A DNA stretch of 64,000 bases from Dinoroseobacter shibae DFL 12 = DSM 16493 (GTDB lineage: Bacteria > Pseudomonadota > Alphaproteobacteria > Rhodobacterales > Rhodobacteraceae): assembly GCF_000018145.1 (NCBI RefSeq), contig NC_009952.1, positions 1,984,001 through 2,048,000 on the forward strand. The letters run 5' to 3'. The notes under the pieces are model-generated. The model saw nothing but the letters and a program-made list of their open reading frames with translations. It had not been told where the DNA came from and did no database searches. This document shows, piece after piece, positions 1 to 64,000 of the stretch (within the stretch, counting starts at the first letter, position 1; each line of letters opens with the position of its first letter). A program made the translations under genes and the position numbers.

Positions 1-188
1 ACGCGGACAGCGCCGAACACATCGATACCCTCGACGGTGTGAGCATGGAGTTTGCCGATTGGCGTTTCAACCTGCGCGCCTCGAACACCGAGCCGCTGCT
101 GCGCCTGAATGTCGAGACGCTTGAAAGTGCGGCGCTGCTCGACCGGCGCGTCGGTGAGATCAGATCCATGATCGAAGCCGCCGCCTGA
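1..188 (+). CDS. manB: Phosphomannomutase/phosphoglucomutase, C-terminal end (5' truncated by window)
   Basis: The frame is open from base 3 and ends at TGA 186-188, giving the last 61 residues of a protein. It contains RASNTEP, the phosphate-binding loop of domain 4 of alpha-D-phosphohexomutases, followed by a typical helical tail. These enzymes interconvert hexose 6-phosphate and hexose 1-phosphate; the mannose form supplies GDP-mannose for polysaccharides. The position just before an AlgF-I-J-X-like acetylation operon fits that role (inference). The family is clear from the motif. Whether the substrate is mannose or glucose cannot be told from this fragment. Confidence 0.8.
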   Translation, partial: ADSAEHIDTLDGVSMEFADWRFNLRASNTEPLLRLNVETLESAALLDRRVGEIRSMIEAAA

Positions 189-362
189 CGCAGCCGCCCA
201 CGCAAAGTCGTGAACGCCCGGCGCATCCCGCCGGGCGCTTTGCGTTCCGTTGTCCGTCCTGACCGAACGCGGCGCGGCTTAGCCTTCGGAGCGCCGGGCA
301 TATACCTTTGCGCCCCCGCAGGGCGCGCGGGCTCCGATATCCGGAGCGCAAAGGAGCCCATC

Positions 363-953
363 ATGCCAGTTCGCACATTTCCCAGTTTCACCGCGCTCAC
401 AGTCTTGCTCGCAGCCGCCGGGTCCGCATGGGCCGGGGACAACACGCTTTACGACGCCCCGCCACCCGATGACGCGGCCTTCCTGCGCTGGATCGAGCCT
501 GCCGCGGCGCCCGTGGTGCTTGGCGTGTCCGACCTCGGGCAGGACGGCGATGCCTTCCACCCGGTGTCCGCGGCCCGCACCGACGGGGCCCGCGCGGGCG
601 TGTTCTACACCGCCGCCATGGGCGCCAACGGCGAGGTTGTCCTCATCGAGGAACCCGCGCGCGCGGACAGAACCAAGGTCCTGCTGACGCTGGTAAACCT
701 GTCGGAAGACACCGTGCGCCTCGTGCTGCCGGACCAAGAGGTCGCGGTGGTCGGTGACACAAGCATCAACAGTGCAGCCTCCCGGGCGGTCAACCCGGTG
801 GCCGTCACGCTCGAAGTGGAGACCGCCGACGGCCGCAGCCTTGGTGCCTTCGAGGTGTCTTTGCGCCGCGGGCAGAACCTGACCTTCGTGGCCCGCCCGG
901 ACGGGGCCGACCTGATCGAGAACCGGTTCGGCGCGACACTCGGCGGGTCGTGA
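363..953 (+). CDS. algF: AlgF-like periplasmic alginate/exopolysaccharide O-acetylation protein
   Basis: A 196-aa protein with a signal peptide (hydrophobic stretch and an AWA-type cleavage site near residues 20-25). The rest is a small beta-rich domain with VLLTLVNLSEDTVRL and a late RRGQNLTF segment, as in the AlgF family. The ATG at 363 follows an AAGGAG at about 350 and directly starts the signal peptide, so I prefer it over the upstream in-frame start at 210. AlgF works with AlgI/J/X to move acetyl groups onto polymer in the periplasm of alginate producers. It is the first gene of the operon, one base before algI. The order algF-algI-algJ-algX supports the call; sequence similarity alone would be moderate. 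Confidence 0.65.
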   Translation: MPVRTFPSFTALTVLLAAAGSAWAGDNTLYDAPPPDDAAFLRWIEPAAAPVVLGVSDLGQDGDAFHPVSAARTDGARAGVFYTAAMGANGEVVLIEEPARADRTKVLLTLVNLSEDTVRLVLPDQEVAVVGDTSINSAASRAVNPVAVTLEVETADGRSLGAFEVSLRRGQNLTFVARPDGADLIENRFGATLGGS

Positions 954-954
954 G

Positions 955-2331
955 ATGGTTTTCTCGACCCCCATTTTCCTTTTCGGGTTTCTGCCCGTGT
1001 TTCTCGCCGCCTATTACCTGGTGCCGCGCGCGGGGCGAAACTGGCTGATCCTGCTGGCCTCGACGCTGTTCTATGCCTGGTGGCGGACAGACGCGCTCAT
1101 CGTGCTCTACGTCGTGGCGGGCAGCAGCTATGCTGCCGCAAAGCTCGCCACGCAGACGCGCGATGCAACGGTCAAGACATGGGCCGTGCGCGCCGGTGTG
1201 GCGGTGAACCTCGCGATCCTGGGGTGGTTCAAATACACCACCTTTATCCTGGGGAACCTGAACACCGCCCTTGGCGGCGACGCCCTGACGGTGCCCGAGA
1301 TCATCCTGCCCATCGGGCTGTCCTTCCTGACCTTCCAATCCATCAGCTACATCCTTGATGTTGCGCGCGGTGACGCGCCGCCTGCGCGAAAGCTGTCGGA
1401 TTTCCTGGCCTTTTCATCGTTGTTTCCGCAACTGATCGCGGGGCCGGTGCTGCGCTACAAGGACCTTGCGCACCAGTTCGAAACGCGGGAGCACTCGGTC
1501 GCCCTGTTTTGCCGAGGCGCGCGCCGGTTCATCGAGGGCCTGGCGATGAAGCTGCTGATCGCGGACAGCGTGGCGCCCCTTGCCGATCGCATCTTCGCCC
1601 TGTCTGATCCCACCGTCGCCGAGGCGTGGCTCGGCGCGCTTGCCTACAGCATTCAGCTGCTGTTCGATTTCGCAGGCTACTCGGCCATGGCCATCGGGCT
1701 GGGTCTGATGATCGGGTTCCATTTCCCCGAGAACTTCGATGCGCCGTACACCTCGCGCTCGATCACCGAGTTCTGGCGCCGCTGGCATATCAGCCTGTCG
1801 CGCTGGCTGCGCGATTACCTCTATGTGCCGCTCGGCGGAAACCGGGGCGGACGGCTCAGGACCTACCGCAACCTGGTGCTGACCATGGTGCTGGGCGGGA
1901 TCTGGCATGGCGCCAACTGGACCTTCGTGGTCTGGGGGCTCTGGCATGGCGGGCTGATGGCGCTGGAGCGCGCGCTCGGCGCGAAACACCGCGACACCGT
2001 CTGGCCCCGGTTGCTCGCCTGGCCGGTGACGATGATCTGCGTGGTCCTCGGCTGGGTCGTGTTCCGTGCTGCGAGCCTCGGCGAGGCAATGACCATGTAT
2101 GCGGGCATGTTCGGCGCCCATGGATTGCCCCTTCGGGCGGAAACTGTCCTGCTGACGGCGCCGACCGAGGTGATCTGCCTCGCCCTGGGAATGGTCTTGT
2201 CCATGGCCCCGCGCCCGGCCCTGCACCCCGTGGCCTGGGCTGCGCGCCTGCAACCAGCCGCACTTTCCATGCTCTGCCTTATCGCGGTGCAGGCTCGTAC
2301 GGTCAGCCCTTTCCTGTATTTCCAGTTCTGA
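955..2331 (+). CDS. algI: AlgI-family MBOAT membrane O-acyltransferase
   Basis: A 458-aa polytopic membrane protein of the MBOAT family. It opens with MVFSTPIFLFGFLPVF, the standard AlgI/DltB-like N-terminus. The FWRRWHISLSRWLRDYLY motif and the WHGANWTF (His318) and WHGGLM (His331) histidines of the active tunnel are all visible. The length is close to that of Pseudomonas AlgI. The family takes acetyl from a cytoplasmic donor and passes it across the membrane to periplasmic acetyltransferases such as AlgJ and AlgX. The start ATG lies one base after the algF stop, so the two are translationally coupled. The acetylated polymer need not be alginate; no polymerase or epimerase genes are in view. 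Confidence 0.9.
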   Translation: MVFSTPIFLFGFLPVFLAAYYLVPRAGRNWLILLASTLFYAWWRTDALIVLYVVAGSSYAAAKLATQTRDATVKTWAVRAGVAVNLAILGWFKYTTFILGNLNTALGGDALTVPEIILPIGLSFLTFQSISYILDVARGDAPPARKLSDFLAFSSLFPQLIAGPVLRYKDLAHQFETREHSVALFCRGARRFIEGLAMKLLIADSVAPLADRIFALSDPTVAEAWLGALAYSIQLLFDFAGYSAMAIGLGLMIGFHFPENFDAPYTSRSITEFWRRWHISLSRWLRDYLYVPLGGNRGGRLRTYRNLVLTMVLGGIWHGANWTFVVWGLWHGGLMALERALGAKHRDTVWPRLLAWPVTMICVVLGWVVFRAASLGEAMTMYAGMFGAHGLPLRAETVLLTAPTEVICLALGMVLSMAPRPALHPVAWAARLQPAALSMLCLIAVQARTVSPFLYFQF

Positions 2332-2342
2332 GGACCACCGAC

Positions 2343-3356
2343 ATGGAGTCCATCACCGACAAGATCAGTACCCTGGCCCTTGCCACCGCCGTGGCGGGCG
2401 TGTCCCTGACCTCCTTCGCCCAGGTCGATCTCGGCAACTGGCAAACCGGGTGGCGCACGGGTCTTTACCAGCGCGGCTTCGAGGACCGCTTCACCGACGG
2501 GATCGCCACACGGGACCACGCGGCCGCGCTTTGGGCCGCCCTGCGCTGGGAGGTGTTCGACGAGACCGCCGAGGGCGCGATCAAGGGGCGGGACGGATGG
2601 CTCTTCACCCGCGAAGAGTTCATCGAACCCGCACCGTCGCGCGACCTCGACGCCGAACTGCGCCGCGTGGCCCAAACCCTGCGCGGGCACGGCATCGACC
2701 TGATCCCGGTGATCGTACCCGACAAGGCCCGGATGCAGGCCGACCGCCTGCCACGCAGCCGGTCCGAGGGGTTTGCCCTGCGCCTCGATCGCGCCCTCGG
2801 CAGCGTCGCGGCAGCCGGGTTGCCGGTTATCGACCTGCGCCCGGCGCTGTCGATCCGCGACGGATACATGCGCACAGACACCCATTGGAGCCCCCGGGGC
2901 GCGCGGGCCAGTGCCTTGGCAATTGCCGCCGCTTTGCAGGACCGCGCACTCCCACGGGCCGCCGTCACCACGACCGTGACCGGCGTGGTGCCCTTCGAAG
3001 GCGATCTCACGGTTTTTGCCGATACGGGCCCCTGGCGGCCCTGGATCGGCCCCGCGCCGGAGGTCATCGAAACCTTCGAAACCCGGGTGGACGCCGCCGA
3101 GGACCTCTTTGGCGAAGCGGTCCTTCCTGTCGCCCTGGTCGGGACGAGCTTCTCCGCCAAGCCCGCGTTCCATTTCGAGGGGTTCCTGAAGGACGCCCTG
3201 CAAGCGGATGTCCTGAACGCCAGCCGCATTGGACTAGGGCCCTTCGTGCCCATGGACGATTTTCTGGCCGATATCGGCGATCTCGCCTCTCTGCCAACCC
3301 TCGTGATCTGGGAAATCCCGGAACGGTACCTGACAAGTCGGAGCCTTACACAATGA
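2343..3356 (+). CDS. algJ: AlgJ-like SGNH-type acetyltransferase
   Basis: A 337-aa exported protein with an N-terminal signal anchor (residues about 8-25). It carries the AlgJ/AlgX catalytic set: Asp179-x-His181 in TDTHWS and Ser269 in GTSFS. GRDGWLFTREEF near residue 82 is the usual start of the SGNH-like fold in this family. AlgJ proteins accept acetyl from the AlgI side and act in the periplasm. The ATG at 2343 is 11 bases after algI; the gene's stop overlaps the next start in an ATGA arrangement (3353-3356). Assignment as AlgJ rather than a second AlgX rests on gene order and the lack of a C-terminal carbohydrate-binding extension. Confidence 0.75.
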   Translation: MESITDKISTLALATAVAGVSLTSFAQVDLGNWQTGWRTGLYQRGFEDRFTDGIATRDHAAALWAALRWEVFDETAEGAIKGRDGWLFTREEFIEPAPSRDLDAELRRVAQTLRGHGIDLIPVIVPDKARMQADRLPRSRSEGFALRLDRALGSVAAAGLPVIDLRPALSIRDGYMRTDTHWSPRGARASALAIAAALQDRALPRAAVTTTVTGVVPFEGDLTVFADTGPWRPWIGPAPEVIETFETRVDAAEDLFGEAVLPVALVGTSFSAKPAFHFEGFLKDALQADVLNASRIGLGPFVPMDDFLADIGDLASLPTLVIWEIPERYLTSRSLTQ

Positions 3357-4663
3357 AACCCCTTCCCTTCCTGAGCATCGCCCTGTTGCTCGCAACCGGC
3401 GCGCAGGCCGAGCCATATTGCGCCGATCTGCTGGAGGCAGAGCGCCTGCCTGCCAAATACGCCCGTAACGCCCCGATCTACAGCGATGCGGCAAGCGGCT
3501 GGGTCTTCACCCAGGACCAGCTGAAGGAGCGCTACGCGATGAAACCCGCCGCCCAGGCGCTGGTCGCCGAGATCGTGCGGGAATTCGACAAGCGCGACGT
3601 CGCACTTGCCATCGTGGTCCCGCCCCCTCGCCCGATCATCGCAGGCCAGGCGCACTTTGACGCGGCGATGGGCGAGGCGCACCATGACCTCGACGCGGCA
3701 CAAGCCTCCTTCGGCGACCTCATCACGGGGCTCGCCGCGACCGGGGCCATCGTGCCCAATCTGCAAGAGCTTGCCCTCAGCGATGCGGACCTGCGCGCCG
3801 CGTTCTACTTCAAACGTGACACCCATTGGACGACCACGGGCGCCCTGGCCAGCGCCCGCGCCGTGGCACAAGCCACCGCGACCGCAAGATCGGATCTTTT
3901 CCCGGACATGCCGGCCGATGCGCCCGCGATGGCACCGCTCGAAACCACGATCGAGGAAAAAGGCTCCCTCGCCCGGATCCTGCGCGACGTGTGCGACATC
4001 GAGCCGGGGCGCGAAACCGCCCCGCTTTACAACTACGCCCGCGCCTCAGCGGCAGGGCTGCTGGCCGATGTCACTGATGCGCCCCGGGTGGCCCTTCTCG
4101 GCAGCAGCTTTTCCGACCGCTATCAGACCGACCACTACCGCTTCGCAGATGCGCTGTCCCAAGCCTTCGATCTGGACGTTGAGAACTTCTCCGTTTCCGG
4201 TGGCGGGCCCATTGGCGCGCTGGAAGGCTACATTCTGTCCGGTGCCCTCGACCGGCGCGACCATCCCATGGTGATCTGGGAATTGCCCTATACCGAGAAT
4301 TTCAACTCGGTCTCCTTCCTGCGGCAACTTCTTGGCGCTTTGAAATATCGATCCAGCGGGACCGGCGACACCCATGCGGTGCGCGATGCGGGCGCGCCAC
4401 TCGAGATCGAGGTTGCACAGTCGGGCCTGTCCGGGATCGGGATCGAAACCGGAAGCCTGGAGCACCAGAATATCCGGGTCGATGTGGAGTTTGTCGATGG
4501 CTCCGCCCAGCGTGTCACCCTGCGCCGCCGCCCCGCGGTGCCGGTTGACCTGCGTGGCACACACCTATTCGGCGTCTTGGGCCCCTTCGGCGATCGAACC
4601 CCCAAGACGGTCACAGCAACGCCCCTCAAGGGCACCGAAATGATCACCATCCAACTGTTCTGA
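3353..4663 (+). CDS. algX: AlgX-like periplasmic polysaccharide O-acetyltransferase
   Basis: A 436-aa protein with a clear signal peptide (cleavage after AQA, residue about 20) and Cys22/Cys172-type periplasmic cysteines. The catalytic triad is Asp156-x-His158 in RDTHW and Ser252 in GSSFSDRY. About 120 residues beyond the SGNH domain form a beta-rich tail, matching the carbohydrate-binding module of AlgX. AlgX acetylates polymer directly in the periplasm. The gene overlaps algJ by 4 bases and is the last of the operon; a GC-rich hairpin follows. Having both an AlgJ- and an AlgX-type enzyme mirrors the Pseudomonas alginate system. Confidence 0.75.
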   Translation: MKPLPFLSIALLLATGAQAEPYCADLLEAERLPAKYARNAPIYSDAASGWVFTQDQLKERYAMKPAAQALVAEIVREFDKRDVALAIVVPPPRPIIAGQAHFDAAMGEAHHDLDAAQASFGDLITGLAATGAIVPNLQELALSDADLRAAFYFKRDTHWTTTGALASARAVAQATATARSDLFPDMPADAPAMAPLETTIEEKGSLARILRDVCDIEPGRETAPLYNYARASAAGLLADVTDAPRVALLGSSFSDRYQTDHYRFADALSQAFDLDVENFSVSGGGPIGALEGYILSGALDRRDHPMVIWELPYTENFNSVSFLRQLLGALKYRSSGTGDTHAVRDAGAPLEIEVAQSGLSGIGIETGSLEHQNIRVDVEFVDGSAQRVTLRRRPAVPVDLRGTHLFGVLGPFGDRTPKTVTATPLKGTEMITIQLF

Positions 4664-4672
4664 TCTCGAAAC

Positions 4673-4706
4673 GGCCCCCGGGCGCACTTGCACACGGCCG
4701 GGGGTC
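4673..4706 (+). terminator. GC-rich hairpin after algX
   Basis: CCCCCGG at 4675-4681 pairs with CCGGGGG at 4698-4704, extendable by two pairs (one G-U), with a 16-base loop. It begins 10 bases after the algX stop. There is no run of T after it, so it may be a weak intrinsic terminator or an RNA-stabilising hairpin. Confidence 0.4.
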
Positions 4707-4903
4707 ATCACGCCACAGCTTGCGCGGCCCCCTCGGCCAAATCCGAAAACGGCCTCCCCCGGACCGAACAGCCGGACACGCCAAATCATCCCGGACGCAC
4801 GGACACCCCTGCCCAAGCCCCCTCTTCTGAGGCGTACCATCATGTCCGAAAGCATGGTCGCAGCCGCGCACGGCTCTTTCCGTGCAAGGCGCGGCCTTTT
4901 TCG

Positions 4904-4939
4904 TTGTAGAGGCGCCAATGTTGTAGAGTTGTTGTAGAG
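4904..4939. repeat. Three direct TTGTAGAG copies just outside attL
   Basis: Three exact 8-base copies with centre spacings of 17 and 11 bases, 61 bases left of the attL repeat. Their role is unknown; a binding site for a regulator or excision protein is one option. No counterpart was noticed at the right end. Confidence 0.4.
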
Positions 4940-4954
4940 GGTGCCGAAAACGAC

Positions 4955-4974
4955 AAAAACCGCCCTATCGGACG
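4955..4974 (-). terminator. Orphaned tRNA-Asn terminator at the left island boundary
   Basis: Read on the minus strand, CGTCC-GATA-GGGCG forms a stem-loop directly followed by GTTTTTG. It sits where a terminator would sit after the minus-strand tRNA-Asn 3' end now duplicated at 5000-5054. The flanking words (AAAAACCGCCC, GTTGTAA) resemble those beside the intact tRNA at 20879-20925. I infer this was the chromosomal tRNA terminator before the island inserted. Confidence 0.5.
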
Positions 4975-4999
4975 ACCTCTATCGTGTTGTAATCTCAAG

Positions 5000-5054
5000 G
5001 AGATTTGGCTCCGGCGGTAGGGATCGAACCTACGACCAATTGATTAACAGTCAA
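5000..5054. repeat. attL: 55-bp copy of tRNA-Asn 3' region
   Basis: The 55 bases are identical to 20926-20980. They include the anticodon loop to the CCA end of tRNA-Asn on the minus strand plus six flanking bases. The sequence diverges after 5054, so the 5' half of the tRNA is absent and this copy is not a functional tRNA gene. Confidence 0.92.
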
Positions 5055-5214
5055 GCGACGATATTTATTCGGTTGGTGCATGGTGATTATAGTTGTCATA
5101 AAAAACAATGGTTTACACCTATTTTGCAACGATAATCAATCGGTTTACAGTGCATGGTAGCGCATGATAGTGACGTGATGCGTTGCAAAACGTTGCAAAA
5201 ATGGAGCCCGCCAC
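5055..5214. promoter_or_regulatory. Integrase arm-site region with several short repeats
   Basis: This 160-base, AT-richer stretch between attL and the integrase holds ordered repeats. CGTTGCAAAA occurs as a tandem pair at 5181-5200 and once inverted at 5122-5131. GTGCATGGT occurs at 5076-5084 and 5150-5158. GGTTTACA occurs at 5110-5117 and 5142-5149. A second CGTTGCAAAA pair lies near the right end (20856-20876). Tyrosine recombinases of this type bind such arm sites next to the core; the integrase promoter must also lie here. Confidence 0.6.
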
Positions 5215-6372
5215 ATGACCGCCGCCATCGACTTCACGAAACCCGCTCGCTTGCTGAAAACGCCGCCGGGTATGTACCGCCATGACGGCGACCGCTTTCC
5301 CGGCCTCTACCTGAACGTCGGCAAGACCAAGAGCACATGGTACATCAAACGAAAGGTCGATGGGAAAACGAAGTCGATCAAGGTCGGCGGATTCCCTGCG
5401 CTCGATGCTGTTGCTGCGTTCAAGCAAGGCGACACCAAGACGGGGGTTGCCAAGAGCGACATCCAGACCGTTCGGGATGGTTGGATATTCTGGTGCGATA
5501 CATCGCAGGCGCAGGGCGGTATGTCTGACGACCATCGCCAGCGCATGACCCGCCAGCTTGAAATGCACGCGAAGGAGATCATGGACAGTAACGTGGCCGA
5601 TGTGACCTCGGCCAATGTTCAGGCCGTCCTCAACCGCCTCATGGCCGAAGGCAAGAAGGCGACCGCACGGGCGGTGCGGATCGGGATCGGCAATGCGTTC
5701 AACTTCGCGCCTGTCGTGAACCCGGTTAACCAGAAACGGACGCGGGTTGCCAAGAGCGACGAGACCGAGGCGCAGTGGACGGCAGTAGCGCGGCAGCACG
5801 ACCTCGACGCGGACGATTGGTCAACGATCTGGTCCGCCATCATGGCACGGCGCGAGAAGAACGTGATTGTCGGCACAGCGGTCGCCGTCATGTTCCTGAC
5901 CGGCATCCGCTCCGAAAACGTCTGCTCTCTGTCATGGGATCAGGTCGATTTGCAGAACAAGACGATCCACCTGACGAAAATGAAGAACAAGCTGGCGCGC
6001 ACGCTGCCGGTGATGGACACGGTGGTTGATCTGCTAAAAGCGATCCGCAATTCGGGCAGCGAATGGGTGTTCCCGGCGTCGTCCGCGACGGGATACATCA
6101 CCGACCCCAAGGGCACGTTCGCAGAGATCGACGGAAATCGGGTTCGCGTGTTTTTGCCCCATGACGGTAGGCGACACTTCATGCAGGCCGCAGCCGAGGC
6201 ATTCTTGCCCGACTACGTCGCCCATTTTCTCCGCGGCGATAAAAAGGCGGGCGAGGGTAGCGACATGCCGATGAAATACCTCAAGCGGATGGGCAACCGC
6301 CGCGCTGTTGACGAAATAGAAAAGGTCTATTTCGAGCGGATTAAGGTAAGACCTGCTTTCGATCTTGATTGA
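5215..6372 (+). CDS. int: Tyrosine recombinase/integrase of the island
   Basis: A 385-aa site-specific recombinase that would integrate and excise the island at tRNA-Asn. The N-terminal 70 residues resemble the arm-binding domain of P4-type integrases (GLYLNV, WYIKRKVDGK, KVGGFPAL). The catalytic domain shows Arg in TGIRSENVCSLSW, Lys in the KMKNKLARTLPV beta-hairpin, HxxR in HDGRRHF, a later His in AHFLRGD and a candidate nucleophilic Tyr in MKYLKR. A weak GGAG precedes the ATG at 5215. The gene lies 160 bases from attL and points inward, the usual arrangement. It appears intact. Confidence 0.9.
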   Translation: MTAAIDFTKPARLLKTPPGMYRHDGDRFPGLYLNVGKTKSTWYIKRKVDGKTKSIKVGGFPALDAVAAFKQGDTKTGVAKSDIQTVRDGWIFWCDTSQAQGGMSDDHRQRMTRQLEMHAKEIMDSNVADVTSANVQAVLNRLMAEGKKATARAVRIGIGNAFNFAPVVNPVNQKRTRVAKSDETEAQWTAVARQHDLDADDWSTIWSAIMARREKNVIVGTAVAVMFLTGIRSENVCSLSWDQVDLQNKTIHLTKMKNKLARTLPVMDTVVDLLKAIRNSGSEWVFPASSATGYITDPKGTFAEIDGNRVRVFLPHDGRRHFMQAAAEAFLPDYVAHFLRGDKKAGEGSDMPMKYLKRMGNRRAVDEIEKVYFERIKVRPAFDLD

Positions 6373-6562
6373 AGCAAGGAGCACAACTAACTGTACTCGT
6401 GCATCAACGCCCGTCGTGAGACGCGCGCGCCGTTCAGGCGGATGCCAGATAGCCTCGGCAGCGCCGCGTTGGGAAGCGGGCCAAGGTGACGACCCGAACC
6501 CAGCGAGTATCAACGGATGGGTCCTGCTGTCTCGATAGGGACAAGACAGGAGTGAACCGTTG
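6373..6562. other. Gap between integrase and HTH gene
   Basis: This 190-base non-coding gap probably contains the promoter of the following HTH gene. An ACAGGAG ribosome-binding site lies at about 6545-6551. No other structure was recognised. Confidence 0.4.
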
Positions 6563-6841
6563 ATGGAGTCCCCAGACAATCTCCGCGCGCTGGAACAGCG
6601 CATCGAACAGCTTGAGTTCGAAATCACCAACCCCAAAATCATGACGCCGCGTGAAGTGTGCGACTTGCTCCGTATCTCGGAGGCGCAACTGTATGCGTGG
6701 AAGCGTGAAGGCAACGCACCGCCGGCCATCTACTTCAGCCAGCGCACCGTTCGGTATGACCGCGACGCCGTGCTGACATGGGCGAAGCAAATGGAAGTCG
6801 GTGCGGCTGCGCTGAACGAACAAAAGGGGGCAGGTGCGTGA
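6563..6841 (+). CDS. AlpA/excisionase-like helix-turn-helix protein
   Basis: A 92-aa protein with a MerR/AlpA-like winged HTH: MTPREVCDLLRISEAQLYAWKREGNAPPAIYF, then VRYDRDAVLTWAKQ. This layout is typical of excisionases and AlpA-type activators in integrated elements. A short N-terminal helix (residues 5-22) could mediate dimerisation. The ATG at 6563 follows AGGAG by 11 bases; a TTG at 6560 is at better spacing and could be used instead. Lying between the integrase and the replication gene, it probably controls excision or early gene expression (inference). It might also be a pure repressor. Confidence 0.7.
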   Translation: MESPDNLRALEQRIEQLEFEITNPKIMTPREVCDLLRISEAQLYAWKREGNAPPAIYFSQRTVRYDRDAVLTWAKQMEVGAAALNEQKGAGA

Positions 6842-6956
6842 CCTGCCCCCTGGCTCAGCGCGCGAAAGGACGAGCGCGACTTATCGGGTCATAAGTCGCT
6901 TATACATGGTCGTCCGCGCGCTCTGAACCGGGAAAGCAGGTCCAACCTGAAATGGT

Positions 6957-9284
6957 ATGGACGAACTCAAATCGAAAACCGCCCGTGCATTCCTCAATCT
7001 GTGGAACGGGTATGAAAACCGCCATCTCGAACTCCGCTCTCGTGGTGTCAAAAATGAGAACGGTAAAGTCGAGGCCAAGGTCACGACCGAAGATGGTCCG
7101 CTAACCGAAGCGCTTGCGTGGAAGCACATTAGTGGCGAGACGTCTATCGGTGTCGCACCCGTTCGCGCGGACAGCACATGCCGCTTCGGCGTGCTCGATG
7201 TCGACTGGTATGACATGCCGGAGGATGAAGTGCTCGAGCTGGTCAAGCGGATGCGCACGCGCTGCGCCGCCTTCCGCTCGAAGTCGCGTGGGCTGCACAT
7301 CTACGTTTTCACGGATCAACCCGTGCGGGCGAAACTTATGCACGACTACCTTGCTTCGTTGCGTCGTCGCCTGCCCAAAAAGGTCCAGCAAAAGACGGAA
7401 ATCTTCCCCAAGTCGACACAGACGGTCGTAACGCCCGACAACGAGCCGACCTCCATCAATCTTCCGCTCTACGGTTCCCAGCGTGAACTCGCTTGGGTTC
7501 TGACTGACCAGCACATGGGCGTGATCGACGAAGCGGACAAGTCGGTTATCCTCGACATGATCGAGAACGGGTGCCGTGTGTCGGCGTCCACGGTCGAGGA
7601 AATCGCCCGTGAACAGCCGACGCTCGATCATTCGGATATGGGATACAAGGTGCCTGACAACCCGGCTGGGCGTAACGACCTGCTGATGCGGATCGCAATG
7701 TCCATGCAATCGCGCGGCTGGCCGGACACGGAAATGGATGCCGAGATTCGCCGCCTGAATGGCGATACGAATTTCCATCATCTATTCGGAGATGGTCCGC
7801 TGCCCGAAGCCGAGATCGCAAACCTGCTCAAGTCGGCCAAGAAGCGCGAAAAAGGCACGCCTACGCCGCTGCACTACCGCATGGTCGAAAAGTTCAACCG
7901 CGAGTGGGCTGTGATCGACCTTAATGGGAAGATCGAATACCTGCGCAAATCCGCGCCGGAATTCACCACCTATTCCCGCGATGATCTGATGGCAAAAACG
8001 GCGACGCAGCGCGTTCAGTATGGCAAAGGTCAGGTGCCTATTGCCAAACTCTGGATCGAGGATCCCGACCGCGCGGAATATGAAGGCGTTGTGTGCGAAC
8101 CCGAAGGATATGACGGCCCGGGATACAATGTGTTCCGTGGGTTCAAGTGCGCACCACGCGACGGCGACGCCACGGTGTTCAAGGAGTACGTTCTGAACGT
8201 GCTCTGCGGCGGTGACGCCGATCTTGCGCACTGGGTGACGATGTGGTTGGCGGATACCGTTCAACGCCCCACTGAGCCGTCTGTGTCGACCGCTATCGCA
8301 CTGCGCGGGCCACAAGGCGCAGGCAAATCATTCCTTCAAGAAAAGGTGCTTGGGTCGATTTTTCACGACCGCCAAATCACGGTGGTTCATGAAAGCAGCC
8401 GATTGTTCTCCTAGTTCAACCGTTCACTGTTCGGGTGCACCATCGTTGCCTGTGAAGAGTCGATCTTCCACGGCAGCAAGAAGGACGCGGATACGCTGAA
8501 ATCGTTCATTTCGTCGCCGGGCTGGTCGTATGAGGAAAAGTTCAAAGCGACGTTTCGCGCCAAAAATGTCCACCGCCTGATCGCCACGACCAACAACGAA
8601 CATGCCGTCCACGTTGAGCGCGATGACCGCCGCTGGACCGTGATCGAGGTTGCCCAGCCGTTCGACATGACGACCAAGCAAGGGCAGGATGCGGCCTATG
8701 CCTTCTGGGAGCCTTATCATGCCTTTATGCGGTCGGACGACGGCCCAGGCATCGTACTGCGCTATCTGCTCGACTACCCGGTCGATAGGAAGGCGCTGAC
8801 GTTCGCCTATGGGACGGCGGCGAAGGCGCGGGACAAGGTGATGTCCGATCCGGTCATTGCCGTGCTGCATGAAATCGCGGAGGACGGATATTGCCCGGAC
8901 GACGTGAAGGCGGCGGGCGTCGTGTCTGTCAAAACGCTCATGCGGGAGGTTCACAAAAAACCCGGTGGGCGGCGGATGGGCGCGGAGGAAATCGCGGCGC
9001 GTGTCGACCGCCTGATCCCGTTCGCAACAAACGTCCGCAACGCGCAGCATGTGACGGGATATGCCCAGCGGGTCGATGATGGCATGGTGACAGTCAAGGC
9101 GGTGGCAGAGTCGCGGCAGCGCGGTCGTCAGCTCGGCGCGCTGGCCGAATTCCGCGAGGCGGTCGCGCACGTCACCCAAGCCGACTATGCCGATGGGAAG
9201 GAAGAGTGGCACGCATGGTGTCCGCCCGATGATGTCCATGACGCTGAGAGCGTGGGCACAGACAAAGAAGATATTCCGTTCTGA
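6957..9284 (+). pseudogene. Phage/plasmid-type primase-helicase (DUF5906-like) interrupted by in-frame TAG
   Basis: One continuous 775-codon frame broken only by TAG at 8412-8414. The N-terminal 485 residues hold a primase-polymerase-like region (GVLDVDWYD near residue 80, SRGLHIYVF) and then a helicase with Walker A GPQGAGKS (about residue 455). After the stop the frame stays open for 290 codons and continues the helicase: CEESIFHG near Walker B, then LIATTNNEHAVHV and DDRRW, as expected for D5/DUF5906 helicases. The stop lies at the SRLFS-FNRSLF junction, where related proteins tend to have Gln; CAG to TAG is one transition. The product would replicate the island. As it stands it is probably dead unless the amber codon is suppressed. 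An internal restart at 8640 is unlikely to give a working helicase. Confidence 0.8.
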
Positions 9285-9308
9285 CAGGCGGGCGTGTCAC
9301 GGTCGAGA

Positions 9309-9339
9309 AAGGCGTGTCAGGGGGTGACGGGCCTTTTTT
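9309..9339 (+). terminator. Intrinsic terminator after the primase gene
   Basis: AAGGC at 9309-9313 pairs with GCCTT at 9331-9335. An inner GTCA/TGAC stem lies inside, and a T-run at 9334-9339 follows. It lies 24 bases after the primase-helicase stop. Confidence 0.7.
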
Positions 9340-9474
9340 GCTTTCGGGCGAAGCGGTTAGGGGCGAACGTGTCGGTTGCGTCGGTTGTGACGCGGTGCAG
9401 TTTTGTCTCTGCTTAATTGTTGCCCGAGGGCGGATGCGACGCTGATGCGCGGCTTTGCCGCTTTTCAGAATATA

Positions 9475-9501
9475 CTGACACACCTGACACAACTGACAAA
9501 A
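9475..9501. repeat. Three tandem 9-bp CTGACA repeats
   Basis: CTGACACAC, CTGACACAA and CTGACAAAA lie head to tail at 9475-9483, 9484-9492 and 9493-9501. Such short iterons are common at plasmid and satellite origins, and a replication gene is adjacent. No AT-rich unwinding box of note was seen beyond local AT-rich patches at 9700-9720. Confidence 0.45.
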
Positions 9502-9671
9502 ATGCAATTTCTGCAATGGTTTGCTGGTGTGTCGGTTCGATCCGCTGGTGACACAGGGCGACACATCATCGTGGGACGCGCGCTCCCGAGGTGATCCGTT
9601 CCCGCTTTCTCCGCCGATTTGTTGCGACGCGGTCGCAACTGGGTCGATCTGCGAAGGCCGATTGATCGTTA

Positions 9672-9905
9672 ATGAAGCGATCGGCCCGAAAAAACTATAA
9701 TATAACAATCGGTTGTGGGATCGATAGCCCGGTTTTGCAACGTGCTATGCAACGCCGCCTTCCTGCATGGGCATATCCGCGCGCAGATGGTTGGCAAATC
9801 CTACATGACTGCGCACATCTGCACACCGCCTATTCGTGGCGCGGCGTGCCACAAACCAAGCGCACCGACACTGCCAAGCAGCAGTGCGCCTCTACGCGAG
9901 CGTGA
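9672..9905 (+). CDS. Doubtful small ORF
   Basis: A 77-codon ATG frame with a mixed-charge product and several Trp (PAWAYPRADGWQILHDC). No clear ribosome-binding site precedes it and it matches no family I recognise. It overlaps another frame of similar length (9715-9915). It may be spurious; it is listed because the region has no other gene on this strand. Confidence 0.2.
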   Translation: MKRSARKNYNITIGCGIDSPVLQRAMQRRLPAWAYPRADGWQILHDCAHLHTAYSWRGVPQTKRTDTAKQQCASTRA

Positions 9906-9958
9906 AGCGGTATGACCGGCATATCCGCGCATCCGCACCACCATCGCAATGATGCCTG

Positions 9959-10612
9959 TCAGCCGCCCGCTCTGCGTGCCTGACGGCGGGCAGCGACTTC
10001 AGCAATCGCTGCTTCCCAACTCGGGCGCGCTGGTCTGTGGTTCGCGCCGGGAGGGGCGAGGGCATATGCGCTGACATAGTCGATGCCGATGCCGGTCAGG
10101 TAGTGCTTCGCCTTTCCGCCAAAGGCGACAACGGTTGCATTTGGCAGCAACGCAACTTGCCGCACCAAGAAGTTCGATGCGCAGCTGCGATCCGTGGTGC
10201 GCCCGATCTCGTTGTCTATGGAACACAACCGCCCCTCGGTCAGCCAGACGCGCCGCAACTGTTCGTCAAAGGTCAGGTCGGGATAGAGTTGGTCGATGAA
10301 CCAGCGCGTGTTGCGGTGGAACAAATCTGTGCCGTTTTTGAAGCTGTAATAGGCGTGCGAAACACATGCCTGCATTAGCCCGTCTGCACTAATTTCGGGG
10401 TCATACCGCTCGCCATCATGCGGGTGGCCGGGTTTGGAAAACACCATCACCAACTCCACATCTTCCGGCGTGCCAGTCGCTCCAACAAACCCCCTCGGAA
10501 TATGGCCGCTAGCAGGATTCCATTGCGCCTCTCTGCACTGTCCGAAGAAGCGGCAGGGTGAATACGCCTCGGCAAGAAGCGACCTCAAGGGCGAGTTGGG
10601 CAAGGGTGGCAA
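9959..10612 (-). CDS. Uracil-DNA glycosylase superfamily-like protein
   Basis: About 217 aa. ELVMVFSKPGHP sits early, where UDG-fold proteins have their first catalytic loop. VAFGGKAKHYL in the middle and APPGANHRPARPSWE at the end resemble the HPS-type second motif region. This suggests a UDG-like fold; I am not certain it is an active glycosylase. AAGGAG on the minus strand at about 10619-10624 points to the TTG at 10612 as start, six bases downstream; an upstream TTG at 10627 overlaps the site itself. The gene is convergent with the primase region and is alone on this strand among the island's phage genes. Its role could be base-excision repair or recognition of modified phage DNA (inference). 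Confidence 0.45.
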   Translation of the reverse strand: MPPLPNSPLRSLLAEAYSPCRFFGQCREAQWNPASGHIPRGFVGATGTPEDVELVMVFSKPGHPHDGERYDPEISADGLMQACVSHAYYSFKNGTDLFHRNTRWFIDQLYPDLTFDEQLRRVWLTEGRLCSIDNEIGRTTDRSCASNFLVRQVALLPNATVVAFGGKAKHYLTGIGIDYVSAYALAPPGANHRPARPSWEAAIAEVAARRQARRAGG

Positions 10613-10798
10613 CGCAATCTCCTTCAATCAATCGGGCAGTAAACCAACACCTCATTTTCCCACCATTCCACCTAAAGTAAATGCCAACGCTCCCAAGCCA
10701 GGTGATACGAAAAATCGAGCCTGACCATACACCTGCGCGCGCCCTGATCAGGCTCACTGGATGGCCGGGGCGCGCGCACTCAAAACGCGGAGCAGAAC

Positions 10799-11065
10799 AT
10801 GCGGATAGAAGCCGAATCTGCGGACGGACGGGCAATCTTGACCGTCACCACCCTCAGCAGCTCATCCGAGTTGTCCATTGACGACGCCCACGATCTGGCG
10901 GACGACTTGGACGCGTTTCTGTCTGATCCCGAGGCGGATGACCATTTTGGTTCATCCTACGCCATCACGGCGGCGGGCAGCGGCCTCAAGGTGTCGACCA
11001 AAACGGGATCGTTCGATCTGCAGTGGCGCTGGATCATCCCCGTCATCAATGACCTTCGAGCCTGA
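10799..11065 (+). CDS. Small acidic protein of unknown function
   Basis: An 88-aa product starting MRIEAESADGRAILTV. It is acidic, with one low-complexity Ser run and a DDAHDLADDLDAFLSDPEADD helix, then beta-like segments ending in QWRWIIPVI. There is no family I can name. A weak GGAG lies 8 bases before the ATG. It sits before the phage-type cluster 11268-15854 in the same direction. Size and charge would suit a DNA-mimic or anti-restriction role, but there is no direct evidence. Confidence 0.5.
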   Translation: MRIEAESADGRAILTVTTLSSSSELSIDDAHDLADDLDAFLSDPEADDHFGSSYAITAAGSGLKVSTKTGSFDLQWRWIIPVINDLRA

Positions 11066-11267
11066 CAAAACACCAGACGGGTGGGACGCCAACTCCACCT
11101 AAAAAACTCCTTAGATCAATGTGTTCCACCTTATTCTCCGGTCGGAGCAGCAATAAGCGGTTGATACATTGTGCATGACGGATCGGCGATCTTGTCATGT
11201 CCCAATCAAGAAGCGGGCGTGGCATCCAGCCGCGCCCGCTTCGATTGAGACATGAAAGGAACAGCCA

Positions 11268-11951
11268 ATGGCAGACGACACCAACGCCGCTCTCCAAGCC
11301 CTTATCAAGCAGGTGATAACGCTTACCGAGACAGTCGAGGCGCAGTCAAAACGTCTCGACGGCTTGCACGACTTTAACACCCGCATCTTGGACGAGAAGA
11401 AAGACCTCCAACGCAAACTCGCATCTCCACCCGCCAACGACGAAGTGACAGAAACGCGCCGCCTGCTCGACGCCATCAACAACCCAAAGCGCGCTGAACC
11501 CGACAACCTGACGCCCAAACAGGCAGCGGAGAAGGCGGCGAAGGATCAGGCGGAACGCCAGCGGCTTGCGCGCCTTCGCGCCTCTGGGATCGACCCGAAC
11601 AATCCGGTCGTCGAACTGACGCGGGCGGAGGCGCGCGATACGCACCGCTACCGCGAAATGCGCGAACTTGCTGCTCTGGCCGGCACGACGTTGCGGGTCG
11701 TGGACAATCCCAACCACTTCGACCCGGCCCAGCAAGGACGGCCCGAGATCGCGCAGACGCGTTCCGCTGTGATCAAGGATGCGGACAACAAGCGCGTCTA
11801 TGTCCGGCGCGATGTAATGGGATCGTCCAACTTCCGGCAGCAGTATAGCAACCTGCGCGCCGCCGGTTTCGTGCCCGTGACGTGGAGCGATCCGTCGGAT
11901 CTTCCCGACCACATCCGCGAGCAAGTGGAGGCGAATGATGGCAACGCCTGA
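11268..11951 (+). CDS. Phage-type protein with N-terminal coiled coil, unknown function
   Basis: A 227-aa product. The first 60 residues form a heptad-rich helix (ALIKQVITLTETVEAQSKRL) and residues 80-110 a charged Lys/Glu/Gln-rich helix. The C-terminal 100 residues look folded (HRYREMRELAALAGTTLRVV, VYVRRDVMGSSNFRQQY). AAAGGA precedes the ATG. The stop overlaps the next start by 17 bases, so the genes are coupled. It is the first gene of the run leading to the terminase genes. A structural-scaffold or packaging accessory role is possible but unproven. Confidence 0.6.
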   Translation: MADDTNAALQALIKQVITLTETVEAQSKRLDGLHDFNTRILDEKKDLQRKLASPPANDEVTETRRLLDAINNPKRAEPDNLTPKQAAEKAAKDQAERQRLARLRASGIDPNNPVVELTRAEARDTHRYREMRELAALAGTTLRVVDNPNHFDPAQQGRPEIAQTRSAVIKDADNKRVYVRRDVMGSSNFRQQYSNLRAAGFVPVTWSDPSDLPDHIREQVEANDGNA

Positions 11952-12333
11952 GGATAGAGCCTGCCTGCAATTCGCGCTGAATGTCGTGTTCGGATTTGGC
12001 CCGGAAGACGATCTTTATGTTCTGCGCGACGGCCAGAGATACGCCACCGGCCATGATGTAATCACCGTCGATCCGTCAGGCGACCCGACCGATGCCGTAA
12101 TAGCCACGCTCACGGCGATGATGAAACTCCACCTCGGCGGCGTCCCGTTTGGACAGTTGCGCGACGACCTCCTGCGGTCGGGCGTTGGGGAACAATTCGC
12201 AAATCGCGTGCATGATCATCTGGTCGATGTCTCCGTTGAGGAATGGAAACGCCTGCGCGAGCGCGCGGCATGGTATCGCAACGATAACGCCCAGCCCATC
12301 GCCGCCCCAACCGACAAGTCAGGAGACACCTGA
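11935..12333 (+). CDS. Small phage-type protein, unknown function
   Basis: A 132-aa acidic product (MMATPEDRACLQFALNVVFGFGPEDD) with a helical second half (VSVEEWKRLRERAAWYRND). GTGGAGGCG gives a good ribosome-binding site inside the upstream gene. ATG at 11935 or 11938 are both possible. The gene lies directly before the terminase small-subunit-like gene and is probably co-transcribed with it. No domain was recognised. Confidence 0.6.
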   Translation: MMATPEDRACLQFALNVVFGFGPEDDLYVLRDGQRYATGHDVITVDPSGDPTDAVIATLTAMMKLHLGGVPFGQLRDDLLRSGVGEQFANRVHDHLVDVSVEEWKRLRERAAWYRNDNAQPIAAPTDKSGDT

Positions 12334-12737
12334 AAATGGCGGGCAACAAGGCGTCCGGGCGGCATGGCGTGATCGACAACCACCCGGAGAAAACTTCGAT
12401 CATCAAGGATATCGTGCTTGGGCGGCGGTCATTGACAGACATCGCCCGCCGGATTGGCACCCACCCGGACACTGTGCGCCGATATCGGGACACAAAGATC
12501 ACGGAAGAAACGCGCCGCCGCATCATTGCTGAAAATCGCATCGAAGGGATCGAGGCGGACACCGCCATCGTGAACGAGGAACGGATGGACGTTGCCCGGA
12601 CCTATGAAAAGTTGGCGCGGCGGGTCGAAACGCTGATCACAAAAGCGGAGGAAATCGAGGATGACGTTTTCGCGCTCGCGGCTATGGAAGGTCTGCGCAA
12701 GGTGTTGCGGGTGACCTGCTCCCCTTTGAGTCCGCGT

Positions 12738-13559
12738 TTATAGGTTAGCTCTGTTCAGGGTTTGGTCCTCTCTTGACCGTTGGTGATACTCCCGCGGGGT
12801 GAGCCCGTCGAGACTCGAGTGCGGGCGGTGGTGGTTGTAGTCGTCGCGCCATGCCGCAATCATGCGGCAGGCATGGCGCAGTGACGGGAACAGGTGTTCG
12901 TTCAGGCATTCCTCTCGCATCCTCCCGTTGAAGCTTTCGACGAGGCCATTCTGCATGGGCTTTCCGGGCGCGATGTAGTGCCAGTCGACTTTACGGTCTT
13001 CCTGCCATTTCAGCATCGCGTTGCTTGTCAGTTCGGTTCCATTGTCGCTGACCACAAGGCAGGGGTACCCACGCAGCTCGGCGATCCGATCCAACTCGCG
13101 GGCGACACGTGCGCCGCTGATGGATGTATCGACCACAGCGGCCAGACATTCCCGGCTAAAGTCATCAATCACGTTTAGCACCCTGAACCGACGCCCGTCT
13201 TCCAGCGCATCCGACATGAAGTCGAGGGACCACCTCTGGTTTGGCCCCTGCGGGATCGCCATGGGCGTCCTGGTGCCCACTGCGCGCTTGCGTCCGCCCC
13301 GTTTACGAACGGTTAACCCTTCGTCGCGGTAGAGCCGGTACAGTTTCTTCCAGTTTACCTCCCAGCCCTCACGCTTCAGCAGCATGTGCAGGCGGCGATA
13401 ACCGAACCGACGCCGCTCGGACGCCAGTTCTTTCATCCTCACCCGCAGTTCCGTGTCGGCAAGGCGCTTCGACCGACGCCGATACACACGCGGATCGATC
13501 CCCGCCAGCGCGCACGCCCGGCGCTGATTGTAGCCTTTTGTCTTCATGGCCCAGTCCAC
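12738..13559 (-). CDS. IS3-family transposase OrfB (DDE integrase core)
   Basis: 273 codons counted from GTG 13559. It lies in the -1 frame relative to orfA, so it is probably made mainly as an OrfAB fusion by frameshifting at 13589-13595. It has the HTH_21-type [18 protein letters not shown] segment and then the rve core. The DDE residues are Asp in SLDFMSD, Asp in VSDNGTEL and Glu in [18 protein letters not shown]. The tail [16 protein letters not shown] is typical of the family. The catalytic set is complete and there is no internal stop. Confidence 0.9.
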
Positions 13560-13582
13560 GGCATTCCTCCTTGAACCGGGCC

Positions 13583-13849
13583 TCAGAAGTTTTTTCCAAG
13601 CATTTCCTTAAGCGTCGCAACATCCATCATCTGCTCAGCCAGCATCTTCTTCAGTTTGGCGTTCTCAGATTCCAGCGTCTTCAAACGTCGCGCATCTGAC
13701 ACTTCCATGCCACCATACTTGGATCGCCACTTGTAGAAGGTCGCGTCACTGATCCCGTACTTGCGACACAACTCCTTCGCGCCCAACCCAGCCTGGTGCT
13801 CCTTAAGAATGCCAATGATCTGTTCTTCACTGAAACGGCTTCTCTTCAT
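13583..13849 (-). CDS. IS3-family transposase OrfA
   Basis: An 88-aa HTH protein starting [19 protein letters not shown]. The HTH is [26 protein letters not shown], followed by a leucine-zipper-like [19 protein letters not shown] helix used for multimerisation. The ATG at 13849 follows AGGAG by seven bases; the longer GTG start at 13864 overlaps that site. The frame ends GKNF-stop, with A-AAA-AAC (13589-13595 on the minus strand) positioned for a -1 shift into orfB, which would make the OrfAB transposase. Confidence 0.9.
13589..13595 (-). promoter_or_regulatory. Programmed -1 frameshift site A-AAA-AAC
   Basis: On the minus strand the orfA codons GGA AAA AAC contain the heptamer A-AAA-AAC in the correct phase, six bases before the orfA stop. 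OrfB is open in the -1 frame from this point. This is the classic IS3-family arrangement. Confidence 0.8.
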
Positions 13850-14111
13850 CGTCTGTCTCCTCACTTAGAGAACAGGCTAACCAAAATTTGAGGACATTTC
13901 AGGGGAGCAGGTCACGGGACATCGCCACCATGCACGGCAAGATGGCAACCAGCTTGTCCGTCGAAGTCACGCTGTCGGAATCGCCGGAATGGGTCACGTT
14001 GAAACGGATCATCTCGGAGGTGTGTGAAGAGGTGCCCGCTGCCCGTGAACCGTTCCTTCGCCGAATGCGTCATGAAGTGTTGTCGGTAGCAAAAGAGGAA
14101 GGTGGCCCGCT

Positions 14112-14366
14112 ATGACCTGTCGCGAGTTCGAGGGATGGGAGGAATATGGACGCCGCCTTGCTGCGGCCACAGCCGCCGGATCGCCTGAATGGGTGTGCCT
14201 CCCTCAAACCGAGGCGGTCATGCTGGCAGAGGGCGGTAGACTCTACTTCACAGGACGCCCGTGCAAACGCGGCCACGTATCGCCGCGCGACGCAAACCGC
14301 TGCTGCACTCAGTGCAATGTCGTCAACATGCGCGCCTTCTATGATCGGAAGAAGAATGCCTTTTGA
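14112..14366 (+). CDS. Small zinc-finger protein, HNH/endonuclease-VII-like Cys motif
   Basis: An 84-aa product. After a 45-residue helical start it has GRPCKRGHVSPRDANRCC and CTQCN, a CxRGH...RxxxxCxxC pattern seen in small phage zinc-binding proteins and endonuclease VII-like folds. Only this zinc part is present, so it may bind DNA rather than cut it. It overlaps the preceding gene by 4 bases (ATGA) and the large-terminase gene by 11. HNH-type proteins next to terminase genes are common in cos phages and assist packaging; that is the likely context here. Confidence 0.5.
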   Translation: MTCREFEGWEEYGRRLAAATAAGSPEWVCLPQTEAVMLAEGGRLYFTGRPCKRGHVSPRDANRCCTQCNVVNMRAFYDRKKNAF

Positions 14367-15138
14367 CGCTCTCATCCCTTGGGCGGAAGACCTTGAGCGC
14401 CGGCTCGATCCCGTCTCGCGCCTCACGCACTGGATGGGGCACGCGCCCGATCCCTGGCAGGTCGAGGCGTTCACCACCCGGGCGACTGAGGTTGCGCTGC
14501 GGGTTGGGCGTCAGTCGGGTAAGACATCGGTTCTCGCCGCGCGAGCGGTCGAGGAATTGCATGTGCCGGAATCGCTGACCTTGTGTGTCGCACCTGCCGA
14601 GCGGCAGGCGAAAATCATCGCCCGCGAGATTGGGCGGCAGTTGCAGCGGACATCGCTTGTGATCAACCGCCCAACTCAAACCGAACTGGAGATCGCAAAC
14701 GGCGCGCGGGTCATTGCGCTGCCATCGACCTCGGACACGATCCGGGGCTTTCCTGCGGTGTCCTGCCTGATCATCGACGAATGTGCCTTCCTGCAAGGCG
14801 ACGGAGGCGGCGAAGACCTGATTTCATCCGTGCTGCCAATGCTTACCGAAGACGGGCAGGTGTTCTTCAGCAGCACACCCGCAGGCAAGAACAACTATTT
14901 CGCCCGGCTGTTCCTTGATGCGAAGCCGGGTGACGGTATCCACCGCATCGTTGTGCGCGGGACGGACATTCCGAGGCTGGCGGACAAGGTGGAGCGGATG
15001 CGCCGCACGCTCTCCGCGACGAAGTTTCGGCAGGAAATTTTGGTCGAAATGCTGGCCGACGGTCAGGCGTATTTTGACCTCTCTATCATCGAACAGGCCA
15101 CCAGCAAGACGGAGAAGGCAATATGTCCGAGGCTGTAA
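14356..15138 (+). CDS. Terminase large subunit, ATPase part
   Basis: A 260-aa protein with a packaging-ATPase fold: Walker A RVGRQSGKTS near residue 52, Walker B CLIIDECAF near residue 135, and a coupling motif FFSSTPAGKN. It opens MPFDALIPWAEDLERRL; ATG 14356 follows GGAAG. It stops where the nuclease part would begin in a single-chain TerL. The next ORF overlaps it by 16 bases in the -1 frame and supplies the nuclease. It would power DNA translocation into a capsid. No capsid genes are nearby, so heads would have to come from a helper phage (inference). Confidence 0.8.
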   Translation: MPFDALIPWAEDLERRLDPVSRLTHWMGHAPDPWQVEAFTTRATEVALRVGRQSGKTSVLAARAVEELHVPESLTLCVAPAERQAKIIAREIGRQLQRTSLVINRPTQTELEIANGARVIALPSTSDTIRGFPAVSCLIIDECAFLQGDGGGEDLISSVLPMLTEDGQVFFSSTPAGKNNYFARLFLDAKPGDGIHRIVVRGTDIPRLADKVERMRRTLSATKFRQEILVEMLADGQAYFDLSIIEQATSKTEKAICPRL

Positions 15139-15854
15139 CCAAACCCGAATTGAACCTCGTCTATCACCCGGATGGACGCGTAGTGAACGAGACCAACAAC
15201 GATCCTGCCGTGCCGCGCGTCACTGGCTTTTCGCGATACTGGCTGGCCGCAGACCTCGGGCAGGCAAACGATTACTCGGCGGTCGTGGTACTCAAGGACG
15301 AGGCTCTGCCGATCATCGACAACGGCAAGTGCATCGTAGGCCCGCGCGAACGGACGGTCGTCTACGCCGACCGCTTCCGTGGCGTGTCCTACGTCGATGT
15401 GGTCGATCATCTGATCCGCCTCAAGAACGCTCCGCCGTTCGCCGGTAAGACGGCCCTGTGTATCGACGGTACGTCCATTGGGCGCGTCGTCTCGGACATG
15501 CTCTGGGAGCAGAATGTGAACCACCATGCGATCCAGATGACGGGCGGGCAGGATTGGTCGCGGAAAGGCCGCTATGTCAACGCGGGCAAGACGCTCATGA
15601 TCGAGACCACCGCCGTGCTGTTCGCCTCCGGCGACATTAAGTTTGCCCAAGACCTGCCGTTACGGCAGGAGATCGAAGATGACCTTGGATCGTTCACGAC
15701 AGCGACGACGGCTGCGGGCAATCAGGTCATCACGCAGTCGCGATCATCGGCTGGGCACGGCGACCTCGGCATTGCCCTGATCGTCGGGGCCTTCGCATCC
15801 CACTACCTGCACAGGCAGCACATCGTTGTCTCGAGTCTGAAGGGTTGGCATTGA
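15123..15854 (+). CDS. Terminase large subunit, nuclease part
   Basis: A 243-aa protein with the RNase H-like nuclease of large terminases: Asp in AADLGQANDYSA, Asp in LCIDGTSIG, and the GHGDLGIALIVGA segment matching the HDDLV-type third acidic motif. It overlaps the ATPase ORF by 16 bases. GGAGAAGG lies about 6 bases before its ATG, so independent translation is plausible; a -1 frameshift joining the two is the alternative. A two-ORF TerL is unusual. The nuclease acidic residues are intact, which argues against simple decay. Confidence 0.75.
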   Translation: MSEAVTKPELNLVYHPDGRVVNETNNDPAVPRVTGFSRYWLAADLGQANDYSAVVVLKDEALPIIDNGKCIVGPRERTVVYADRFRGVSYVDVVDHLIRLKNAPPFAGKTALCIDGTSIGRVVSDMLWEQNVNHHAIQMTGGQDWSRKGRYVNAGKTLMIETTAVLFASGDIKFAQDLPLRQEIEDDLGSFTTATTAAGNQVITQSRSSAGHGDLGIALIVGAFASHYLHRQHIVVSSLKGWH

Positions 15855-16031
15855 CACTCAAGAAGAGCTCTGCGTCGGCATCGGGGAAGAATCGAGGCAG
15901 CAAGGGTTCATATCGTCATACGACATGTTGTGCACGCTTCATGGATGCGTCATATTGGTAGTGCTACGGGTGACACGTCGTGCGAAGCGCTTTCGTTACG
16001 CGTCAGAGAAATAACTAAAAACGAGGATAGA
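15855..16031. other. Gap upstream of methyltransferase cassette
   Basis: A 177-base gap between the phage-type module and the AT-richer cassette. It presumably holds the cassette promoter. An upstream GTG at 15930 is in frame with the methyltransferase but lacks a ribosome-binding site. No palindromic controller box was seen. Confidence 0.35.
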
Positions 16032-17378
16032 ATGACGCTGTCTAGCATCGACCCACAATCGGATGCTGCCCCTCTGGCAGAGGACCTATATCGTCATTAC
16101 CGTGAGCTTGAGCGGACTATCCGGGTAAACGAGCAGTCAACGCGAACGACCTACCGGTCACCAGTAAATTTTATTGAGTCGATGCAAATGCCTAGACATC
16201 GATGGTTCCCCTATAAAGAAGGGTTTTCCCCTTCTTTCGTAAAAGAATTCCTCTCAGCAAGTGTCAAAATCGAAGATGGTTTGATTTTGGACCCGTTTTC
16301 GGGTTCTGGCACTACTCCTCTGGTGGCGGGAGAACTCAGACTGCGTGGGCTCGGGTTCGATGTCAGTCCATTGACTAGCTTCGTTGCGAAAACAAAAGCT
16401 GTGGTCATGAGTGCTGCTGAGCTGCGCTCTTTGAGAGACGTTATCTTCGATTTTGACAAATCTCCGCTTAGGAGCCGCGCGCCGGAACCAAACAATGCCA
16501 CTGTGCAACGCTACTTCGAGACTGAGGTTTTGGAGGCACTTCTGAGGAGCAAAGCATTCTTTCAAGAAATAGACTGCCCAAAGATCAACGCACTTTTTAA
16601 GTTGGCGTTCCTTTCTGCCATTGAGCCGTTTTCAACCCATCGTAAGGCAGGGAATGGTGTAAAGAAGAAAACTAGGTATTCTTGGCCCGTGTCGGATGCG
16701 GACTGCATGTCTGCTGTGAAGCGTTTCATGATTCAGAAATTGGAAATGTTCGCAGCGGATATTGAGCATACGCCCGAATTTATCCCCCCAGAATTTCGCC
16801 AAGAATCTTGCTTAGGCGATGCTCTATCTGCCGAAGTTGAAGACGTAAGCGCTGTTTTAACGTCACCGCCGTATGCTAATTGCTTTGATTACAGCAAGAT
16901 TTACATGTCGGAGCTTTGGCTGGGTGATTTCTTCAAGTCCAAGACGGACCAACAGGCGTTTAGACAAGCCTCCGTTCGGTCTCACGTGCATGCTACGTGG
17001 GCTGATAGGTACAATGAGTTTGGAATTCCTATCGTCGATGATGTTATTCGACGACACATCGAACAGCAAGACCTCTGGTCGCCAAGAATTGGGAGCATGC
17101 TGTCGGGTTATTTTGCTGATCTAGGAAATCTTCTGGATAACCTGAGAGGCAGAGTAAGAAGTGGTGGTCGACTTGGATTTGTTGTTGGGAATTCTTTCTA
17201 CGGAGGTGTTGCGGTCGCTACGGACCTTCTGCTAGCTGACCTAGGCAGGCAGAGCGGCTATGAAGTGGATGAAGTTCGAGTTTATCGGGGGGTAATTCCT
17301 TCCTCGCAGCAGTACCAGAAACTAGGAAACAACAGGAAGTACATGCGGGAAAGCATGGTTGTTCTTCGGAGGCCATAG
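16032..17378 (+). CDS. DNA methyltransferase 1 (N4/N6 amino-type)
   Basis: A 448-aa SAM-dependent DNA methylase. Motif I is DPFSGSGTT at residues 87-95 and the catalytic motif IV is TSPPY at 277-281. The roughly 180 residues between them probably carry target recognition. HRWFPYKEGFS just before motif I resembles motif X. The ATG at 16032 follows GAGG and begins an open, well-formed N-terminus. Codon use is AT-richer than the core genome and most island genes. The stop abuts the next methyltransferase start (17379). TSPPY allows either N4-cytosine or N6-adenine methylation. With its partners it probably protects DNA from the DUF3883 protein. Confidence 0.85.
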   Translation: MTLSSIDPQSDAAPLAEDLYRHYRELERTIRVNEQSTRTTYRSPVNFIESMQMPRHRWFPYKEGFSPSFVKEFLSASVKIEDGLILDPFSGSGTTPLVAGELRLRGLGFDVSPLTSFVAKTKAVVMSAAELRSLRDVIFDFDKSPLRSRAPEPNNATVQRYFETEVLEALLRSKAFFQEIDCPKINALFKLAFLSAIEPFSTHRKAGNGVKKKTRYSWPVSDADCMSAVKRFMIQKLEMFAADIEHTPEFIPPEFRQESCLGDALSAEVEDVSAVLTSPPYANCFDYSKIYMSELWLGDFFKSKTDQQAFRQASVRSHVHATWADRYNEFGIPIVDDVIRRHIEQQDLWSPRIGSMLSGYFADLGNLLDNLRGRVRSGGRLGFVVGNSFYGGVAVATDLLLADLGRQSGYEVDEVRVYRGVIPSSQQYQKLGNNRKYMRESMVVLRRP

Positions 17379-18620
17379 ATGGAGACTGCATCAACCTTGA
17401 CAGAATTGCAGTGGGGCGCGGAGATCCAGTTCCCGAACAGTCGAGCTCTGATAAGGACGCCTCACTTCGTGGGAGGGCGATACCCTTGTAGGAGTGTCGC
17501 TTATGTCCCGCGGATGATCCTCGAAGATCATTCGTTAACTTCAAACAGTTTAAGTGTGTTGGATCCATTCATGGGATCGGGCACGACTGCAATTGAAGCT
17601 GTCCGCTATGCGAATTCTGTGCACGGTGTGGAAGTGGACCCGTACGCCAGATTAATTGCTTCAGTCGCAACGCAGAAGTATTCTGAAGATGAGATTGGAA
17701 AAATTTCATTCCTGGTTTCCGAGATCGGGAGAGCGTTTGAACATCAATCCCTGTATGACGATTTGAAGCCTAGACTTGCAAACATCGAATACTGGTTTGG
17801 AGATGAAAACTTTTCCGATCTGTTGAAGTTGAAGTCTGCCATTTTTGAGCTTACGGATGAGGGGAAAGTACGCGAATTCCTTCTGGCTGCCTTTGGCGAT
17901 ATCATCAGAGCCTGTTCAAAAGCTGAAAGGCAGTCTTTAAAGCCATATATTTCGAAAAAGTATGAAAAGAAGCCTAAACGGGTTTTGGATGAGTTCCTCA
18001 GAATAGCTTCTAAGTATATTGATGCTGTATCGGAAAGCCAAAAGCATAAATCTGATGGAATCGTTTGGGAGGGTTTTGATGCAACTAATTTTGACGTTTC
18101 AACGTCGGTCGATCTAGCTATAACCTCACCTCCCTACATCAATGCCATGGATTATACGCGATGTATCAAACTCGAGAGCGCATGGATCGGAACCGCGGAT
18201 GACGATGCGATAAAGACAGTTCGCAATGCCCAGCTAGGTGAAAGGGTGCGCCGCAATCGAGAGGTACGGGAAGATTTCGTTTATTCGATCTCGCGGCAAC
18301 ACCTTGGAGAACTTGAAACGATTGATGAAGCTAGGTTCAAGACTGCGGTAGTTTTCTTCGATGATATGAGGAGAAATATGGAAGCCGTTTTCCGCGCGCT
18401 TAGGCCCGGAGGTTTCTACTATATCATCATCGGAAACAGTAGGATTCGAGGTGTAGACGTTCCAACTCATCAAGTAATCGCAGAGATTGCCGGTCAACTT
18501 GGTTACAAGTGGGACAAGTATTTCCTCTATCGCATCAGAGACCACCGCACTTCGATCCCCAGAGGGGATCGAGGGGGGAAAATCGAGTTTGAACATGCGC
18601 TTGGACTCATGAAGCCTTAA
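17379..18620 (+). CDS. DNA methyltransferase 2 (N4/N6 amino-type)
   Basis: A 413-aa second methylase with the same architecture: motif I DPFMGSGTT at residues 62-70, motif IV TSPPYINAMDY at 249-259, and a target-recognition-like region between. HFVGGRYPCRSV precedes motif I. It starts on the base after the first methylase's stop. The two are distant paralogues, not duplicates. Two methylases in one system suggest an asymmetric recognition site with one enzyme per strand, as in type IIS-like systems (inference). Same AT-rich composition as its neighbours. Confidence 0.85.
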   Translation: METASTLTELQWGAEIQFPNSRALIRTPHFVGGRYPCRSVAYVPRMILEDHSLTSNSLSVLDPFMGSGTTAIEAVRYANSVHGVEVDPYARLIASVATQKYSEDEIGKISFLVSEIGRAFEHQSLYDDLKPRLANIEYWFGDENFSDLLKLKSAIFELTDEGKVREFLLAAFGDIIRACSKAERQSLKPYISKKYEKKPKRVLDEFLRIASKYIDAVSESQKHKSDGIVWEGFDATNFDVSTSVDLAITSPPYINAMDYTRCIKLESAWIGTADDDAIKTVRNAQLGERVRRNREVREDFVYSISRQHLGELETIDEARFKTAVVFFDDMRRNMEAVFRALRPGGFYYIIIGNSRIRGVDVPTHQVIAEIAGQLGYKWDKYFLYRIRDHRTSIPRGDRGGKIEFEHALGLMKP

Positions 18621-18690
18621 CCGGTCGTTCCCTTGTCGACCATAGCGTGGCATCGTCTCTTGTAGATGATTCCACGCTGGCAAGGATACG

Positions 18691-20421
18691 ATGGCAGTTA
18701 ACTCGCAGTTCCTGTTTTTCTATATCGATGAACTTGTTAAACACCACTGGGTAGACTGGTTGGAAGGCCCGTTGGCCAAAGTGCCATCCGAAGAGCACAG
18801 AGGCGAGAGAGGATTCCAGCTGGCGGTCGGGGACACTGGAGCAGGTCCTCGAACTCGTGCTGGAGAAGCTTATCAACTCGGTATTCTCTCCGGTCGCATT
18901 GTTCGTCCTCGTATTGCGGGGGCGTCTTTCCCATCTGGTTGGCAGGCGGTGATTGAGGGTCGCGTTCCCTCCACTAAGCTTGGCTACTATTCCTATGTCA
19001 TCGGAAGGGCGCTTCGCGAGAATCCTTCTGATCCGAATCTTGATCGAGCACTAGACTGCCTCGCAAGTATTCTTATCCTACACATAGGCTTTCAATCTGA
19101 TGGTCGCTGGTTCAATACAGTACTGCTTTTCCAGTATGCCAATAATCAACTCTCAAGCTACTTGGGACGACAGCTGAACGATGATGAGGTCAGATATCTA
19201 GCTGCTGCGGTAATCAATACACTCGACAGTGAGGAGAATGATCTACTTTTGGATCGCTATGTTGCTGACCTACCAATAGAGAGCCTCCGCTTCGATTTGA
19301 ACGATGGAAAGTCTTTGCATTTTGACCTAAACGGACTTCCCGATATTGTTTCAGACAAGAAAGTAGGGATAAACGATTTTCAGAAAACTAAAGCAGCTCT
19401 CTTCTGGGCGGATCCTTCTCGCGGAATCTATATGCGCGCGGCGAGATCGCGAGGAATTCGCCTAATTCAAGAATTGATCAAAGTAGATCAGAGGCTTGCT
19501 CAATCAGGCGAGAGCAATTTACTCAACGAAGTTTTGGATTCCATTCAAAACAACGAAAATAATCCGGGCATTTTTTCGGTTGCAGAAGACGCATTTACAG
19601 ATTTTCCGGGTCTGCTGCGCGAATGGCAAGATCTTGAGGCCGAGCTTTTTGACGCAACCAACAAAGCCGTTGAAGCGGTCGACTTGGACACAGCGCCCCC
19701 GATCTGGCTAGCTTCGCAGCATGAGATACGTGGGTCGGTGCCAGCTGGGTCCGACGACGAAAGCGGAAGCGATGAAGTAGATGAGGTTGAGGCAGAAACT
19801 GCCGCAATTGAAGGCTCAACTACTGCTACTGACGAAGTTTCCATAGCTAGCGGTACTCAAGAAAAGAAACCAAGCAAGAAAATTGAATTGCCGACGAAAG
19901 AAGCTCTTCGAGAATTTATCGAGAGCGAGCTGGACGAAATTTCGGAAGCTCCCCCAGTGACTGCTGCACCTACAGAAGTCTCAGGAAAAAAAGGAAAGCC
20001 TCGAGCGACACAAACAGACTTTGCTGCGAAAGAAGCGCGAAACCGCAAGCTCGGTGAAGCAGGCGAGTACTTTGTATTCCAATATGAAGTTATGAAACTC
20101 ACCGCCGCGGGCAGAGTGGATCTGGCCAAGCGCGTCAAGTGGGTGTCAAAGGATATAGGCGATGGCCTTGGCTATGATATTCGATCTTTCGATCAAGATG
20201 GCAATGAGGTTTTTCTTGAGGTGAAGACAACGAATAGCGGAAGAGCAACACCATTTTTTGTATCTAACAACGAAGTTGCTGTTTCGGAAGAAAAAGGAGA
20301 CTCCTACCGTCTAGTAAGAGTGTTTAATTTTTCGAAGAAACCGAGGTTCTTTTCGTTAACAGGAAGCTTGTCCGAAGTGCTTCAGCTCGAAGCAACGTCA
20401 TATCGAGCTCGAGTGGTATAG
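18691..20421 (+). CDS. DUF3883 (NO VEIN C-terminal) PD-(D/E)XK-like protein, candidate restriction component
   Basis: A 576-aa protein. The C-terminal domain (about 450-576) starts RNRKLGEAGEYFVFQYE and has GDGLGYDIRSF (Asp496) and EVFLEVKTT (Glu510, Lys512), the PD-(D/E)XK-like pattern of DUF3883 and Mrr-type nuclease folds. Residues about 350-385 are a highly acidic, Ser-rich linker. The N-terminal 340 residues are mostly helical and unrecognised (WVDWLEGPLAKVP, PSGWQAVIEGRVPSTKLGYYS). AGGA precedes the ATG, 70 bases after methyltransferase 2. Context makes it the cutting or sensing subunit of a methylation-based defence system. Cleavage itself is inferred. Confidence 0.7.
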   Translation: MAVNSQFLFFYIDELVKHHWVDWLEGPLAKVPSEEHRGERGFQLAVGDTGAGPRTRAGEAYQLGILSGRIVRPRIAGASFPSGWQAVIEGRVPSTKLGYYSYVIGRALRENPSDPNLDRALDCLASILILHIGFQSDGRWFNTVLLFQYANNQLSSYLGRQLNDDEVRYLAAAVINTLDSEENDLLLDRYVADLPIESLRFDLNDGKSLHFDLNGLPDIVSDKKVGINDFQKTKAALFWADPSRGIYMRAARSRGIRLIQELIKVDQRLAQSGESNLLNEVLDSIQNNENNPGIFSVAEDAFTDFPGLLREWQDLEAELFDATNKAVEAVDLDTAPPIWLASQHEIRGSVPAGSDDESGSDEVDEVEAETAAIEGSTTATDEVSIASGTQEKKPSKKIELPTKEALREFIESELDEISEAPPVTAAPTEVSGKKGKPRATQTDFAAKEARNRKLGEAGEYFVFQYEVMKLTAAGRVDLAKRVKWVSKDIGDGLGYDIRSFDQDGNEVFLEVKTTNSGRATPFFVSNNEVAVSEEKGDSYRLVRVFNFSKKPRFFSLTGSLSEVLQLEATSYRARVV

Positions 20422-20479
20422 GCAATGCACTGGGCGAAGTTAAAAAACCAAGGTTTGACTGAATTTGAGAGCTAATGTG

Positions 20480-20827
20480 ATGACCCGACGAAAAACCCTT
20501 GTTGATCTAAAAGAGTATCCTACCGCGTTAGAAATGGCTCGGGCGTTTTACCGAGAGAAGGGCCACCTTCGACAAAGCAAGGAGTGCCGCGAGATTGCCG
20601 ATTTCTTGGGTATGTCGAATATTGCGGTATGGCACGCGTACTTGAGAGGGGACCTTGGTGTCCCGTCACCAAATCCCCAACGAGCTAAAGCTTGGGCGAC
20701 TGGCAATGTGTTCTATGAAACACCCGACCACCCTTGCAGGCGATGTGGGTCGATTCGTAGAAAGCCCGGAGACGACATCTGCTACGACTGCGAAGAGCGG
20801 TATAGGGCCGACCAGCGAAGAAAATGA
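20480..20827 (+). CDS. Small HTH plus zinc-ribbon protein
   Basis: A 115-aa product from ATG 20480 (an upstream TTG at 20465 is in frame). Residues about 30-65 form an HTH (ECREIADFLGMSNIAVWHAYLRG). The tail has a four-Cys zinc ribbon, CRRCGSIRRKPGDDICYDCEERYRA. It ends the defence cassette, 50 bases from the right-end arm repeats. It could be a transcriptional controller of the cassette or an excision factor. No family name is assigned. Confidence 0.55.
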   Translation: MTRRKTLVDLKEYPTALEMARAFYREKGHLRQSKECREIADFLGMSNIAVWHAYLRGDLGVPSPNPQRAKAWATGNVFYETPDHPCRRCGSIRRKPGDDICYDCEERYRADQRRK

Positions 20828-20855
20828 TAAATGAAGTCGTCCAAGGGCGCGATGT

Positions 20856-20876
20856 CGTTGCAAAATCGTTGCAAAA
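20856..20876. repeat. Right-end pair of CGTTGCAAAA arm sites
   Basis: Two direct copies at 20856-20865 and 20867-20876, the same 10-mer as the tandem pair at 5181-5200 and the inverted copy at 5122-5131. It lies 50 bases inside attR. This symmetric placement points to integrase arm binding. Confidence 0.6.
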
Positions 20877-20878
20877 GC

Positions 20879-20900
20879 AAAAACCGCCCCGGAGGGCGGC
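20879..20900 (-). terminator. Intrinsic terminator of tRNA-Asn, island-supplied
   Basis: On the minus strand CCGCCC-TCCG-GGGCGG is followed directly by TTTTTG. It lies about 33 bases past the tRNA 3' end. Because it is inside the island boundary, the island brings its own terminator for the rebuilt tRNA. Confidence 0.75.
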
Positions 20901-20925
20901 CTTGATACTCTCTTGTTGTAAAAGA

Positions 20926-20980
20926 GAGATTTGGCTCCGGCGGTAGGGATCGAACCTACGACCAATTGATTAACAGTCAA
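20926..20980. repeat. attR: 55-bp repeat inside tRNA-Asn
   Basis: Identical to 5000-5054. It supplies the 3' 49 bases of the intact tRNA-Asn plus six flanking bases; the match ends where the tRNA anticodon arm continues into chromosomal sequence. Confidence 0.92.
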
Positions 20981-21006
20981 CTGCTCTACCGCTGAGCTAC
21001 GCCGGA
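20932..21006 (-). tRNA. tRNA-Asn (anticodon GTT)
   Basis: A 75-base tRNA on the minus strand with encoded CCA. The acceptor stem TCCGGCG pairs perfectly with CGCCGGA. The D arm is GCTC...GAGC, the anticodon loop CTGTTAA with GTT, and the T arm GTAGG-TTCGATC-CCTAC. The 3' part is restored by the island's attR, so the gene stays functional after integration. Confidence 0.97.
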
Positions 21007-21075
21007 ACTGGCGTGCGATGTAGCAACTCGCTGCGAGGCTGTCCAGAGGGTGCAGGGAAAAACTGGCAACTATTT

Positions 21076-21981
21076 CTATACTGCACGGAACACGGTCTGC
21101 GATGTCAACGGGCCTTCGTGATCGGCCTCATTTCTTGATGCCATATCAATGAGATGCGCAAGGACGTTGCGCGCGGCGGCGGGCAGGAGGGGACGCGGGG
21201 TCTCGGTGTAGATCCGCGCCGCCAGCGCCGCGGCGGTGCCTGGCGCCTCGCCCAGGGCGGCACGGATCTGGGCGCTGCGCATCTGCCTGTGGGCGACCAG
21301 CTCGGCGATGCGAGCCCGCGGGTCGACAATCGGCGCACCGTGCCCGGCGTGGAAGGTCGCCTCCCTCCGCCGCGCAAGCAAGTCCAGCGACGCCATGAAG
21401 GCCGACAGATCGCCATCGGGCGGCGAGACCAGGGATGTCGACCAGCCCATCACGAGATCGCCGCAGAACAGCGCGTCCTGTTCGGGACAGGCGAAACTCA
21501 GGTGGTTGCCGAAATGTCCCGGCGTCCACAGCGCCTCCAGGGTCCAGTCGCCGCCGCCCACCCGGTCGCCATGGGCCATGCGGATGTCGGGCTCGAAGGC
21601 GTGGTCCACCCCTTCGCCGCCCTCCAATGCGCCGCCTTCTGCCAGCGCCGCCATGACCGGGCTGCGCCCCGCCGACGCATCGCCAAAGGCCAGCACCGGG
21701 GCCCCGCTGCGCGCGGCGAGTTCCCGGGCGCCGGGGCTGTGATCAAGATGGGCATGGGTGACAAACACATGGCTGACGACCTCTCCGGGATCGAGCAGCC
21801 CGAGGATCGTGTCGACCTGGTCGCCCCCGGCAGGCCCCGGGTCGATCACGGCCACGCGCCCGGTGCCCAGCACGAAGCTGTTCGTGCCCCAGTAGGTCAT
21901 GGGCGACGGGTTCTCGGCGATCACCCGCCGCAGGCCGGGCGCCAGCGTGGCGATGCGCGGCGGACGTGGCGGCAGGTTCAT
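21076..21981 (-). CDS. MBL-fold metallo-hydrolase (LACTB2-like)
   Basis: A 301-aa metallo-beta-lactamase-fold hydrolase. The metal motif is FVTHAHLDHSPGA, with further ligands in TPGHFGNH, FCGDLVMG and HAGHGAPI. The C-terminal 80 residues form the winged-helix-like tail (RQMRSAQIRAAL... LPAAARNVLAHL) seen in LACTB2-type hydrolases. The start ATG at 21981 follows AAGGGG on the minus strand. It is divergent from the histidine kinase gene, 45 bases away. The substrate is unknown. Confidence 0.85.
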   Translation of the reverse strand: MNLPPRPPRIATLAPGLRRVIAENPSPMTYWGTNSFVLGTGRVAVIDPGPAGGDQVDTILGLLDPGEVVSHVFVTHAHLDHSPGARELAARSGAPVLAFGDASAGRSPVMAALAEGGALEGGEGVDHAFEPDIRMAHGDRVGGGDWTLEALWTPGHFGNHLSFACPEQDALFCGDLVMGWSTSLVSPPDGDLSAFMASLDLLARRREATFHAGHGAPIVDPRARIAELVAHRQMRSAQIRAALGEAPGTAAALAARIYTETPRPLLPAAARNVLAHLIDMASRNEADHEGPLTSQTVFRAV

Positions 21982-22026
21982 CGCGTCCCCTTTCGCCCGG
22001 AGACGGCGCGGTCTAGGCTCTCGTCC

Positions 22027-23346
22027 ATGTTCCGTTGGCTCAAGAATTCTCTTCCCCGGCGTCTCTACGCGCGCGCCGCCCTGATCCTCATCCTGCCGAT
22101 TGTGACGATTCAATTGGTGGTGTCGATCACCTTTTTGCAGCGCCATTTCGAGGACGTGACCCGGCAGATGACGCGCTCGGTGGTGATCGAGGCGCGCCTG
22201 CTGCGCGAGACGATCGAAACCGAGGGCCTGCTGCGGGCGCAGCATCTGGCACGGGCGCTGCGGATTTCCCTGGCCCCGCTCGATGCGGCCCCGCCGGTGG
22301 AAAACCGGCGCCTGTTCTATGATGTCTCGGGCCGCACGGTGATCGAGGTTCTGCGCGGGGAGCTGGACGGGGTCGGTCTGCTGGATCTCGAGGATAACGA
22401 CCGGGCGCTGCGGTTCAGCCTGGACACCGAGGTCCTGCCGGTGATGATCGAGCTGGACCGGCGTCGCGTGTCGGCCTCCAACCCGCATCAGCTGCTGGTG
22501 CTGATGATCCTTGTCGGGGTGCTGATGACGGTGGTGGCCTATATCTTCCTGCGCAACCAGTTGCGGCCGATTGCCCGGCTTTCCAAGGCTGCAGAGGCCT
22601 TCGGCAAGGGGCGCGTGGTGCCCTACAAGCCCTCGGGCGCACTGGAGGTCCGCGCCGCGGGCCATGCCTTCCTCGAAATGCGCGCCCGGATCGAGCGTCA
22701 GATCGAACAGCGCACCATGATGCTGTCGGGGGTGAGCCACGATCTGCGCACGCCGCTGACCCGGATGCAGCTGGAACTGTCGATGCTGCCCCCCTCGCCC
22801 GAGGTCGCCGCGCTGGAACAGGACGTGCAGGACATGTCGCGGCTGCTGACCACGTTTCTGGATTTCGCCCGGGCCGATGCGCTGGAGGATGCGAGGCTGG
22901 TCAACCCGCTCGACCTGGTCGAGGGGATCGTGGATCAGTACAAACGCACGGGCGGCAAGGTCAGCTTCACGCGGCCGGCCCTGCCCGAAGGCGCCCCCGA
23001 GCCGCAGGTATCCCTGCGCCCAATGGCGCTGGAGCGCGCGCTCGACAACCTGGTCGGCAATGCCCTGCGCTACGGCACCCATGCGCAGGTCTCGGTGGAT
23101 CTCTTCCAGGCTGCGGTGCGGTTCTCGGTCGAGGATGACGGCCCGGGCATCCCGCCCGATCAGCGCGGCCAGGCGCTCAAACCCTTCGCGCGGCTCGATG
23201 CCGCCCGTAATCAGAACGCCGGGACCGGCGTCGGGCTCGGGCTGGCCATTGCCGCGGATGTCGCGCGCAGCCACGGGGGCGCGCTGCGGCTGGGTGTTTC
23301 GGACAAGCTCGGCGGTCTCAAGGCCGATCTTTTGATTGCACGGTAA
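22027..23346 (+). CDS. EnvZ-like sensor histidine kinase
   Basis: A 439-aa membrane kinase. TM1 is at about 15-37, followed by a 115-residue periplasmic sensor, TM2 at about 155-175 and a HAMP domain (LRPIARLSKAAEAFGKG). The H-box is SGVSHDLRTPLTRMQ with His238. The N-box is DNLVGNALRYG and the G1/G2 boxes DDGPGIP and GTGVGLGLAI. It autophosphorylates on His and passes phosphate to an OmpR-type regulator. No response regulator lies beside it; the MBL gene is divergent. Alphaproteobacterial EnvZ-type kinases often have the regulator elsewhere. Confidence 0.85.
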   Translation: MFRWLKNSLPRRLYARAALILILPIVTIQLVVSITFLQRHFEDVTRQMTRSVVIEARLLRETIETEGLLRAQHLARALRISLAPLDAAPPVENRRLFYDVSGRTVIEVLRGELDGVGLLDLEDNDRALRFSLDTEVLPVMIELDRRRVSASNPHQLLVLMILVGVLMTVVAYIFLRNQLRPIARLSKAAEAFGKGRVVPYKPSGALEVRAAGHAFLEMRARIERQIEQRTMMLSGVSHDLRTPLTRMQLELSMLPPSPEVAALEQDVQDMSRLLTTFLDFARADALEDARLVNPLDLVEGIVDQYKRTGGKVSFTRPALPEGAPEPQVSLRPMALERALDNLVGNALRYGTHAQVSVDLFQAAVRFSVEDDGPGIPPDQRGQALKPFARLDAARNQNAGTGVGLGLAIAADVARSHGGALRLGVSDKLGGLKADLLIAR

Positions 23347-23536
23347 AGCGCGCGTTGCGCGCGAAAACCTCTGCGATCTGCGCCCGCACCGCGCCGCCGG
23401 TCATGGTCCTGAGGTGGCGATAGGCGTCCGCCTTGGCGCGCCGTTCTGTGCCGCCGCATAACTCCGCACCCGCGTGGTAGTAGCCCAGGCGCGACAGGTT
23501 CCGCAGCGCGAATGCGAGTGTTCTGAGAAACCTCAT
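23318..23536 (-). CDS. Small conserved-looking protein, unknown function
   Basis: A 72-aa basic protein from ATG 23536 with a strong GGAGGGGG-type ribosome-binding site just upstream. The sequence starts MRFLRTLAFALRNLSRLGYYH and includes ELCGGTERRAKADAYRHLRTM. It has an amphipathic N-terminus and no signal peptide or TM. It overlaps the 3' end of the histidine kinase gene by 29 bases on the opposite strand. No family recognised. Confidence 0.5.
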   Translation of the reverse strand: MRFLRTLAFALRNLSRLGYYHAGAELCGGTERRAKADAYRHLRTMTGGAVRAQIAEVFARNARFTVQSKDRP

Positions 23537-23823
23537 TTCCCCCTCCATCTCGTCCACCTGCAGAATGGTAGGGCAGATTGTCGCAGATTCCATCCGAATT
23601 GCGCCGAACATCGGGCGTGCGCGCAGCCGGTGTCGCGCATTCTGGCGATCCGGCTGACGGTGGCGCGTGGGGACGCGTGCGACAGCTTCGGCAAGGATCT
23701 GGCCCGTTTCACAAGGCGTTATGCGGCAACCCCCCGGGACGGGCTGACGCCCGAAGACCGAAATCCTTGCGTCGGGCGCGCAGCTGCGCCTAATCTGCTC
23801 TTGGTTAACAAACTGTTTACAAG

Positions 23824-25116
23824 TTGAGGAGTTACGCCCTGCTACGCCACGCGATTTTCGGAGCCGTGACCCTCGCCGCCATGACCACCATGGGTCCGGC
23901 ACAAACACAGACGGGACCAACAGAGACCGCGTCGGAGGTGCAAGGCTTGTCGGAGCAAGCCGCGTCCTTTCGCCGGGTGATTGCGGGTCTGGAAGGCGAA
24001 ATCGCCGATCTCGAAGCCGCGCGCAGCCTGGCGCAGCAGGATCTGTCCGCGCTGCAAGGCAATGCAGACGACCTGCGATCCACTCTGGCCGAGATGCAGG
24101 CGCAAGCGGCGGACGCCCGACAACAGCTCGCGGACCTGGACGCGCAGGCAGCTGTCGCAGAGGCCGCGCTGTCCGATTTGCGCGCGCAGACGAACGCAGA
24201 CCGCGCCACCCATGAAGGCGTGCTGTCGGACCTGGCGACCACGGAAGCCGCGCAGGCCCAACTGGCTCGCGAACTGGCCGATCTGCGGGCGACCCGCGCC
24301 GAAATGGAAAGCGCAATCGCCGACGCCAACACCGAGCTCGACGCGATAAAGGCCGAGTATCTGGCCACGGCAAATCTCGTCATTGCGGCGCAGGCCCAGC
24401 TCGACACGCTCACGGCACAGGCCGATGCACAACAAGCCGCCGCGCGAACAGCTTCACAGGACTTGCAAAGCGCACAGGCGCGCGCGGCAGAGGTCAAGGA
24501 GGCGCTCGCTCAGGCCGCGGCGCGGGAACAAGCCGCTCTCGCCGCGGCGCAGGCGGCCGAAGCCACGGCGCAGGACGCAGAGGCCCGTGCTGCAGAAGCG
24601 GTGCGCGCGCACGACGCCGCGCAAGCCCGGCTCGCGACCCTGCAGGCCACGCTTGACCTGACCGAGGACCGCCTTGGCACGACGACCGCCGCCCTTGCAG
24701 AGCGCGAAGCCGAGGAAACCGCCGCCCGCGCCACCCTCCGACAACTGACCACGGAGACATCCGAAGCAGAACAAGCCTTGGCCACCCTGACCGCGGACAT
24801 CGCCGAATTGCGCGCGGAACGTGCCGCCCTCGCGGCTGCGCCCGCGCCGGAGCCGGTCGCCCCGGCCCGGACAGAACCGCCGACCACGGGTTCGGCGAAC
24901 GCGGTTCTCGCGCGCGGTACTCCGAAACCGGTACAACGGGTCAACCTGGCGGTGGCCCAGGCCCCCGGCCTGGAGGCCGCGAGCCCCCAGGATTTGCAAC
25001 GCCTGCGGACCCTTCTGACGGACGGGGTCTGCACCCATGACGCGCTTATTAGCGTGTTCACCACCGTGAACCGGCAGACCCTGGTCTCGCTGGTGCGGGA
25101 TCTCGGTCGCTGCTGA
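23824..25116 (+). CDS. Exported long coiled-coil protein
   Basis: About 430 aa. After a probable signal peptide (residues 7-27, ending near PAQTQ) there are roughly 300 residues of Ala/Gln/Glu/Leu-rich heptads (repeated AALAEREAEETAARATL-like segments). A short globular tail contains Cys (LLTDGVCTHDALISVFTTV, VRDLGRC). The start is uncertain: TTG 23824 overlaps an AGGAG, while CTG 23839 is at good spacing from it. The gene is followed after 34 bases by the TAXI protein in the same direction. The coiled coil resembles the periplasmic part of the ExeA-like protein at 26233-28482. It could be a periplasmic spacer or scaffold. Function unknown. Confidence 0.65.
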   Translation: MRSYALLRHAIFGAVTLAAMTTMGPAQTQTGPTETASEVQGLSEQAASFRRVIAGLEGEIADLEAARSLAQQDLSALQGNADDLRSTLAEMQAQAADARQQLADLDAQAAVAEAALSDLRAQTNADRATHEGVLSDLATTEAAQAQLARELADLRATRAEMESAIADANTELDAIKAEYLATANLVIAAQAQLDTLTAQADAQQAAARTASQDLQSAQARAAEVKEALAQAAAREQAALAAAQAAEATAQDAEARAAEAVRAHDAAQARLATLQATLDLTEDRLGTTTAALAEREAEETAARATLRQLTTETSEAEQALATLTADIAELRAERAALAAAPAPEPVAPARTEPPTTGSANAVLARGTPKPVQRVNLAVAQAPGLEAASPQDLQRLRTLLTDGVCTHDALISVFTTVNRQTLVSLVRDLGRC

Positions 25117-25150
25117 GGCGCCATCGCCCCGGGCTATAAAAGGACACATC

Positions 25151-26203
25151 ATGAGTATTTTGAAACGTCGCCTCTTCCAGATCTTCCGCGCCGGTCTCGC
25201 CCTGCTGCTCGGCTCCGGCGCGGTCGCCGCCCAGGAGTTCGAAAAGAACATCCTCACGGGCGGCCCCACCGGCACCTATATCCAGATCGGCCGCGACATC
25301 TCCAACCTGGTGGACCAATGCGGACAGACCCTCAACGTGGTTGAAAGCGCGGGCTCGCTGGAAAATTTCCTCGGCGTGCGGCAGCGGCGCGCCACCCAGT
25401 TCGGCATCGTGCAGAGCGACGTGCTGGAATACCTCAAGACCTATTCCGCCAGCGACCAGAACATCGCGCGCGCCATCGCCGGGGTACGCATCGCCTTCCC
25501 GCTCTACAACGAGGAGGTCCACCTGCTGGCCACGCGGGACATCACGACGCCTGCGGACCTCGCAGGCAAGCGCGTGGCCATCGGGGTTCGGGACAGCGGC
25601 ACCTTCCTGACCGCGTCGCTCTTTCTCGACCTTCTCGAAGTTGACGCCGGAGAACTGCTGACCATCGGGCCGGACGCGGCCATGGCGCAACTCCTCGCGG
25701 GCGAGATCGACGCGTTCTTCTACGTCGCGGGGGCCCCAACGCGGCTGTTCTCGGAAACCGAGATCGATGCCAACCGGTTCCACCTCGTGCCGGTCGATGA
25801 CCCCTTGCTGGAGGCGGTCTACCTGCCTTCCGAAATCCCCGCCGGAACCTATGCCTTCCAGGCCGAGCCGGTGCCCGTGGTCGCGGTCAAGGCGGTGCTG
25901 ATGACTTACGAATACATCCCGCAGCGCAACGCCTATCACCGGGCGAGTTGCACCGCGGTGTCGGATGTCTCCAACCTCATCCTGAACGGGTTCGCCGAGT
26001 TGCAGGCCAGCGGCCATCCGAAATGGCAGCAGGTGGATCTCAACGACATCCCCCCCGGATGGGATGTCTCCTCCTGCGTCAATGACGGTCTGGTGGCGAC
26101 ATACCAGCCCAACTGCACCCGGGCGCGCCCCGCCATGACCTCACCCGAAAGCGCGGCCAACGAAGCTTACCGGAACCGGATCTGCGCGGTCATCGGCTGC
26201 TGA
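25151..26203 (+). CDS. TAXI-family TRAP solute-binding protein
   Basis: A 350-aa exported protein with a signal peptide ending near VAAQ (residue 27). It has the TAXI hallmark start NILTGGPTGTYIQIGRDIS and later SAGSLENFLGV, IAFPLYNEEVHLLA and DLAGKRVAIGVRDSGT. TAXI proteins capture solutes such as organic acids or amino acids for TRAP transporters. No TRAP permease is adjacent, so it may be an orphan or serve as a sensor for the neighbouring ExeA-type ATPase (inference). Six cysteines, including three near the C-terminus, are unusual for the family. Confidence 0.75.
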   Translation: MSILKRRLFQIFRAGLALLLGSGAVAAQEFEKNILTGGPTGTYIQIGRDISNLVDQCGQTLNVVESAGSLENFLGVRQRRATQFGIVQSDVLEYLKTYSASDQNIARAIAGVRIAFPLYNEEVHLLATRDITTPADLAGKRVAIGVRDSGTFLTASLFLDLLEVDAGELLTIGPDAAMAQLLAGEIDAFFYVAGAPTRLFSETEIDANRFHLVPVDDPLLEAVYLPSEIPAGTYAFQAEPVPVVAVKAVLMTYEYIPQRNAYHRASCTAVSDVSNLILNGFAELQASGHPKWQQVDLNDIPPGWDVSSCVNDGLVATYQPNCTRARPAMTSPESAANEAYRNRICAVIGC

Positions 26204-26232
26204 GCGAAACCGGGCCGCGCGCCGGGACCGGT

Positions 26233-28482
26233 CTAATCCCCTGCCCCGGCGATGGGCTGCCACGCGGTCTCGGCCCCCCCGTCGGTCCGCACCCGCCATT
26301 GCGCCGTACCCTCCGGGACAGAAACGGCAACCGCGCTCAGGCGGGTCTCGGCAAAGGCGATGGCCGTGCCGTCGGTATCAGCGAGCTCCAGAATGAAATG
26401 CGCGCCCACGCCCTGCCAGACAAACTCGCCCGGCGCACCAGCCACCACCGCGGACCCCAGTGGCACCACGCTTTGCACGGCGGGCACCACATCGGCAGCG
26501 CGGCTGTCCTCGGCCAGAATGCGCGCGGGCTCCTCGGCAACCGCGTACCAGCGCGCCGCCATATCCGGTGCGAACGGCACCCCGTCCCCGGTCTCGTAAA
26601 GCTGCGCCAGAAAGGATGCCGCGCGGGTGTGCCCCCGCAGGGCCGCGCGCGAGTAGTTCACGGCAACCTCGGCAGGGTCGTCGCTCTCCAGCGCGGCGAG
26701 AAAGAAGGTCGTTGCCTCCGCTGCATCCAGCTTTTGCGGCTGCAGGCGCACCGGATCGGGCGCCTTCGGGTCCGGCATCGTGTTCGACACGGTCTGCGCC
26801 GCCGCGAAGGCATCGTCGGCGATCTTCTCGCTGACCGCCAGGGTCGCCAGCGCCGCCTCCGCGGCCTCAGCCTCGGATTGTAACCGGGCGAGCCGGGCCT
26901 GCTCTGCGTCGATCTGCGTGCGCATGACGTCAAGCTCCGCGTCGGTCTCCATCCGAACGGACTGCGCCTCGGACACCGCCTCCTCCACGGTCGCAAGCTC
27001 GCGTGTCCGCGCATCCAGCCGCGCAGCGATCTCGGCCAGCTCCGCCTCCGCGGAGGCAGCGGCGTCCTGCAAGGCCTGCAGCCTCTGTTCCGCCTCCGCG
27101 ACAGCGGCCTGCGCCTCCGCGGCTTCGGCACTTGTCCCCGCATCCCGCGCCAGATCCTGCGCGATCCAGGTGGCGTCAGGAGCCGGCAACACCTCGCCAC
27201 TGCGCGGGTCCTCACCCGTGACGGCGCCGTCTCTCAAGACCGGGAACACATCCAGACTGTAGAGGATAGCCGCGCCGCCCACCAAGGCCGCCGCGACCAG
27301 CGCCCCCGTGACCACGCGCCGGGAACTGACCGGCCGCACCTCCGCTCCGACCTTGGACGGCAGCGCTCCGGCCCCGGGCGCTTCCGGCATCGACGCCTCA
27401 GGCAACGCCGCCGCCTGGTCCGGGCGCGCGGCCGCGGGCTTGCGCGGCGCGGCGGACCTCTGGGTGCTGGTCTTCAGGGTCTCGATCAGCGCGCGTTCCA
27501 GCCGCATGCCTTGCGAGGCACTGACCTCGATCTCCGGCCCGCCCCGGCCCTTGGGCGCTTGCGCTGGACGCGCGGACGACGGTCCACCGGCACGGCCCGT
27601 CGCAGCCTGCGCCTCGGGCGCGCGCGGCGGTTTCGCCACTGCCCCTGCTGCCCCGGGAAAGCTCATCGCACCGCTTGCCAGCGAGACATCGCGCAGAATC
27701 TCGCGCACGAGATCCGCCTCGATGACGCGTTTGTCTTCCTGCGCCGCCGTGAGCAGGACCAGATCACACGCCTTGTTGATAAGCCGCGGAACACCCTCGG
27801 CGTGGCGGTGGATCACCGCGACAGCCTCCGGGGTGAACAGATCAGGCCCCACATGACCCGCCCGCGCCAGCCTACCGGAGACATAGGCAGCGGCCTCGTC
27901 CTTGGACACCGGCCGCAGCCTGAGCGGCGGGCGCAGCTCCGCCTCGAACGGCTCCAGCGCCGGGGACGCCAGGCGCGCCTCCAGCGCCCCCAGCCCCACC
28001 AGCAGCAGCCGACAGCGCACGGCGCCCTCCGTATCCCGCACCAATGACAGCAGCGCGCTCGCCGCCGCGTCCGACAGGGATTGCGCCTCGTCCACGATCA
28101 GCACGGTGGCGCAGCCCCCATCCGTCCCATCGGCCAGAAGCGCCTCGAGACGGGCGCGCGCCGCCTCGGCAGAGCCGTCGAGGGCCTGCCCCTCGAGGCT
28201 GCGCAGGGCATGCGCGATCGCCTCCTCCGCCGTGTTCAGCTGGACGGAGATCAACCCGACACGCCCCCCCTGCTCGGCGATCAGGCGCTCCTGCAGGGCA
28301 TGGGCCAGCGTGCTCTTGCCCAGACCGATATCGCCCAACAGGATCGACACCGGCGGCGCCTCCGGGCGCGTGTCCAGAACCGCATCGAGAACCGACTGGT
28401 GCTGTGCGGACCAGATCAGGAACGCCGGGTCCGGCGAGGTCGCAAACGGGCGCTTGCGCAGGTTGAAATGCTCCAGATACAT
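26233..28482 (-). CDS. ExeA-like AAA ATPase with TM, coiled coil and Sel1-like repeats
   Basis: A 749-aa fusion. Residues 1-270 are an ExeA/GspA-type ATPase starting MYLEHFNLRKRPFATSPDP, with Walker A LGDIGLGKST and Walker B VLIVDEAQSL. A Pro/Ala linker leads to one TM segment (ALVAAALVGGAAILYSL, about 395-415). A periplasmic coiled coil (about 450-570) and a Sel1-type repeat (ALRGHTRAASFLAQLYETGDGVPF) follow, then a beta-rich tail. ExeA proteins couple cytoplasmic ATP use to peptidoglycan remodelling for secretin assembly. The gene is convergent with the TAXI gene. The exact cargo or complex is unknown. Confidence 0.75.
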   Translation of the reverse strand: MYLEHFNLRKRPFATSPDPAFLIWSAQHQSVLDAVLDTRPEAPPVSILLGDIGLGKSTLAHALQERLIAEQGGRVGLISVQLNTAEEAIAHALRSLEGQALDGSAEAARARLEALLADGTDGGCATVLIVDEAQSLSDAAASALLSLVRDTEGAVRCRLLLVGLGALEARLASPALEPFEAELRPPLRLRPVSKDEAAAYVSGRLARAGHVGPDLFTPEAVAVIHRHAEGVPRLINKACDLVLLTAAQEDKRVIEADLVREILRDVSLASGAMSFPGAAGAVAKPPRAPEAQAATGRAGGPSSARPAQAPKGRGGPEIEVSASQGMRLERALIETLKTSTQRSAAPRKPAAARPDQAAALPEASMPEAPGAGALPSKVGAEVRPVSSRRVVTGALVAAALVGGAAILYSLDVFPVLRDGAVTGEDPRSGEVLPAPDATWIAQDLARDAGTSAEAAEAQAAVAEAEQRLQALQDAAASAEAELAEIAARLDARTRELATVEEAVSEAQSVRMETDAELDVMRTQIDAEQARLARLQSEAEAAEAALATLAVSEKIADDAFAAAQTVSNTMPDPKAPDPVRLQPQKLDAAEATTFFLAALESDDPAEVAVNYSRAALRGHTRAASFLAQLYETGDGVPFAPDMAARWYAVAEEPARILAEDSRAADVVPAVQSVVPLGSAVVAGAPGEFVWQGVGAHFILELADTDGTAIAFAETRLSAVAVSVPEGTAQWRVRTDGGAETAWQPIAGAGD

Positions 28483-28569
28483 GACCGATTGTCGCCAATT
28501 CCCCCCAGCTCTTTAACATCATTCGCTTTTTTTCGGGCTGTGTAAACAACCGCCCCCGGCGCGACCGGC

Positions 28570-30753
28570 TCAGAAGAAGCTCTGCGGGTCGATGTCCACC
28601 GCCAGGCGCAGGTTCGGCCCGGTCTTGACCTGTCCCACCCAGCGCGCCAACGCATCCTGCAACGCCACCCCTTTTGGGGCCGTCACCAGCAGCCTCACCC
28701 GGTGCCGGCCGCGAATGCGCGCGATGGGCGCCGGTGCGGGGCCGTAGACCGTCGCCCCCACCGCCGAGAGCGGCGCGTGGTTGCGCGCCAGCGCATTGCC
28801 CAGGTCGAACACCTCCTGCAAGTCAGGGGAACTCAGGATGATCCCCGCCATCCGGCCATAGGGCGGCATCCCCGCCGCATGACGCTCACCGGCCTCGGCG
28901 CGCCAGAACGCCTCTTCGTCGCCGGTCAGGATCGCGCGGATCACCGGGTGGTCCGGCTGGTAGGTCTGCAACAGCGCCTCGCCCCGCTTTTCCGCCCGCC
29001 CGGCGCGCCCCGCCACCTGCCGCATCAGCTGGAATGTCCGCTCCGCCGCGCGCAGGTCCGAGCCCTGCAGCCCGAGATCGGCGTCGATCACCCCGACCAG
29101 CGTCAGCAGCGGGAAATTGTGCCCCTTGGCCACCAGCTGCGTGCCGATGATGATGTCCGCCGCCCCCTCGGCGATCTCGACGATCTGGGCCTTGAGCGCG
29201 CGCGCCGAGCCGAACAGGTCCGACGACAGCACCGCGATCCGGGCGTCGGGAAACGCCTCCGCCGCTTCCTCGGCGAGCCGCTCCACACCCGGGCCGACCG
29301 CCGCCAGCTTGCCCTCGGCCTCGCAGGACGGGCAGGCTTCGGGGATGGCACGGGTCGCGCCGCACTGGTGGCACATCAGCCGCTTCTGAAACCGGTGCTC
29401 CACCATGCGCGCGTCGCAGGTCTCGCAGCCGATCTGGTGCCCACAGGCCCGGCACAAGGTGACGGGCGCATAGCCGCGCCGGTTCAGGAACAGCAGCGAT
29501 TGCTCCCCCGCCTCCAGCCGTGCAGTGACCGCACGTTTCAGGCTGGGCGACAGCCACCGCCCGAAGGGCACCTCTTCGGCGCGCATGTCGATCGCGGCCA
29601 TCTCGGGCAGCTCCGCCGCCCCGAAACGCGCTCCCAGATCGACGCGCAGGTACTTGCCCGCCTCCGCATTGGCCCAGGATTCCAGGCTCGGCGTGGCCGA
29701 GGCCAGCACCACCTGCGCCGAGGCCAGCGAGGCGCGCAACACCGCCATGTCGCGGGCGTTGTAAAGCACGCCCTCCTCCTGCTTGTAGGAGGTGTCGTGT
29801 TCCTCATCGACCACGATCAGGCCCAGATCCTGAAACGGCAGAAACAGGGCCGAACGCGCGCCCACCACGAACCGCGCGCCGCCCTCGGCCACCATCCGCC
29901 AGCAGCGCCGCCGCTCGGTCATGGTCACGCCCGAATGCCACTCGGCGGGCCGCGCGCCGAACCGCGCCTCCACCCGCGTCAGGAACTCCGCGCTCAGCGC
30001 GATCTCCGGCAGCAGCACCAACGCCTGCCGCCCCTTGGCCAGACAGGCCGCGACCGCCTCCAGGTAGACCTCGGTCTTGCCCGACCCGGTCACCCCCTTG
30101 AGCAGCGTGGTGCCGTAAGCCTCCGCCTCGATCCCGTGGAGAAGATGCCCCGCCGCGGCCTCCTGCTCGGGGGTCAGCGGCTTGCCGGGCCGCGCGGGGT
30201 CCAGCGGCGGATAGGGCAGGTCGCGGGGTGTGTCCTGCTCGTGGATCGCACCGGCGGCCACCAGCCCCTTGATCACCGAGGCACTGACGCCCGCGGCCTC
30301 GACCAGCTCGGCTTGCGTGACCGGCGCACCGCCATAGGCGGCCAGCGCGTCCATCACCCGCATCCGCGCCTCGGTCATGCGCGCAGGCTCCCCCTCGCCC
30401 GCCACCAGCACCTTGCGCATCGACGGTGCGTCGCCCAGCCCCGGCGCGCGCGTGGCCAGCCGCAGCATCGCCGGCATCGGCGTCAGGGTGTAGCGCGCCG
30501 CCCGGGTCAGGAACGCGCGCATCTCGTCGCGCATGGGCGGGGTGTCCAGCACCCGCAGCACGCGGCGCAGCTTGGCCGGGTCCCAGTCGCCCTGCCCCGG
30601 CCCCCAGACCACGCCGACGACCTTGCGCGGGCCCAGCGGCACCTCGACGAAATCGCCCTGCACGCAGCCCCCCTCCGGGGCCTTGTAGTCCAGCGTCCGG
30701 TCCAGCGGCTGCGTGGTCAGAACCGCCACAAGATCGCCCGCCTCAAACCGCAC
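28570..30753 (-). CDS. priA: Primosomal replication protein N' (PriA helicase)
   Basis: A 727-aa DNA helicase that restarts stalled forks. Walker A is GVTGSGKTEVYLEA, the DEAH box VVDEEHD, motif III VLASATPSLES. The zinc-binding cysteines are in CRACGHQIGCETC and CHQCGATRAIPEACPSC, and late motifs GTQLVAKGHNFP and RQVAGRAGRAEK are intact. The GTG at 30753 follows AAAGGGGGG; an upstream GTG at 30780 would add nine residues with no ribosome-binding site. The gene is divergent from the transaldolase, 77 bases away. Confidence 0.93.
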   Translation of the reverse strand: MRFEAGDLVAVLTTQPLDRTLDYKAPEGGCVQGDFVEVPLGPRKVVGVVWGPGQGDWDPAKLRRVLRVLDTPPMRDEMRAFLTRAARYTLTPMPAMLRLATRAPGLGDAPSMRKVLVAGEGEPARMTEARMRVMDALAAYGGAPVTQAELVEAAGVSASVIKGLVAAGAIHEQDTPRDLPYPPLDPARPGKPLTPEQEAAAGHLLHGIEAEAYGTTLLKGVTGSGKTEVYLEAVAACLAKGRQALVLLPEIALSAEFLTRVEARFGARPAEWHSGVTMTERRRCWRMVAEGGARFVVGARSALFLPFQDLGLIVVDEEHDTSYKQEEGVLYNARDMAVLRASLASAQVVLASATPSLESWANAEAGKYLRVDLGARFGAAELPEMAAIDMRAEEVPFGRWLSPSLKRAVTARLEAGEQSLLFLNRRGYAPVTLCRACGHQIGCETCDARMVEHRFQKRLMCHQCGATRAIPEACPSCEAEGKLAAVGPGVERLAEEAAEAFPDARIAVLSSDLFGSARALKAQIVEIAEGAADIIIGTQLVAKGHNFPLLTLVGVIDADLGLQGSDLRAAERTFQLMRQVAGRAGRAEKRGEALLQTYQPDHPVIRAILTGDEEAFWRAEAGERHAAGMPPYGRMAGIILSSPDLQEVFDLGNALARNHAPLSAVGATVYGPAPAPIARIRGRHRVRLLVTAPKGVALQDALARWVGQVKTGPNLRLAVDIDPQSFF

Positions 30754-30830
30754 GCCGCCCCCCTTTCGCGCATCCCGCACCTGCGTTATGAGAGCGGTAA
30801 CACAACCGCAAGCCCGAGGGACCCGAGCAC

Positions 30831-31484
30831 ATGAAGTTTTTCGTCGATACCGCAGATGTGGCCGCCATTGCCGAACTCAATGACCTCGGGATGGTGGACG
30901 GGGTGACCACGAACCCGTCGCTGATCCTGAAATCCGGCCGCGACATCACCGAAGTCACCAAGGAGATCTGCGAGCTGGTCGATGGACCCGTCAGCGCCGA
31001 AGTGGTCGCCACCCAGGCCGACGCCATGATCGCCGAGGGCCGCAAGCTGGCCGAGATCGCCGAGAACATCACCGTCAAGCTGCCGCTGACCTGGGACGGG
31101 CTGAAGGCCTGCAAGACGCTCACGGACGAGGGCAAGATGGTCAACGTCACCCTTTGCTTCTCGGCCAACCAGGCGCTGCTGGCGGCCAAGGCGGGTGCGA
31201 GCTTCATCTCGCCCTTCATCGGGCGGCTCGACGATCTGAACGTCGACGGGATGGAACTGATCGAAGACATCCGCACGATCTACGACAATTACGGCTACGA
31301 GACCGAGATCCTCGCCGCCTCGATCCGCACGGTCAACCACATGAAGGAGGCCGCCCTGATTGGCGCCGACGTCGCCACCGCCCCGCCGGGCGTGATCAAG
31401 CAGATGGCGAACCACGTGCTGACCGACAAGGGACTGGCGGCTTTCCTGTCCGATTGGGAAAAGACTGGTCAGAAGATTCTCTAA
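30831..31484 (+). CDS. tal: Transaldolase (short type, fructose-6-phosphate aldolase-like)
   Basis: A 217-aa TIM-barrel enzyme starting [16 protein letters not shown]. It contains [14 protein letters not shown], the Schiff-base Lys in [31 protein letters not shown] and [11 protein letters not shown]. This is the short transaldolase subfamily. It moves dihydroxyacetone units between sugar phosphates in the pentose phosphate pathway; F6P aldolase activity cannot be excluded. It leads a plus-strand group with DUF484 and xerC. Confidence 0.92.
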
Positions 31485-31541
31485 TCGTGTAACCTGCGGT
31501 CCATAACAGCCAGAGCAGGCTATAAAGAGGATCGCAGGCCC

Positions 31542-32249
31542 ATGACAGACCCCGCGCTGAAGCGCCATGATCTCAAGGAACGGATCATGGCCGAACCGGA
31601 CGTGATCCTGGAGGATCCCGACCTGATGCGGGCGCTTCTGTCGGCGGACGCGCAGCGGATGGGCGACAATATCGTCGATCTGCGCGGGCTCGCCATGGAC
31701 CGGCTGCAAGCCCGGCTGGGCCGGCTCGAGGACACCCATCGTAGCGTGATCGCGGCGGCCTACGAGAACCTCGCCGGCACCAACCAGGTCCACCGCGCGG
31801 TGCTCAGCCTGCTGGAGCCCCATGATTTCGCGGCCTTCATGCACAATCTCGGGGGCGAGGTCGCGTCGCTGTTGCAGGTGGACGCGATCCGGCTGGTGCT
31901 GGAGACCGACGAGGCCACGCCCGACCCCGCGCTCGCTGCTCTCGACGAGGTGCTGAGCATCGTGCCCCGGGGCCGGATCGACACGCTGATCGGCACCCCC
32001 AACGGCCTGCCCGCGCGCAAGGTGACGCTGCAGGCGGTGCAGAAACACACCGCCCCGATCTATGGCGAGGCCGCGCCCTATATCGCGTCCGAGGCGCTTC
32101 TGCGGCTGGAGTTCGGCGAGGCCCGCCTGCCCGGCCTCATGGCCCTGGGGGCCGAAGACGCCAGCCAGTTCACCCCGAACCAGGGCACCGACCTTCTGTC
32201 CTTCTTCGCCAAGGTCGTCGAACGCGCCATCCTGCGCTGGATCGTCTGA
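31542..32249 (+). CDS. DUF484 family protein
   Basis: A 235-aa soluble protein with a helical N-terminus (RIMAEPDVILEDPDLMRALL) and a GAF-like C-terminal domain (ALLRLEFGEARLPGLMALGAEDASQF, LLSFFAKVVERAILRWI). DUF484 genes are classically found directly before xerC, as here with a 3-base gap. Function is unknown; a sensory GAF-like role is inferred from the fold. Confidence 0.88.
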   Translation: MTDPALKRHDLKERIMAEPDVILEDPDLMRALLSADAQRMGDNIVDLRGLAMDRLQARLGRLEDTHRSVIAAAYENLAGTNQVHRAVLSLLEPHDFAAFMHNLGGEVASLLQVDAIRLVLETDEATPDPALAALDEVLSIVPRGRIDTLIGTPNGLPARKVTLQAVQKHTAPIYGEAAPYIASEALLRLEFGEARLPGLMALGAEDASQFTPNQGTDLLSFFAKVVERAILRWIV

Positions 32250-32252
32250 GCC

Positions 32253-33179
32253 GTGGCGCACGCAGCCCTCAGCCCGGCCTGCGCGGACCAGCTGGAGACC
32301 TGGCTGACCCATCTGCGCGCGCTGGACGACTCACCGGCCAGCACGCTCAGCGCCTATCAACGCGACGTGGCCGGGTTCCTGGGGTTTCTCGCGCGCCATG
32401 ACGGCGGGCTGGCCAGCCCCGCGCGGCTGCGCAGGATCACCCAGTCCGACATGCGCGCCTGGATGGCGGCGGAGCGGCGGCGCGGGCTCGGCGCGCGCTC
32501 GCTGGCCCGCGCGCTCTCGGCGGTGAAGTCGTTTTTCCGCTGGGTGGGCGAACGCGACGGGTTCGAACCCACCGCGGTGCTGGCTGCGCGCAGCCCGAAA
32601 TACCAGCGCAAGCTGCCCCGCCCCCTGGCCGAGGACGCAGCCCTCGAGATGATCGCCCAGGTGGAGCTGCAAGCCGCCGACAGCTGGATCGCCGCCCGCG
32701 ACGTGGCGGTGGTCACCCTGCTCTATGGCTGCGGGCTGCGAATCTCCGAGGCGCTGGGGCTCACCGGGGCCGCCGCGCCCCTGCCCGAGGTGCTGACCAT
32801 CCGCGGCAAGGGCGACAAGGAACGGATCGTGCCGGTCCTGCCCGCCGCCCGCACCGCTGTCGACACCTATCTGCGCCTCTCCCCCCATCCGCTGGAAAAG
32901 GACGGGCCGCTCTTTCGCGGCAAACGTGGCGGGCAGCTGAACCCGCGTGTGATCGCCAAGGTGATGGAACAGGCCCGGATGCAGCTCGGCCTGCCCTCGA
33001 GTGCCACGCCCCACGCCATGCGCCATTCCTTCGCCACGCACCTTCTGGCCGCGGGCGGCGATCTGCGCGCGATCCAGGAATTGCTGGGCCATGCCTCGCT
33101 CTCGACCACCCAGGCCTATACGGCGGTGGACGCCACCCGGCTGCTGGAGGTCTACAACGCCGCCCATCCCAAGGCCTGA
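32253..33179 (+). CDS. xerC: Tyrosine recombinase XerC
   Basis: A 308-aa recombinase that with XerD resolves chromosome dimers at dif. The N-terminal SAM-like domain has LSAYQRDVAGFLGFLARH. Catalytic residues are Arg in CGLRISEALGL, Lys in RGKGDKERIVPV, HxxR in HAMRHSFATHLL, His in LGHASLSTTQ and Tyr in AYTAVD. The start is GTG at 32253, three bases after DUF484. Length and motifs are normal for the family. Confidence 0.93.
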   Translation: MAHAALSPACADQLETWLTHLRALDDSPASTLSAYQRDVAGFLGFLARHDGGLASPARLRRITQSDMRAWMAAERRRGLGARSLARALSAVKSFFRWVGERDGFEPTAVLAARSPKYQRKLPRPLAEDAALEMIAQVELQAADSWIAARDVAVVTLLYGCGLRISEALGLTGAAAPLPEVLTIRGKGDKERIVPVLPAARTAVDTYLRLSPHPLEKDGPLFRGKRGGQLNPRVIAKVMEQARMQLGLPSSATPHAMRHSFATHLLAAGGDLRAIQELLGHASLSTTQAYTAVDATRLLEVYNAAHPKA

Positions 33180-33198
33180 GCCCCGCTCGCCCGGTGTC

Positions 33199-34038
33199 TC
33201 AGACCCGCATCAGCACCACGCCGGTCACGATCAGCCCGGCCGCCAGCAGCTTCATCCGGTCCATCCGCTCGCCGAAGACCAGCCAACCGATCAGCACCGC
33301 GAACAGGATCGAGGTCTCGCGCAGCGCCGCGACCAATGCGATGGGCGCCCGGGTCATTCCCCAGACCGCGATCGCATAGGCCCCGTAAGAGGCCAGCGCC
33401 GCCACCCCGCCCTTCAGCCAGTCCTGCCGCCCCGGCCCCGCCAGCAGCGACCGGCCCCGCAACGCCAGCACCACGGGGGCGAAAAACACCGCGTCCAGCA
33501 CGAAAAGCCACGCGACATACCCCACCGCATCCCCGGAGACCCGCGCGCCCATCCCGTCCACAAGGGAATACCCCGCCGTGGCCAGGGCCGATCCCAGCGC
33601 GAAAGGCAAGAGCGCGCGGTTCTCGCCAAGGCTGAAGATGCCCCGCGCCATCAGCAGGATCCCGCATCCCAGCACCACGACCGCCGCCGCCTCGAGGCCG
33701 GTGATCACATCGCTCAGCGCGACAGCCCCGATCCCCAGCACCAGCACCGGCGCCGCGCCGCGTGCGATTGGATAAACCCGGCTCAGATCCCCCCGCTCAT
33801 AGGCAGAGGCCAGCGCCAGCTTGTAGAGGCTGTGAAACACCCCCGAGGCCAGCAGCCAGCCCCAGACCTCCGGGCCTGGCAGGGGACGCGTCAGGGCAAT
33901 CGCCAGCCCCAAGCCGCCTTGCACCAGCGTCATGATCAGCATCACGGCGATCTTGTCGCCGCCGGTCTTGATCACCGCATTCCACGCCGCGTGCAGGAAG
34001 GCGGCGACCAGAACGGCAAGAAAGACATCGAGGGGCAT
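33199..34038 (-). CDS. EamA/DMT-superfamily transporter
   Basis: A 279-aa membrane protein with ten predicted hydrophobic segments in two EamA halves (HAAWNAVIKTGGDKIAVM near the start; APIALVAALRETSILFAVLIGWLVFGERM near the end). This end motif is typical of drug/metabolite exporters. Substrate unknown. Convergent with xerC. Confidence 0.85.
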   Translation of the reverse strand: MPLDVFLAVLVAAFLHAAWNAVIKTGGDKIAVMLIMTLVQGGLGLAIALTRPLPGPEVWGWLLASGVFHSLYKLALASAYERGDLSRVYPIARGAAPVLVLGIGAVALSDVITGLEAAAVVVLGCGILLMARGIFSLGENRALLPFALGSALATAGYSLVDGMGARVSGDAVGYVAWLFVLDAVFFAPVVLALRGRSLLAGPGRQDWLKGGVAALASYGAYAIAVWGMTRAPIALVAALRETSILFAVLIGWLVFGERMDRMKLLAAGLIVTGVVLMRV

Positions 34039-34100
34039 GGGGGGATCCGGACCGGGTGACGGACCCTGCTAGCACGCAGGCCCGCGCCCGCAAAGCGGTC

Positions 34101-34352
34101 TCAGCCGCGCGGCAGGCCCAGCCGGATCGGTCCCCGGGCGGTTGCCGGATCGACCGGACGCCCGCGCTGGAAGCCCTGCAGATGCCCCTCGGCCTGCAGC
34201 CGCGCGGCCTCTGCCCGGATCTCGGGCATCAACGCGCGCCAGTCGGCGGCAAGACCGCGCGCGACCTCCGACGGGCAGAAGGTCTTGCCCGGCCCGCGCC
34301 GCGCCGCCAGCGCCAGCAGGGCCGCCCGGATATCGGCGCGGCCCGGGCTCAC
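34101..34352 (-). CDS. DUF3253 family protein
   Basis: An 83-aa protein with a winged-helix-like layout: IRAALLALAARRGPGKTFCPSEVAR, WRALMPEIRAEAARLQAEGHL and RGPIRLGLP. This pattern is typical of DUF3253. It starts at GTG 34352, overlapping the stop of the upstream GST gene (GTGA), so the two are translationally coupled. Function unknown. Confidence 0.75.
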   Translation of the reverse strand: MSPGRADIRAALLALAARRGPGKTFCPSEVARGLAADWRALMPEIRAEAARLQAEGHLQGFQRGRPVDPATARGPIRLGLPRG

Positions 34353-35218
34353 CCGGCGGCGGCGCGCTTGTCCTCGGTCATGGTGTCGAAATCCGCCGCC
34401 GAATGCCGCTCATGCAGCTGCATCGCCGGGTCCCCGAAGGTGCGGTTGACCATCCGCCCCCGCTGCACCGCCGGGCGCGCATCGATCCGCTGAGCCCAGT
34501 CCAGCACATGGGTATAGCTGGTCACATCCAGGAACTCCGCCGCCTCGTAAAGCCGCCCCAGCACCAGCTGCCCGTACCAGGCCCAGATCGCCATGTCCGC
34601 GATGGTATAGACCCCGCCGGCCATCCAGTCGCGCTCCGCCAGATGCCGGTCCAGCACGTCGAGCTGGCGCTTGGTCTCCATGGCGAAGCGGTTGATCGGA
34701 TATTCCATCTTCTCCGGCGCATAGGCATAGAAATGCCCGAACCCGCCGCCGAGGTAAGGCGCGCTGCCCATCTGCCAGAACAGCCATGAGAGCATCTCCG
34801 CCCGCGCCTCGGGCCCGGTCAGAAACGCGCCGAACTTCTCCGCCAGATGCAGCAGGATCGCACCGGATTCGAACACCCGCACGGGTGTCTCCCCGGTCCG
34901 GTCCATCAACGCCGGGATCTTGGAATTCGGATTGACCTCGACAAAACCCGACCCGAACTGGTCGCCATCGTTGATCCGGATGAGCCAGGCGTCATATTCC
35001 GCCCCCGTGTGCCCCGCGGCGAGCAATTCCTCCAGCAGCACGGTCACCTTCACCCCGTTCGGCGTCGCCAGGGAATAAAGCTGCAAGCCATGCTCCCCCA
35101 CGGGCAACGCCTTGTCATGGGTCGGCCCCGCGACCGGACGGTTGATGCTGGCGAACTTGCCACCGGACTCGGTCTCCCAGGTCCAGACGGCGGGCGGGGT
35201 ATAGGTGGGTTCAGTCAT
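34349..35218 (-). CDS. yghU: YghU-like glutathione S-transferase/disulfide-bond oxidoreductase
   Basis: A 289-aa protein with a thioredoxin-fold N-terminal domain (LQLYSLATPNGVKVTVLLEEL) and an all-helical GST C-terminal domain. ALPVGEHGLQLYSLATPNG, YDAWLIRINDGDQF and VNPNSKIPALMDR are strong YghU/YfcG signatures. These use glutathione to reduce disulfides or peroxides. The cytoplasmic enzyme looks complete. Confidence 0.88.
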   Translation of the reverse strand: MTEPTYTPPAVWTWETESGGKFASINRPVAGPTHDKALPVGEHGLQLYSLATPNGVKVTVLLEELLAAGHTGAEYDAWLIRINDGDQFGSGFVEVNPNSKIPALMDRTGETPVRVFESGAILLHLAEKFGAFLTGPEARAEMLSWLFWQMGSAPYLGGGFGHFYAYAPEKMEYPINRFAMETKRQLDVLDRHLAERDWMAGGVYTIADMAIWAWYGQLVLGRLYEAAEFLDVTSYTHVLDWAQRIDARPAVQRGRMVNRTFGDPAMQLHERHSAADFDTMTEDKRAAAG

Positions 35219-35317
35219 GTTCAGGGCCTTCTCTCTCTGCGGGCGAATGTAGCGCCCAAACCGCTTCGGCCCACTCCCCTGCAGGAGCGGGCCATCGGCT
35301 GTGGCAGTTCCTCGCGC

Positions 35318-38293
35318 CTAGGCGTCCAACGCGTCGTTGCAACGCGCGCAGGTGCCCGGATGGGCATGGGTGCCCACATCGGGCAGGATCTTCCAGCAGC
35401 GCTGGCATTTCTCCCCCTCGGCGCGGGCAAAGACCATGCCGACCCCGGGCACATCCGGCAGGGTGAAGGCCCCCTCGGGCACCGGATCGGTGGACACCGT
35501 CAGCTGCGAGACGATGCAGGTATCGGCAAAAAGCTCCGGATCGATCATCCCAGCCACATGGGCCGGCACATGGACGGTCGGCGCCGCCTCCAGCGAAGCG
35601 CCAATGGTCTTGGCCTGCCGTTCCAGCTCCAGCCCGCCAGTCACCACCCGGCGCACGCCCCGGATCACCTCCCAGCGGCCCACGGCCTCCGGGTGGCGCC
35701 AGTCCGGGCGCGGCGCGGGGAAGTCCTGCAGGTGGATCGAGCTGTCGGGCCCGGGGAACCGCTCCAGCCAGACCTCCTCACAGGTGAACACAAGGATCGG
35801 CGCGAGCCAGGCGGTGAGCCGGTGGAAGATCGCATCCATCACCGTCAGCGCCGCGCGCCGCCGCAGGCTGTCGGGCTTATCACAATAGAGCGCATCCTTG
35901 CGAATGTCGAAATACTGCGCCGAGAGGGTCACCGTCGCGAAGTGGAAGACCGACTGGAACACCCCCTGGAAATCATAGGCCGCGTAGCCCGCGCGCACCC
36001 GCTCGTCGAGGTCGGCCATCATGTGCAGGATCACCCGCTCCATCTCCGGCATCTGCTCGGGCGCCACCCGGTCGGCCTCTTCGAACGCGCTCAGCGCCCC
36101 CAGAAGGTAGCGCATGGTGTTGCGCAGCCGCCGGTAGCTGTCGGCGACGTTCTTGAGGATCTCGTCCCCGATCCGCAGGTCGACCGTGTAATCCGACTGC
36201 GCCACCCAGAGCCGCAGGATGTCCGCGCCGTATTGCTGCACGACCTTCTCGGGCGCGACGGTGTTGCCGACGGATTTGGACATCTTGTTGCCCTTGGCAT
36301 CCAGGGTGAAGCCGTGGGTCAGCACCCCGCGATAGGGCGCGCGCCCCATGGTCCCGCAGGCCTGCAGCATCGAGGAATGGAACCAGCCGCGATGCTGGTC
36401 CGTCCCTTCGAGGTAGAGATCGGCCAGACCGTCCTCGGACCCGTCTTCGCGGTCGCGCAGCACGAAGGCATGGGTGGATCCTGAATCGAACCACACATCC
36501 AGGATGTCGAAGACCTGCTCATAGGCCTCCGGGTCATGCTCGTTGCCCAGGAACCGTGCCTTGGCGCCCTCGGCATACCAGGAATCCGCGCCTTCATTTT
36601 CGAACGCCTCGACGATCCGTGCATTCACCGCCGGATCGCGAAGAAGATAATCGGGATCAGCAGGTTGCGCACCCTTCTTCACAAAGCAGGTGAGCGGCAC
36701 ACCCCAGGCCCGCTGACGGCTGAGCACCCAGTCGGGCCGTGCCTCGATCATCGAATAGAGCCGGTTGCGCCCGGTCTGCGGCGTCCAGGTCACCAGCTGG
36801 TCAATCGAGGTCAGCGCGCGCTGGCGGATCGTCTCGCCATAGGTGTCGTTGCCGTCGCCCACGGGCTTGTCGATGGCCGCGAACCATTGCGGGCGGTTGA
36901 GCCGGATCACCGGCGCCTTGGAGCGCCAGGAATGCGCGTCCGAGATCGTGATCCGCTGGCGCGCCAGCAACCGGTCCAGCTCCACCAGCTTGGCGATCAC
37001 CGCCTTGTTGGCCCCGCCGGGCTTGCCGTTGGGCTTGAGGATGCATTCGCCGCCGAAGAACGGCAGATCGGCGCGATAACTGCTGTCATCCAGCACGTTA
37101 TAGGTCATCGGCAACCCGTGCTTGACTCCGATGGCGTAGTCGTCATCGCCATGGCTGGGCGCGGTATGCACGAAGCCGGTCCCGGCATCGTCGGTCACAT
37201 GGTCCCCGGCCAGAAGCGGCACGTCGAAATCCCACTCGCCCCCGGCCCCCTCGGCCCCGGCGAAGGGATGGGCACAGGTCACGCGGCTCAACTCCCCGGC
37301 GGTGACATCGCGCCGCCGGGTGAACCCTTCGACCCGCGCCTGGGTCAGCGCGGCCTCGGCCAGCGCGTCGGCCATGATGTAGGTATCGCCCACGGACGCC
37401 CAGCACTCCTCCGGCGTCGCCGTGATCTCGTACAGACCATAGGAAATCCCCTCCCCGAAGCAGATCGCGCGGTTCTGCGGGATGGTCCAGGGGGTGGTGG
37501 TCCAGATGATGACCGCCGACTCCTCCAACTGCTCGGCCAGCAATTGCGCGCCCGCCCCCATATGGTCGTCCGGCTCGTCCACCGGGCTCTCGCCCACGCG
37601 CGCCTTGGTGATCGGGAACTTCACCCAGATCGCGTCGGTCTGCCGGTCATGGTATTCGACCTCCGCCTCGGCCAGCGCGGTCTTCTCCACCGGCGACCAC
37701 ATCACCGGCTTGGAGCCCTGGTAGAGCGTGCCGGTCATCAGGAATTTCATGAATTCCTCGGCGATCACCCGCTCGGCGTGGAAGTCCATGGTCAGGTACG
37801 GCTTTTCCCAGTTGCCGGTCACGCCGAGGCGCTTGAACTCCTCGCGCTGCACATCGACCCAGCCCTCGGCGAAGGTGCGGCATTCCTGGCGGAAGTCGAT
37901 CACGGGGATCTCGTCCTTGTCGCGGCCCTTGGCGCGGTATTTCTCCTCGATCTTCCACTCGATCGGCAGGCCGTGGCAGTCCCAGCCGGGGATGTACCGC
38001 GCGTCGCGGCCCATCATCTGCTGGGACCGAACCACCATGTCCTTGAGGATCTTGTTCAGCGCGTGGCCGATATGCAGGTTCCCGTTGGCATAGGGAGGCC
38101 CGTCATGGAGCGTGAAGGCAGGCCGCGTCTCGGCCTTCGCCTTCTCGCGCAAGCGGTCGTAGATCCCCATCTCCTCCCACCGGGCGAGCCATTCGGGCTC
38201 CCGCTTGGGCAGGCCCGCGCGCATCGGGAAATCGGTCTTCGGCAGGTTCAGCGTGTCTTTGTACTGGTTCGCAGTCGGCGTGTCGGCGCACAT
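35318..38293 (-). CDS. ileS: Isoleucyl-tRNA synthetase
   Basis: A 991-aa class I synthetase charging tRNA-Ile. HIGH is in [11 protein letters not shown] and KMSKS in [12 protein letters not shown]. The editing domain lies between ([29 protein letters not shown]). The C-terminal zinc site is [10 protein letters not shown]...CARCNDALD, as in bacterial IleRS. ATG at 38293. Complete and of normal length. Confidence 0.96.
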
Positions 38294-38644
38294 GTCCGGG
38301 CATCCTGTATGGTCATGTCGGTCAAAAAAGGAGGGCGGCGCGGGTTTCCAGACGCCTTGTCCCGGCAGCTCGGATCAGGCGAGCGCCGGGCGGCTAATTC
38401 GGGGAATGGGTGCCAAAAGCCATGTCATGCGGGCGTTATAGGCCCCTTGCCCAAGGGCCACAATCGCAACCTGTCTTCGGGAAACAATCGAGCGCCCGGA
38501 TCCAATTCATTCACACATTAAATCAATCCAAGAAAAATTTATGAAAAGTTACGATAAATTTGTGCTGTCGGGCGGCCCGGCCCATTGCCACCGCTCATCG
38601 CTCCGTTACGTTCGCGAGCATGTAACGAATTCGGGAGGACGTAC
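38294..38644. promoter_or_regulatory. Divergent promoter region between ileS and the VPLPA-CTERM gene
   Basis: A 351-base non-coding region. The ileS-side half is GC-rich with a GGCCCCTT/AAGGGCC hairpin at about 38441-38460. The other half has an AT-rich block (about 38505-38560) likely to hold the surface-protein promoter, then an inverted repeat CGTTAC-N12-GTAACG at 38604-38627 and a GGAGG ribosome-binding site. No T-box was recognised. Confidence 0.45.
38604..38627. repeat. Inverted repeat CGTTAC-N12-GTAACG
   Basis: Perfect 6-base arms spaced by 12, ending 17 bases before the VPLPA-CTERM start codon. It could be an operator for a dimeric regulator or a 5'-UTR hairpin affecting translation. 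Confidence 0.4.
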
Positions 38645-39316
38645 ATGCGTATCACATCCATTCTGCTCGGCACTGCCACAGCACTTGCCCTGGGCACCGC
38701 TGCGCACGCCAGCACGCTGGACATTCCGTTCAGCATCGGGTCGGGGAACTCGAACGAGCAGTTCACCATCGACCGCAACAACGACGCGGGCAACGATATC
38801 GAGATCGGCATCAAGGCCAAGAACCGCTTTGTCGGAGACATCACGCCCGTGGGCAATGTCTACAACACCCAAGCCGGCGAAAGCGATCCGGGCCTCGCGA
38901 TCTGGAACATCGACTGGTCGGTGGATCTGGGCGCGGGCAAGACGATCGACGACTATGACGTCTACCTCACCGTGGATTTCAACACCGCGGCCGGCAACAG
39001 CGATGTGAGCACCTTCCTGCTCGACGGCACACCCTTCCTCGAAGCGGGCCAGCAGATCAACCAGCAGTCGCAGAACCTCGGCTTCGGGTTCTGGGCCGTC
39101 TTGCCGAACTACCAGCCCTTCGACCCCTTCGCGCCGGGCGAGTACGAGATCGGGCTGACGGTGTTCGACCAGGGGGCCACCACAGGGGCTTTGGCCAGAG
39201 CACAGGCCTTTGTCAACGTCGCTCCGATCCCGCTGCCGCCGTCGCTGGCCCTTGGGGCGCTTGGCCTCGGCGCCTTGGCCTTCGCTGGCCGCCGCGCCCG
39301 CCGCAAGCCCGCCTGA
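38645..39316 (+). CDS. VPLPA/PEP-CTERM-type exported protein
   Basis: A 223-aa protein with a signal peptide (cleavage after AHA, residue about 21) and a C-terminal sorting signal: PIPLPPSLALGALGLGALAF, then an Arg-rich tail. That is the VPxxP-hydrophobic-basic pattern processed by exosortases in Rhodobacteraceae. The mature domain is acidic and beta-rich (WNIDWSVDLGAGKTIDDYDVYL). ATG 38645 follows GGAGG. It is probably surface-anchored or secreted with exopolysaccharide. No exosortase is in the window. Confidence 0.8.
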   Translation: MRITSILLGTATALALGTAAHASTLDIPFSIGSGNSNEQFTIDRNNDAGNDIEIGIKAKNRFVGDITPVGNVYNTQAGESDPGLAIWNIDWSVDLGAGKTIDDYDVYLTVDFNTAAGNSDVSTFLLDGTPFLEAGQQINQQSQNLGFGFWAVLPNYQPFDPFAPGEYEIGLTVFDQGATTGALARAQAFVNVAPIPLPPSLALGALGLGALAFAGRRARRKPA

Positions 39317-39325
39317 CCGATCCCA

Positions 39326-39356
39326 AACGCGCCCCGGGCCTCGCTCAGGGCGCGTT
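39326..39356. terminator. Hairpin between convergent genes
   Basis: AACGCGCCC at 39326-39334 pairs perfectly with GGGCGCGTT at 39348-39356, loop 13. It lies between the convergent VPLPA-CTERM and TrxR-like genes; the right arm includes the end of the latter. No T-run, so it is a tentative bidirectional terminator. Confidence 0.45.
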
Positions 39357-40964
39357 CACATGCTCCCACACCTTCGAGATCACGACCGAGCCTTCGCCGA
39401 CCCCGGAGGCCACGCGCTTGACCGACCCCGCGCGCACATCGCCCACGGCGAAGATCCCCGGGCAGGAGGTCTCGTAGGTCGACCGCCCCCCGACCTCCGG
39501 CCCGGTATGCACGAACCCCTTGTCGTCCAGCGTCACCAACCCGTCGAGCCAGCCCGTGTTCGGCGCGGCCCCCACCATGACGAACACCGCCCCCGTGCGC
39601 AGGGTCCAGTCCTGTCCCATCACGCCGTCGCGGATCGTCGCCTCCTCCAGCCGGTCGGTGCCGTGCAGGCCGGTGACCTGGGTGCGCCGGTGCAGGGTGA
39701 TCGCCGGGTCCCGGTCCAGCCGCTCCGACAGGTAGGAGGACATGGACGCCGCCAGACCGTCGCCCCGGATCAGCACATGCACATGGCGCGCGCTGCGCGA
39801 CAGGAACATCGCCGCCTGCCCCGCCGAGTTGCCCCCGCCGATCACCACCACATCCGTGTTCCGGCAATAGCGCGCCTCCACATCCGTGGCGGCGTAGTAC
39901 ACGCCCGCCCCCTCGAACTCCTCCAGCCGGGGAATGGGCAGCTTGCGGTACTGCACGCCCGTGGCAATCACGATCGCCCTGGTGCGGACCTCCTCGCCGT
40001 CATCCAGCGTCACGCAAAACCCGCCCGCGGCCAGCGGCGCCACATGGACCGCCCGGCGCGGCACGGCAAAGCGCGTGCCGAATTTCATCGCCTGCACCTC
40101 GCCGCGCCAGCACAGGTCCGCGCCCGAGATGCCCGTGGGGAACCCCATGTAGTTCTCGATCCGGCTGGAGGTGCCCGCCTGCCCGCCGATGGTCAGATCC
40201 TCCACCACGAGCGCGCTCAGCCCCTCGGCCCCGGCATAGACCGCCGCCGCGATCCCCGCCGGGCCGCCGCCGACGATCAGCACGTCGAACACATGATCGG
40301 CCCCGAGGGCCATGTCGATGCCCAGCAACCGCGCGATCTTGCGCGGGCTGGGGTCCTCCACCACCGTGTCCGTGCCGAAGATCACCGCCGGATGCCGCGG
40401 CAGCAGCGCGCAGGCCTGGGCGATATCCTCGGCTTCGTGATCGTCGAGATCGAGACTGCGATAAGGGATGCGGTTGCGGCTGGCAAAGGCCGCGATCTGC
40501 CGGATCTGCCGGTCCCTGTCCGCGCCCAGCAGGGTCAGCGCCGCCTGCTGGCTCTCCAGAAGCCGCCGTCGCCGCGCGGCGAACACGGTCACGATGATGT
40601 CGCTCATCTCCGGCACGTCCGCCATCAGCCGCAGCATCGCATCCCGCGGCACCTCCAGCAGAACGCTGTCGGTGCAGGCCCGGCTGGCCAGCATCACCTT
40701 GCCATCGTTGAGAAAACTGATCTCGCCCACGAACTGCCCGGGGCCCAGGCTCGCCCCGCCATAGCGCCCGCCCGTGACCGGATCAACCGCCTCCAACTCC
40801 CCTTCCAGCACGTATTGGAACCGGTCCTGGGCCGCACCCAGGGCGGTTACCGCAGCCCCCGCGGCATAGGCGCGCTCGACCCCGATCCGGCGCATCGCCG
40901 CCACATGGGCCTCGGTCAGGGGGGTGCGCACCATGGTCCGCAGGTCGGGGGCAAGGGTGTCCAT
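39345..40964 (-). CDS. TrxR-like FAD oxidoreductase with cNMP-binding domain, lacking CxxC
   Basis: A 539-aa protein. Residues about 20-140 are a cyclic-nucleotide-binding-like domain (GRYGGASLGPGQFVGEISFL). About 150-210 is a short thioredoxin-like spacer. The rest is a pyridine-nucleotide flavoprotein: VLIVGGGPAGIAAAVYA, GGQAGTSSRIENYMGFP, VVVIGGGNSAGQAAMFLS, PGIFAVGDVRAGSVKRVASGVGEG. Where TrxR has CxxC, this has GVYYAATDVEARYC, so the redox disulfide is missing. It may be a ligand-gated NADPH-dependent reductase. It heads toward the ycjF gene on the same strand. Confidence 0.8.
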   Translation of the reverse strand: MDTLAPDLRTMVRTPLTEAHVAAMRRIGVERAYAAGAAVTALGAAQDRFQYVLEGELEAVDPVTGGRYGGASLGPGQFVGEISFLNDGKVMLASRACTDSVLLEVPRDAMLRLMADVPEMSDIIVTVFAARRRRLLESQQAALTLLGADRDRQIRQIAAFASRNRIPYRSLDLDDHEAEDIAQACALLPRHPAVIFGTDTVVEDPSPRKIARLLGIDMALGADHVFDVLIVGGGPAGIAAAVYAGAEGLSALVVEDLTIGGQAGTSSRIENYMGFPTGISGADLCWRGEVQAMKFGTRFAVPRRAVHVAPLAAGGFCVTLDDGEEVRTRAIVIATGVQYRKLPIPRLEEFEGAGVYYAATDVEARYCRNTDVVVIGGGNSAGQAAMFLSRSARHVHVLIRGDGLAASMSSYLSERLDRDPAITLHRRTQVTGLHGTDRLEEATIRDGVMGQDWTLRTGAVFVMVGAAPNTGWLDGLVTLDDKGFVHTGPEVGGRSTYETSCPGIFAVGDVRAGSVKRVASGVGEGSVVISKVWEHVNAP

Positions 40965-40977
40965 GGGGTCTCCGCCG

Positions 40978-41994
40978 TTATGTGTCTTTCGAGGAAAATA
41001 GACCGCCCAACGCCTGTTTCACCAGCCGCGTGACCGACGGTTTGCGTTTGGGCCCGAAGGGCAGCGGGCGGCACACTTCCAGCGCCGCGACCCCGACCCG
41101 GGCGGTCAGCGCGCCATTGACCACGCCCTCGCCGAACCGGCGGGACACTTTCGACAGAACGCTGCCCCCGGCGACGGACCCGATCAGGTCGTCGCCCACC
41201 GCCACCGCCCCCGTGGCCACCAGATGGGTCAGCACCGAGCGCGTCAGCCGCCAGCTGCCCAGCGTGCCCGCGCGCCCGCCATAGATCTCGGCGATCCGCC
41301 GGATCATCCGCAGGTTCGAGGTCAGCGCCGCCACCACATCGGCCAACGCCAGCGGCACCAGCGCCGTGACCGTGGCGACCTGGCGGGTGGCGGCGGCGAT
41401 CTCGGCCTCCGCGCGCAGGTCCAGCGGGGCCAGCAATTCGCGCTCCAGCAGGGCAAAGACCGCGTCCGGCTCGAACTGGTCCTTGACCGCCCGGTCCAGC
41501 GTGGCGCGCGGCGCCTGCAATTCCGGCCGGTCCGCGTAAAGCGCGGCGATGCGCCCCGCCACCGCCCTGGCCTCGGGCAGGCTGCCGCCCGACAGGGCCG
41601 CATCGGCCTGCAACCGGATCGCGTCGAGCTTGCCCAGGCGCCTGTAGGCCAGCCATTCCCGCAGAGCGATGAGCAGCGCGCTGAGCAGCACGAGCGTCAG
41701 CAAGCCCCCCGCCACCGCCCCCAGAATGGGGGTCGCGCTCAGCAGGCCGGTGACGAAATCGGTCGCCGCCACCCCGGCCATGAACAGCAACAGCGCCAAG
41801 GCCGAGGACAAAAACAGTTGCACCAGCCGCGAGGGCCGCCGCGCCGCCAGCCGGGCGGCGGTCTGCATCGCCTGGCCCTGGGGCAGCACACCGGGCAGGT
41901 CGGGCACCGGCGGGGCGGTCGCCGGGCTCTCCTCCGCCCCTTGCGGGGCGTCTTCGAGGTCGATCACCACCGACGATTTGCGTGTGTCGGTCAT
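40978..41994 (-). CDS. ycjF: YcjF-family (TIGR01620) membrane protein
   Basis: A 338-aa protein with a charged N-terminus, two adjacent TM segments (about 60-115: LFLSSALALLLFMAGVAATD, GLLTLVLLSALLIAL) and a conserved C-terminal region (LALADVVAALTSNLRMIRRIAEIYGG, LVATGAVAVGDDLIGSVAGG). It overlaps the ycjX stop by 4 bases. YcjX-YcjF pairs are widespread in proteobacteria and linked to envelope stress; the mechanism is unclear. Confidence 0.85.
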   Translation of the reverse strand: MTDTRKSSVVIDLEDAPQGAEESPATAPPVPDLPGVLPQGQAMQTAARLAARRPSRLVQLFLSSALALLLFMAGVAATDFVTGLLSATPILGAVAGGLLTLVLLSALLIALREWLAYRRLGKLDAIRLQADAALSGGSLPEARAVAGRIAALYADRPELQAPRATLDRAVKDQFEPDAVFALLERELLAPLDLRAEAEIAAATRQVATVTALVPLALADVVAALTSNLRMIRRIAEIYGGRAGTLGSWRLTRSVLTHLVATGAVAVGDDLIGSVAGGSVLSKVSRRFGEGVVNGALTARVGVAALEVCRPLPFGPKRKPSVTRLVKQALGGLFSSKDT

Positions 41995-43403
41995 CTCAAA
42001 CGGTCCCCCAACAGAAACTCCGCCGCCCGGTCGAGCCGGATATGGGGCGGCCCCTCCCCCGGCGCGAGGCTGATCCTGGCGGGCGCGAACCGCATGGCCG
42101 CGTAGTCCCCGTCGAGCCAGCTGGTCTCTCCGTCCCGCGCGGGCCCCAGCACCTGGTTGGGGTCCTTGGGCAACTCGCCGGCGAAGAACGCCGCCTGCTT
42201 GCCCGTCTCCAGCAGCGTGCCCCGCACCAGGTCGAGGCTCCGGCCCTCATGGACGCGGGTCTCCTCCACCGTGGTGCGCAGGGCGGCGATGGACATGGCC
42301 CCGGTCTCGGCCCCGGCGAAATCCGCCCGGCGGCGCGCATCGCGCACCAGCGCCTCCATGATCGCGGTCAGTTGCGGGTGCTGGCTGTGATGCAGGTGGT
42401 CGGCCTTGGTGGCGGCAAACAGGATGCGCTCCACCCGTCGGCCCAGAACGGCACTCAGCCAGCTGTTCGCGCCGGGACGGAACGCGCTCAGGATGTCCTG
42501 CATCGTGGCGCGCAGGTCTTCCACCGCGCCGGGCCCCGCATGGAGCGCGCCAAGCGCGTCGATCAATACGATCTGCCGATCGATCCGGGAAAAATGGTCG
42601 CGAAAGAAGGGCTTGGCCACCTCGCGCTTGTAGGCCTCGAACCGCCGCTCGAACTCCCGCCCGAGCGCGCCGCGCGGGTATGGCCCCGGCGGCAAGGGCG
42701 CGAAGGTCAGCACCGGCGATCCCTCCAGCTCCCCGGGCAGGATGAAGCGCCCCGGGGTGCAGTCCGAATACCCCGCCGCCCGCGCGGCGTGGAGCGCTTG
42801 GGTGTAGGCCCGCGCCAGCGCCTGCGCGTCCGGCTCGGCCAGTTTGGCGGCGGGATCGGCGGCCTCAAGCGCGGCCAGAAACGCCTCCGCCCCGGGCCGG
42901 GTCCGTAGCCGCACAAGTATGTCCGCCGACCATTCGGCATAGGTTTTGTCCAACAGGGCAAGGTCGAGAAGCCATTCGCCGGGGTAGTCCACGATGTCGA
43001 GATGCACCGTCCGGGGCCGCGACAGCGCGCCCAGAAACCCCTGAGGCTGCACCCGCAGGGAGACTCGCAACTCCGAGATCGCGCGGGTGCTTTCGGGCCA
43101 GGTGGGGTTGCGCCCGGTCATCTGCGCCAGCGAGGTCTCGAAATCGAACCGCGGCACCGTGTCGTCGGGCTGGGGCTGCAGATAGGCGGATTGCAGCGCG
43201 CCGGTGGCGGCCGCCTGGAATTGCGGCATCCGGCCCCGGTCCAGCAAATTGGCCACCAGCGAGGTGATGAACACGGTCTTGCCCGACCGGCTCAGGCCCG
43301 TCACGCCGAGCCGGATCACCGGCTCGAAAAACGTCTCGGAGACCGCGCTGCCCAGGCCTGTGACCCCGCGCTCGATCGTGTCGGTCAGTGTGGAGAAAAC
43401 CAA
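41991..43403 (-). CDS. ycjX: YcjX-family GTPase-like protein (DUF463)
   Basis: A 470-aa P-loop protein. G1 is GVTGLSRSGKTVFITSLV, the switch region VHLDIVDYPGEWLLDLALL, and a later nucleotide motif is AATKADHLH. IDRQIVLIDALGALHAGP is typical of DUF463. It precedes ycjF with a 4-base overlap, so they form one operon. It is divergent from truA. Likely a stress-related NTPase associated with the membrane through YcjF. Confidence 0.9.
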   Translation of the reverse strand: MVFSTLTDTIERGVTGLGSAVSETFFEPVIRLGVTGLSRSGKTVFITSLVANLLDRGRMPQFQAAATGALQSAYLQPQPDDTVPRFDFETSLAQMTGRNPTWPESTRAISELRVSLRVQPQGFLGALSRPRTVHLDIVDYPGEWLLDLALLDKTYAEWSADILVRLRTRPGAEAFLAALEAADPAAKLAEPDAQALARAYTQALHAARAAGYSDCTPGRFILPGELEGSPVLTFAPLPPGPYPRGALGREFERRFEAYKREVAKPFFRDHFSRIDRQIVLIDALGALHAGPGAVEDLRATMQDILSAFRPGANSWLSAVLGRRVERILFAATKADHLHHSQHPQLTAIMEALVRDARRRADFAGAETGAMSIAALRTTVEETRVHEGRSLDLVRGTLLETGKQAAFFAGELPKDPNQVLGPARDGETSWLDGDYAAMRFAPARISLAPGEGPPHIRLDRAAEFLLGDRLR

Positions 43404-43519
43404 ATCCGTGTCCTTCGTGCTCGGCCTCTACATAGAGGCTGTCCCCCCGAAAGTTAAAGAGGCCGCGGGTGGCGCCAAGCCGATTGTCTTGCCGCGCGCG
43501 GCGCGCTAGGACAGGCCCC

Positions 43520-44293
43520 ATGCCGAGATTTGCCCTGAAAATAGAGTATGATGGCGCCCCTTTCGCGGGCTGGCAGCGCCAGCGCGAACAGCCCTCCGTG
43601 CAAGGCGCGGTGGAGGCGGCGTTAAGGGGTCTGCAGCCCGATCATGCCGGGATCGCGGCGGCGGGGCGGACGGATGCGGGGGTGCATGCGCTGGGTCAGG
43701 TGGCCCATGTGGATCTGGCGCGCGACTGGGATCCGTTCCGGCTGTCCGAGGCGCTGAACGCCCATCTGCGACCGGCGCCGGTGGCGGTGCTGGCGGCGGC
43801 GCGGGTGGGGGAGGATTTTCATGCGCGATTCTCGGCACTTGAGCGGTCGTACCTCTTCCGTCTCCTGGTGCGGCGCGCGCCGGCGACCCATGACGCGGGG
43901 CTGGTGTGGCGGGTGATGAATCCGCTGGATGTCGAGGCCATGCGCGAAGGGGCCAAGTACCTGATCGGAAAGCATGATTTCACGACTTTCCGGTCGACCA
44001 TGTGCCAGGCGGCCTCGCCGGTCAAGACGCTCGACGAGATCACGATCGAGGAGAGCCCCCGGGACGCGGGCACGGAGTTCCGGTTCCACCTTCGGGCGCG
44101 AAGTTTCCTGCATAATCAAGTCCGTAGCATCGTCGGCACCCTGGAGCGCGTCGGCGCCGGAGCGTGGGATCCGGCTGATGTGAAGACCGCGCTCGAGGCC
44201 AGGGACAGGGCGGCTTGCGGGCCGGTCTGCGCGCCCCAGGGGCTCTATTTGCGCGCCGTGCGCTACCCCGAAGACCCGTTCAAACCGGCGTAA
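43520..44293 (+). CDS. truA: tRNA pseudouridine(38-40) synthase
   Basis: A 257-aa enzyme starting [21 protein letters not shown]. The catalytic Asp is in [34 protein letters not shown] and [17 protein letters not shown] complete the TruA signature. It modifies uridines in the anticodon arm of many tRNAs. The ATG at 43520 fits the family start. Followed by 116 bases before the convergent ABC permease gene. Confidence 0.93.
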
Positions 44294-44409
44294 ACCCCGC
44301 ATCGGATCGGCGTCGGACCCCTGTCGGCAAGGTGTCGGGCAAGTGTATGGCACCTATCAGGAACAATCGGGCCAAAATTGTATACAACCCGTGGCACCCC
44401 TGACGCCGC

Positions 44410-45231
44410 TCAGCTTTCCGCGCGTTCGGCCCAGCCGGCGAAGATCCGCTCCAGCGCCACCACGATGTAGTAGAGCACGATGCCGAGGAAGGCCAAGGCG
44501 ATCAGCACCGCGAACATCAGCGGGTAGTCGGAGTTCGTCTTGCCACTGTCGAACAGCGCGCCGAGGCCGCGGCCATGGGGGGAGACGATTTCCATCAGGT
44601 TGGTGCCGATGAAGGCGAGCGTGACGGAGACCTTCAGGGCGCCGAAGAACTCCGGCAGGGTTTTCGGCAGGGCGATCTTCCAGAAGATCGTGGTCTTGGA
44701 GGCGCCAAGTGACCGGAGGATGTCGCGGTATTCCGGCTCCAGCGTGGACAGGCCGATGGAGATCGAGACCGCGATGGGGAAGAACGAGATCATGAAGGCG
44801 ATCAGAATCGTGTTGAAATCGTGCTGGCCCACGAAGAGAAGCGCGACGATGGGCACAACGGTCGCCTTGGGGATCGCGTTGAACCCCACGAGCAGCGGAT
44901 AGAGCGCGTCGCGCATCACCCGCGAAAAGCCCATGAGCATCCCGATGCCGACGCCCACCACCACGGCGAGCAACAAGCCCACCACCGTGCGCCAGAGCGT
45001 CTGCCACCCCATGATGAGGAACAGCTCCCAGTAGCGGGCATAGGCGGGCGGCAGGTCCGAGGGGGAGGCCATGACGAAATTCGGCCAGTCGTTGATCCAG
45101 ACCAGCCCTTCCCAGAACAGCAGGAACACGATGACCGCCCCCAGGGGGGCCAGCACCGCGCGGGAGGTCAGGGTTTTCACAAGGCTCTGGCCACGGCTGT
45201 CGCGGGGCAAGGGATCGGGGACATAGGCCAT
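44410..45231 (-). CDS. ABC transporter permease (SsuC/ThiX-like)
   Basis: A 273-aa membrane protein with about six TM segments. The EAA-type loop is RDILRSLGASKTTIFWKIALPKTLPEFFGALK, as in nitrate/sulfonate/taurine and HMP-type permeases. It is last in the SBP-ATPase-permease order on the minus strand. With the NMT1-type binding protein and a cytosine deaminase-like gene in the same array, pyrimidine-type uptake is the likely role (inference). Confidence 0.85.
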   Translation of the reverse strand: MAYVPDPLPRDSRGQSLVKTLTSRAVLAPLGAVIVFLLFWEGLVWINDWPNFVMASPSDLPPAYARYWELFLIMGWQTLWRTVVGLLLAVVVGVGIGMLMGFSRVMRDALYPLLVGFNAIPKATVVPIVALLFVGQHDFNTILIAFMISFFPIAVSISIGLSTLEPEYRDILRSLGASKTTIFWKIALPKTLPEFFGALKVSVTLAFIGTNLMEIVSPHGRGLGALFDSGKTNSDYPLMFAVLIALAFLGIVLYYIVVALERIFAGWAERAES

Positions 45232-45270
45232 GGCGGAGAGGTCTTTCTGTGCAGCGGGCTGTTCGGGGCG

Positions 45271-46071
45271 CTATTCGGCGGCCTGGACGGGTGCGTCCTG
45301 GCGGCCCTGGGCGACCTTGATCTGGTTGCGCAGGTCATGGAGCATTTCGACCGCCTCGGGCTCGAACAGCATGTCGAGATCGGTGCGCCCGCCGAAGGAG
45401 GTGTCGAGCGTGTATTGCACCCGCGCGGGGCGGTCCGAGAGCACGATGGTCTGATCCGCGAGGTAGATCGATTCGCGCAGGTCGTGGGTGATGAGCATGC
45501 AGGTGAACGGCTCTTCGGCGCGGAGGCGGTGCATGGTCTGCCACAGATCCTCGCGGGTAAAGGCGTCGAGCGCGCCGAAGGGTTCATCCATGATGAGGAT
45601 GTCGGGCTTGTGGGCGATGGCGCGGCAGAGCGAGGCGCGCTGGCGCATGCCCCCCGACAGCTCGGATGGGCGCTTGGCCTCGAAGCCTTCGAGGCCGACC
45701 AGCGCCAGCAGTTCGCGGGCGCGGTCTTCTTTCTGGGCGCGAGAGAGGGAATTGGGCACGATTTCCAGCGGCAGGATCACGTTGTCGAGAATGGTGCGCC
45801 ATTCCAGCAGGACCGGGTTCTGGAAAGCCATGCCGACCGAGGCGCGCGGGCCCTTCACGGGCTGGCCGTCGAGCCGCACCTCGCCTTCGTCGGGGATCAG
45901 CAGGCCCGCGACGAGGCGCGTGAGCGTGGACTTGCCGCAGCCCGAGGGGCCGACCACGGCGCAGAAGGCCGCCGAGGGCACGGTGAAGTCGAGATTGTGG
46001 AGCACCGGCAGCTTGCCCGACGCGGTGTCATAGGCATGGGTGATGCCGGCGATCTCGATGCTGGTGGTCAT
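45271..46071 (-). CDS. ABC transporter ATPase (SsuB/ThiZ-like)
   Basis: A 266-aa ATPase. Walker A is VGPSGCGKSTLTRL, Q-loop GMAFQNPVLLEWRT, signature ELSGGMRQRASLCRA, Walker B ILIMDEPFGALDA and switch His in LITHDLRE. The ATG at 46071 follows GGAAGGA; an in-frame upstream start at 46125 overlaps the binding-protein gene and lacks a ribosome-binding site. It energises the adjacent permease. Confidence 0.9.
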   Translation of the reverse strand: MTTSIEIAGITHAYDTASGKLPVLHNLDFTVPSAAFCAVVGPSGCGKSTLTRLVAGLLIPDEGEVRLDGQPVKGPRASVGMAFQNPVLLEWRTILDNVILPLEIVPNSLSRAQKEDRARELLALVGLEGFEAKRPSELSGGMRQRASLCRAIAHKPDILIMDEPFGALDAFTREDLWQTMHRLRAEEPFTCMLITHDLRESIYLADQTIVLSDRPARVQYTLDTSFGGRTDLDMLFEPEAVEMLHDLRNQIKVAQGRQDAPVQAAE

Positions 46072-46121
46072 GGCGCGTCCTTCCGGCTGGTCGCCCGGGG
46101 GGGTGCCCCCGGGCAGAGGGG

Positions 46122-47135
46122 TCACTTGAGCATCCGCATCTCGGCGCCGGGCAGGTAGGCGTCGGTGAAATAGAGGCTCATGTCGGGCGCGTTCTGGAAC
46201 TCGTAGGTCAGCTTGATCTGCTCGATCGCGTTGGCCATGCGGTCCGCGTCGATCCCGCCCATGCCGTTGGCCAGCGCGTAGTCGGTCGCCACGTTGGCGT
46301 CGATCGCCAGTTGCAGGCGGCGGGTCTCAAGCTCCGCATCGGCGGCGGGGTTGCGTTCGATCAGGGACGGGATCGCGGCCGCCGGGTCGGCGATGGCATC
46401 GGCCCAGCCCTTGACCACGGCGCCGAGGAAGCCGGTCAGCAGCTCGGCATTTTCCGCGGCCCATTCGGTGTTGGCGATGATCGCGTTGCCGTAGAGGTCC
46501 ACGCCGTGGTCCGCCATCAGGATGGTGGAGATGTCGTCCTCCGGCACGCCGAGGCGCACGAGGTTGAGGTAGGACGAGAAGGAGAAGCCCGTGACCGCGG
46601 CCACCTCGCCCTGGGCCAGCATCGGCTCCCGGGTCGGGAAGCCCACGGGTTCGACCGTGATGGCGTCGGTGTCGAGGTCGTTTTCCGCGGCGAAGATCGG
46701 GAATTGCGCCCAGGCCCCGTCGGGGGGCGGCGCGCCGAGCACGCGGCCTTCGAGGTCGGCGGGGGCTTCGACGCCGAGCGACTTGCGCCCGACGATGGCG
46801 AAGGGCGGCTTGTCATAGACCATCATCACCGCGATCACGGGCGCGCCCGGGTTCTGGTCGAGGAACTTGATGAGCGAGTTGATGTCGGCAAAGCCCACGG
46901 GGAAGGCGCCGGTGGCGACCTTGGGGATCGCGTCGAGGGAGCCTTGGCCGGCGGCGATTTCCACCGACAGGCCCGCATCGGTGAAATAGCCCTTGTCGAC
47001 GGCGACGAAATAGGGGGCGGCGGGGCCTTCGAATTTCCAGTCGAGGGCGAAGGGCACCTCGGTTTCGGCCCCGGCGGCGGTGGCGGCGGCCAGCACGGCC
47101 CCGGCCGCGCAGATCTGTGTGAAGCGTTGGAACAC
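46122..47135 (-). CDS. ABC substrate-binding protein (NMT1/ThiY-like)
   Basis: A 337-aa periplasmic protein with a signal peptide ending at GAET (about residue 23). Family markers include FALDWKFEGPAAPYFVAVDKG, the typical first strand of NMT1/THI5-like binding proteins, and VGFADINSLIKFL. These bind pyrimidine moieties or sulfonates. Neighbouring cytosine deaminase-like and nucleoside transport genes favour a pyrimidine. No TPP riboswitch consensus was seen in the 155 bases upstream. Confidence 0.8.
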   Translation of the reverse strand: MFQRFTQICAAGAVLAAATAAGAETEVPFALDWKFEGPAAPYFVAVDKGYFTDAGLSVEIAAGQGSLDAIPKVATGAFPVGFADINSLIKFLDQNPGAPVIAVMMVYDKPPFAIVGRKSLGVEAPADLEGRVLGAPPPDGAWAQFPIFAAENDLDTDAITVEPVGFPTREPMLAQGEVAAVTGFSFSSYLNLVRLGVPEDDISTILMADHGVDLYGNAIIANTEWAAENAELLTGFLGAVVKGWADAIADPAAAIPSLIERNPAADAELETRRLQLAIDANVATDYALANGMGGIDADRMANAIEQIKLTYEFQNAPDMSLYFTDAYLPGAEMRMLK

Positions 47136-47290
47136 GCGGGAACTCCCTCTTGGTTATGCCCGGGGCGGCACCGGCGCCGGGCGGTATCTGGGCGAAGGGT
47201 CCGAGAGACGCCCGGCAAGGTCAAGGTCTGGTCCGGGGTTTTTTGCCGGTCCGGGTGGCAGATGCCCGAAAAACAGGCGGTGCCCTTGGG

Positions 47291-48652
47291 TCAGCCGCGG
47301 CCCCGGTTGGCGGCCTTGCGGCACTTGCGGCCCCGGCGGAACTTGCGGCGCTTGGGGAAGCGTTGGGCGTGCAGGTCGAGGTAGTCGCGGGCCACGGCCA
47401 TGCGGTCGAGTTGTTCGCACCAGCGGATCACCCGTTCGAGGGGCTGGGGGTCGTCGGGGGTGCGTTCGACCACCTCGCACATCAGGGCCACGGCTTGCGC
47501 GGTGCGGTCGGTGCGGCGCAGGGCGAGGGCGTGGGCGGCGGTCAGCTCGGCATCGTCCGTGGGGCCGTGGGCGTCGAGCAGCGCCAGAAGCTCGTCATGG
47601 CGTCCGGCGCCGAGCAGAAGCCGCGTGGTGGCGCGGGTCGCCGCGCGGGTAAGCGCGCCCTTATCGCCCCAGCCGGGGACATAGGCGGTCAGGACGCTGG
47701 ACATGATGCGGGTGACCAGATCGGGGGCGACGTGGCGGAAGTCGCCCTCGGTCCAGATCGCGGCCGGGTCGCTCAGGGTGACGCATTCGTAGGACGGGAA
47801 GTAGTCGACGCCGGGGGTTTCGGCGACGAAGGTTTCGACCGCGGCGCGTTGCACGGCCTTGGAGTAGGAGTTGGCGACCAGCACGTCCATGTCGCGGAAG
47901 GTGCTCAGGAGCGGGACGGGCGAGACGGTCAGCAGCATCTTGAGCGGCTTGGTGCGGTGGGCGGTCAGCAGCGCGTGGAAGGCGCGCAGTCCGCCCAGCA
48001 CATCCTCGTAGCTCAGCACCTCGAAGGCGAAGCGGTCGGGCTCGCGGGCGCAGAGTGCCGGAGGGGGCGCGGTGTTGAGCGCCAGGTCGAGCCGGGTGTC
48101 GCGCCAGCCTTCGACATAGCCCAGGGTCATCACCACCACGTCGGCCTCGGCGATCTGGGCCACGGCATCCAGAAACCGGTGGCGGAAGGCGAGGATGCGG
48201 TCGCGCGGGAAGGCGAGCTTGGCCGAGCCCAGTTGCAGGTCGCGGTAGGCGGTGTCGTCGTCGCGCAGGGGGTAGAGCATGTCCGCGCCGGGGAAGCTGT
48301 CGCGGTCGAAGGCCCAGCGCAGCTCGTTCAGCATGGAGTGGATGGTATACTTGTTGAAGAAATTGGCGGCATCATCGAGGCTCGCGCCGATCTCGCCCAG
48401 GTCGAACTCGCGGCTGAGCACGCGGAAGCCTTCGGCGGCCAGCGCGTCCTCGATGTTGCGGGCAAAGCAGGAGCCGAGGGCGAAGACGGTTTCTTTTGAA
48501 CTGAATTCGAAGGACGGGGTCGGCGCGGGCATGGCCAGCGGGTAGAGCCGGTCCCCCCCGGCGTCGGGCGTGGGGTAGCGGCGCAGCGGGTTGCGGGACG
48601 CCCGGCGCAGCACCTCTGGTGCGGGGCCGGTCTCGATCGGGTTGGATGTCAT
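47291..48652 (-). CDS. GSCFA-domain protein with TPR-like tail
   Basis: A 453-aa protein. The GSCFA motif VFALGSCFARNIEDAL lies near residue 55, in an SGNH-hydrolase-like fold; MTLGYVEGWRD and LTVSPVPLLSTF follow. The last 120 residues are Ala/Leu/Arg-rich TPR-like helices and a very basic tail (FPKRRKFRRGRKCRK). GSCFA proteins are putative acyl- or acetyl-ester enzymes. It is 47 bases downstream of the deaminase gene. The link to nucleobase metabolism is unclear; it may act on a surface polymer. Confidence 0.8.
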   Translation of the reverse strand: MTSNPIETGPAPEVLRRASRNPLRRYPTPDAGGDRLYPLAMPAPTPSFEFSSKETVFALGSCFARNIEDALAAEGFRVLSREFDLGEIGASLDDAANFFNKYTIHSMLNELRWAFDRDSFPGADMLYPLRDDDTAYRDLQLGSAKLAFPRDRILAFRHRFLDAVAQIAEADVVVMTLGYVEGWRDTRLDLALNTAPPPALCAREPDRFAFEVLSYEDVLGGLRAFHALLTAHRTKPLKMLLTVSPVPLLSTFRDMDVLVANSYSKAVQRAAVETFVAETPGVDYFPSYECVTLSDPAAIWTEGDFRHVAPDLVTRIMSSVLTAYVPGWGDKGALTRAATRATTRLLLGAGRHDELLALLDAHGPTDDAELTAAHALALRRTDRTAQAVALMCEVVERTPDDPQPLERVIRWCEQLDRMAVARDYLDLHAQRFPKRRKFRRGRKCRKAANRGRG

Positions 48653-48699
48653 GGCGGCAGTGTGACGTGCTGGAGCCGGAGCGCAAGGGCCGCGCCGTC

Positions 48700-49968
48700 T
48701 CAATGCCTTCGGTGGACCGTGGCGGGGCGGCCAGGCAGCGTCAGGGCCGCATCGTTGCGCGCCTTGCGCGAGACCACCCTGCCCTTGGAGATCACGCACA
48801 AACGGTCCGGGCGCAGGCGCACCGCCTCGATCGGGTCGGCGGCATCGAGCACCACGAGCGAGGCCAGCGCCCCCTTGCGCAGCCCGTAATCCGGCAGCCC
48901 GATGATCGCGGCGTTGGTTTCGGTCACCATCTCGAAACAGCGCGCCATCTCTTCCGGCGCGGACATCTGCGCCACATGCAGCCCCATGAAGGCCACGTCG
49001 AGCATGTCGGCGGTGCCCAGCGAATACCACGGGTCGCGCACGCAGTCCTGGCCCCAGCCCACGGGGATGCCGAGCGCCTGCATCTCGCGCACGCGGGTCA
49101 GGCCCCGGCGCTTGGGATAGGTATCGTGGCGGCCCTGCAGCATGATGTTGATCAGCGGGTTGGGGATCGCCGAAATCCCGGCCTCGGCCACGAGCGCCAG
49201 CAGTTTCGAGACGTAGTAATTGTCCATCGAATGCATGGAGGTCAGGTGCGATCCGGCCACCCTGCCCTGCAGCCCGCAGCGGACGGTTTCCGCCGCCAGG
49301 GTTTCGATATGCCGCGACATCGGATCGTCGCTCTCGTCGCAGTGCATATCGACGGGCAGGCCCCGGTCGGCGGCGATTTCGCACAGATCGCGCACGGAGG
49401 CGGCACCATCGGCCATGGTGCGCTCGAAATGCGGGATGCCGCCCACCACGTCCAGCCCCATATCCAGCGCGCGCAGGGTGTTTTCCCGCGCGGTCGGATC
49501 GCGGTAGAGCCCGTCCTGGGGGAAGGCCACCAGTTGCAGGTCGAGATAGGGTTTGACCGTCTCGCGCAGCTGCAACATCGCCTGCACGCCCTTGAGGCTG
49601 TCGTCGCAGGTATCGACATGGGAGCGGATCGCCAGCAGCCCCATGGAGACCGCCCAGTCGCAATAGCGCAGGGCGCGGTCGATCATCGCGTCGATGGTCG
49701 TCTCGTGCTTCAACTCGCCCCAGAGCGCGATCCCTTCGAGCAGCGTGCCCGAGGCGTTGATCCGCGGTATGCCGTAGCTGAGCGTGGCGTCCATGTGGAA
49801 ATGGGGGTCCACGAAGGGCGGGCTGACCAGATCGCCGGTGGCGTCGATCACCTCGCCCGCCTTGGCGGCGATCCCGGGCGCGACGTCGACGATGCGGTCG
49901 CCGGTGATGGCGATATCGGCCTGGGTGCCGTCGGGCAGCGTGCCGCCCTTGACCAGAATGTCGACCAT
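48700..49968 (-). CDS. codA: Cytosine deaminase-like amidohydrolase
   Basis: A 422-aa TIM-barrel metal-dependent hydrolase. Metal ligands are in FVDPHFHMDATLSYG, the IRSHVDT region, MHCDESDDP and WGQDCVRDPWY. The overall order matches CodA-type deaminases, which convert cytosine to uracil. Some members act on other cyclic ureas, so the substrate is not certain. ATG 49968 follows the methyltransferase gene by 7 bases. Probable pyrimidine salvage with the flanking transporters. Confidence 0.82.
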   Translation of the reverse strand: MVDILVKGGTLPDGTQADIAITGDRIVDVAPGIAAKAGEVIDATGDLVSPPFVDPHFHMDATLSYGIPRINASGTLLEGIALWGELKHETTIDAMIDRALRYCDWAVSMGLLAIRSHVDTCDDSLKGVQAMLQLRETVKPYLDLQLVAFPQDGLYRDPTARENTLRALDMGLDVVGGIPHFERTMADGAASVRDLCEIAADRGLPVDMHCDESDDPMSRHIETLAAETVRCGLQGRVAGSHLTSMHSMDNYYVSKLLALVAEAGISAIPNPLINIMLQGRHDTYPKRRGLTRVREMQALGIPVGWGQDCVRDPWYSLGTADMLDVAFMGLHVAQMSAPEEMARCFEMVTETNAAIIGLPDYGLRKGALASLVVLDAADPIEAVRLRPDRLCVISKGRVVSRKARNDAALTLPGRPATVHRRH

Positions 49969-49975
49969 GGGCGGC

Positions 49976-50707
49976 TCAGTCCTTGGCGGCGGCGGCGGCC
50001 TTGCGCGCCTCCATCGCGGCGCGTTTCTCGGCCATCTCCGCCTGCCAGTCGCGCAGGCCGGTGATGTCGCGGCCGAAGCTCAGGACCACCTTGTTGCCGG
50101 TGTCGAGCATCTCGCAGCCGGTCTCGTCCACGAACTCGGTGATCGCGCGGTTGACCCCGTCGAAGGTGTAGTCGTCGGCCAGCATCAGCCCCTCGGGGGC
50201 CAGGGCCGGGCGGTAGTTGCGCAGGTCCTCAAGACAGCCCTCGTAGGAATGGTCGCCGTCGATATAGATCAGGTCGGCGCGGATCCGGCGTTTCACGAGC
50301 ACGGTCGCCGCCTCCCGCGAGGGCAGCGGCAGGGGGGTGATCACGTCCGTGAGGCCCGCGTCGATCACGTTGCGCAGGAAGGTGGGAAAGATCGTCGGCA
50401 TGCCGTTCTTCGTCTTGAGCATTTCCTCGGCATAGCCGGGCCGGAGCCACAGGCCGCTCGCCCCGAGGAAGGTGTCGATGCAGAGGATGTCGGTCTCGAT
50501 CCCGGCCTCGGCGCAGAGCTTGGCCATATGGATGGCCGACGCGCCCTTCCAGGTGCCGACCTCGACGATCTTGGCCGGTTTCAGCTCGTCCAGCAGCTTG
50601 GCGAAGATGCCCGCGGTGCTGCCCCAGCCCTGGGTGTCGGGCGCAACCTGGTCCATGTCGAACCCGGCATAGATGTCTTGGGTGTAGAAATAGTCTTTGA
50701 ATTTCAT
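49976..50707 (-). CDS. Class I SAM-dependent methyltransferase (CmcI/Methyltransf_24-like)
   Basis: A 243-aa protein with motif I IVEVGTWKGASAIHMA, motif II ILCIDTF, and IYIDGDHSYEGCLEDLRNYRPAL, a typical CmcI-like/metal-dependent acidic motif. It has a charged Ala/Lys-rich C-terminal tail. ATG 50707 begins MKFKDYFYTQDIYAGFD. It is 31 bases after the permease gene and 7 before the deaminase gene, so it is part of the array. Substrate unknown; sugar or nucleoside methylation is possible. Confidence 0.75.
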   Translation of the reverse strand: MKFKDYFYTQDIYAGFDMDQVAPDTQGWGSTAGIFAKLLDELKPAKIVEVGTWKGASAIHMAKLCAEAGIETDILCIDTFLGASGLWLRPGYAEEMLKTKNGMPTIFPTFLRNVIDAGLTDVITPLPLPSREAATVLVKRRIRADLIYIDGDHSYEGCLEDLRNYRPALAPEGLMLADDYTFDGVNRAITEFVDETGCEMLDTGNKVVLSFGRDITGLRDWQAEMAEKRAAMEARKAAAAAKD

Positions 50708-50738
50708 AGGCTTGCCTATCTGGTGGGCGCGCACCGCC

Positions 50739-51683
50739 TCAACGGGTGCCCTTGTTATAGGGCACCATCAGGGCGGCGGGAACCTCTGCGCGGCGCGACA
50801 TGACGATCAGGGCGAGGATCGACAGGATATAGGGCAGCATCAGGAACACCTGGTAGGGGATGTCCGCGCCGAGGCCGGTCTGTTGCAGCCGCACTTGCAG
50901 GGCATCGAAGGCCGCGAAGAGAAGTGCGCCGAGCAGCGCCTTGCCCGGGCGCCAGGCGCCGAAGACAACCAGTGCGATGCAGATCCAGCCGCGGCCATTG
51001 ACCATCTCGAAGAAGAACGAGTTGAAGGCCGACATGGTCAGGAACGCGCCGCCCACCGCCATCAGGCCCGAGCCGACGATGACCGCGCCCATGCGCAGGC
51101 CGGTGACGCTCAGGCCCTGGGCCTCGACGGCGGAGGGGTTTTCGCCCGCGGCGCGCAGGGCCAGGCCCAGCGGCGTGCGGTAGAGGGTGAAAGCGGTCAG
51201 GCCCGCGACGGCGAAAGCGAGATAGGTGAGCGGGGTTTGCGAAAAGAGGGCCGGGCCGAGGAGCGGCAGGTCCGACAGAAGCGGGATCTCGTAGGGTTGG
51301 AACGCCTCGATCCGCGGGGGGGAGGAGACCTCGGGCAGCGCCACGCGGTAGGCGAAATAGGTGGCGGAGGTCGCCAGCAGCGTGATGCCGAGGCCGACCA
51401 CGTGTTGGCTCAGGCCGAAGGGGACGGTGAGCGTGGCATGCAGGAGGCCGAACAGCATCCCCGCGCCGAAGGCCACGGCGACGCCGGTCCACAGGTCCGT
51501 GCCGGTATAGACCGCCATCCAGCCCGCGAAGGCGCCCGCGACCATGATCCCTTCGATCCCGAGGTTGAGCACCCCGGCGCGTTCGCAGATCAGCTCGCCC
51601 ATGGTGGCGAAGATCAGCGGGCTGGCGATGCGGATGGCGGCGGCCCAGAAGCTGGCCGACAGGAGGATGTCGAGGATTTCCAT
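50739..51683 (-). CDS. Nucleoside ABC transporter permease 2
   Basis: A 314-aa permease with about eight TM segments. GELICERAGVLNLGIEGIMVAGAF is the hallmark of the YufQ/NupQ-type permeases that work with BMP binding proteins. RTPLGLALRAAGENPSAVEAQG is the coupling loop. It is separated by one base from the partner permease gene. Imports purine or pyrimidine nucleosides in known relatives. Confidence 0.88.
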   Translation of the reverse strand: MEILDILLSASFWAAAIRIASPLIFATMGELICERAGVLNLGIEGIMVAGAFAGWMAVYTGTDLWTGVAVAFGAGMLFGLLHATLTVPFGLSQHVVGLGITLLATSATYFAYRVALPEVSSPPRIEAFQPYEIPLLSDLPLLGPALFSQTPLTYLAFAVAGLTAFTLYRTPLGLALRAAGENPSAVEAQGLSVTGLRMGAVIVGSGLMAVGGAFLTMSAFNSFFFEMVNGRGWICIALVVFGAWRPGKALLGALLFAAFDALQVRLQQTGLGADIPYQVFLMLPYILSILALIVMSRRAEVPAALMVPYNKGTR

Positions 51684-51684
51684 G

Positions 51685-52723
51685 TCAGTCGCGCACCACC
51701 CGGAAGCGTGTCAGCAGGATGGCGAGGACCATGGACAGGAGCGCGAGTGCGAGCAGGATGTCGGCGATATAGGTGGGCACGTCGGCCGCCCGGCTCATGC
51801 TGTCGGCGCCGACGAAGACGCCCGCCACGAAGAGCGCCGAGACCACCACGCCGAGCGGGTTCAGGAGGGCGAGCATCGCCACGATGATGCCGGTGTAGCC
51901 AAAGCCCGGGCTGAGATCGAGGGTGAGCGAGCCCTTGAGCCCCGCCACCTCGGAAAACCCCGCCAGCGCCGCGAGCCCGCCCGACAGGAAGGCGGTTTTC
52001 AGGATCACCGCGCCCACCGGGATGCCCGCGAAACGCGCGGCGTCCGGGTTCTGACCCACGGCGCGCATCTCGTAGCCCAGCGTGGTGCGGGTCTGGATCA
52101 CCCAGACGGCGGCGGCGGCGATCAGGGCCAGCGCAAAGCCCCAGTGCAGGCGCAGCCCGTCCACGAGGCGCGGCAGCCGGGCCTCGGGGATCAGGCGCTC
52201 GGACTTGGGCCAGCCCATGCCCATGGGGTCCTTCAGCGGGCCTTCGAGCAGCATGGAGACGAAGAGAAGCGCGATGAAGTTCAGCAGTAGCGTGGTGACC
52301 ACCTCGTCCACCCCGAGCCGGGTTTTGAGATACGCGGGGCCGAGCAGCAGGAGCGCGCCGGTCAGCATCGACGCGATCACCAGCACCGGCAGCAGGACGC
52401 CCGCGGGCCAGGGCAGAAAGCCCGTGCCCAGGACCACAGTGATGACCGCGCCGCCGTAAAGCTGCGCCTCCGCGCCGATGTTCCACAGCTTGGCGCGGAA
52501 GGCGACGGCGACCGCGAGGCCGGTGAAGATCAGCGGCGTGGCGCGGTTGAGGGTCTCCAGCAGGGCGAATTTGGAGCCGACGGCGCCCTGCACGATCAGC
52601 CCCAGCACCGCGAAGGGATCGCCGCCTGCCACCAGCGCCAGGCCCGAGGCCGCGATCACGGTCAGGGTGAGCGCGACGGCGGGCAGGCCGAGGGTGCGGG
52701 TCAGGGTCGGGGCCGGGATGGCT

Positions 52724-52734
<11 letters not shown>
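51685..52734 (-). CDS. Nucleoside ABC transporter permease 1
   Basis: A 349-aa permease (YufP/NupP-type) with many TM segments. RATPLIFTGLAVAVAFRAKLWNIGAEAQLYGGA and GYEMRAVGQNPDAARFAGIP are family markers. The start overlaps the ATPase gene's end by 11 bases. It pairs with the 50739-51683 permease. Confidence 0.88.
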
Positions 52735-54267
<1,533 letters not shown>

Positions 54268-54268
<1 letters not shown>

Positions 54269-55287
54269 CAGGAGGAGGTCGGCTCTTCGTCGTTGATCTC
54301 GACGGTGAAGGTGCCGGCCTTGATGGCGTCCTGGCGTTCCTGCACCAGGGTCTTGATCTCGGCCGGGACCTTGTCCTCGAAGGTGCCCAGCGGCGCGAGG
54401 CTGCTGCCGCCTTCGCGCATGTAGGAAAAGACCCCGTAATTCGCCGCCTCGAATTCGCCCGCGTTGACCGCCGCGATGGCGGCCTGCAGGGTCGGCTCGA
54501 AATGCCACAGGGCCGAGGCGACCACGGTGTCGGGATAATCCGCCTGGGTGTCGATCACGTTGCCGATGGCCAGAAGGCCCCGTTCCTGCGCCGCGTCCGA
54601 CACCCCGAAGCGTTCGGCATAGAGAAGGTCGGCGCCGTTCTCGATCATGGCGAAGGCGGTTTCCTTGGCCTTGGGCGGGTCGAACCACGACCCGATGAAG
54701 CTGACCTGGAAGGTCACGTCCGGGTTGATCTCGCGCGCGCCGGCCATGAAGGCGTGCATCAGGCGGTTGACCTCGGGGATCGGGAAGCCGCCGACCATGC
54801 CGATATTGCCCGCCTCGGACATCGCCCCCGCGATCAGGCCGGTCAGGTAGGCCGCGTCCTGGATGTAGTTGTCGAACACGGCGAAATTGGGCAGGCTCGG
54901 GTCCTCAAGGAAGGAGGAGCCCATCAGGAAGGCCACCTCGGGGTAGTCGGCGGCGACCTCGCGGGCCTCGGCCTCGACCGCGAAGACCTCGCCGATCATC
55001 AGCTCGATCCCGCTCTCGGCGTATTCGCGCATCACGCGGGGGTAGTCGGTATTGGCGACGTTTTCGGAGAAGGTGTAGGTGATCTGGCCCGCGGCGGCGG
55101 CGGCTTCAGCGGCGATATGGATGCGGCTGACCCATTGCTGCTCCACCGGGACGGTGTAGACGCCCGCGACCTTGATCGGGTCGGCGGCGGCGGCCGGGCG
55201 GACGAGGACGCCCGCAGCGCCCAGCGCAAGGGCGGAGGAGACGAAGGCGCGGCGGCTGAGGCCGGTCCTGGCTGGTGGCTGTGACAT
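54268..55287 (-). CDS. BMP-family nucleoside-binding protein
   Basis: A 339-aa periplasmic protein with a twin-arginine-like signal (LSRRAFVSSALALGAAG). The mature part has KVAGVYTVPVEQQWVSRIH, NIGMVGGFPIPEVNRLMHAFMAG and MIENGADLLYAERFGV, typical of BMP/PnrA-like proteins. It is the first gene of the nucleoside ABC operon on the minus strand. The Tat-type signal is a little unusual because many relatives are lipoproteins. Confidence 0.85.
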
Positions 55288-55512
55288 GGTGGCTCCCTGA
55301 AGCTCGGTTTTTATCTCTGTCCTTGACCAAACGGTCCAGACGCGGCCCGTTCAAGATCTATTTCATGCGGATCGGACGGCGGGGCGCGGGCTCGGCCCTT
55401 GGCCGCTGAAACAATAGGCACGGATTGCCGGAGCGCTCAAGAGTGCGGCATCCGCCTGCGGGCGGGCCCGGGCCGGCGTCGGTCGCGCCGCGGCCTGGGT
55501 CCGGTGGTCGGT
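55288..55512. other. Gap between BMP gene and GRF-repeat gene
   Basis: A 225-base stretch. It should hold the promoter of the nucleoside operon on the minus strand. No strong hairpin was recognised after the GRF-repeat gene. Confidence 0.35.
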
Positions 55513-57096
55513 TCAGTCCTTCTTGGCGTCCGCCTTCCAGTTGCTCCAGCCGCCTTCCGGGGCCTTGGATTCCGCGGGCGGGAGCACCTCGGCATCCGGC
55601 ACGGGCGGCTGGGCGGTGTCCCGGCTGGGCACCGGGGCGGCGTGGCGCGATGCCAGCGCCCCGCGGCGCAACAGGCCGCCACCCCCGGGGGCCGGGGTGT
55701 CCTCGGCCGGGGCGCCAGCGCCGAACCGCCCGGCAAAGCGGCCCCCTGCGCCGGGCTGGCCCTGGGCCGCCCCTGCCCCGAAGCGGCCTGCGAAGCGACC
55801 ACCGCCGAAGCCCGCGCCCGGTTGGGGCGCGCCCTCGGCTGGCTGGGCCCCGGCACCGCCGAAACGGGTGCCGAAGCGCGCGCCGAATCGCCCGCCGCCC
55901 TGGGGTGCGTCCCCGGCGGCCGGGGCTCCTGCCCCTGCAAAGCGCCTGCCGAAGCCCTGGCCTGCCGGGGCCTCGCCGCCCTGGCCGCCGGCGAAACGCC
56001 CGCCGAACCGTCCGCCCTGGCCTGCAGGGGCGTTGCCACCCTGCCCGCCGCCGAAACGACCGGCGAACCGTCCGCCTTGGCCCGCCGGGGCGTTGTCTCC
56101 CTGCCCGCCGCCGAAGCGACCGGCGAAACGGCCTGCGCCCGGGCCTTGTTGACCAGCGCCTTGGCCGCCGCCGAAACGACCTGCGAACCGACCGCCCGCG
56201 CCGCCCTGGCCTGCCGGTGCGTTGCCGTCCTGGCCACCGCCGAAGCGACCCGCGAAACGTCCGCCCGGCCCGCCCTGGCCTGCCGGAGCGTCACCGCCCT
56301 GGCCGCCGCCGAAGCGACCGGCGAAACGGCCTGCGCCCGGGCCTTGTTGGCCAGCGCCCTGGGCCGCGCCGCCCTGGCCTGCCCCGGCAAAGCGGCCCCC
56401 GAAGCCACCTTGACCGCCGCCGCCTTGCGCGCCCGCGAAGCGCCCGCCGAAGCCCGCGCCCTGCCCGGCTTGACCGGCGCGCTGCGAACCGCCGAAGCCG
56501 CCGCCCTGGCCGAACCGGCCGGCGAAGCCACCGCCCTGACCGAACCGGCCACCGCCGGGGGCGGCACCGGCGCCCTGGCCGAACCGGCCCTGTCCTGCGC
56601 CCGCTCCGGCCGCCGCACCGCCGCGGGCCCCTGCGAAGCGGCCGCCGAAGCCGCCTTGACCGGCGCCGGGTGCCGCGGCCCCCGGCGCGCCGCGCGGACC
56701 GGCGAAGCGTCCGCCGACCCCGCCGCCCTGGCCCCCGGCGGCCTGTCCGGCCGGCCCCGGCTGTCCGGGCTGCCCGGGCTGGCCCATGCCGGCGAAGCGT
56801 CCGCGCAAGCCGCCCTGACCCGCCTGCCCGCCGCCGAAGCGACCGGCGAACCCGCCCTGCGAGGCGGCAGGCGCCTCGGCGCCTTCGTCGGGTGGCGGTG
56901 CGGCGAACCGGCCGCGCCCGAATCGTCCCGGGCGGGCCTGGGCGCGGCCCCCGAAGCCGGTCGCGGGGGCGGCGGTTTCGGGCGCGGTCTCGGTTTCGGC
57001 CGCTTCGGTTTCGGGTGCCGCCGTATCGGGTGTCGCGGTGTCGGGTGCAGAACCGGCCGCACCTTTGGTGGATTTGCGGGTCGGGCGTTTTGTCAT
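55513..57096 (-). CDS. Gly/Arg/Phe-repeat protein (GRFAGRFGGGQ repeats)
   Basis: A 527-aa low-complexity protein. Residues 1-46 are a basic then acidic Thr/Pro/Glu head. About 47-460 is Gly-rich with Arg-Phe pairs; a regular array of GRFAGRFGGGQ units begins at residues 256, 279, 302, 322 and 342, with a variant at 362 (periods 23, 23, 20, 20, 20). The tail (461-527) is Pro-rich and charged and ends GGWSNWKADAKKD. There is no Cys, Tyr, signal peptide or TM. ATG 57096 follows GGGAG. Differences between repeat copies fall at third codon positions of this frame, which supports it over the long antisense frames. RGG- or FG-like condensate or matrix behaviour is inferred. Divergent from the sulfotransferase-like gene. 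Confidence 0.7.
   Translation of the reverse strand: MTKRPTRKSTKGAAGSAPDTATPDTAAPETEAAETETAPETAAPATGFGGRAQARPGRFGRGRFAAPPPDEGAEAPAASQGGFAGRFGGGQAGQGGLRGRFAGMGQPGQPGQPGPAGQAAGGQGGGVGGRFAGPRGAPGAAAPGAGQGGFGGRFAGARGGAAAGAGAGQGRFGQGAGAAPGGGRFGQGGGFAGRFGQGGGFGGSQRAGQAGQGAGFGGRFAGAQGGGGQGGFGGRFAGAGQGGAAQGAGQQGPGAGRFAGRFGGGQGGDAPAGQGGPGGRFAGRFGGGQDGNAPAGQGGAGGRFAGRFGGGQGAGQQGPGAGRFAGRFGGGQGDNAPAGQGGRFAGRFGGGQGGNAPAGQGGRFGGRFAGGQGGEAPAGQGFGRRFAGAGAPAAGDAPQGGGRFGARFGTRFGGAGAQPAEGAPQPGAGFGGGRFAGRFGAGAAQGQPGAGGRFAGRFGAGAPAEDTPAPGGGGLLRRGALASRHAAPVPSRDTAQPPVPDAEVLPPAESKAPEGGWSNWKADAKKD
55972..56331 (-). repeat. In-gene array of 60-69 bp repeats
   Basis: Six units encode GRFAGRFGGGQ-type blocks plus a linker containing NAPAGQGG. 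Unit lengths are 69, 69, 60, 60 and 60 bp between starts. Two of the units share a longer near-identical stretch around 56131 and 56320, suggesting recent duplication. Confidence 0.7.
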
Positions 57097-57122
57097 GCGG
57101 AATGCTCCCTGGGAATGCGTTT

Positions 57123-57151
57123 TTATAATCCAAAGCTGGTTTGATGTGACA
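57123..57151 (-). promoter_or_regulatory. Candidate promoter of the GRF-repeat gene
   Basis: On the minus strand, TGTCAC (57146-57151) and TTATAA (57123-57128) are separated by 17 bases, like a weak sigma-70 promoter. It lies 27 bases upstream of the start codon in an AT-richer patch of the divergent intergenic region. Confidence 0.35.
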
Positions 57152-57281
57152 CGAGCGCGCAGAAACGCACGGTCCCTGCCGAAGGGTATGCCGCGTGCGG
57201 GCTTTGCGTGTAAACAGAAATTGAGCGTTTCCGCCCCCTGACGGGCCCCTGGGGCCCGGGATGCCTCCTGAAGGACGACAG

Positions 57282-57860
57282 ATGATTGAACAAAGAGATT
57301 TCGTTGCCGTGGTGTCGGGCCTGCCCCGATCGGGCACATCGATGATGATGCGCATGCTGGTGGCCGGTGGGCTGCCCCCGGTGGTGGACCACGAACGCAC
57401 CGCCAATGACGACAACCCCCATGGATATTTCGAGTTCGAGCCGGTCAAGGCGCTCAAGGAGGACGACAGCTGGGTCGCGAAATCGAAGGGCCAGGTGGTC
57501 AAGGTGATCTACAAGCTGGTCTATGACCTGCCCATCGACGTGCCCTACCGGATCGTGTTCTTGCAGCGCGACCTGGGCGAGGTGGTGGCCAGCCAGGAAA
57601 AGATGCTGGAGCGCGAGGGGCGCGACCCCCATGCGGTGGACCGCGACTTGATGATCAAGCTGTTCCAGGGCGAGGTGCTGGATTTCCAGACCTGGGCCAG
57701 GGCGCAGCGCAATATCGAGATCCTGTTCGTGGATTACAGCGCCATCGTCACCGAGCCCGAGGCGGCGGCGCAGAAGATCGCGGAGTTCTTCGATTGCGGT
57801 CTCGATGTGCGCGCCATGGCCGAGGCCGTGGACCCGACGCTCTACCGCAACCGCGCCTGA
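57282..57860 (+). CDS. Small sulfotransferase-like P-loop protein
   Basis: A 192-aa protein. The PAPS-binding-like loop is VVSGLPRSGTSMMMRML near residue 10. Later features are YRIVFLQRDLGEVVASQEKML, a 3'-phosphate-binding-like RD(L)xEVVAS segment, and LFVDYSAIVTEPEAAAQKIAEFF. It is shorter than most sulfotransferases, so it may be a minimal form. AAGGA precedes ATG 57282; a start at 57261 is also in frame. It lies between the GRF-repeat gene (divergent) and the M50-HlyD gene (convergent). No Tyr occurs in the GRF protein, so it is unlikely to be its tyrosine-sulfation enzyme. Confidence 0.75.
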   Translation: MIEQRDFVAVVSGLPRSGTSMMMRMLVAGGLPPVVDHERTANDDNPHGYFEFEPVKALKEDDSWVAKSKGQVVKVIYKLVYDLPIDVPYRIVFLQRDLGEVVASQEKMLEREGRDPHAVDRDLMIKLFQGEVLDFQTWARAQRNIEILFVDYSAIVTEPEAAAQKIAEFFDCGLDVRAMAEAVDPTLYRNRA

Positions 57861-57912
57861 GCGCGCTCTGCCGCGGGGTCCGGCCAGGCGGCCTGGCCTG
57901 GGCCCGGCCCGC

Positions 57913-60900
57913 TCAGGGGATCCAGCCCCAGACCTCGATCTGGAAGAACCGCACGATCAGGCGGGAGAACGCCTCCCAGGTCTTCATCTCGGCCCCTTCG
58001 ATCTTGGCGAACCCGGTCATCTCGGGACGGAAGAAGCCCTCTTCGTTGGGAAACTGGGTCTTGACGCGGACCACGCGGCCGAACTCCTCGGCCTCCGCCG
58101 AGGGCGCGATGGAGACCACGGTGCCGATCCGTTCCTCGTCGGGGATGGCCCAGGCCTTGAGCCGGACGCGGTCGTTGACCTCGACCAGCCCGATATCGGT
58201 TTCCGACACCAGCACCTCCGCCCGGGCGATCTCGTGGTCCTCGATCTCGACGAACAGCTCGCCCACCTGGAGGTATTTCCCGCGCAGAAGCTGCACGTTC
58301 TCGGTCACGATCCGGCCGTCGGCGGTGGCGCGCAGCTCGACCTTGTCGAGCTGGTCGCGGTAGAAAGCCAGCTCGGCATTGAGCCGCTCGATCTCCGCCT
58401 CGGCCACGGCCACGTCCGGCGCCGAGGGCGGCGCGGTCACATCCGCCAGCACCGCCTGGGCCGAGCGCAGGTCGATCTGGCCGGTCTGGTATTCCAGCCG
58501 CAGGCGTTCGTATTCCACCTGGGAGATCGCGTTGCGGGCAAAAAGCTCATCCGCGCGCTCCGCCTGGGAGCGCAGGAAGGGCAGCTCCGCCTCGGCCCGG
58601 GCGACGTTTTCCTCGGCGATGGCGATCTCTTCGGCGGTGGCGCCGTCGAGCAGGTCCTGCAGCCGGGCCTCTGCCTGGGCGAGCTTGGCCACGCGCACAT
58701 CCACCTCGAGCCGCGGTTCCCAGTCGGACATGCGCGCCAGCAGGTCGCCCTCGCTGACCACGTCACCCTCGTCGATATGGATCTCGACCAGCTCGCCCGC
58801 CACGCGCGCGCCCACCTCGATCCGGGTGTCCGGCAGGATGGTGAAATCGCCCCCCACCTCGAACGCATAGGGCTGGAAGGCCGCGTAGATCAGCGCGCCC
58901 GCCGCCGCCAACAGCGTGAGCCGCCGGATCCAGGCCCAGCGGCGCGATTTCGGCGCAGGCTCGGCAAGGACGCCCGGCAGGGGCCGGGAGCCGAGCCTGG
59001 TCAGGTCGCGCGACTGGCCGAGCGCCAGGGCCCGGCCGGTTTGCGGCACCGGCACCATGGCCCGGCTTTGACCGGGCGCGGCCGCGACGCCCGCCCCGGC
59101 CCTGCTCCCGGCCGGCGCGGCAAAGCCGCCTGCGCCGCCCGCAGCGAAGCCGCCCGGCCCGCCGCCGAAGCCGCCGCCGGCGCCGGCGCCGCGTGTGAAA
59201 CCGCCGCCCGCGCCCTGCGCGGCAAAGCCCTCGGCCCCGCCGAAGCCGCCCGCGCCGCCCTGGGCTGCGCGCGCGGCCTGCTTCTCGGCCATCATGGTCT
59301 TGACCCCATGCTCCATCGCTTTGTGCTGCTTCGATTTCATCGACATCACCCAGAAGCCGATCGCCACGAGCAGGAAGAAGAAGAGCGCCGCGCCCGAGCC
59401 GCCATAGCGGCCCACCAGCGCGCCCGACACCCACACGAAGAGGAACGACAGCACCAGCCCCATGAACAGAAGCGAGCCGACCGTGTAGAAGATGAAGGCG
59501 CGTTTCTCGCCCGCGCTCGGCTCGGGATAGGTGAAGCCCATCTTGCTCTGGTTGTTCCTGAACAGCCAGGCATGGGCGCGCTGCTTCAGCATCTCCTGGC
59601 CGAAGAAGGTCGTGAGCCACTTGTACCCGTCTCCGGACATCAGCGGGAAGGCCGTGAACACCAGGGTCAGGAGCGCGATCTGCGACACCAGCAGGGTCAT
59701 GTCGGGGATCACGGTCTGGGAGTGGCGCGTGAAGGCCCACAGGGTGGTGCCTGCCGCGAACAGGAAGAGCCGCGCGCGCATGGTGGTGGAATAGACCGCC
59801 AGCTTGGCTTCGCGCGGCAGCTTGTAGACCGCCTGCTCGTCCACGGCGAAGCGCGGGATGACATAGAGGATCATGCGGATGCCGAAGGCGGGCACCTTGG
59901 CCCCCTGGCGGTGGATCGCCCAGCCGGTGAAGAAGGCCGCGCAGAAATTGACCGTCAGGGTCGAGATCACCAGCCGCCAGACCAGGTCGATCGCCCCGCG
60001 GGCGTTGGAGATGCTGGTGCCGTATTCCGACAGCCGGGTGAAGACGGCCATGAACGCAAAGAGCGTCAGCGGCCAGAGCAGCCATTTGAACCAGGCCATC
60101 CAGCCGAAGAGCGCGTTGAGCACCGCGAAAAGCCCGTTGGGCGCGAAGAGCTTGATGATGCCGGTGCCGGGGGCCTTGTCCTTCGGGTCGGGCCCGGTGC
60201 CGAAGGCCGCCCGGGGTGCCGTCGCCTCGGCGCGGGCCCTGGCGGGCTCCGGGCCGGGTGCGGTCGGGGCGGCGCGATCGGCGGGTGCGTCGGGCGGGTC
60301 TTGCGGGGCGGTGTCGGCGGCGTCCCGGGTGTCGTCTTTCTTGGCGGGTTTGCGGGCCACCCCGTCATGCAGGCCGGTCTTGCGAAAGAAGGTCTGCTTT
60401 CGGCGCGGTTGCGGACCGGGGCCCGGGGCGGGGGTCGCGGATGTGTCGGCCTTGCCGTCGGGCGCGGGGGTGTCGGCGGGGGACGCGGCCTTGTCCGTCG
60501 AAGGCGCCTGCGAGTCTTTGGGGGGGCTTTCGGCGGGTTGGTCCGGGTCGGGCCGCGCGGTGCCTGCGGCCCCCTTGGCGACGCGCGCGGCGGCGGCGGC
60601 CGCCCGGAAACTGGGCGCGGCGGGCGTCTCCCCGGAGGCGGGCTCCGGCGCGGGCTTGGGAGGATCGGCACGGTCGTCCGGCGCGTCGGAAAAGATCAGC
60701 TCTTCGAGCCCGTCGATATCGTCCTCGGGAGGGCCATCGAAGGCAGAGCCCGCCTCCGGCAGCAGGTCCTCGAACGCGTCGAACTCGTCCCGGTCGGCGT
60801 TATGCGCCCGGCTTTGGTCGATGGGGGGACGCAGCGGCGCGGCCCGGTCGGGCCTCGGGGACGGGGCCTCGGCGCGGGGGTCGGTGCCGGTTGCCTCCAC

Positions 60901-61206
60901 CAGCACGCCGGCGGCGACCATCTGTGCCGCAAACCCCGCGATCGTGGCTTCGCGCACGCCGGTGCCGAACCGGGCGCGGAACGCCTTGCCGGCGGCGGTG
61001 AAATCCTCGCCCCGCTCCAGCTGGGTCAGCAGGAAGAACTCCTCCGCCCCGAGACGAAACAGCCGCCCGGATTTCGCGTCCTTGTAAAACCCGTGGCGCG
61101 GCTTGCCCTCCTCGACAGGCGCGCGGGTGAGCTTTGCATCTGGGCTTAGTCTGTAACGCTTGCGCGGCGTGCCATCGGGCACCAACGCTGCATGGCTTGG
61201 GGGCAT
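57913..61206 (-). CDS. PqqD-like / degenerate M50 / HlyD fusion membrane protein
   Basis: A 1097-aa multidomain protein. Residues 1-105 are a PqqD-like winged-helix domain (GFYKDAKSGRLFRLGAEEFF). 105-340 is a Pro/Ala-rich acidic linker. 345-625 is a polytopic membrane core like M50 site-2 proteases. Where relatives have HExxH, this has FCAAFFTGWAIHRQG (421-435); the second motif survives as SGDGYKWL (524-531). 650-698 is a Gly/Phe-rich linker (GGFGG repeats). A TM at about 757-776 is followed by a HlyD-type adaptor with hairpin coiled coil (850-1000). Such fusions occur with peptide export or modification. The protease site appears lost, so it may bind or translocate a substrate rather than cut it. 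Confidence 0.8.
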   Translation of the reverse strand: MPPSHAALVPDGTPRKRYRLSPDAKLTRAPVEEGKPRHGFYKDAKSGRLFRLGAEEFFLLTQLERGEDFTAAGKAFRARFGTGVREATIAGFAAQMVAAGVLVEATGTDPRAEAPSPRPDRAAPLRPPIDQSRAHNADRDEFDAFEDLLPEAGSAFDGPPEDDIDGLEELIFSDAPDDRADPPKPAPEPASGETPAAPSFRAAAAAARVAKGAAGTARPDPDQPAESPPKDSQAPSTDKAASPADTPAPDGKADTSATPAPGPGPQPRRKQTFFRKTGLHDGVARKPAKKDDTRDAADTAPQDPPDAPADRAAPTAPGPEPARARAEATAPRAAFGTGPDPKDKAPGTGIIKLFAPNGLFAVLNALFGWMAWFKWLLWPLTLFAFMAVFTRLSEYGTSISNARGAIDLVWRLVISTLTVNFCAAFFTGWAIHRQGAKVPAFGIRMILYVIPRFAVDEQAVYKLPREAKLAVYSTTMRARLFLFAAGTTLWAFTRHSQTVIPDMTLLVSQIALLTLVFTAFPLMSGDGYKWLTTFFGQEMLKQRAHAWLFRNNQSKMGFTYPEPSAGEKRAFIFYTVGSLLFMGLVLSFLFVWVSGALVGRYGGSGAALFFFLLVAIGFWVMSMKSKQHKAMEHGVKTMMAEKQAARAAQGGAGGFGGAEGFAAQGAGGGFTRGAGAGGGFGGGPGGFAAGGAGGFAAPAGSRAGAGVAAAPGQSRAMVPVPQTGRALALGQSRDLTRLGSRPLPGVLAEPAPKSRRWAWIRRLTLLAAAGALIYAAFQPYAFEVGGDFTILPDTRIEVGARVAGELVEIHIDEGDVVSEGDLLARMSDWEPRLEVDVRVAKLAQAEARLQDLLDGATAEEIAIAEENVARAEAELPFLRSQAERADELFARNAISQVEYERLRLEYQTGQIDLRSAQAVLADVTAPPSAPDVAVAEAEIERLNAELAFYRDQLDKVELRATADGRIVTENVQLLRGKYLQVGELFVEIEDHEIARAEVLVSETDIGLVEVNDRVRLKAWAIPDEERIGTVVSIAPSAEAEEFGRVVRVKTQFPNEEGFFRPEMTGFAKIEGAEMKTWEAFSRLIVRFFQIEVWGWIP

Positions 61207-61600
61207 TTGGTCCCGCCTGAAAAATTACTCGATATCGATCTTCCATATCTCCCATAATGCTAAGAAATTTTCAACTCACGGACAGTTTGCAGTTGCGCCG
61301 TGTTGCGCGGCTCCCCCTGGGGTTATGCCGCGACCGGCGCGGGCCGTGCGCATCGGTCACAGCCCTCGGGCCCGGCCCCCGGGACACTGCCCCGCACGCC
61401 GCCCCGCGCCGCCACGAAACCGCCCGCGGGCTTCGCGACATGGTCAAATTCGCGCCACACTCCGTCGCGCGCTGCCTGCGAGAGGACCAAATGCGCCGGG
61501 TGTTCGCGAAACCTTAACGAAATCACCTGCAACTTGCAGCCGCAGCGAATACTGGGTTTACTACCCACGCGTATTTCAAGAACAAAACACAGGTCCCCCC
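61207..61600. promoter_or_regulatory. Divergent intergenic region, 394 bases
   Basis: Between the M50-HlyD gene (minus) and the hydrolase gene (plus). AT-rich near 61225-61285, where the M50-HlyD promoter probably lies. The middle is GC-rich with no credible ORF. No conserved RNA or strong palindrome was recognised. Confidence 0.4.
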
Positions 61601-62332
61601 ATGAGTTTGGAAGTCATCTCCGATTGCGCCGCTGTCTCCTATGGAGATCCAGATCACCTGATCATCATGTTCAGCTCGACGACCGCGGTTCGGCGCGGCG
61701 ATTTCGATTTCAAGGATTTCTCGAAGGATCTGCCACAGACGATCCTGTTCTTGCGCGATGATGACGTCCGGACCGGATATCACAACGGAATCAATGGCCT
61801 GACAAGCAATCCTGATGAAACGGTTGAATTCCTGCGCTATTTCATCGACAAGATCGGGCCGAAGCGGGTGACCATGTTCGGCACATCGATCGGCGGGTAT
61901 GGCGCGCTCATGCACGGCTTCCTTCTGGGTGTGGACGACATCATCACCGCCGGGACGGTGAGTTATGTGGATCCGGCGACCCGGGATGCCAAGGGCGGCG
62001 CGGGCGAGCGGGTGCCGATGTCGATGCAATGGGGCGTCGACTGGTTCGCCAGCCGCGGGGTGGAGCCGAAATACCTCGATACCTGGCCGCTGATCGAGAA
62101 GAACGCCGACAAGGTCACGGCGGTGAAGATGTACTACTCGCCCGATGACGAGGTGGATTCGACGCAAACCCTGCACGTCGCCCGCCTGCCCCATGTCCGG
62201 GCCATCGCCCGGCCGGGAACTTCGCACCGCTACATCGCGTTGCAGCTGGTGAGGGACGGCACGCTTGCGCGGGATTTCGCGACGCCCACGGATCAGCTGC
62301 TGTCGCTCGACCCGGAGGCTGCTATCGTCTAG
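61601..62332 (+). CDS. Alpha/beta hydrolase
   Basis: A 243-aa protein. The nucleophile elbow is FGTSIGGYGALMHGF; the acid is probably Asp in YYSPDDEVDS and the base His in GTSHRYIALQL. It has no signal peptide, so it is probably cytoplasmic. ATG 61601 follows a C-run with only a weak ribosome-binding site. Upstream in-frame codons run through non-coding sequence. Substrate unknown; the proximity to exported-protein genes may indicate a role in glycoconjugate metabolism. Confidence 0.7.
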   Translation: MSLEVISDCAAVSYGDPDHLIIMFSSTTAVRRGDFDFKDFSKDLPQTILFLRDDDVRTGYHNGINGLTSNPDETVEFLRYFIDKIGPKRVTMFGTSIGGYGALMHGFLLGVDDIITAGTVSYVDPATRDAKGGAGERVPMSMQWGVDWFASRGVEPKYLDTWPLIEKNADKVTAVKMYYSPDDEVDSTQTLHVARLPHVRAIARPGTSHRYIALQLVRDGTLARDFATPTDQLLSLDPEAAIV

Positions 62333-62385
62333 CAGTCGACCCGCCCCTATCTGTCGGGCATCACATAAAAGAGCAGGATTCTGTA

Positions 62386-63312
62386 ATGGTGATCGTTTCT
62401 ACCCCCCTGTCCCGCTGGCTGACCCGGTGCGGCGGCCTTTTGCTGGCGGGTCTGGTCCTCGTGCTGGGCGCGGCAGGCGCGGAGGCCGCCACCCAGAAGG
62501 TCGAGCGCAAGATCTCCGTCGGCGGGATGGAGCGGTCCTATATCGCCTATGTGCCCGACAGCGCGCGCTCGGCCGCGGAGGTTCCGGTGCTGTTCGCCTT
62601 CCATCCGGGCTTCGGCAGTGCCGACGCCTTCAGCGGTCAGATCAACATCCACCGCGCCCCGGGGGCCGACAGTTTCATCGTGGTCTATCCGGAGGGGTTT
62701 CGGCGGTCGTGGAACAGCGGCGATTGCTGCGGTCCGGCCATGCGGCGCGGCATCGACGACATCAGTTTCGTCAAGGCGATGCTCGAAGATCTCAGGCGGT
62801 TCGGCAATATCAGCCCCAACCGCAATTTCGCCACCGGGTTTTCCAACGGGTTTGCCTTCAGCCAACACCTGGCCTGCAACCTGCCCGACAGTTTCGCCGC
62901 CATTGCAGGCGGCGGCGGGGTCAAGGACACCAGCAAGCAATGCGCCAACCCCAAACCGATCTCGGTCATGGTGATGCACGGGCTGATCGACGAGCATTCG
63001 CCCTTTGACGGCGGCCAGAGCAAGATCGAGCGGGCGGGTTTTCGCGTCTCGGTCCAGACGGTGGAGACCTTCTGGCAGCGGCAGAACCGCTGTTCGGGGA
63101 CGCGCACGACCTCCAACCTGGACGGTGTCAGCTGCACGACCCATACCGGCTGCACCGGCGGCACCGAGGTGGTGATCTGCCCGGTCCCCGAGATGGGCCA
63201 TTGGTGGCCGGGCCATGAAGGATCGCGGGCGGGCGAACGCGCCCTCGGACCGTCGCGGGGCGATCTGAACGGGTCGGCGGCGGTGGTCCGGTTCTTCCGC
63301 TCTCATTTCTGA
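62386..63312 (+). CDS. Exported PHB-depolymerase/LpqC-type esterase
   Basis: A 308-aa protein with a signal peptide (about 1-34, ending EAAT). The nucleophile is in ATGFSNGFAFSQHLAC, the acid in MHGLIDEHSPFDGG, and the base His in MGHWWPG. VLFAFHPGFGSADAF is the usual oxyanion start. Cys-rich segments (GDCCGPAMRRG, GTRTTSNLDGVSCTTHTGC) suggest disulfides. Members hydrolyse polyesters or feruloyl esters. The gene is 53 bases after the hydrolase gene, same direction. Confidence 0.82.
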   Translation: MVIVSTPLSRWLTRCGGLLLAGLVLVLGAAGAEAATQKVERKISVGGMERSYIAYVPDSARSAAEVPVLFAFHPGFGSADAFSGQINIHRAPGADSFIVVYPEGFRRSWNSGDCCGPAMRRGIDDISFVKAMLEDLRRFGNISPNRNFATGFSNGFAFSQHLACNLPDSFAAIAGGGGVKDTSKQCANPKPISVMVMHGLIDEHSPFDGGQSKIERAGFRVSVQTVETFWQRQNRCSGTRTTSNLDGVSCTTHTGCTGGTEVVICPVPEMGHWWPGHEGSRAGERALGPSRGDLNGSAAVVRFFRSHF

Positions 63313-63343
63313 GGCGGCCACGCGACAACAAGCAGGATTTCAG

Positions 63344-64000
63344 ATGACGCCATTTCTTGACGGGACCGTCGCGATCGTGACCGGCGCGAGCAGCGGCCTT
63401 GGCCGGTCGACCGCCCTTCTTCTGGCCCGTGCGGGGGCGTCGGTCGTGCTGGTTGCGCGCAGCCAGGCCGGGCTCGACGCGGTCGCGGGGGACATTGCGG
63501 AGGATGGCGGCGCCTGCCTTGCGGTGGCGGCCGATCTCGGCGCGGATGCCGATGTGGCCTGGGCGGTGGCCGCGGCGGTGGAGCGGTTCGGGCGCATCGA
63601 CTTCCTGCTCAATTGCGGCGGCAATATCGCCGGGCTGGGCAAGCTGCTGTGGGAGATCACGCCGGAGGAGTGGGAGACCAGCTTCCATGCCAATGCGACC
63701 GGGGTTCTGAACCTGATCCGCCACGTGGCGCCGGTGATGATCGACCAGGGTCACGGGCGGATGCAGTTCCTGACGACCTCGGCCACGCTGGTGCCGAAGG
63801 AGAAGACCGCCTGCTACGCCTCGGCCAAATCCGTGGCCAACCACATGGTGCAGACCCTGGTCGAGGAGGTCGGCGCGCGCGGGGTGACGGCCAATGTCTT
63901 CAACCCCGGCCCGATCGACACGGAAAGCTATCGCGAGATGACAAGTTCGATCGAGTTGACCGCGCAGAACCAGCAGACCGCGCCGCAGAGCCCGGATGTG
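63344..64000 (+). CDS. Short-chain dehydrogenase/reductase (3' truncated by window)
   Basis: 219 residues are visible and the frame is open to the window end. The NAD(P) motif is VTGASSGLGRST, the NAG-like motif NCGGN, catalytic Ser in LTTSATL and YxxxK in CYASAKSV, and PGPIDTE follows. It is a classical SDR. ATG 63344 is 31 bases after the esterase gene. Substrate unknown; it may form an operon with the two hydrolases. Confidence 0.85.
   Translation, partial: MTPFLDGTVAIVTGASSGLGRSTALLLARAGASVVLVARSQAGLDAVAGDIAEDGGACLAVAADLGADADVAWAVAAAVERFGRIDFLLNCGGNIAGLGKLLWEITPEEWETSFHANATGVLNLIRHVAPVMIDQGHGRMQFLTTSATLVPKEKTACYASAKSVANHMVQTLVEEVGARGVTANVFNPGPIDTESYREMTSSIELTAQNQQTAPQSPDV

Follow-up and report, generated by a model that had tools for sequence, protein, structure and literature searches.

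A Gly/Phe-rich repeat protein in a PUFA-synthase-like secondary-lipid cluster of Dinoroseobacter shibae, a candidate FG-type scaffold

FG-nucleoporins and the low-complexity domains of FUS/hnRNP type are FG or sticker-spacer low-complexity proteins. In Mycobacterium tuberculosis the ABC transporter Rv1747, treated in a section of the review PMC8573418 on disordered regions, clusters by phase separation, and a transporter of this kind therefore exists. According to the main text of PMC3098273, 'Type O' secondary lipid synthase clusters are found in Dinoroseobacter, Parvularcula and Gloeobacter. Here we describe a repeat protein encoded in a cluster that resembles secondary lipid synthase clusters, within a window of 64,000 nucleotides from D. 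shibae DFL 12 (contig NC_009952.1), for which a first-pass annotation from the letters alone had singled out a Gly/Arg/Phe protein of 527 residues.

The repeat gene and selection on its frame

The protein is real and is encoded by the minus strand (Table 1), while the plus strand of 55513-57096 is an open frame unrelated to it. Its 527 residues include 179 Gly, 105 Ala, 45 Arg, 44 Pro, 42 Gln and 40 Phe and no Tyr, and a head (residues 1-65) precedes the low-complexity region. The period of 20 to 23 residues that had been ascribed to the protein holds for residues 256-401, where successive units measure 23, 23, 20, 20, 20, 20 and 20 residues, and is loose elsewhere; Tandem Repeats Finder reports 60- and 69-nt arrays at 55954-56127 and 56157-56328. 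The AGGGAG ahead of the start is a plausible ribosome-binding site, a consensus promoter scan gave no match, and terminator predictions were at about the level of chance. Directly downstream, also on the minus strand (50739-55287), lie ABC transporter genes for a BMP-type binding protein (by Pfam), an ATPase and two permeases (both by eye), which are probably unrelated to the repeat gene.

Table 1. Features of the repeat gene and its surroundings, in window coordinates
Feature	Position	Strand	Basis or remark
GRF/FG-repeat protein gene	55513..57096	-	527 aa, stop codon within coordinates
Shine-Dalgarno-like AGGGAG	57105..57110	-	8 nt 5' of ATG at 57096, read directly
Low-complexity region, residues 66-481	55654..56901	-	G 41%, F 8.9%, R 8.7%, Q 9.6%
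Regular array, residues 256-401	55894..56331	-	23- or 20-residue units starting GRF[AG]GRF; last unit FGRRF
C-terminal tail EGGWSNWKADAKKD	55516..55557	-	GGWxNW[KR] motif common to 4 counterparts
ST1, small sulfotransferase, divergent from repeat gene	57261..57860	+	PF13469, PF00685
Fusion protein (FUS), RRE-like / S2P-like / HlyD, 1097 aa	57913..61206	-	profile matches and alignment
FUS RRE-like winged helix, residues 12-108	60883..61173	-	AlphaFold2 model, fold and profile matches
FUS S2P-like membrane domain without HExxH, residues 345-640	59287..60174	-	weak profile and fold matches
FUS Gly/Phe-rich linker from membrane domain to HlyD, residues 640-712	59071..59289	-	composition
FUS HlyD / RND-type periplasmic adaptor part, about residues 795-1097	57916..58824	-	Pfam/NCBIfam profiles
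Conserved neighbour, alpha/beta-hydrolase-like	61667..62332	+	by eye; UPF0227 match below cut-off
PHA/PHB-depolymerase-like esterase	62386..63312	+	matches below curated cut-offs
Short-chain-dehydrogenase-like gene, continuing past window end	63344..64000	+	by eye and similarity to cluster relatives

Drift between repeat copies had been described as exclusively synonymous. This is true of the pair of 30-base copies on which the claim was built, which align at 56048 and 56237 and have four differences, each at codon position 3, but it is too strong for the array as a whole because about 40% of the differences do not fall on position 3. Across 22 repeat segment pairs, differences at codon positions 1, 2 and 3 number 32, 75 and 161 (161 of 268 at position 3), and codon differences comprise 115 synonymous and 84 non-synonymous ones. 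Among the pairs of 45-nt stretches of at least 80% identity, taken over the whole gene, from which these segment pairs derive, all 372 of 372 offsets are divisible by 3. For the 22 pairs, the Nei-Gojobori dN/dS is 0.21 in the repeat-protein frame, a value given without error because the pairs overlap, are not independent and were picked for high identity; the values for the other minus-strand frames are 3.43 and, in a frame with stops, 1.02, and the opposite-strand frames give 2.63 and 1.39, both open, and 0.27, which is interrupted by stops. With a dN/dS of 0.21 and frame-preserving repeats against 2.63 and 1.39 for the open antisense frames, the minus-strand frame is under purifying selection, as the first-pass annotation had argued.

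The synthase cluster and the fusion protein

The repeat gene is part of a PUFA-synthase-like 'secondary lipid' cluster. In the same genome (loci L034/L035) the cluster continues beyond the window to PUFA-type synthases, with genes for an ACP, a type I phosphodiesterase, an alpha/beta hydrolase, an 883-aa NAD-epimerase-domain protein and two giant synthases, followed by an FkbH-domain protein and a second sulfotransferase. By Pfam, the first synthase has NMO/FabK-like, KS, AT and ACP domains and the second has KS, AT, DH and PPTase domains, so that KS, AT, ACP, FabK-like ER and PPTase domains related to PfaA/PfaD are present in the cluster; the best NCBIfam model for both synthases is PfaA, at scores (906.5 for one piece of the first-scored protein, and 589.3) below the cut-off of 1010.1. 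Two KS matches, at 65-82% and 44-46% identity, are found in nine of the ten genomes or bins with loci of clade A (the clade of the window fusion protein, see below), a count covering those that hold L039-L047 and L054, and the window genome has the synthase pair too. The exception is the Deltaproteobacteria bin of L045, in which a contig with a clade-A fusion gene and ST1 is accompanied by no synthase match and is possibly misbinned. Parts of the cluster also occur with a fusion gene in Nevskia, Desulfobulbaceae and cyanobacteria, and proteins of this RRE-like/pseudoprotease/HlyD type keep company with synthase genes for secondary lipids in hosts that range from Rhodobacterales to Nevskia and cyanobacteria. 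These surroundings, comprising the sulfotransferase, the fusion protein and the PUFA-type cluster, are the best lead to function, one that the first-pass annotation, reading the gene without its genomic context, had passed over.

Two observations stand apart. At L029 (3606-4172) and L027 (7774-8265), two small proteins adjoining a fusion gene and a synthase have a segment resembling NTPxDxxGMVxDTPFxxxGVARxMExLxxRA in common, with and without Gly-rich parts. Within the window, GC content drops to 0.48-0.49 at 16001-20000 and is 0.58-0.61 in the rest of 4001-22000, compared with 0.65-0.73 elsewhere, which might mark an island.

Among 394 genomes of the family, 15 (counting self) have relatives of the fusion protein, and a scan of named genomes gave 45 loci. 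The N-terminal 100 residues of the fusion protein are modelled by AlphaFold2 (pLDDT 87) as a PqqD-like winged helix of RRE-like fold, the model best matching TbiB1 (E 9.1e-4), TfuB1 (2.1e-3), TigE (6.1e-3) and PqqD (0.093) in the PDB with a TM on the query of 0.59-0.68; the matched structures of TbiB1 and TfuB1 were solved bound to leader peptides. At the level of profiles, TfuB1 is again the best match among PDB sequences (E 0.0068), and Pfam PqqD matches only 3 members out of 25, at E 0.0039 for the strongest, the window protein not among them. The membrane domain matches the NCBIfam models for LiaK and daptide proteases far below cut-off. When its fold is compared, SpoIVFB and the M. jannaschii S2P rank first and second (E 0.0076/0.036, TM 0.34-0.36), with no fold match reaching E 0.001, and Pfam M50 matches 3 of the 30 members of the alignment. 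The HExxH motif is absent from 31 of 34 fusions, the window protein included, although L067 and L082, which are among the 31, span only a small part of the region; it is kept in L065, L069 and L071 (Acidobacteriota, Zixibacteria), where no synthase match lies within the fetched flanks. A protease function of the window's fusion protein was considered and is rejected because the motif is lost. The HlyD part scores above cut-off, with 55.7 for PF16576 (cut-off 30) and 114 for TIGR01730 (94.9).

In a tree of the fusion proteins, the window protein falls in clade A (10 rows, support 100/100), which groups with clade B (8 rows, 100/100) at a support of 98/96. The tree includes L045 and leaves out the partial L067 and L082 as well as L043, whose fusion protein is partial and which is still counted for its repeat protein. 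Proteins at L031 (9068-11221), L032 (8548-10719) and L033 (9124-11268) join S2P and HlyD parts and keep HExxH, read directly as HEFGH, HEMAH and HELGH; they lie near very large repetitive, perhaps secreted proteins and look like a separate system.

A Gly-rich chain beside or within the fusion protein

A search of 101 genomes with the repeat-protein sequence gave matches in two, self included, the other being a low-scoring 67-residue stretch with six stops. The protein has no match in Pfam, NCBIfam or PDB sequences, in keeping with the earlier statement that it belongs to no named family, and literature searches of open-licence PMC papers brought up no title or abstract describing it or the fusion protein in this cluster. 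Counterparts were instead sought by gene order, as proteins that adjoin ST1 and/or the fusion gene and reach at least 35% Gly over 60 aa. In all 10 of the clade-A loci that could be assessed, one of them gammaproteobacterial, a Gly/Phe/Gln-rich protein adjoins the fusion gene, usually together with this sulfotransferase; the loci are the window, Rhodovulum adriaticum (L039), Lamprocystis purpurea (L040), Ruegeria profundi (L041), Roseivivax lentus (L042), an alphaproteobacterial MAG (L043), Actibacterium lipolyticum (L044), a Rhodovulum MAG (L046), A. atlanticum (L047) and A. mucosum (L054). Loci L020-L023 are the same as L044, L046, L054 and L042, each counted once, and L045, the eleventh clade-A locus, is not assessable, its contig ending inside ST1, short of the repeat gene. 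Contig ends truncate the repeat proteins of L043, L046 and L047, and a run of unknown residues was removed from that of L040 ahead of counting. In Lamprocystis the repeat gene lies downstream of the fusion gene and another sulfotransferase-like gene. Since the Gly threshold also flags antisense or spurious frames (at L039, L046, L048, L049, L056 and L029) and alone is not specific, position and composition were weighed jointly.

The tail motif GGWxNW[KR] recurs in five of the eight repeat proteins with a visible tail, and, by eye, the proteins of L040 and L041, from different classes, have the tail GFEDQII[DE]G in common and a similar head. Heads and tails are therefore kept within subclades, and the middle keeps composition rather than sequence. 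The repeat gene is thus conserved by position, its counterparts agreeing in composition and in part in head or tail, and gene order can track fast-evolving low-complexity proteins where sequence search fails. With ST1 as the query, 390 genomes of the order gave three matches at E 1e-30 or better, namely self, the Ruegeria profundi locus again (same protein) and L088 (43% identity), which has no fusion gene and no Gly-rich frame within 17 kb; the same query found nothing on plasmids. In Rhodovulum adriaticum, ST1 appears as two overlapping frames (L039, 12884-13485), either a broken gene or a sequence error.

The composition of these chains points to a sticker-spacer grammar of the FG type rather than the RGG type. 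In the ten low-complexity regions Phe makes up 6-12% of residues, at a median spacing of 6-15, and in all ten it is mostly preceded by Gly or Arg and followed by Gly; Arg ranges from 0.5% (L043) to 8.7%, and RGG occurs at most once in each. Comparison of the repeats within the window protein shows Phe retained in 90/94 cases, Arg in 78/87, Gln in 76/87, Gly in 342/405, Ala in 84/125 and Asp in 0/19, counts that rest on the same overlapping, high-identity repeat pairs as the dN/dS values. Of the two likenesses that the first-pass annotation had drawn from the composition, that to FG proteins is upheld and that to RGG-like, RNA-binding proteins is not.

The fusion proteins of the sister clade have a comparable segment built into them. 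Stretches of 60 aa with 35% Gly or more occur within 8 of 8 clade-B fusion proteins, 3 of 10 in clade A and none of 16 others (among which the partial L067 and L082), and in L050 and L051 the clade-B stretch contains GGRFGGRF. In Nevskia, Desulfobulbaceae and cyanobacteria the fusion protein has neither a Gly-rich segment nor a partner, the scan for Gly-rich frames flagging a single one there (303 aa, L056). In clade B the segment precedes the membrane domain and in clade A it follows it, and both positions appear, from the order of hydrophobic stretches, to flank the membrane domain on its cytosolic side. A chain inside the fusion protein provides a fusion-type argument that the repeat protein and the fusion protein work together, but the argument is weaker than with folded domains, because Gly-rich frames arise easily in GC-rich DNA, and is further softened by the different position of the segment in the two clades and by a control with unrelated proteins. 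That control concerns a short helix-like motif, R[LI][LMR]A[AIML][LIA][AQ]AR, present in six of the eight clade-B segments, whose profile beats shuffles in three of the ten separate repeat proteins (L044, L046 and L047); 239 of 300 shuffles of the window protein score as high as the protein itself, and six of the nine others fail as well. With 89 unrelated proteins scoring 18.5 at the 95% level and 23.0 at most, L047 (23.4) stands out, and L044 (17.8) and L046 (18.0) do not, so an embedded helix was rejected as a universal feature. Under a looser rule, a hydrophobic/basic segment is found in eight of the ten repeat proteins, being absent from those of the window and L054, and in one of the eight clade-B fusion proteins, where the flank rule misses segments adjoining the membrane domain.

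Gly/Met-rich versions of the chain occur in the repeat protein of L046 and in the fusion proteins of L049 and L025. A covariation of Met between the linker of the fusion protein and its partner, suspected by eye, is contradicted by L047, which is Met-rich in the fusion protein only. At the clade-B locus L025, a further protein, rich in Gly and Met and with GRFGGGM units, is encoded at 3970-4569 next to the fusion gene and cut by the contig end, so that this locus carries the chain both in cis and in trans. The small proteins beside the clade-B fusion genes of L050 (7513-8037) and L026 (6712-7224), which have several LRxxLxxRKGG-like units set in a Gly-rich chain, are possibly another separate scaffold.

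Proposed role, rival readings and known systems

The reading that we favour, at a probability of roughly 0.42, sees the repeat protein as an accessory of the cluster that acts in the cytosol as a multivalent scaffold or by forming condensates; it would be disordered, to judge from its composition, and would gather the fusion protein, and probably tailoring enzymes and synthases, at the inner membrane and so couple the synthesis of a secondary lipid to its export. Phe, helped by Arg and Gln, would act as the stickers on a spacer chain of Gly, Ala and Pro. The repeat protein may associate with the cytosolic Gly/Phe-rich segment of the fusion protein, and where the fusion protein lacks this segment it would supply it in trans. 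Such an association would cluster the adaptor at the inner membrane, probably along with the synthases and the soluble tailoring enzymes, and from there a predicted long-chain, possibly sulfated product would be handed to a presumed export route. A bolder form, tentative and on balance unlikely, is a bacterial FG-repeat phase in which the Phe-sticker protein condenses with the Gly/Phe or Gly/Met segment of the adaptor, wiring a PUFA-type megasynthase to an exporter, the chain having changed places in evolution, as a protein of its own in clade A and within the adaptor in clade B.

It is conceivable, if quite unlikely, that the protein serves instead as a flexible chaperone for the product, its greasy Gly/Phe or Gly/Met chain holding a long lipid or coating lipid aggregates, much as the GGM tails of GroEL contact substrates. 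Hydrophobic Phe on a Gly chain in all ten proteins, the synthase pair in nine of ten genomes with clade-A loci and the Gly/Met-rich versions would suit such a role, but the window repeats conserve Arg and Gln as well.

Less likely again is a RiPP-like precursor or exported repeat peptide, bound by the RRE-like domain of the fusion protein and processed or exported by its membrane and HlyD parts, perhaps after sulfation. The RRE-like fold, the resemblance of the membrane domain to RiPP S2P proteases and the likeness of 20-residue repeats to multi-core precursors all speak for it. However, no leader is common to the ten counterparts, whose heads, by eye, differ except between L040 and L041, composition rather than repeat sequence is kept between species, the HExxH motif is missing from nearly all fusions, the N-terminal domain also aligns in loci without a repeat protein, and the window protein offers no Tyr to sulfate.

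A secreted surface or matrix protein is improbable. Repetitive Gly-rich proteins are often structural and an HlyD adaptor is encoded next door, but a hydrophobic N-terminus was found by simple hydropathy in none of the ten repeat proteins, and Pfam scans of 6 window proteins and 9 others of the cluster revealed no ABC exporter. An RNA-binding protein of the RGG type is very improbable: the Arg content of 8.7% and net positive charge of the window protein would fit, but the reading is rejected because of the RGG and Arg counts, Arg falling to 0.5% in L043 while Phe stays at 6-12%, and none of the scanned cluster proteins matches an RNA-related family in Pfam or NCBIfam. That the gene is a GC-rich repeat with long spurious frames and no protein is barely credible and largely refuted, for although long antisense frames are present and a crude, codon-based gene caller chose the opposite strand at the window locus, L020, L022 and L023 (correctly calling L021), the dN/dS, the preserved frame, the shared tails and the common strand of repeat and fusion genes in the loci seen stand against it.

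Returning to the scaffold reading, the repeat protein resembles FG-nucleoporins and FUS/hnRNP-type domains in carrying Phe stickers on a Gly-rich chain, the stickers being kept in the window repeats while the spacers drift; it differs in being bacterial, with no family match or detected RNA-binding domain, and in being encoded in a lipid biosynthesis cluster. The intramembrane metalloproteases YydH/LiaK and those of daptide systems (NF058609, NF041824) share the membrane region with the fusion protein at the level of a weak profile match, but the latter lacks HExxH, is fused to an RRE-like domain and HlyD, and is linked to lipid synthases. The synthases compare with the Pfa and secondary lipid clusters of PMC3098273 in being PfaA-related with FabK-like ER and PPTase domains, and with its Type O in a similar host range of alphaproteobacteria and cyanobacteria, a comparison made on the text rather than the domain-order figure; in that main text the words 'sulfotransferase', 'secretion' and 'glycine' have no occurrence, and no mention of a repeat protein or fusion protein was noticed. 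With Rv1747, as presented in the section of PMC8573418 cited above, the proposed system would share the clustering of a membrane transport protein by phase separation, proposed here, but its low-complexity chain forms a protein of its own in clade A and belongs to an HlyD fusion in clade B. An FG-repeat partner, its in-cis form in a sister clade and the link to lipid synthases would be new if true. A bacterial FG-type protein is met here with a conserved partner, a sister clade carrying the chain in that partner and a cluster with a measurable product, and this context therefore offers a tractable test of whether FG-type condensates organise bacterial megasynthases and export.
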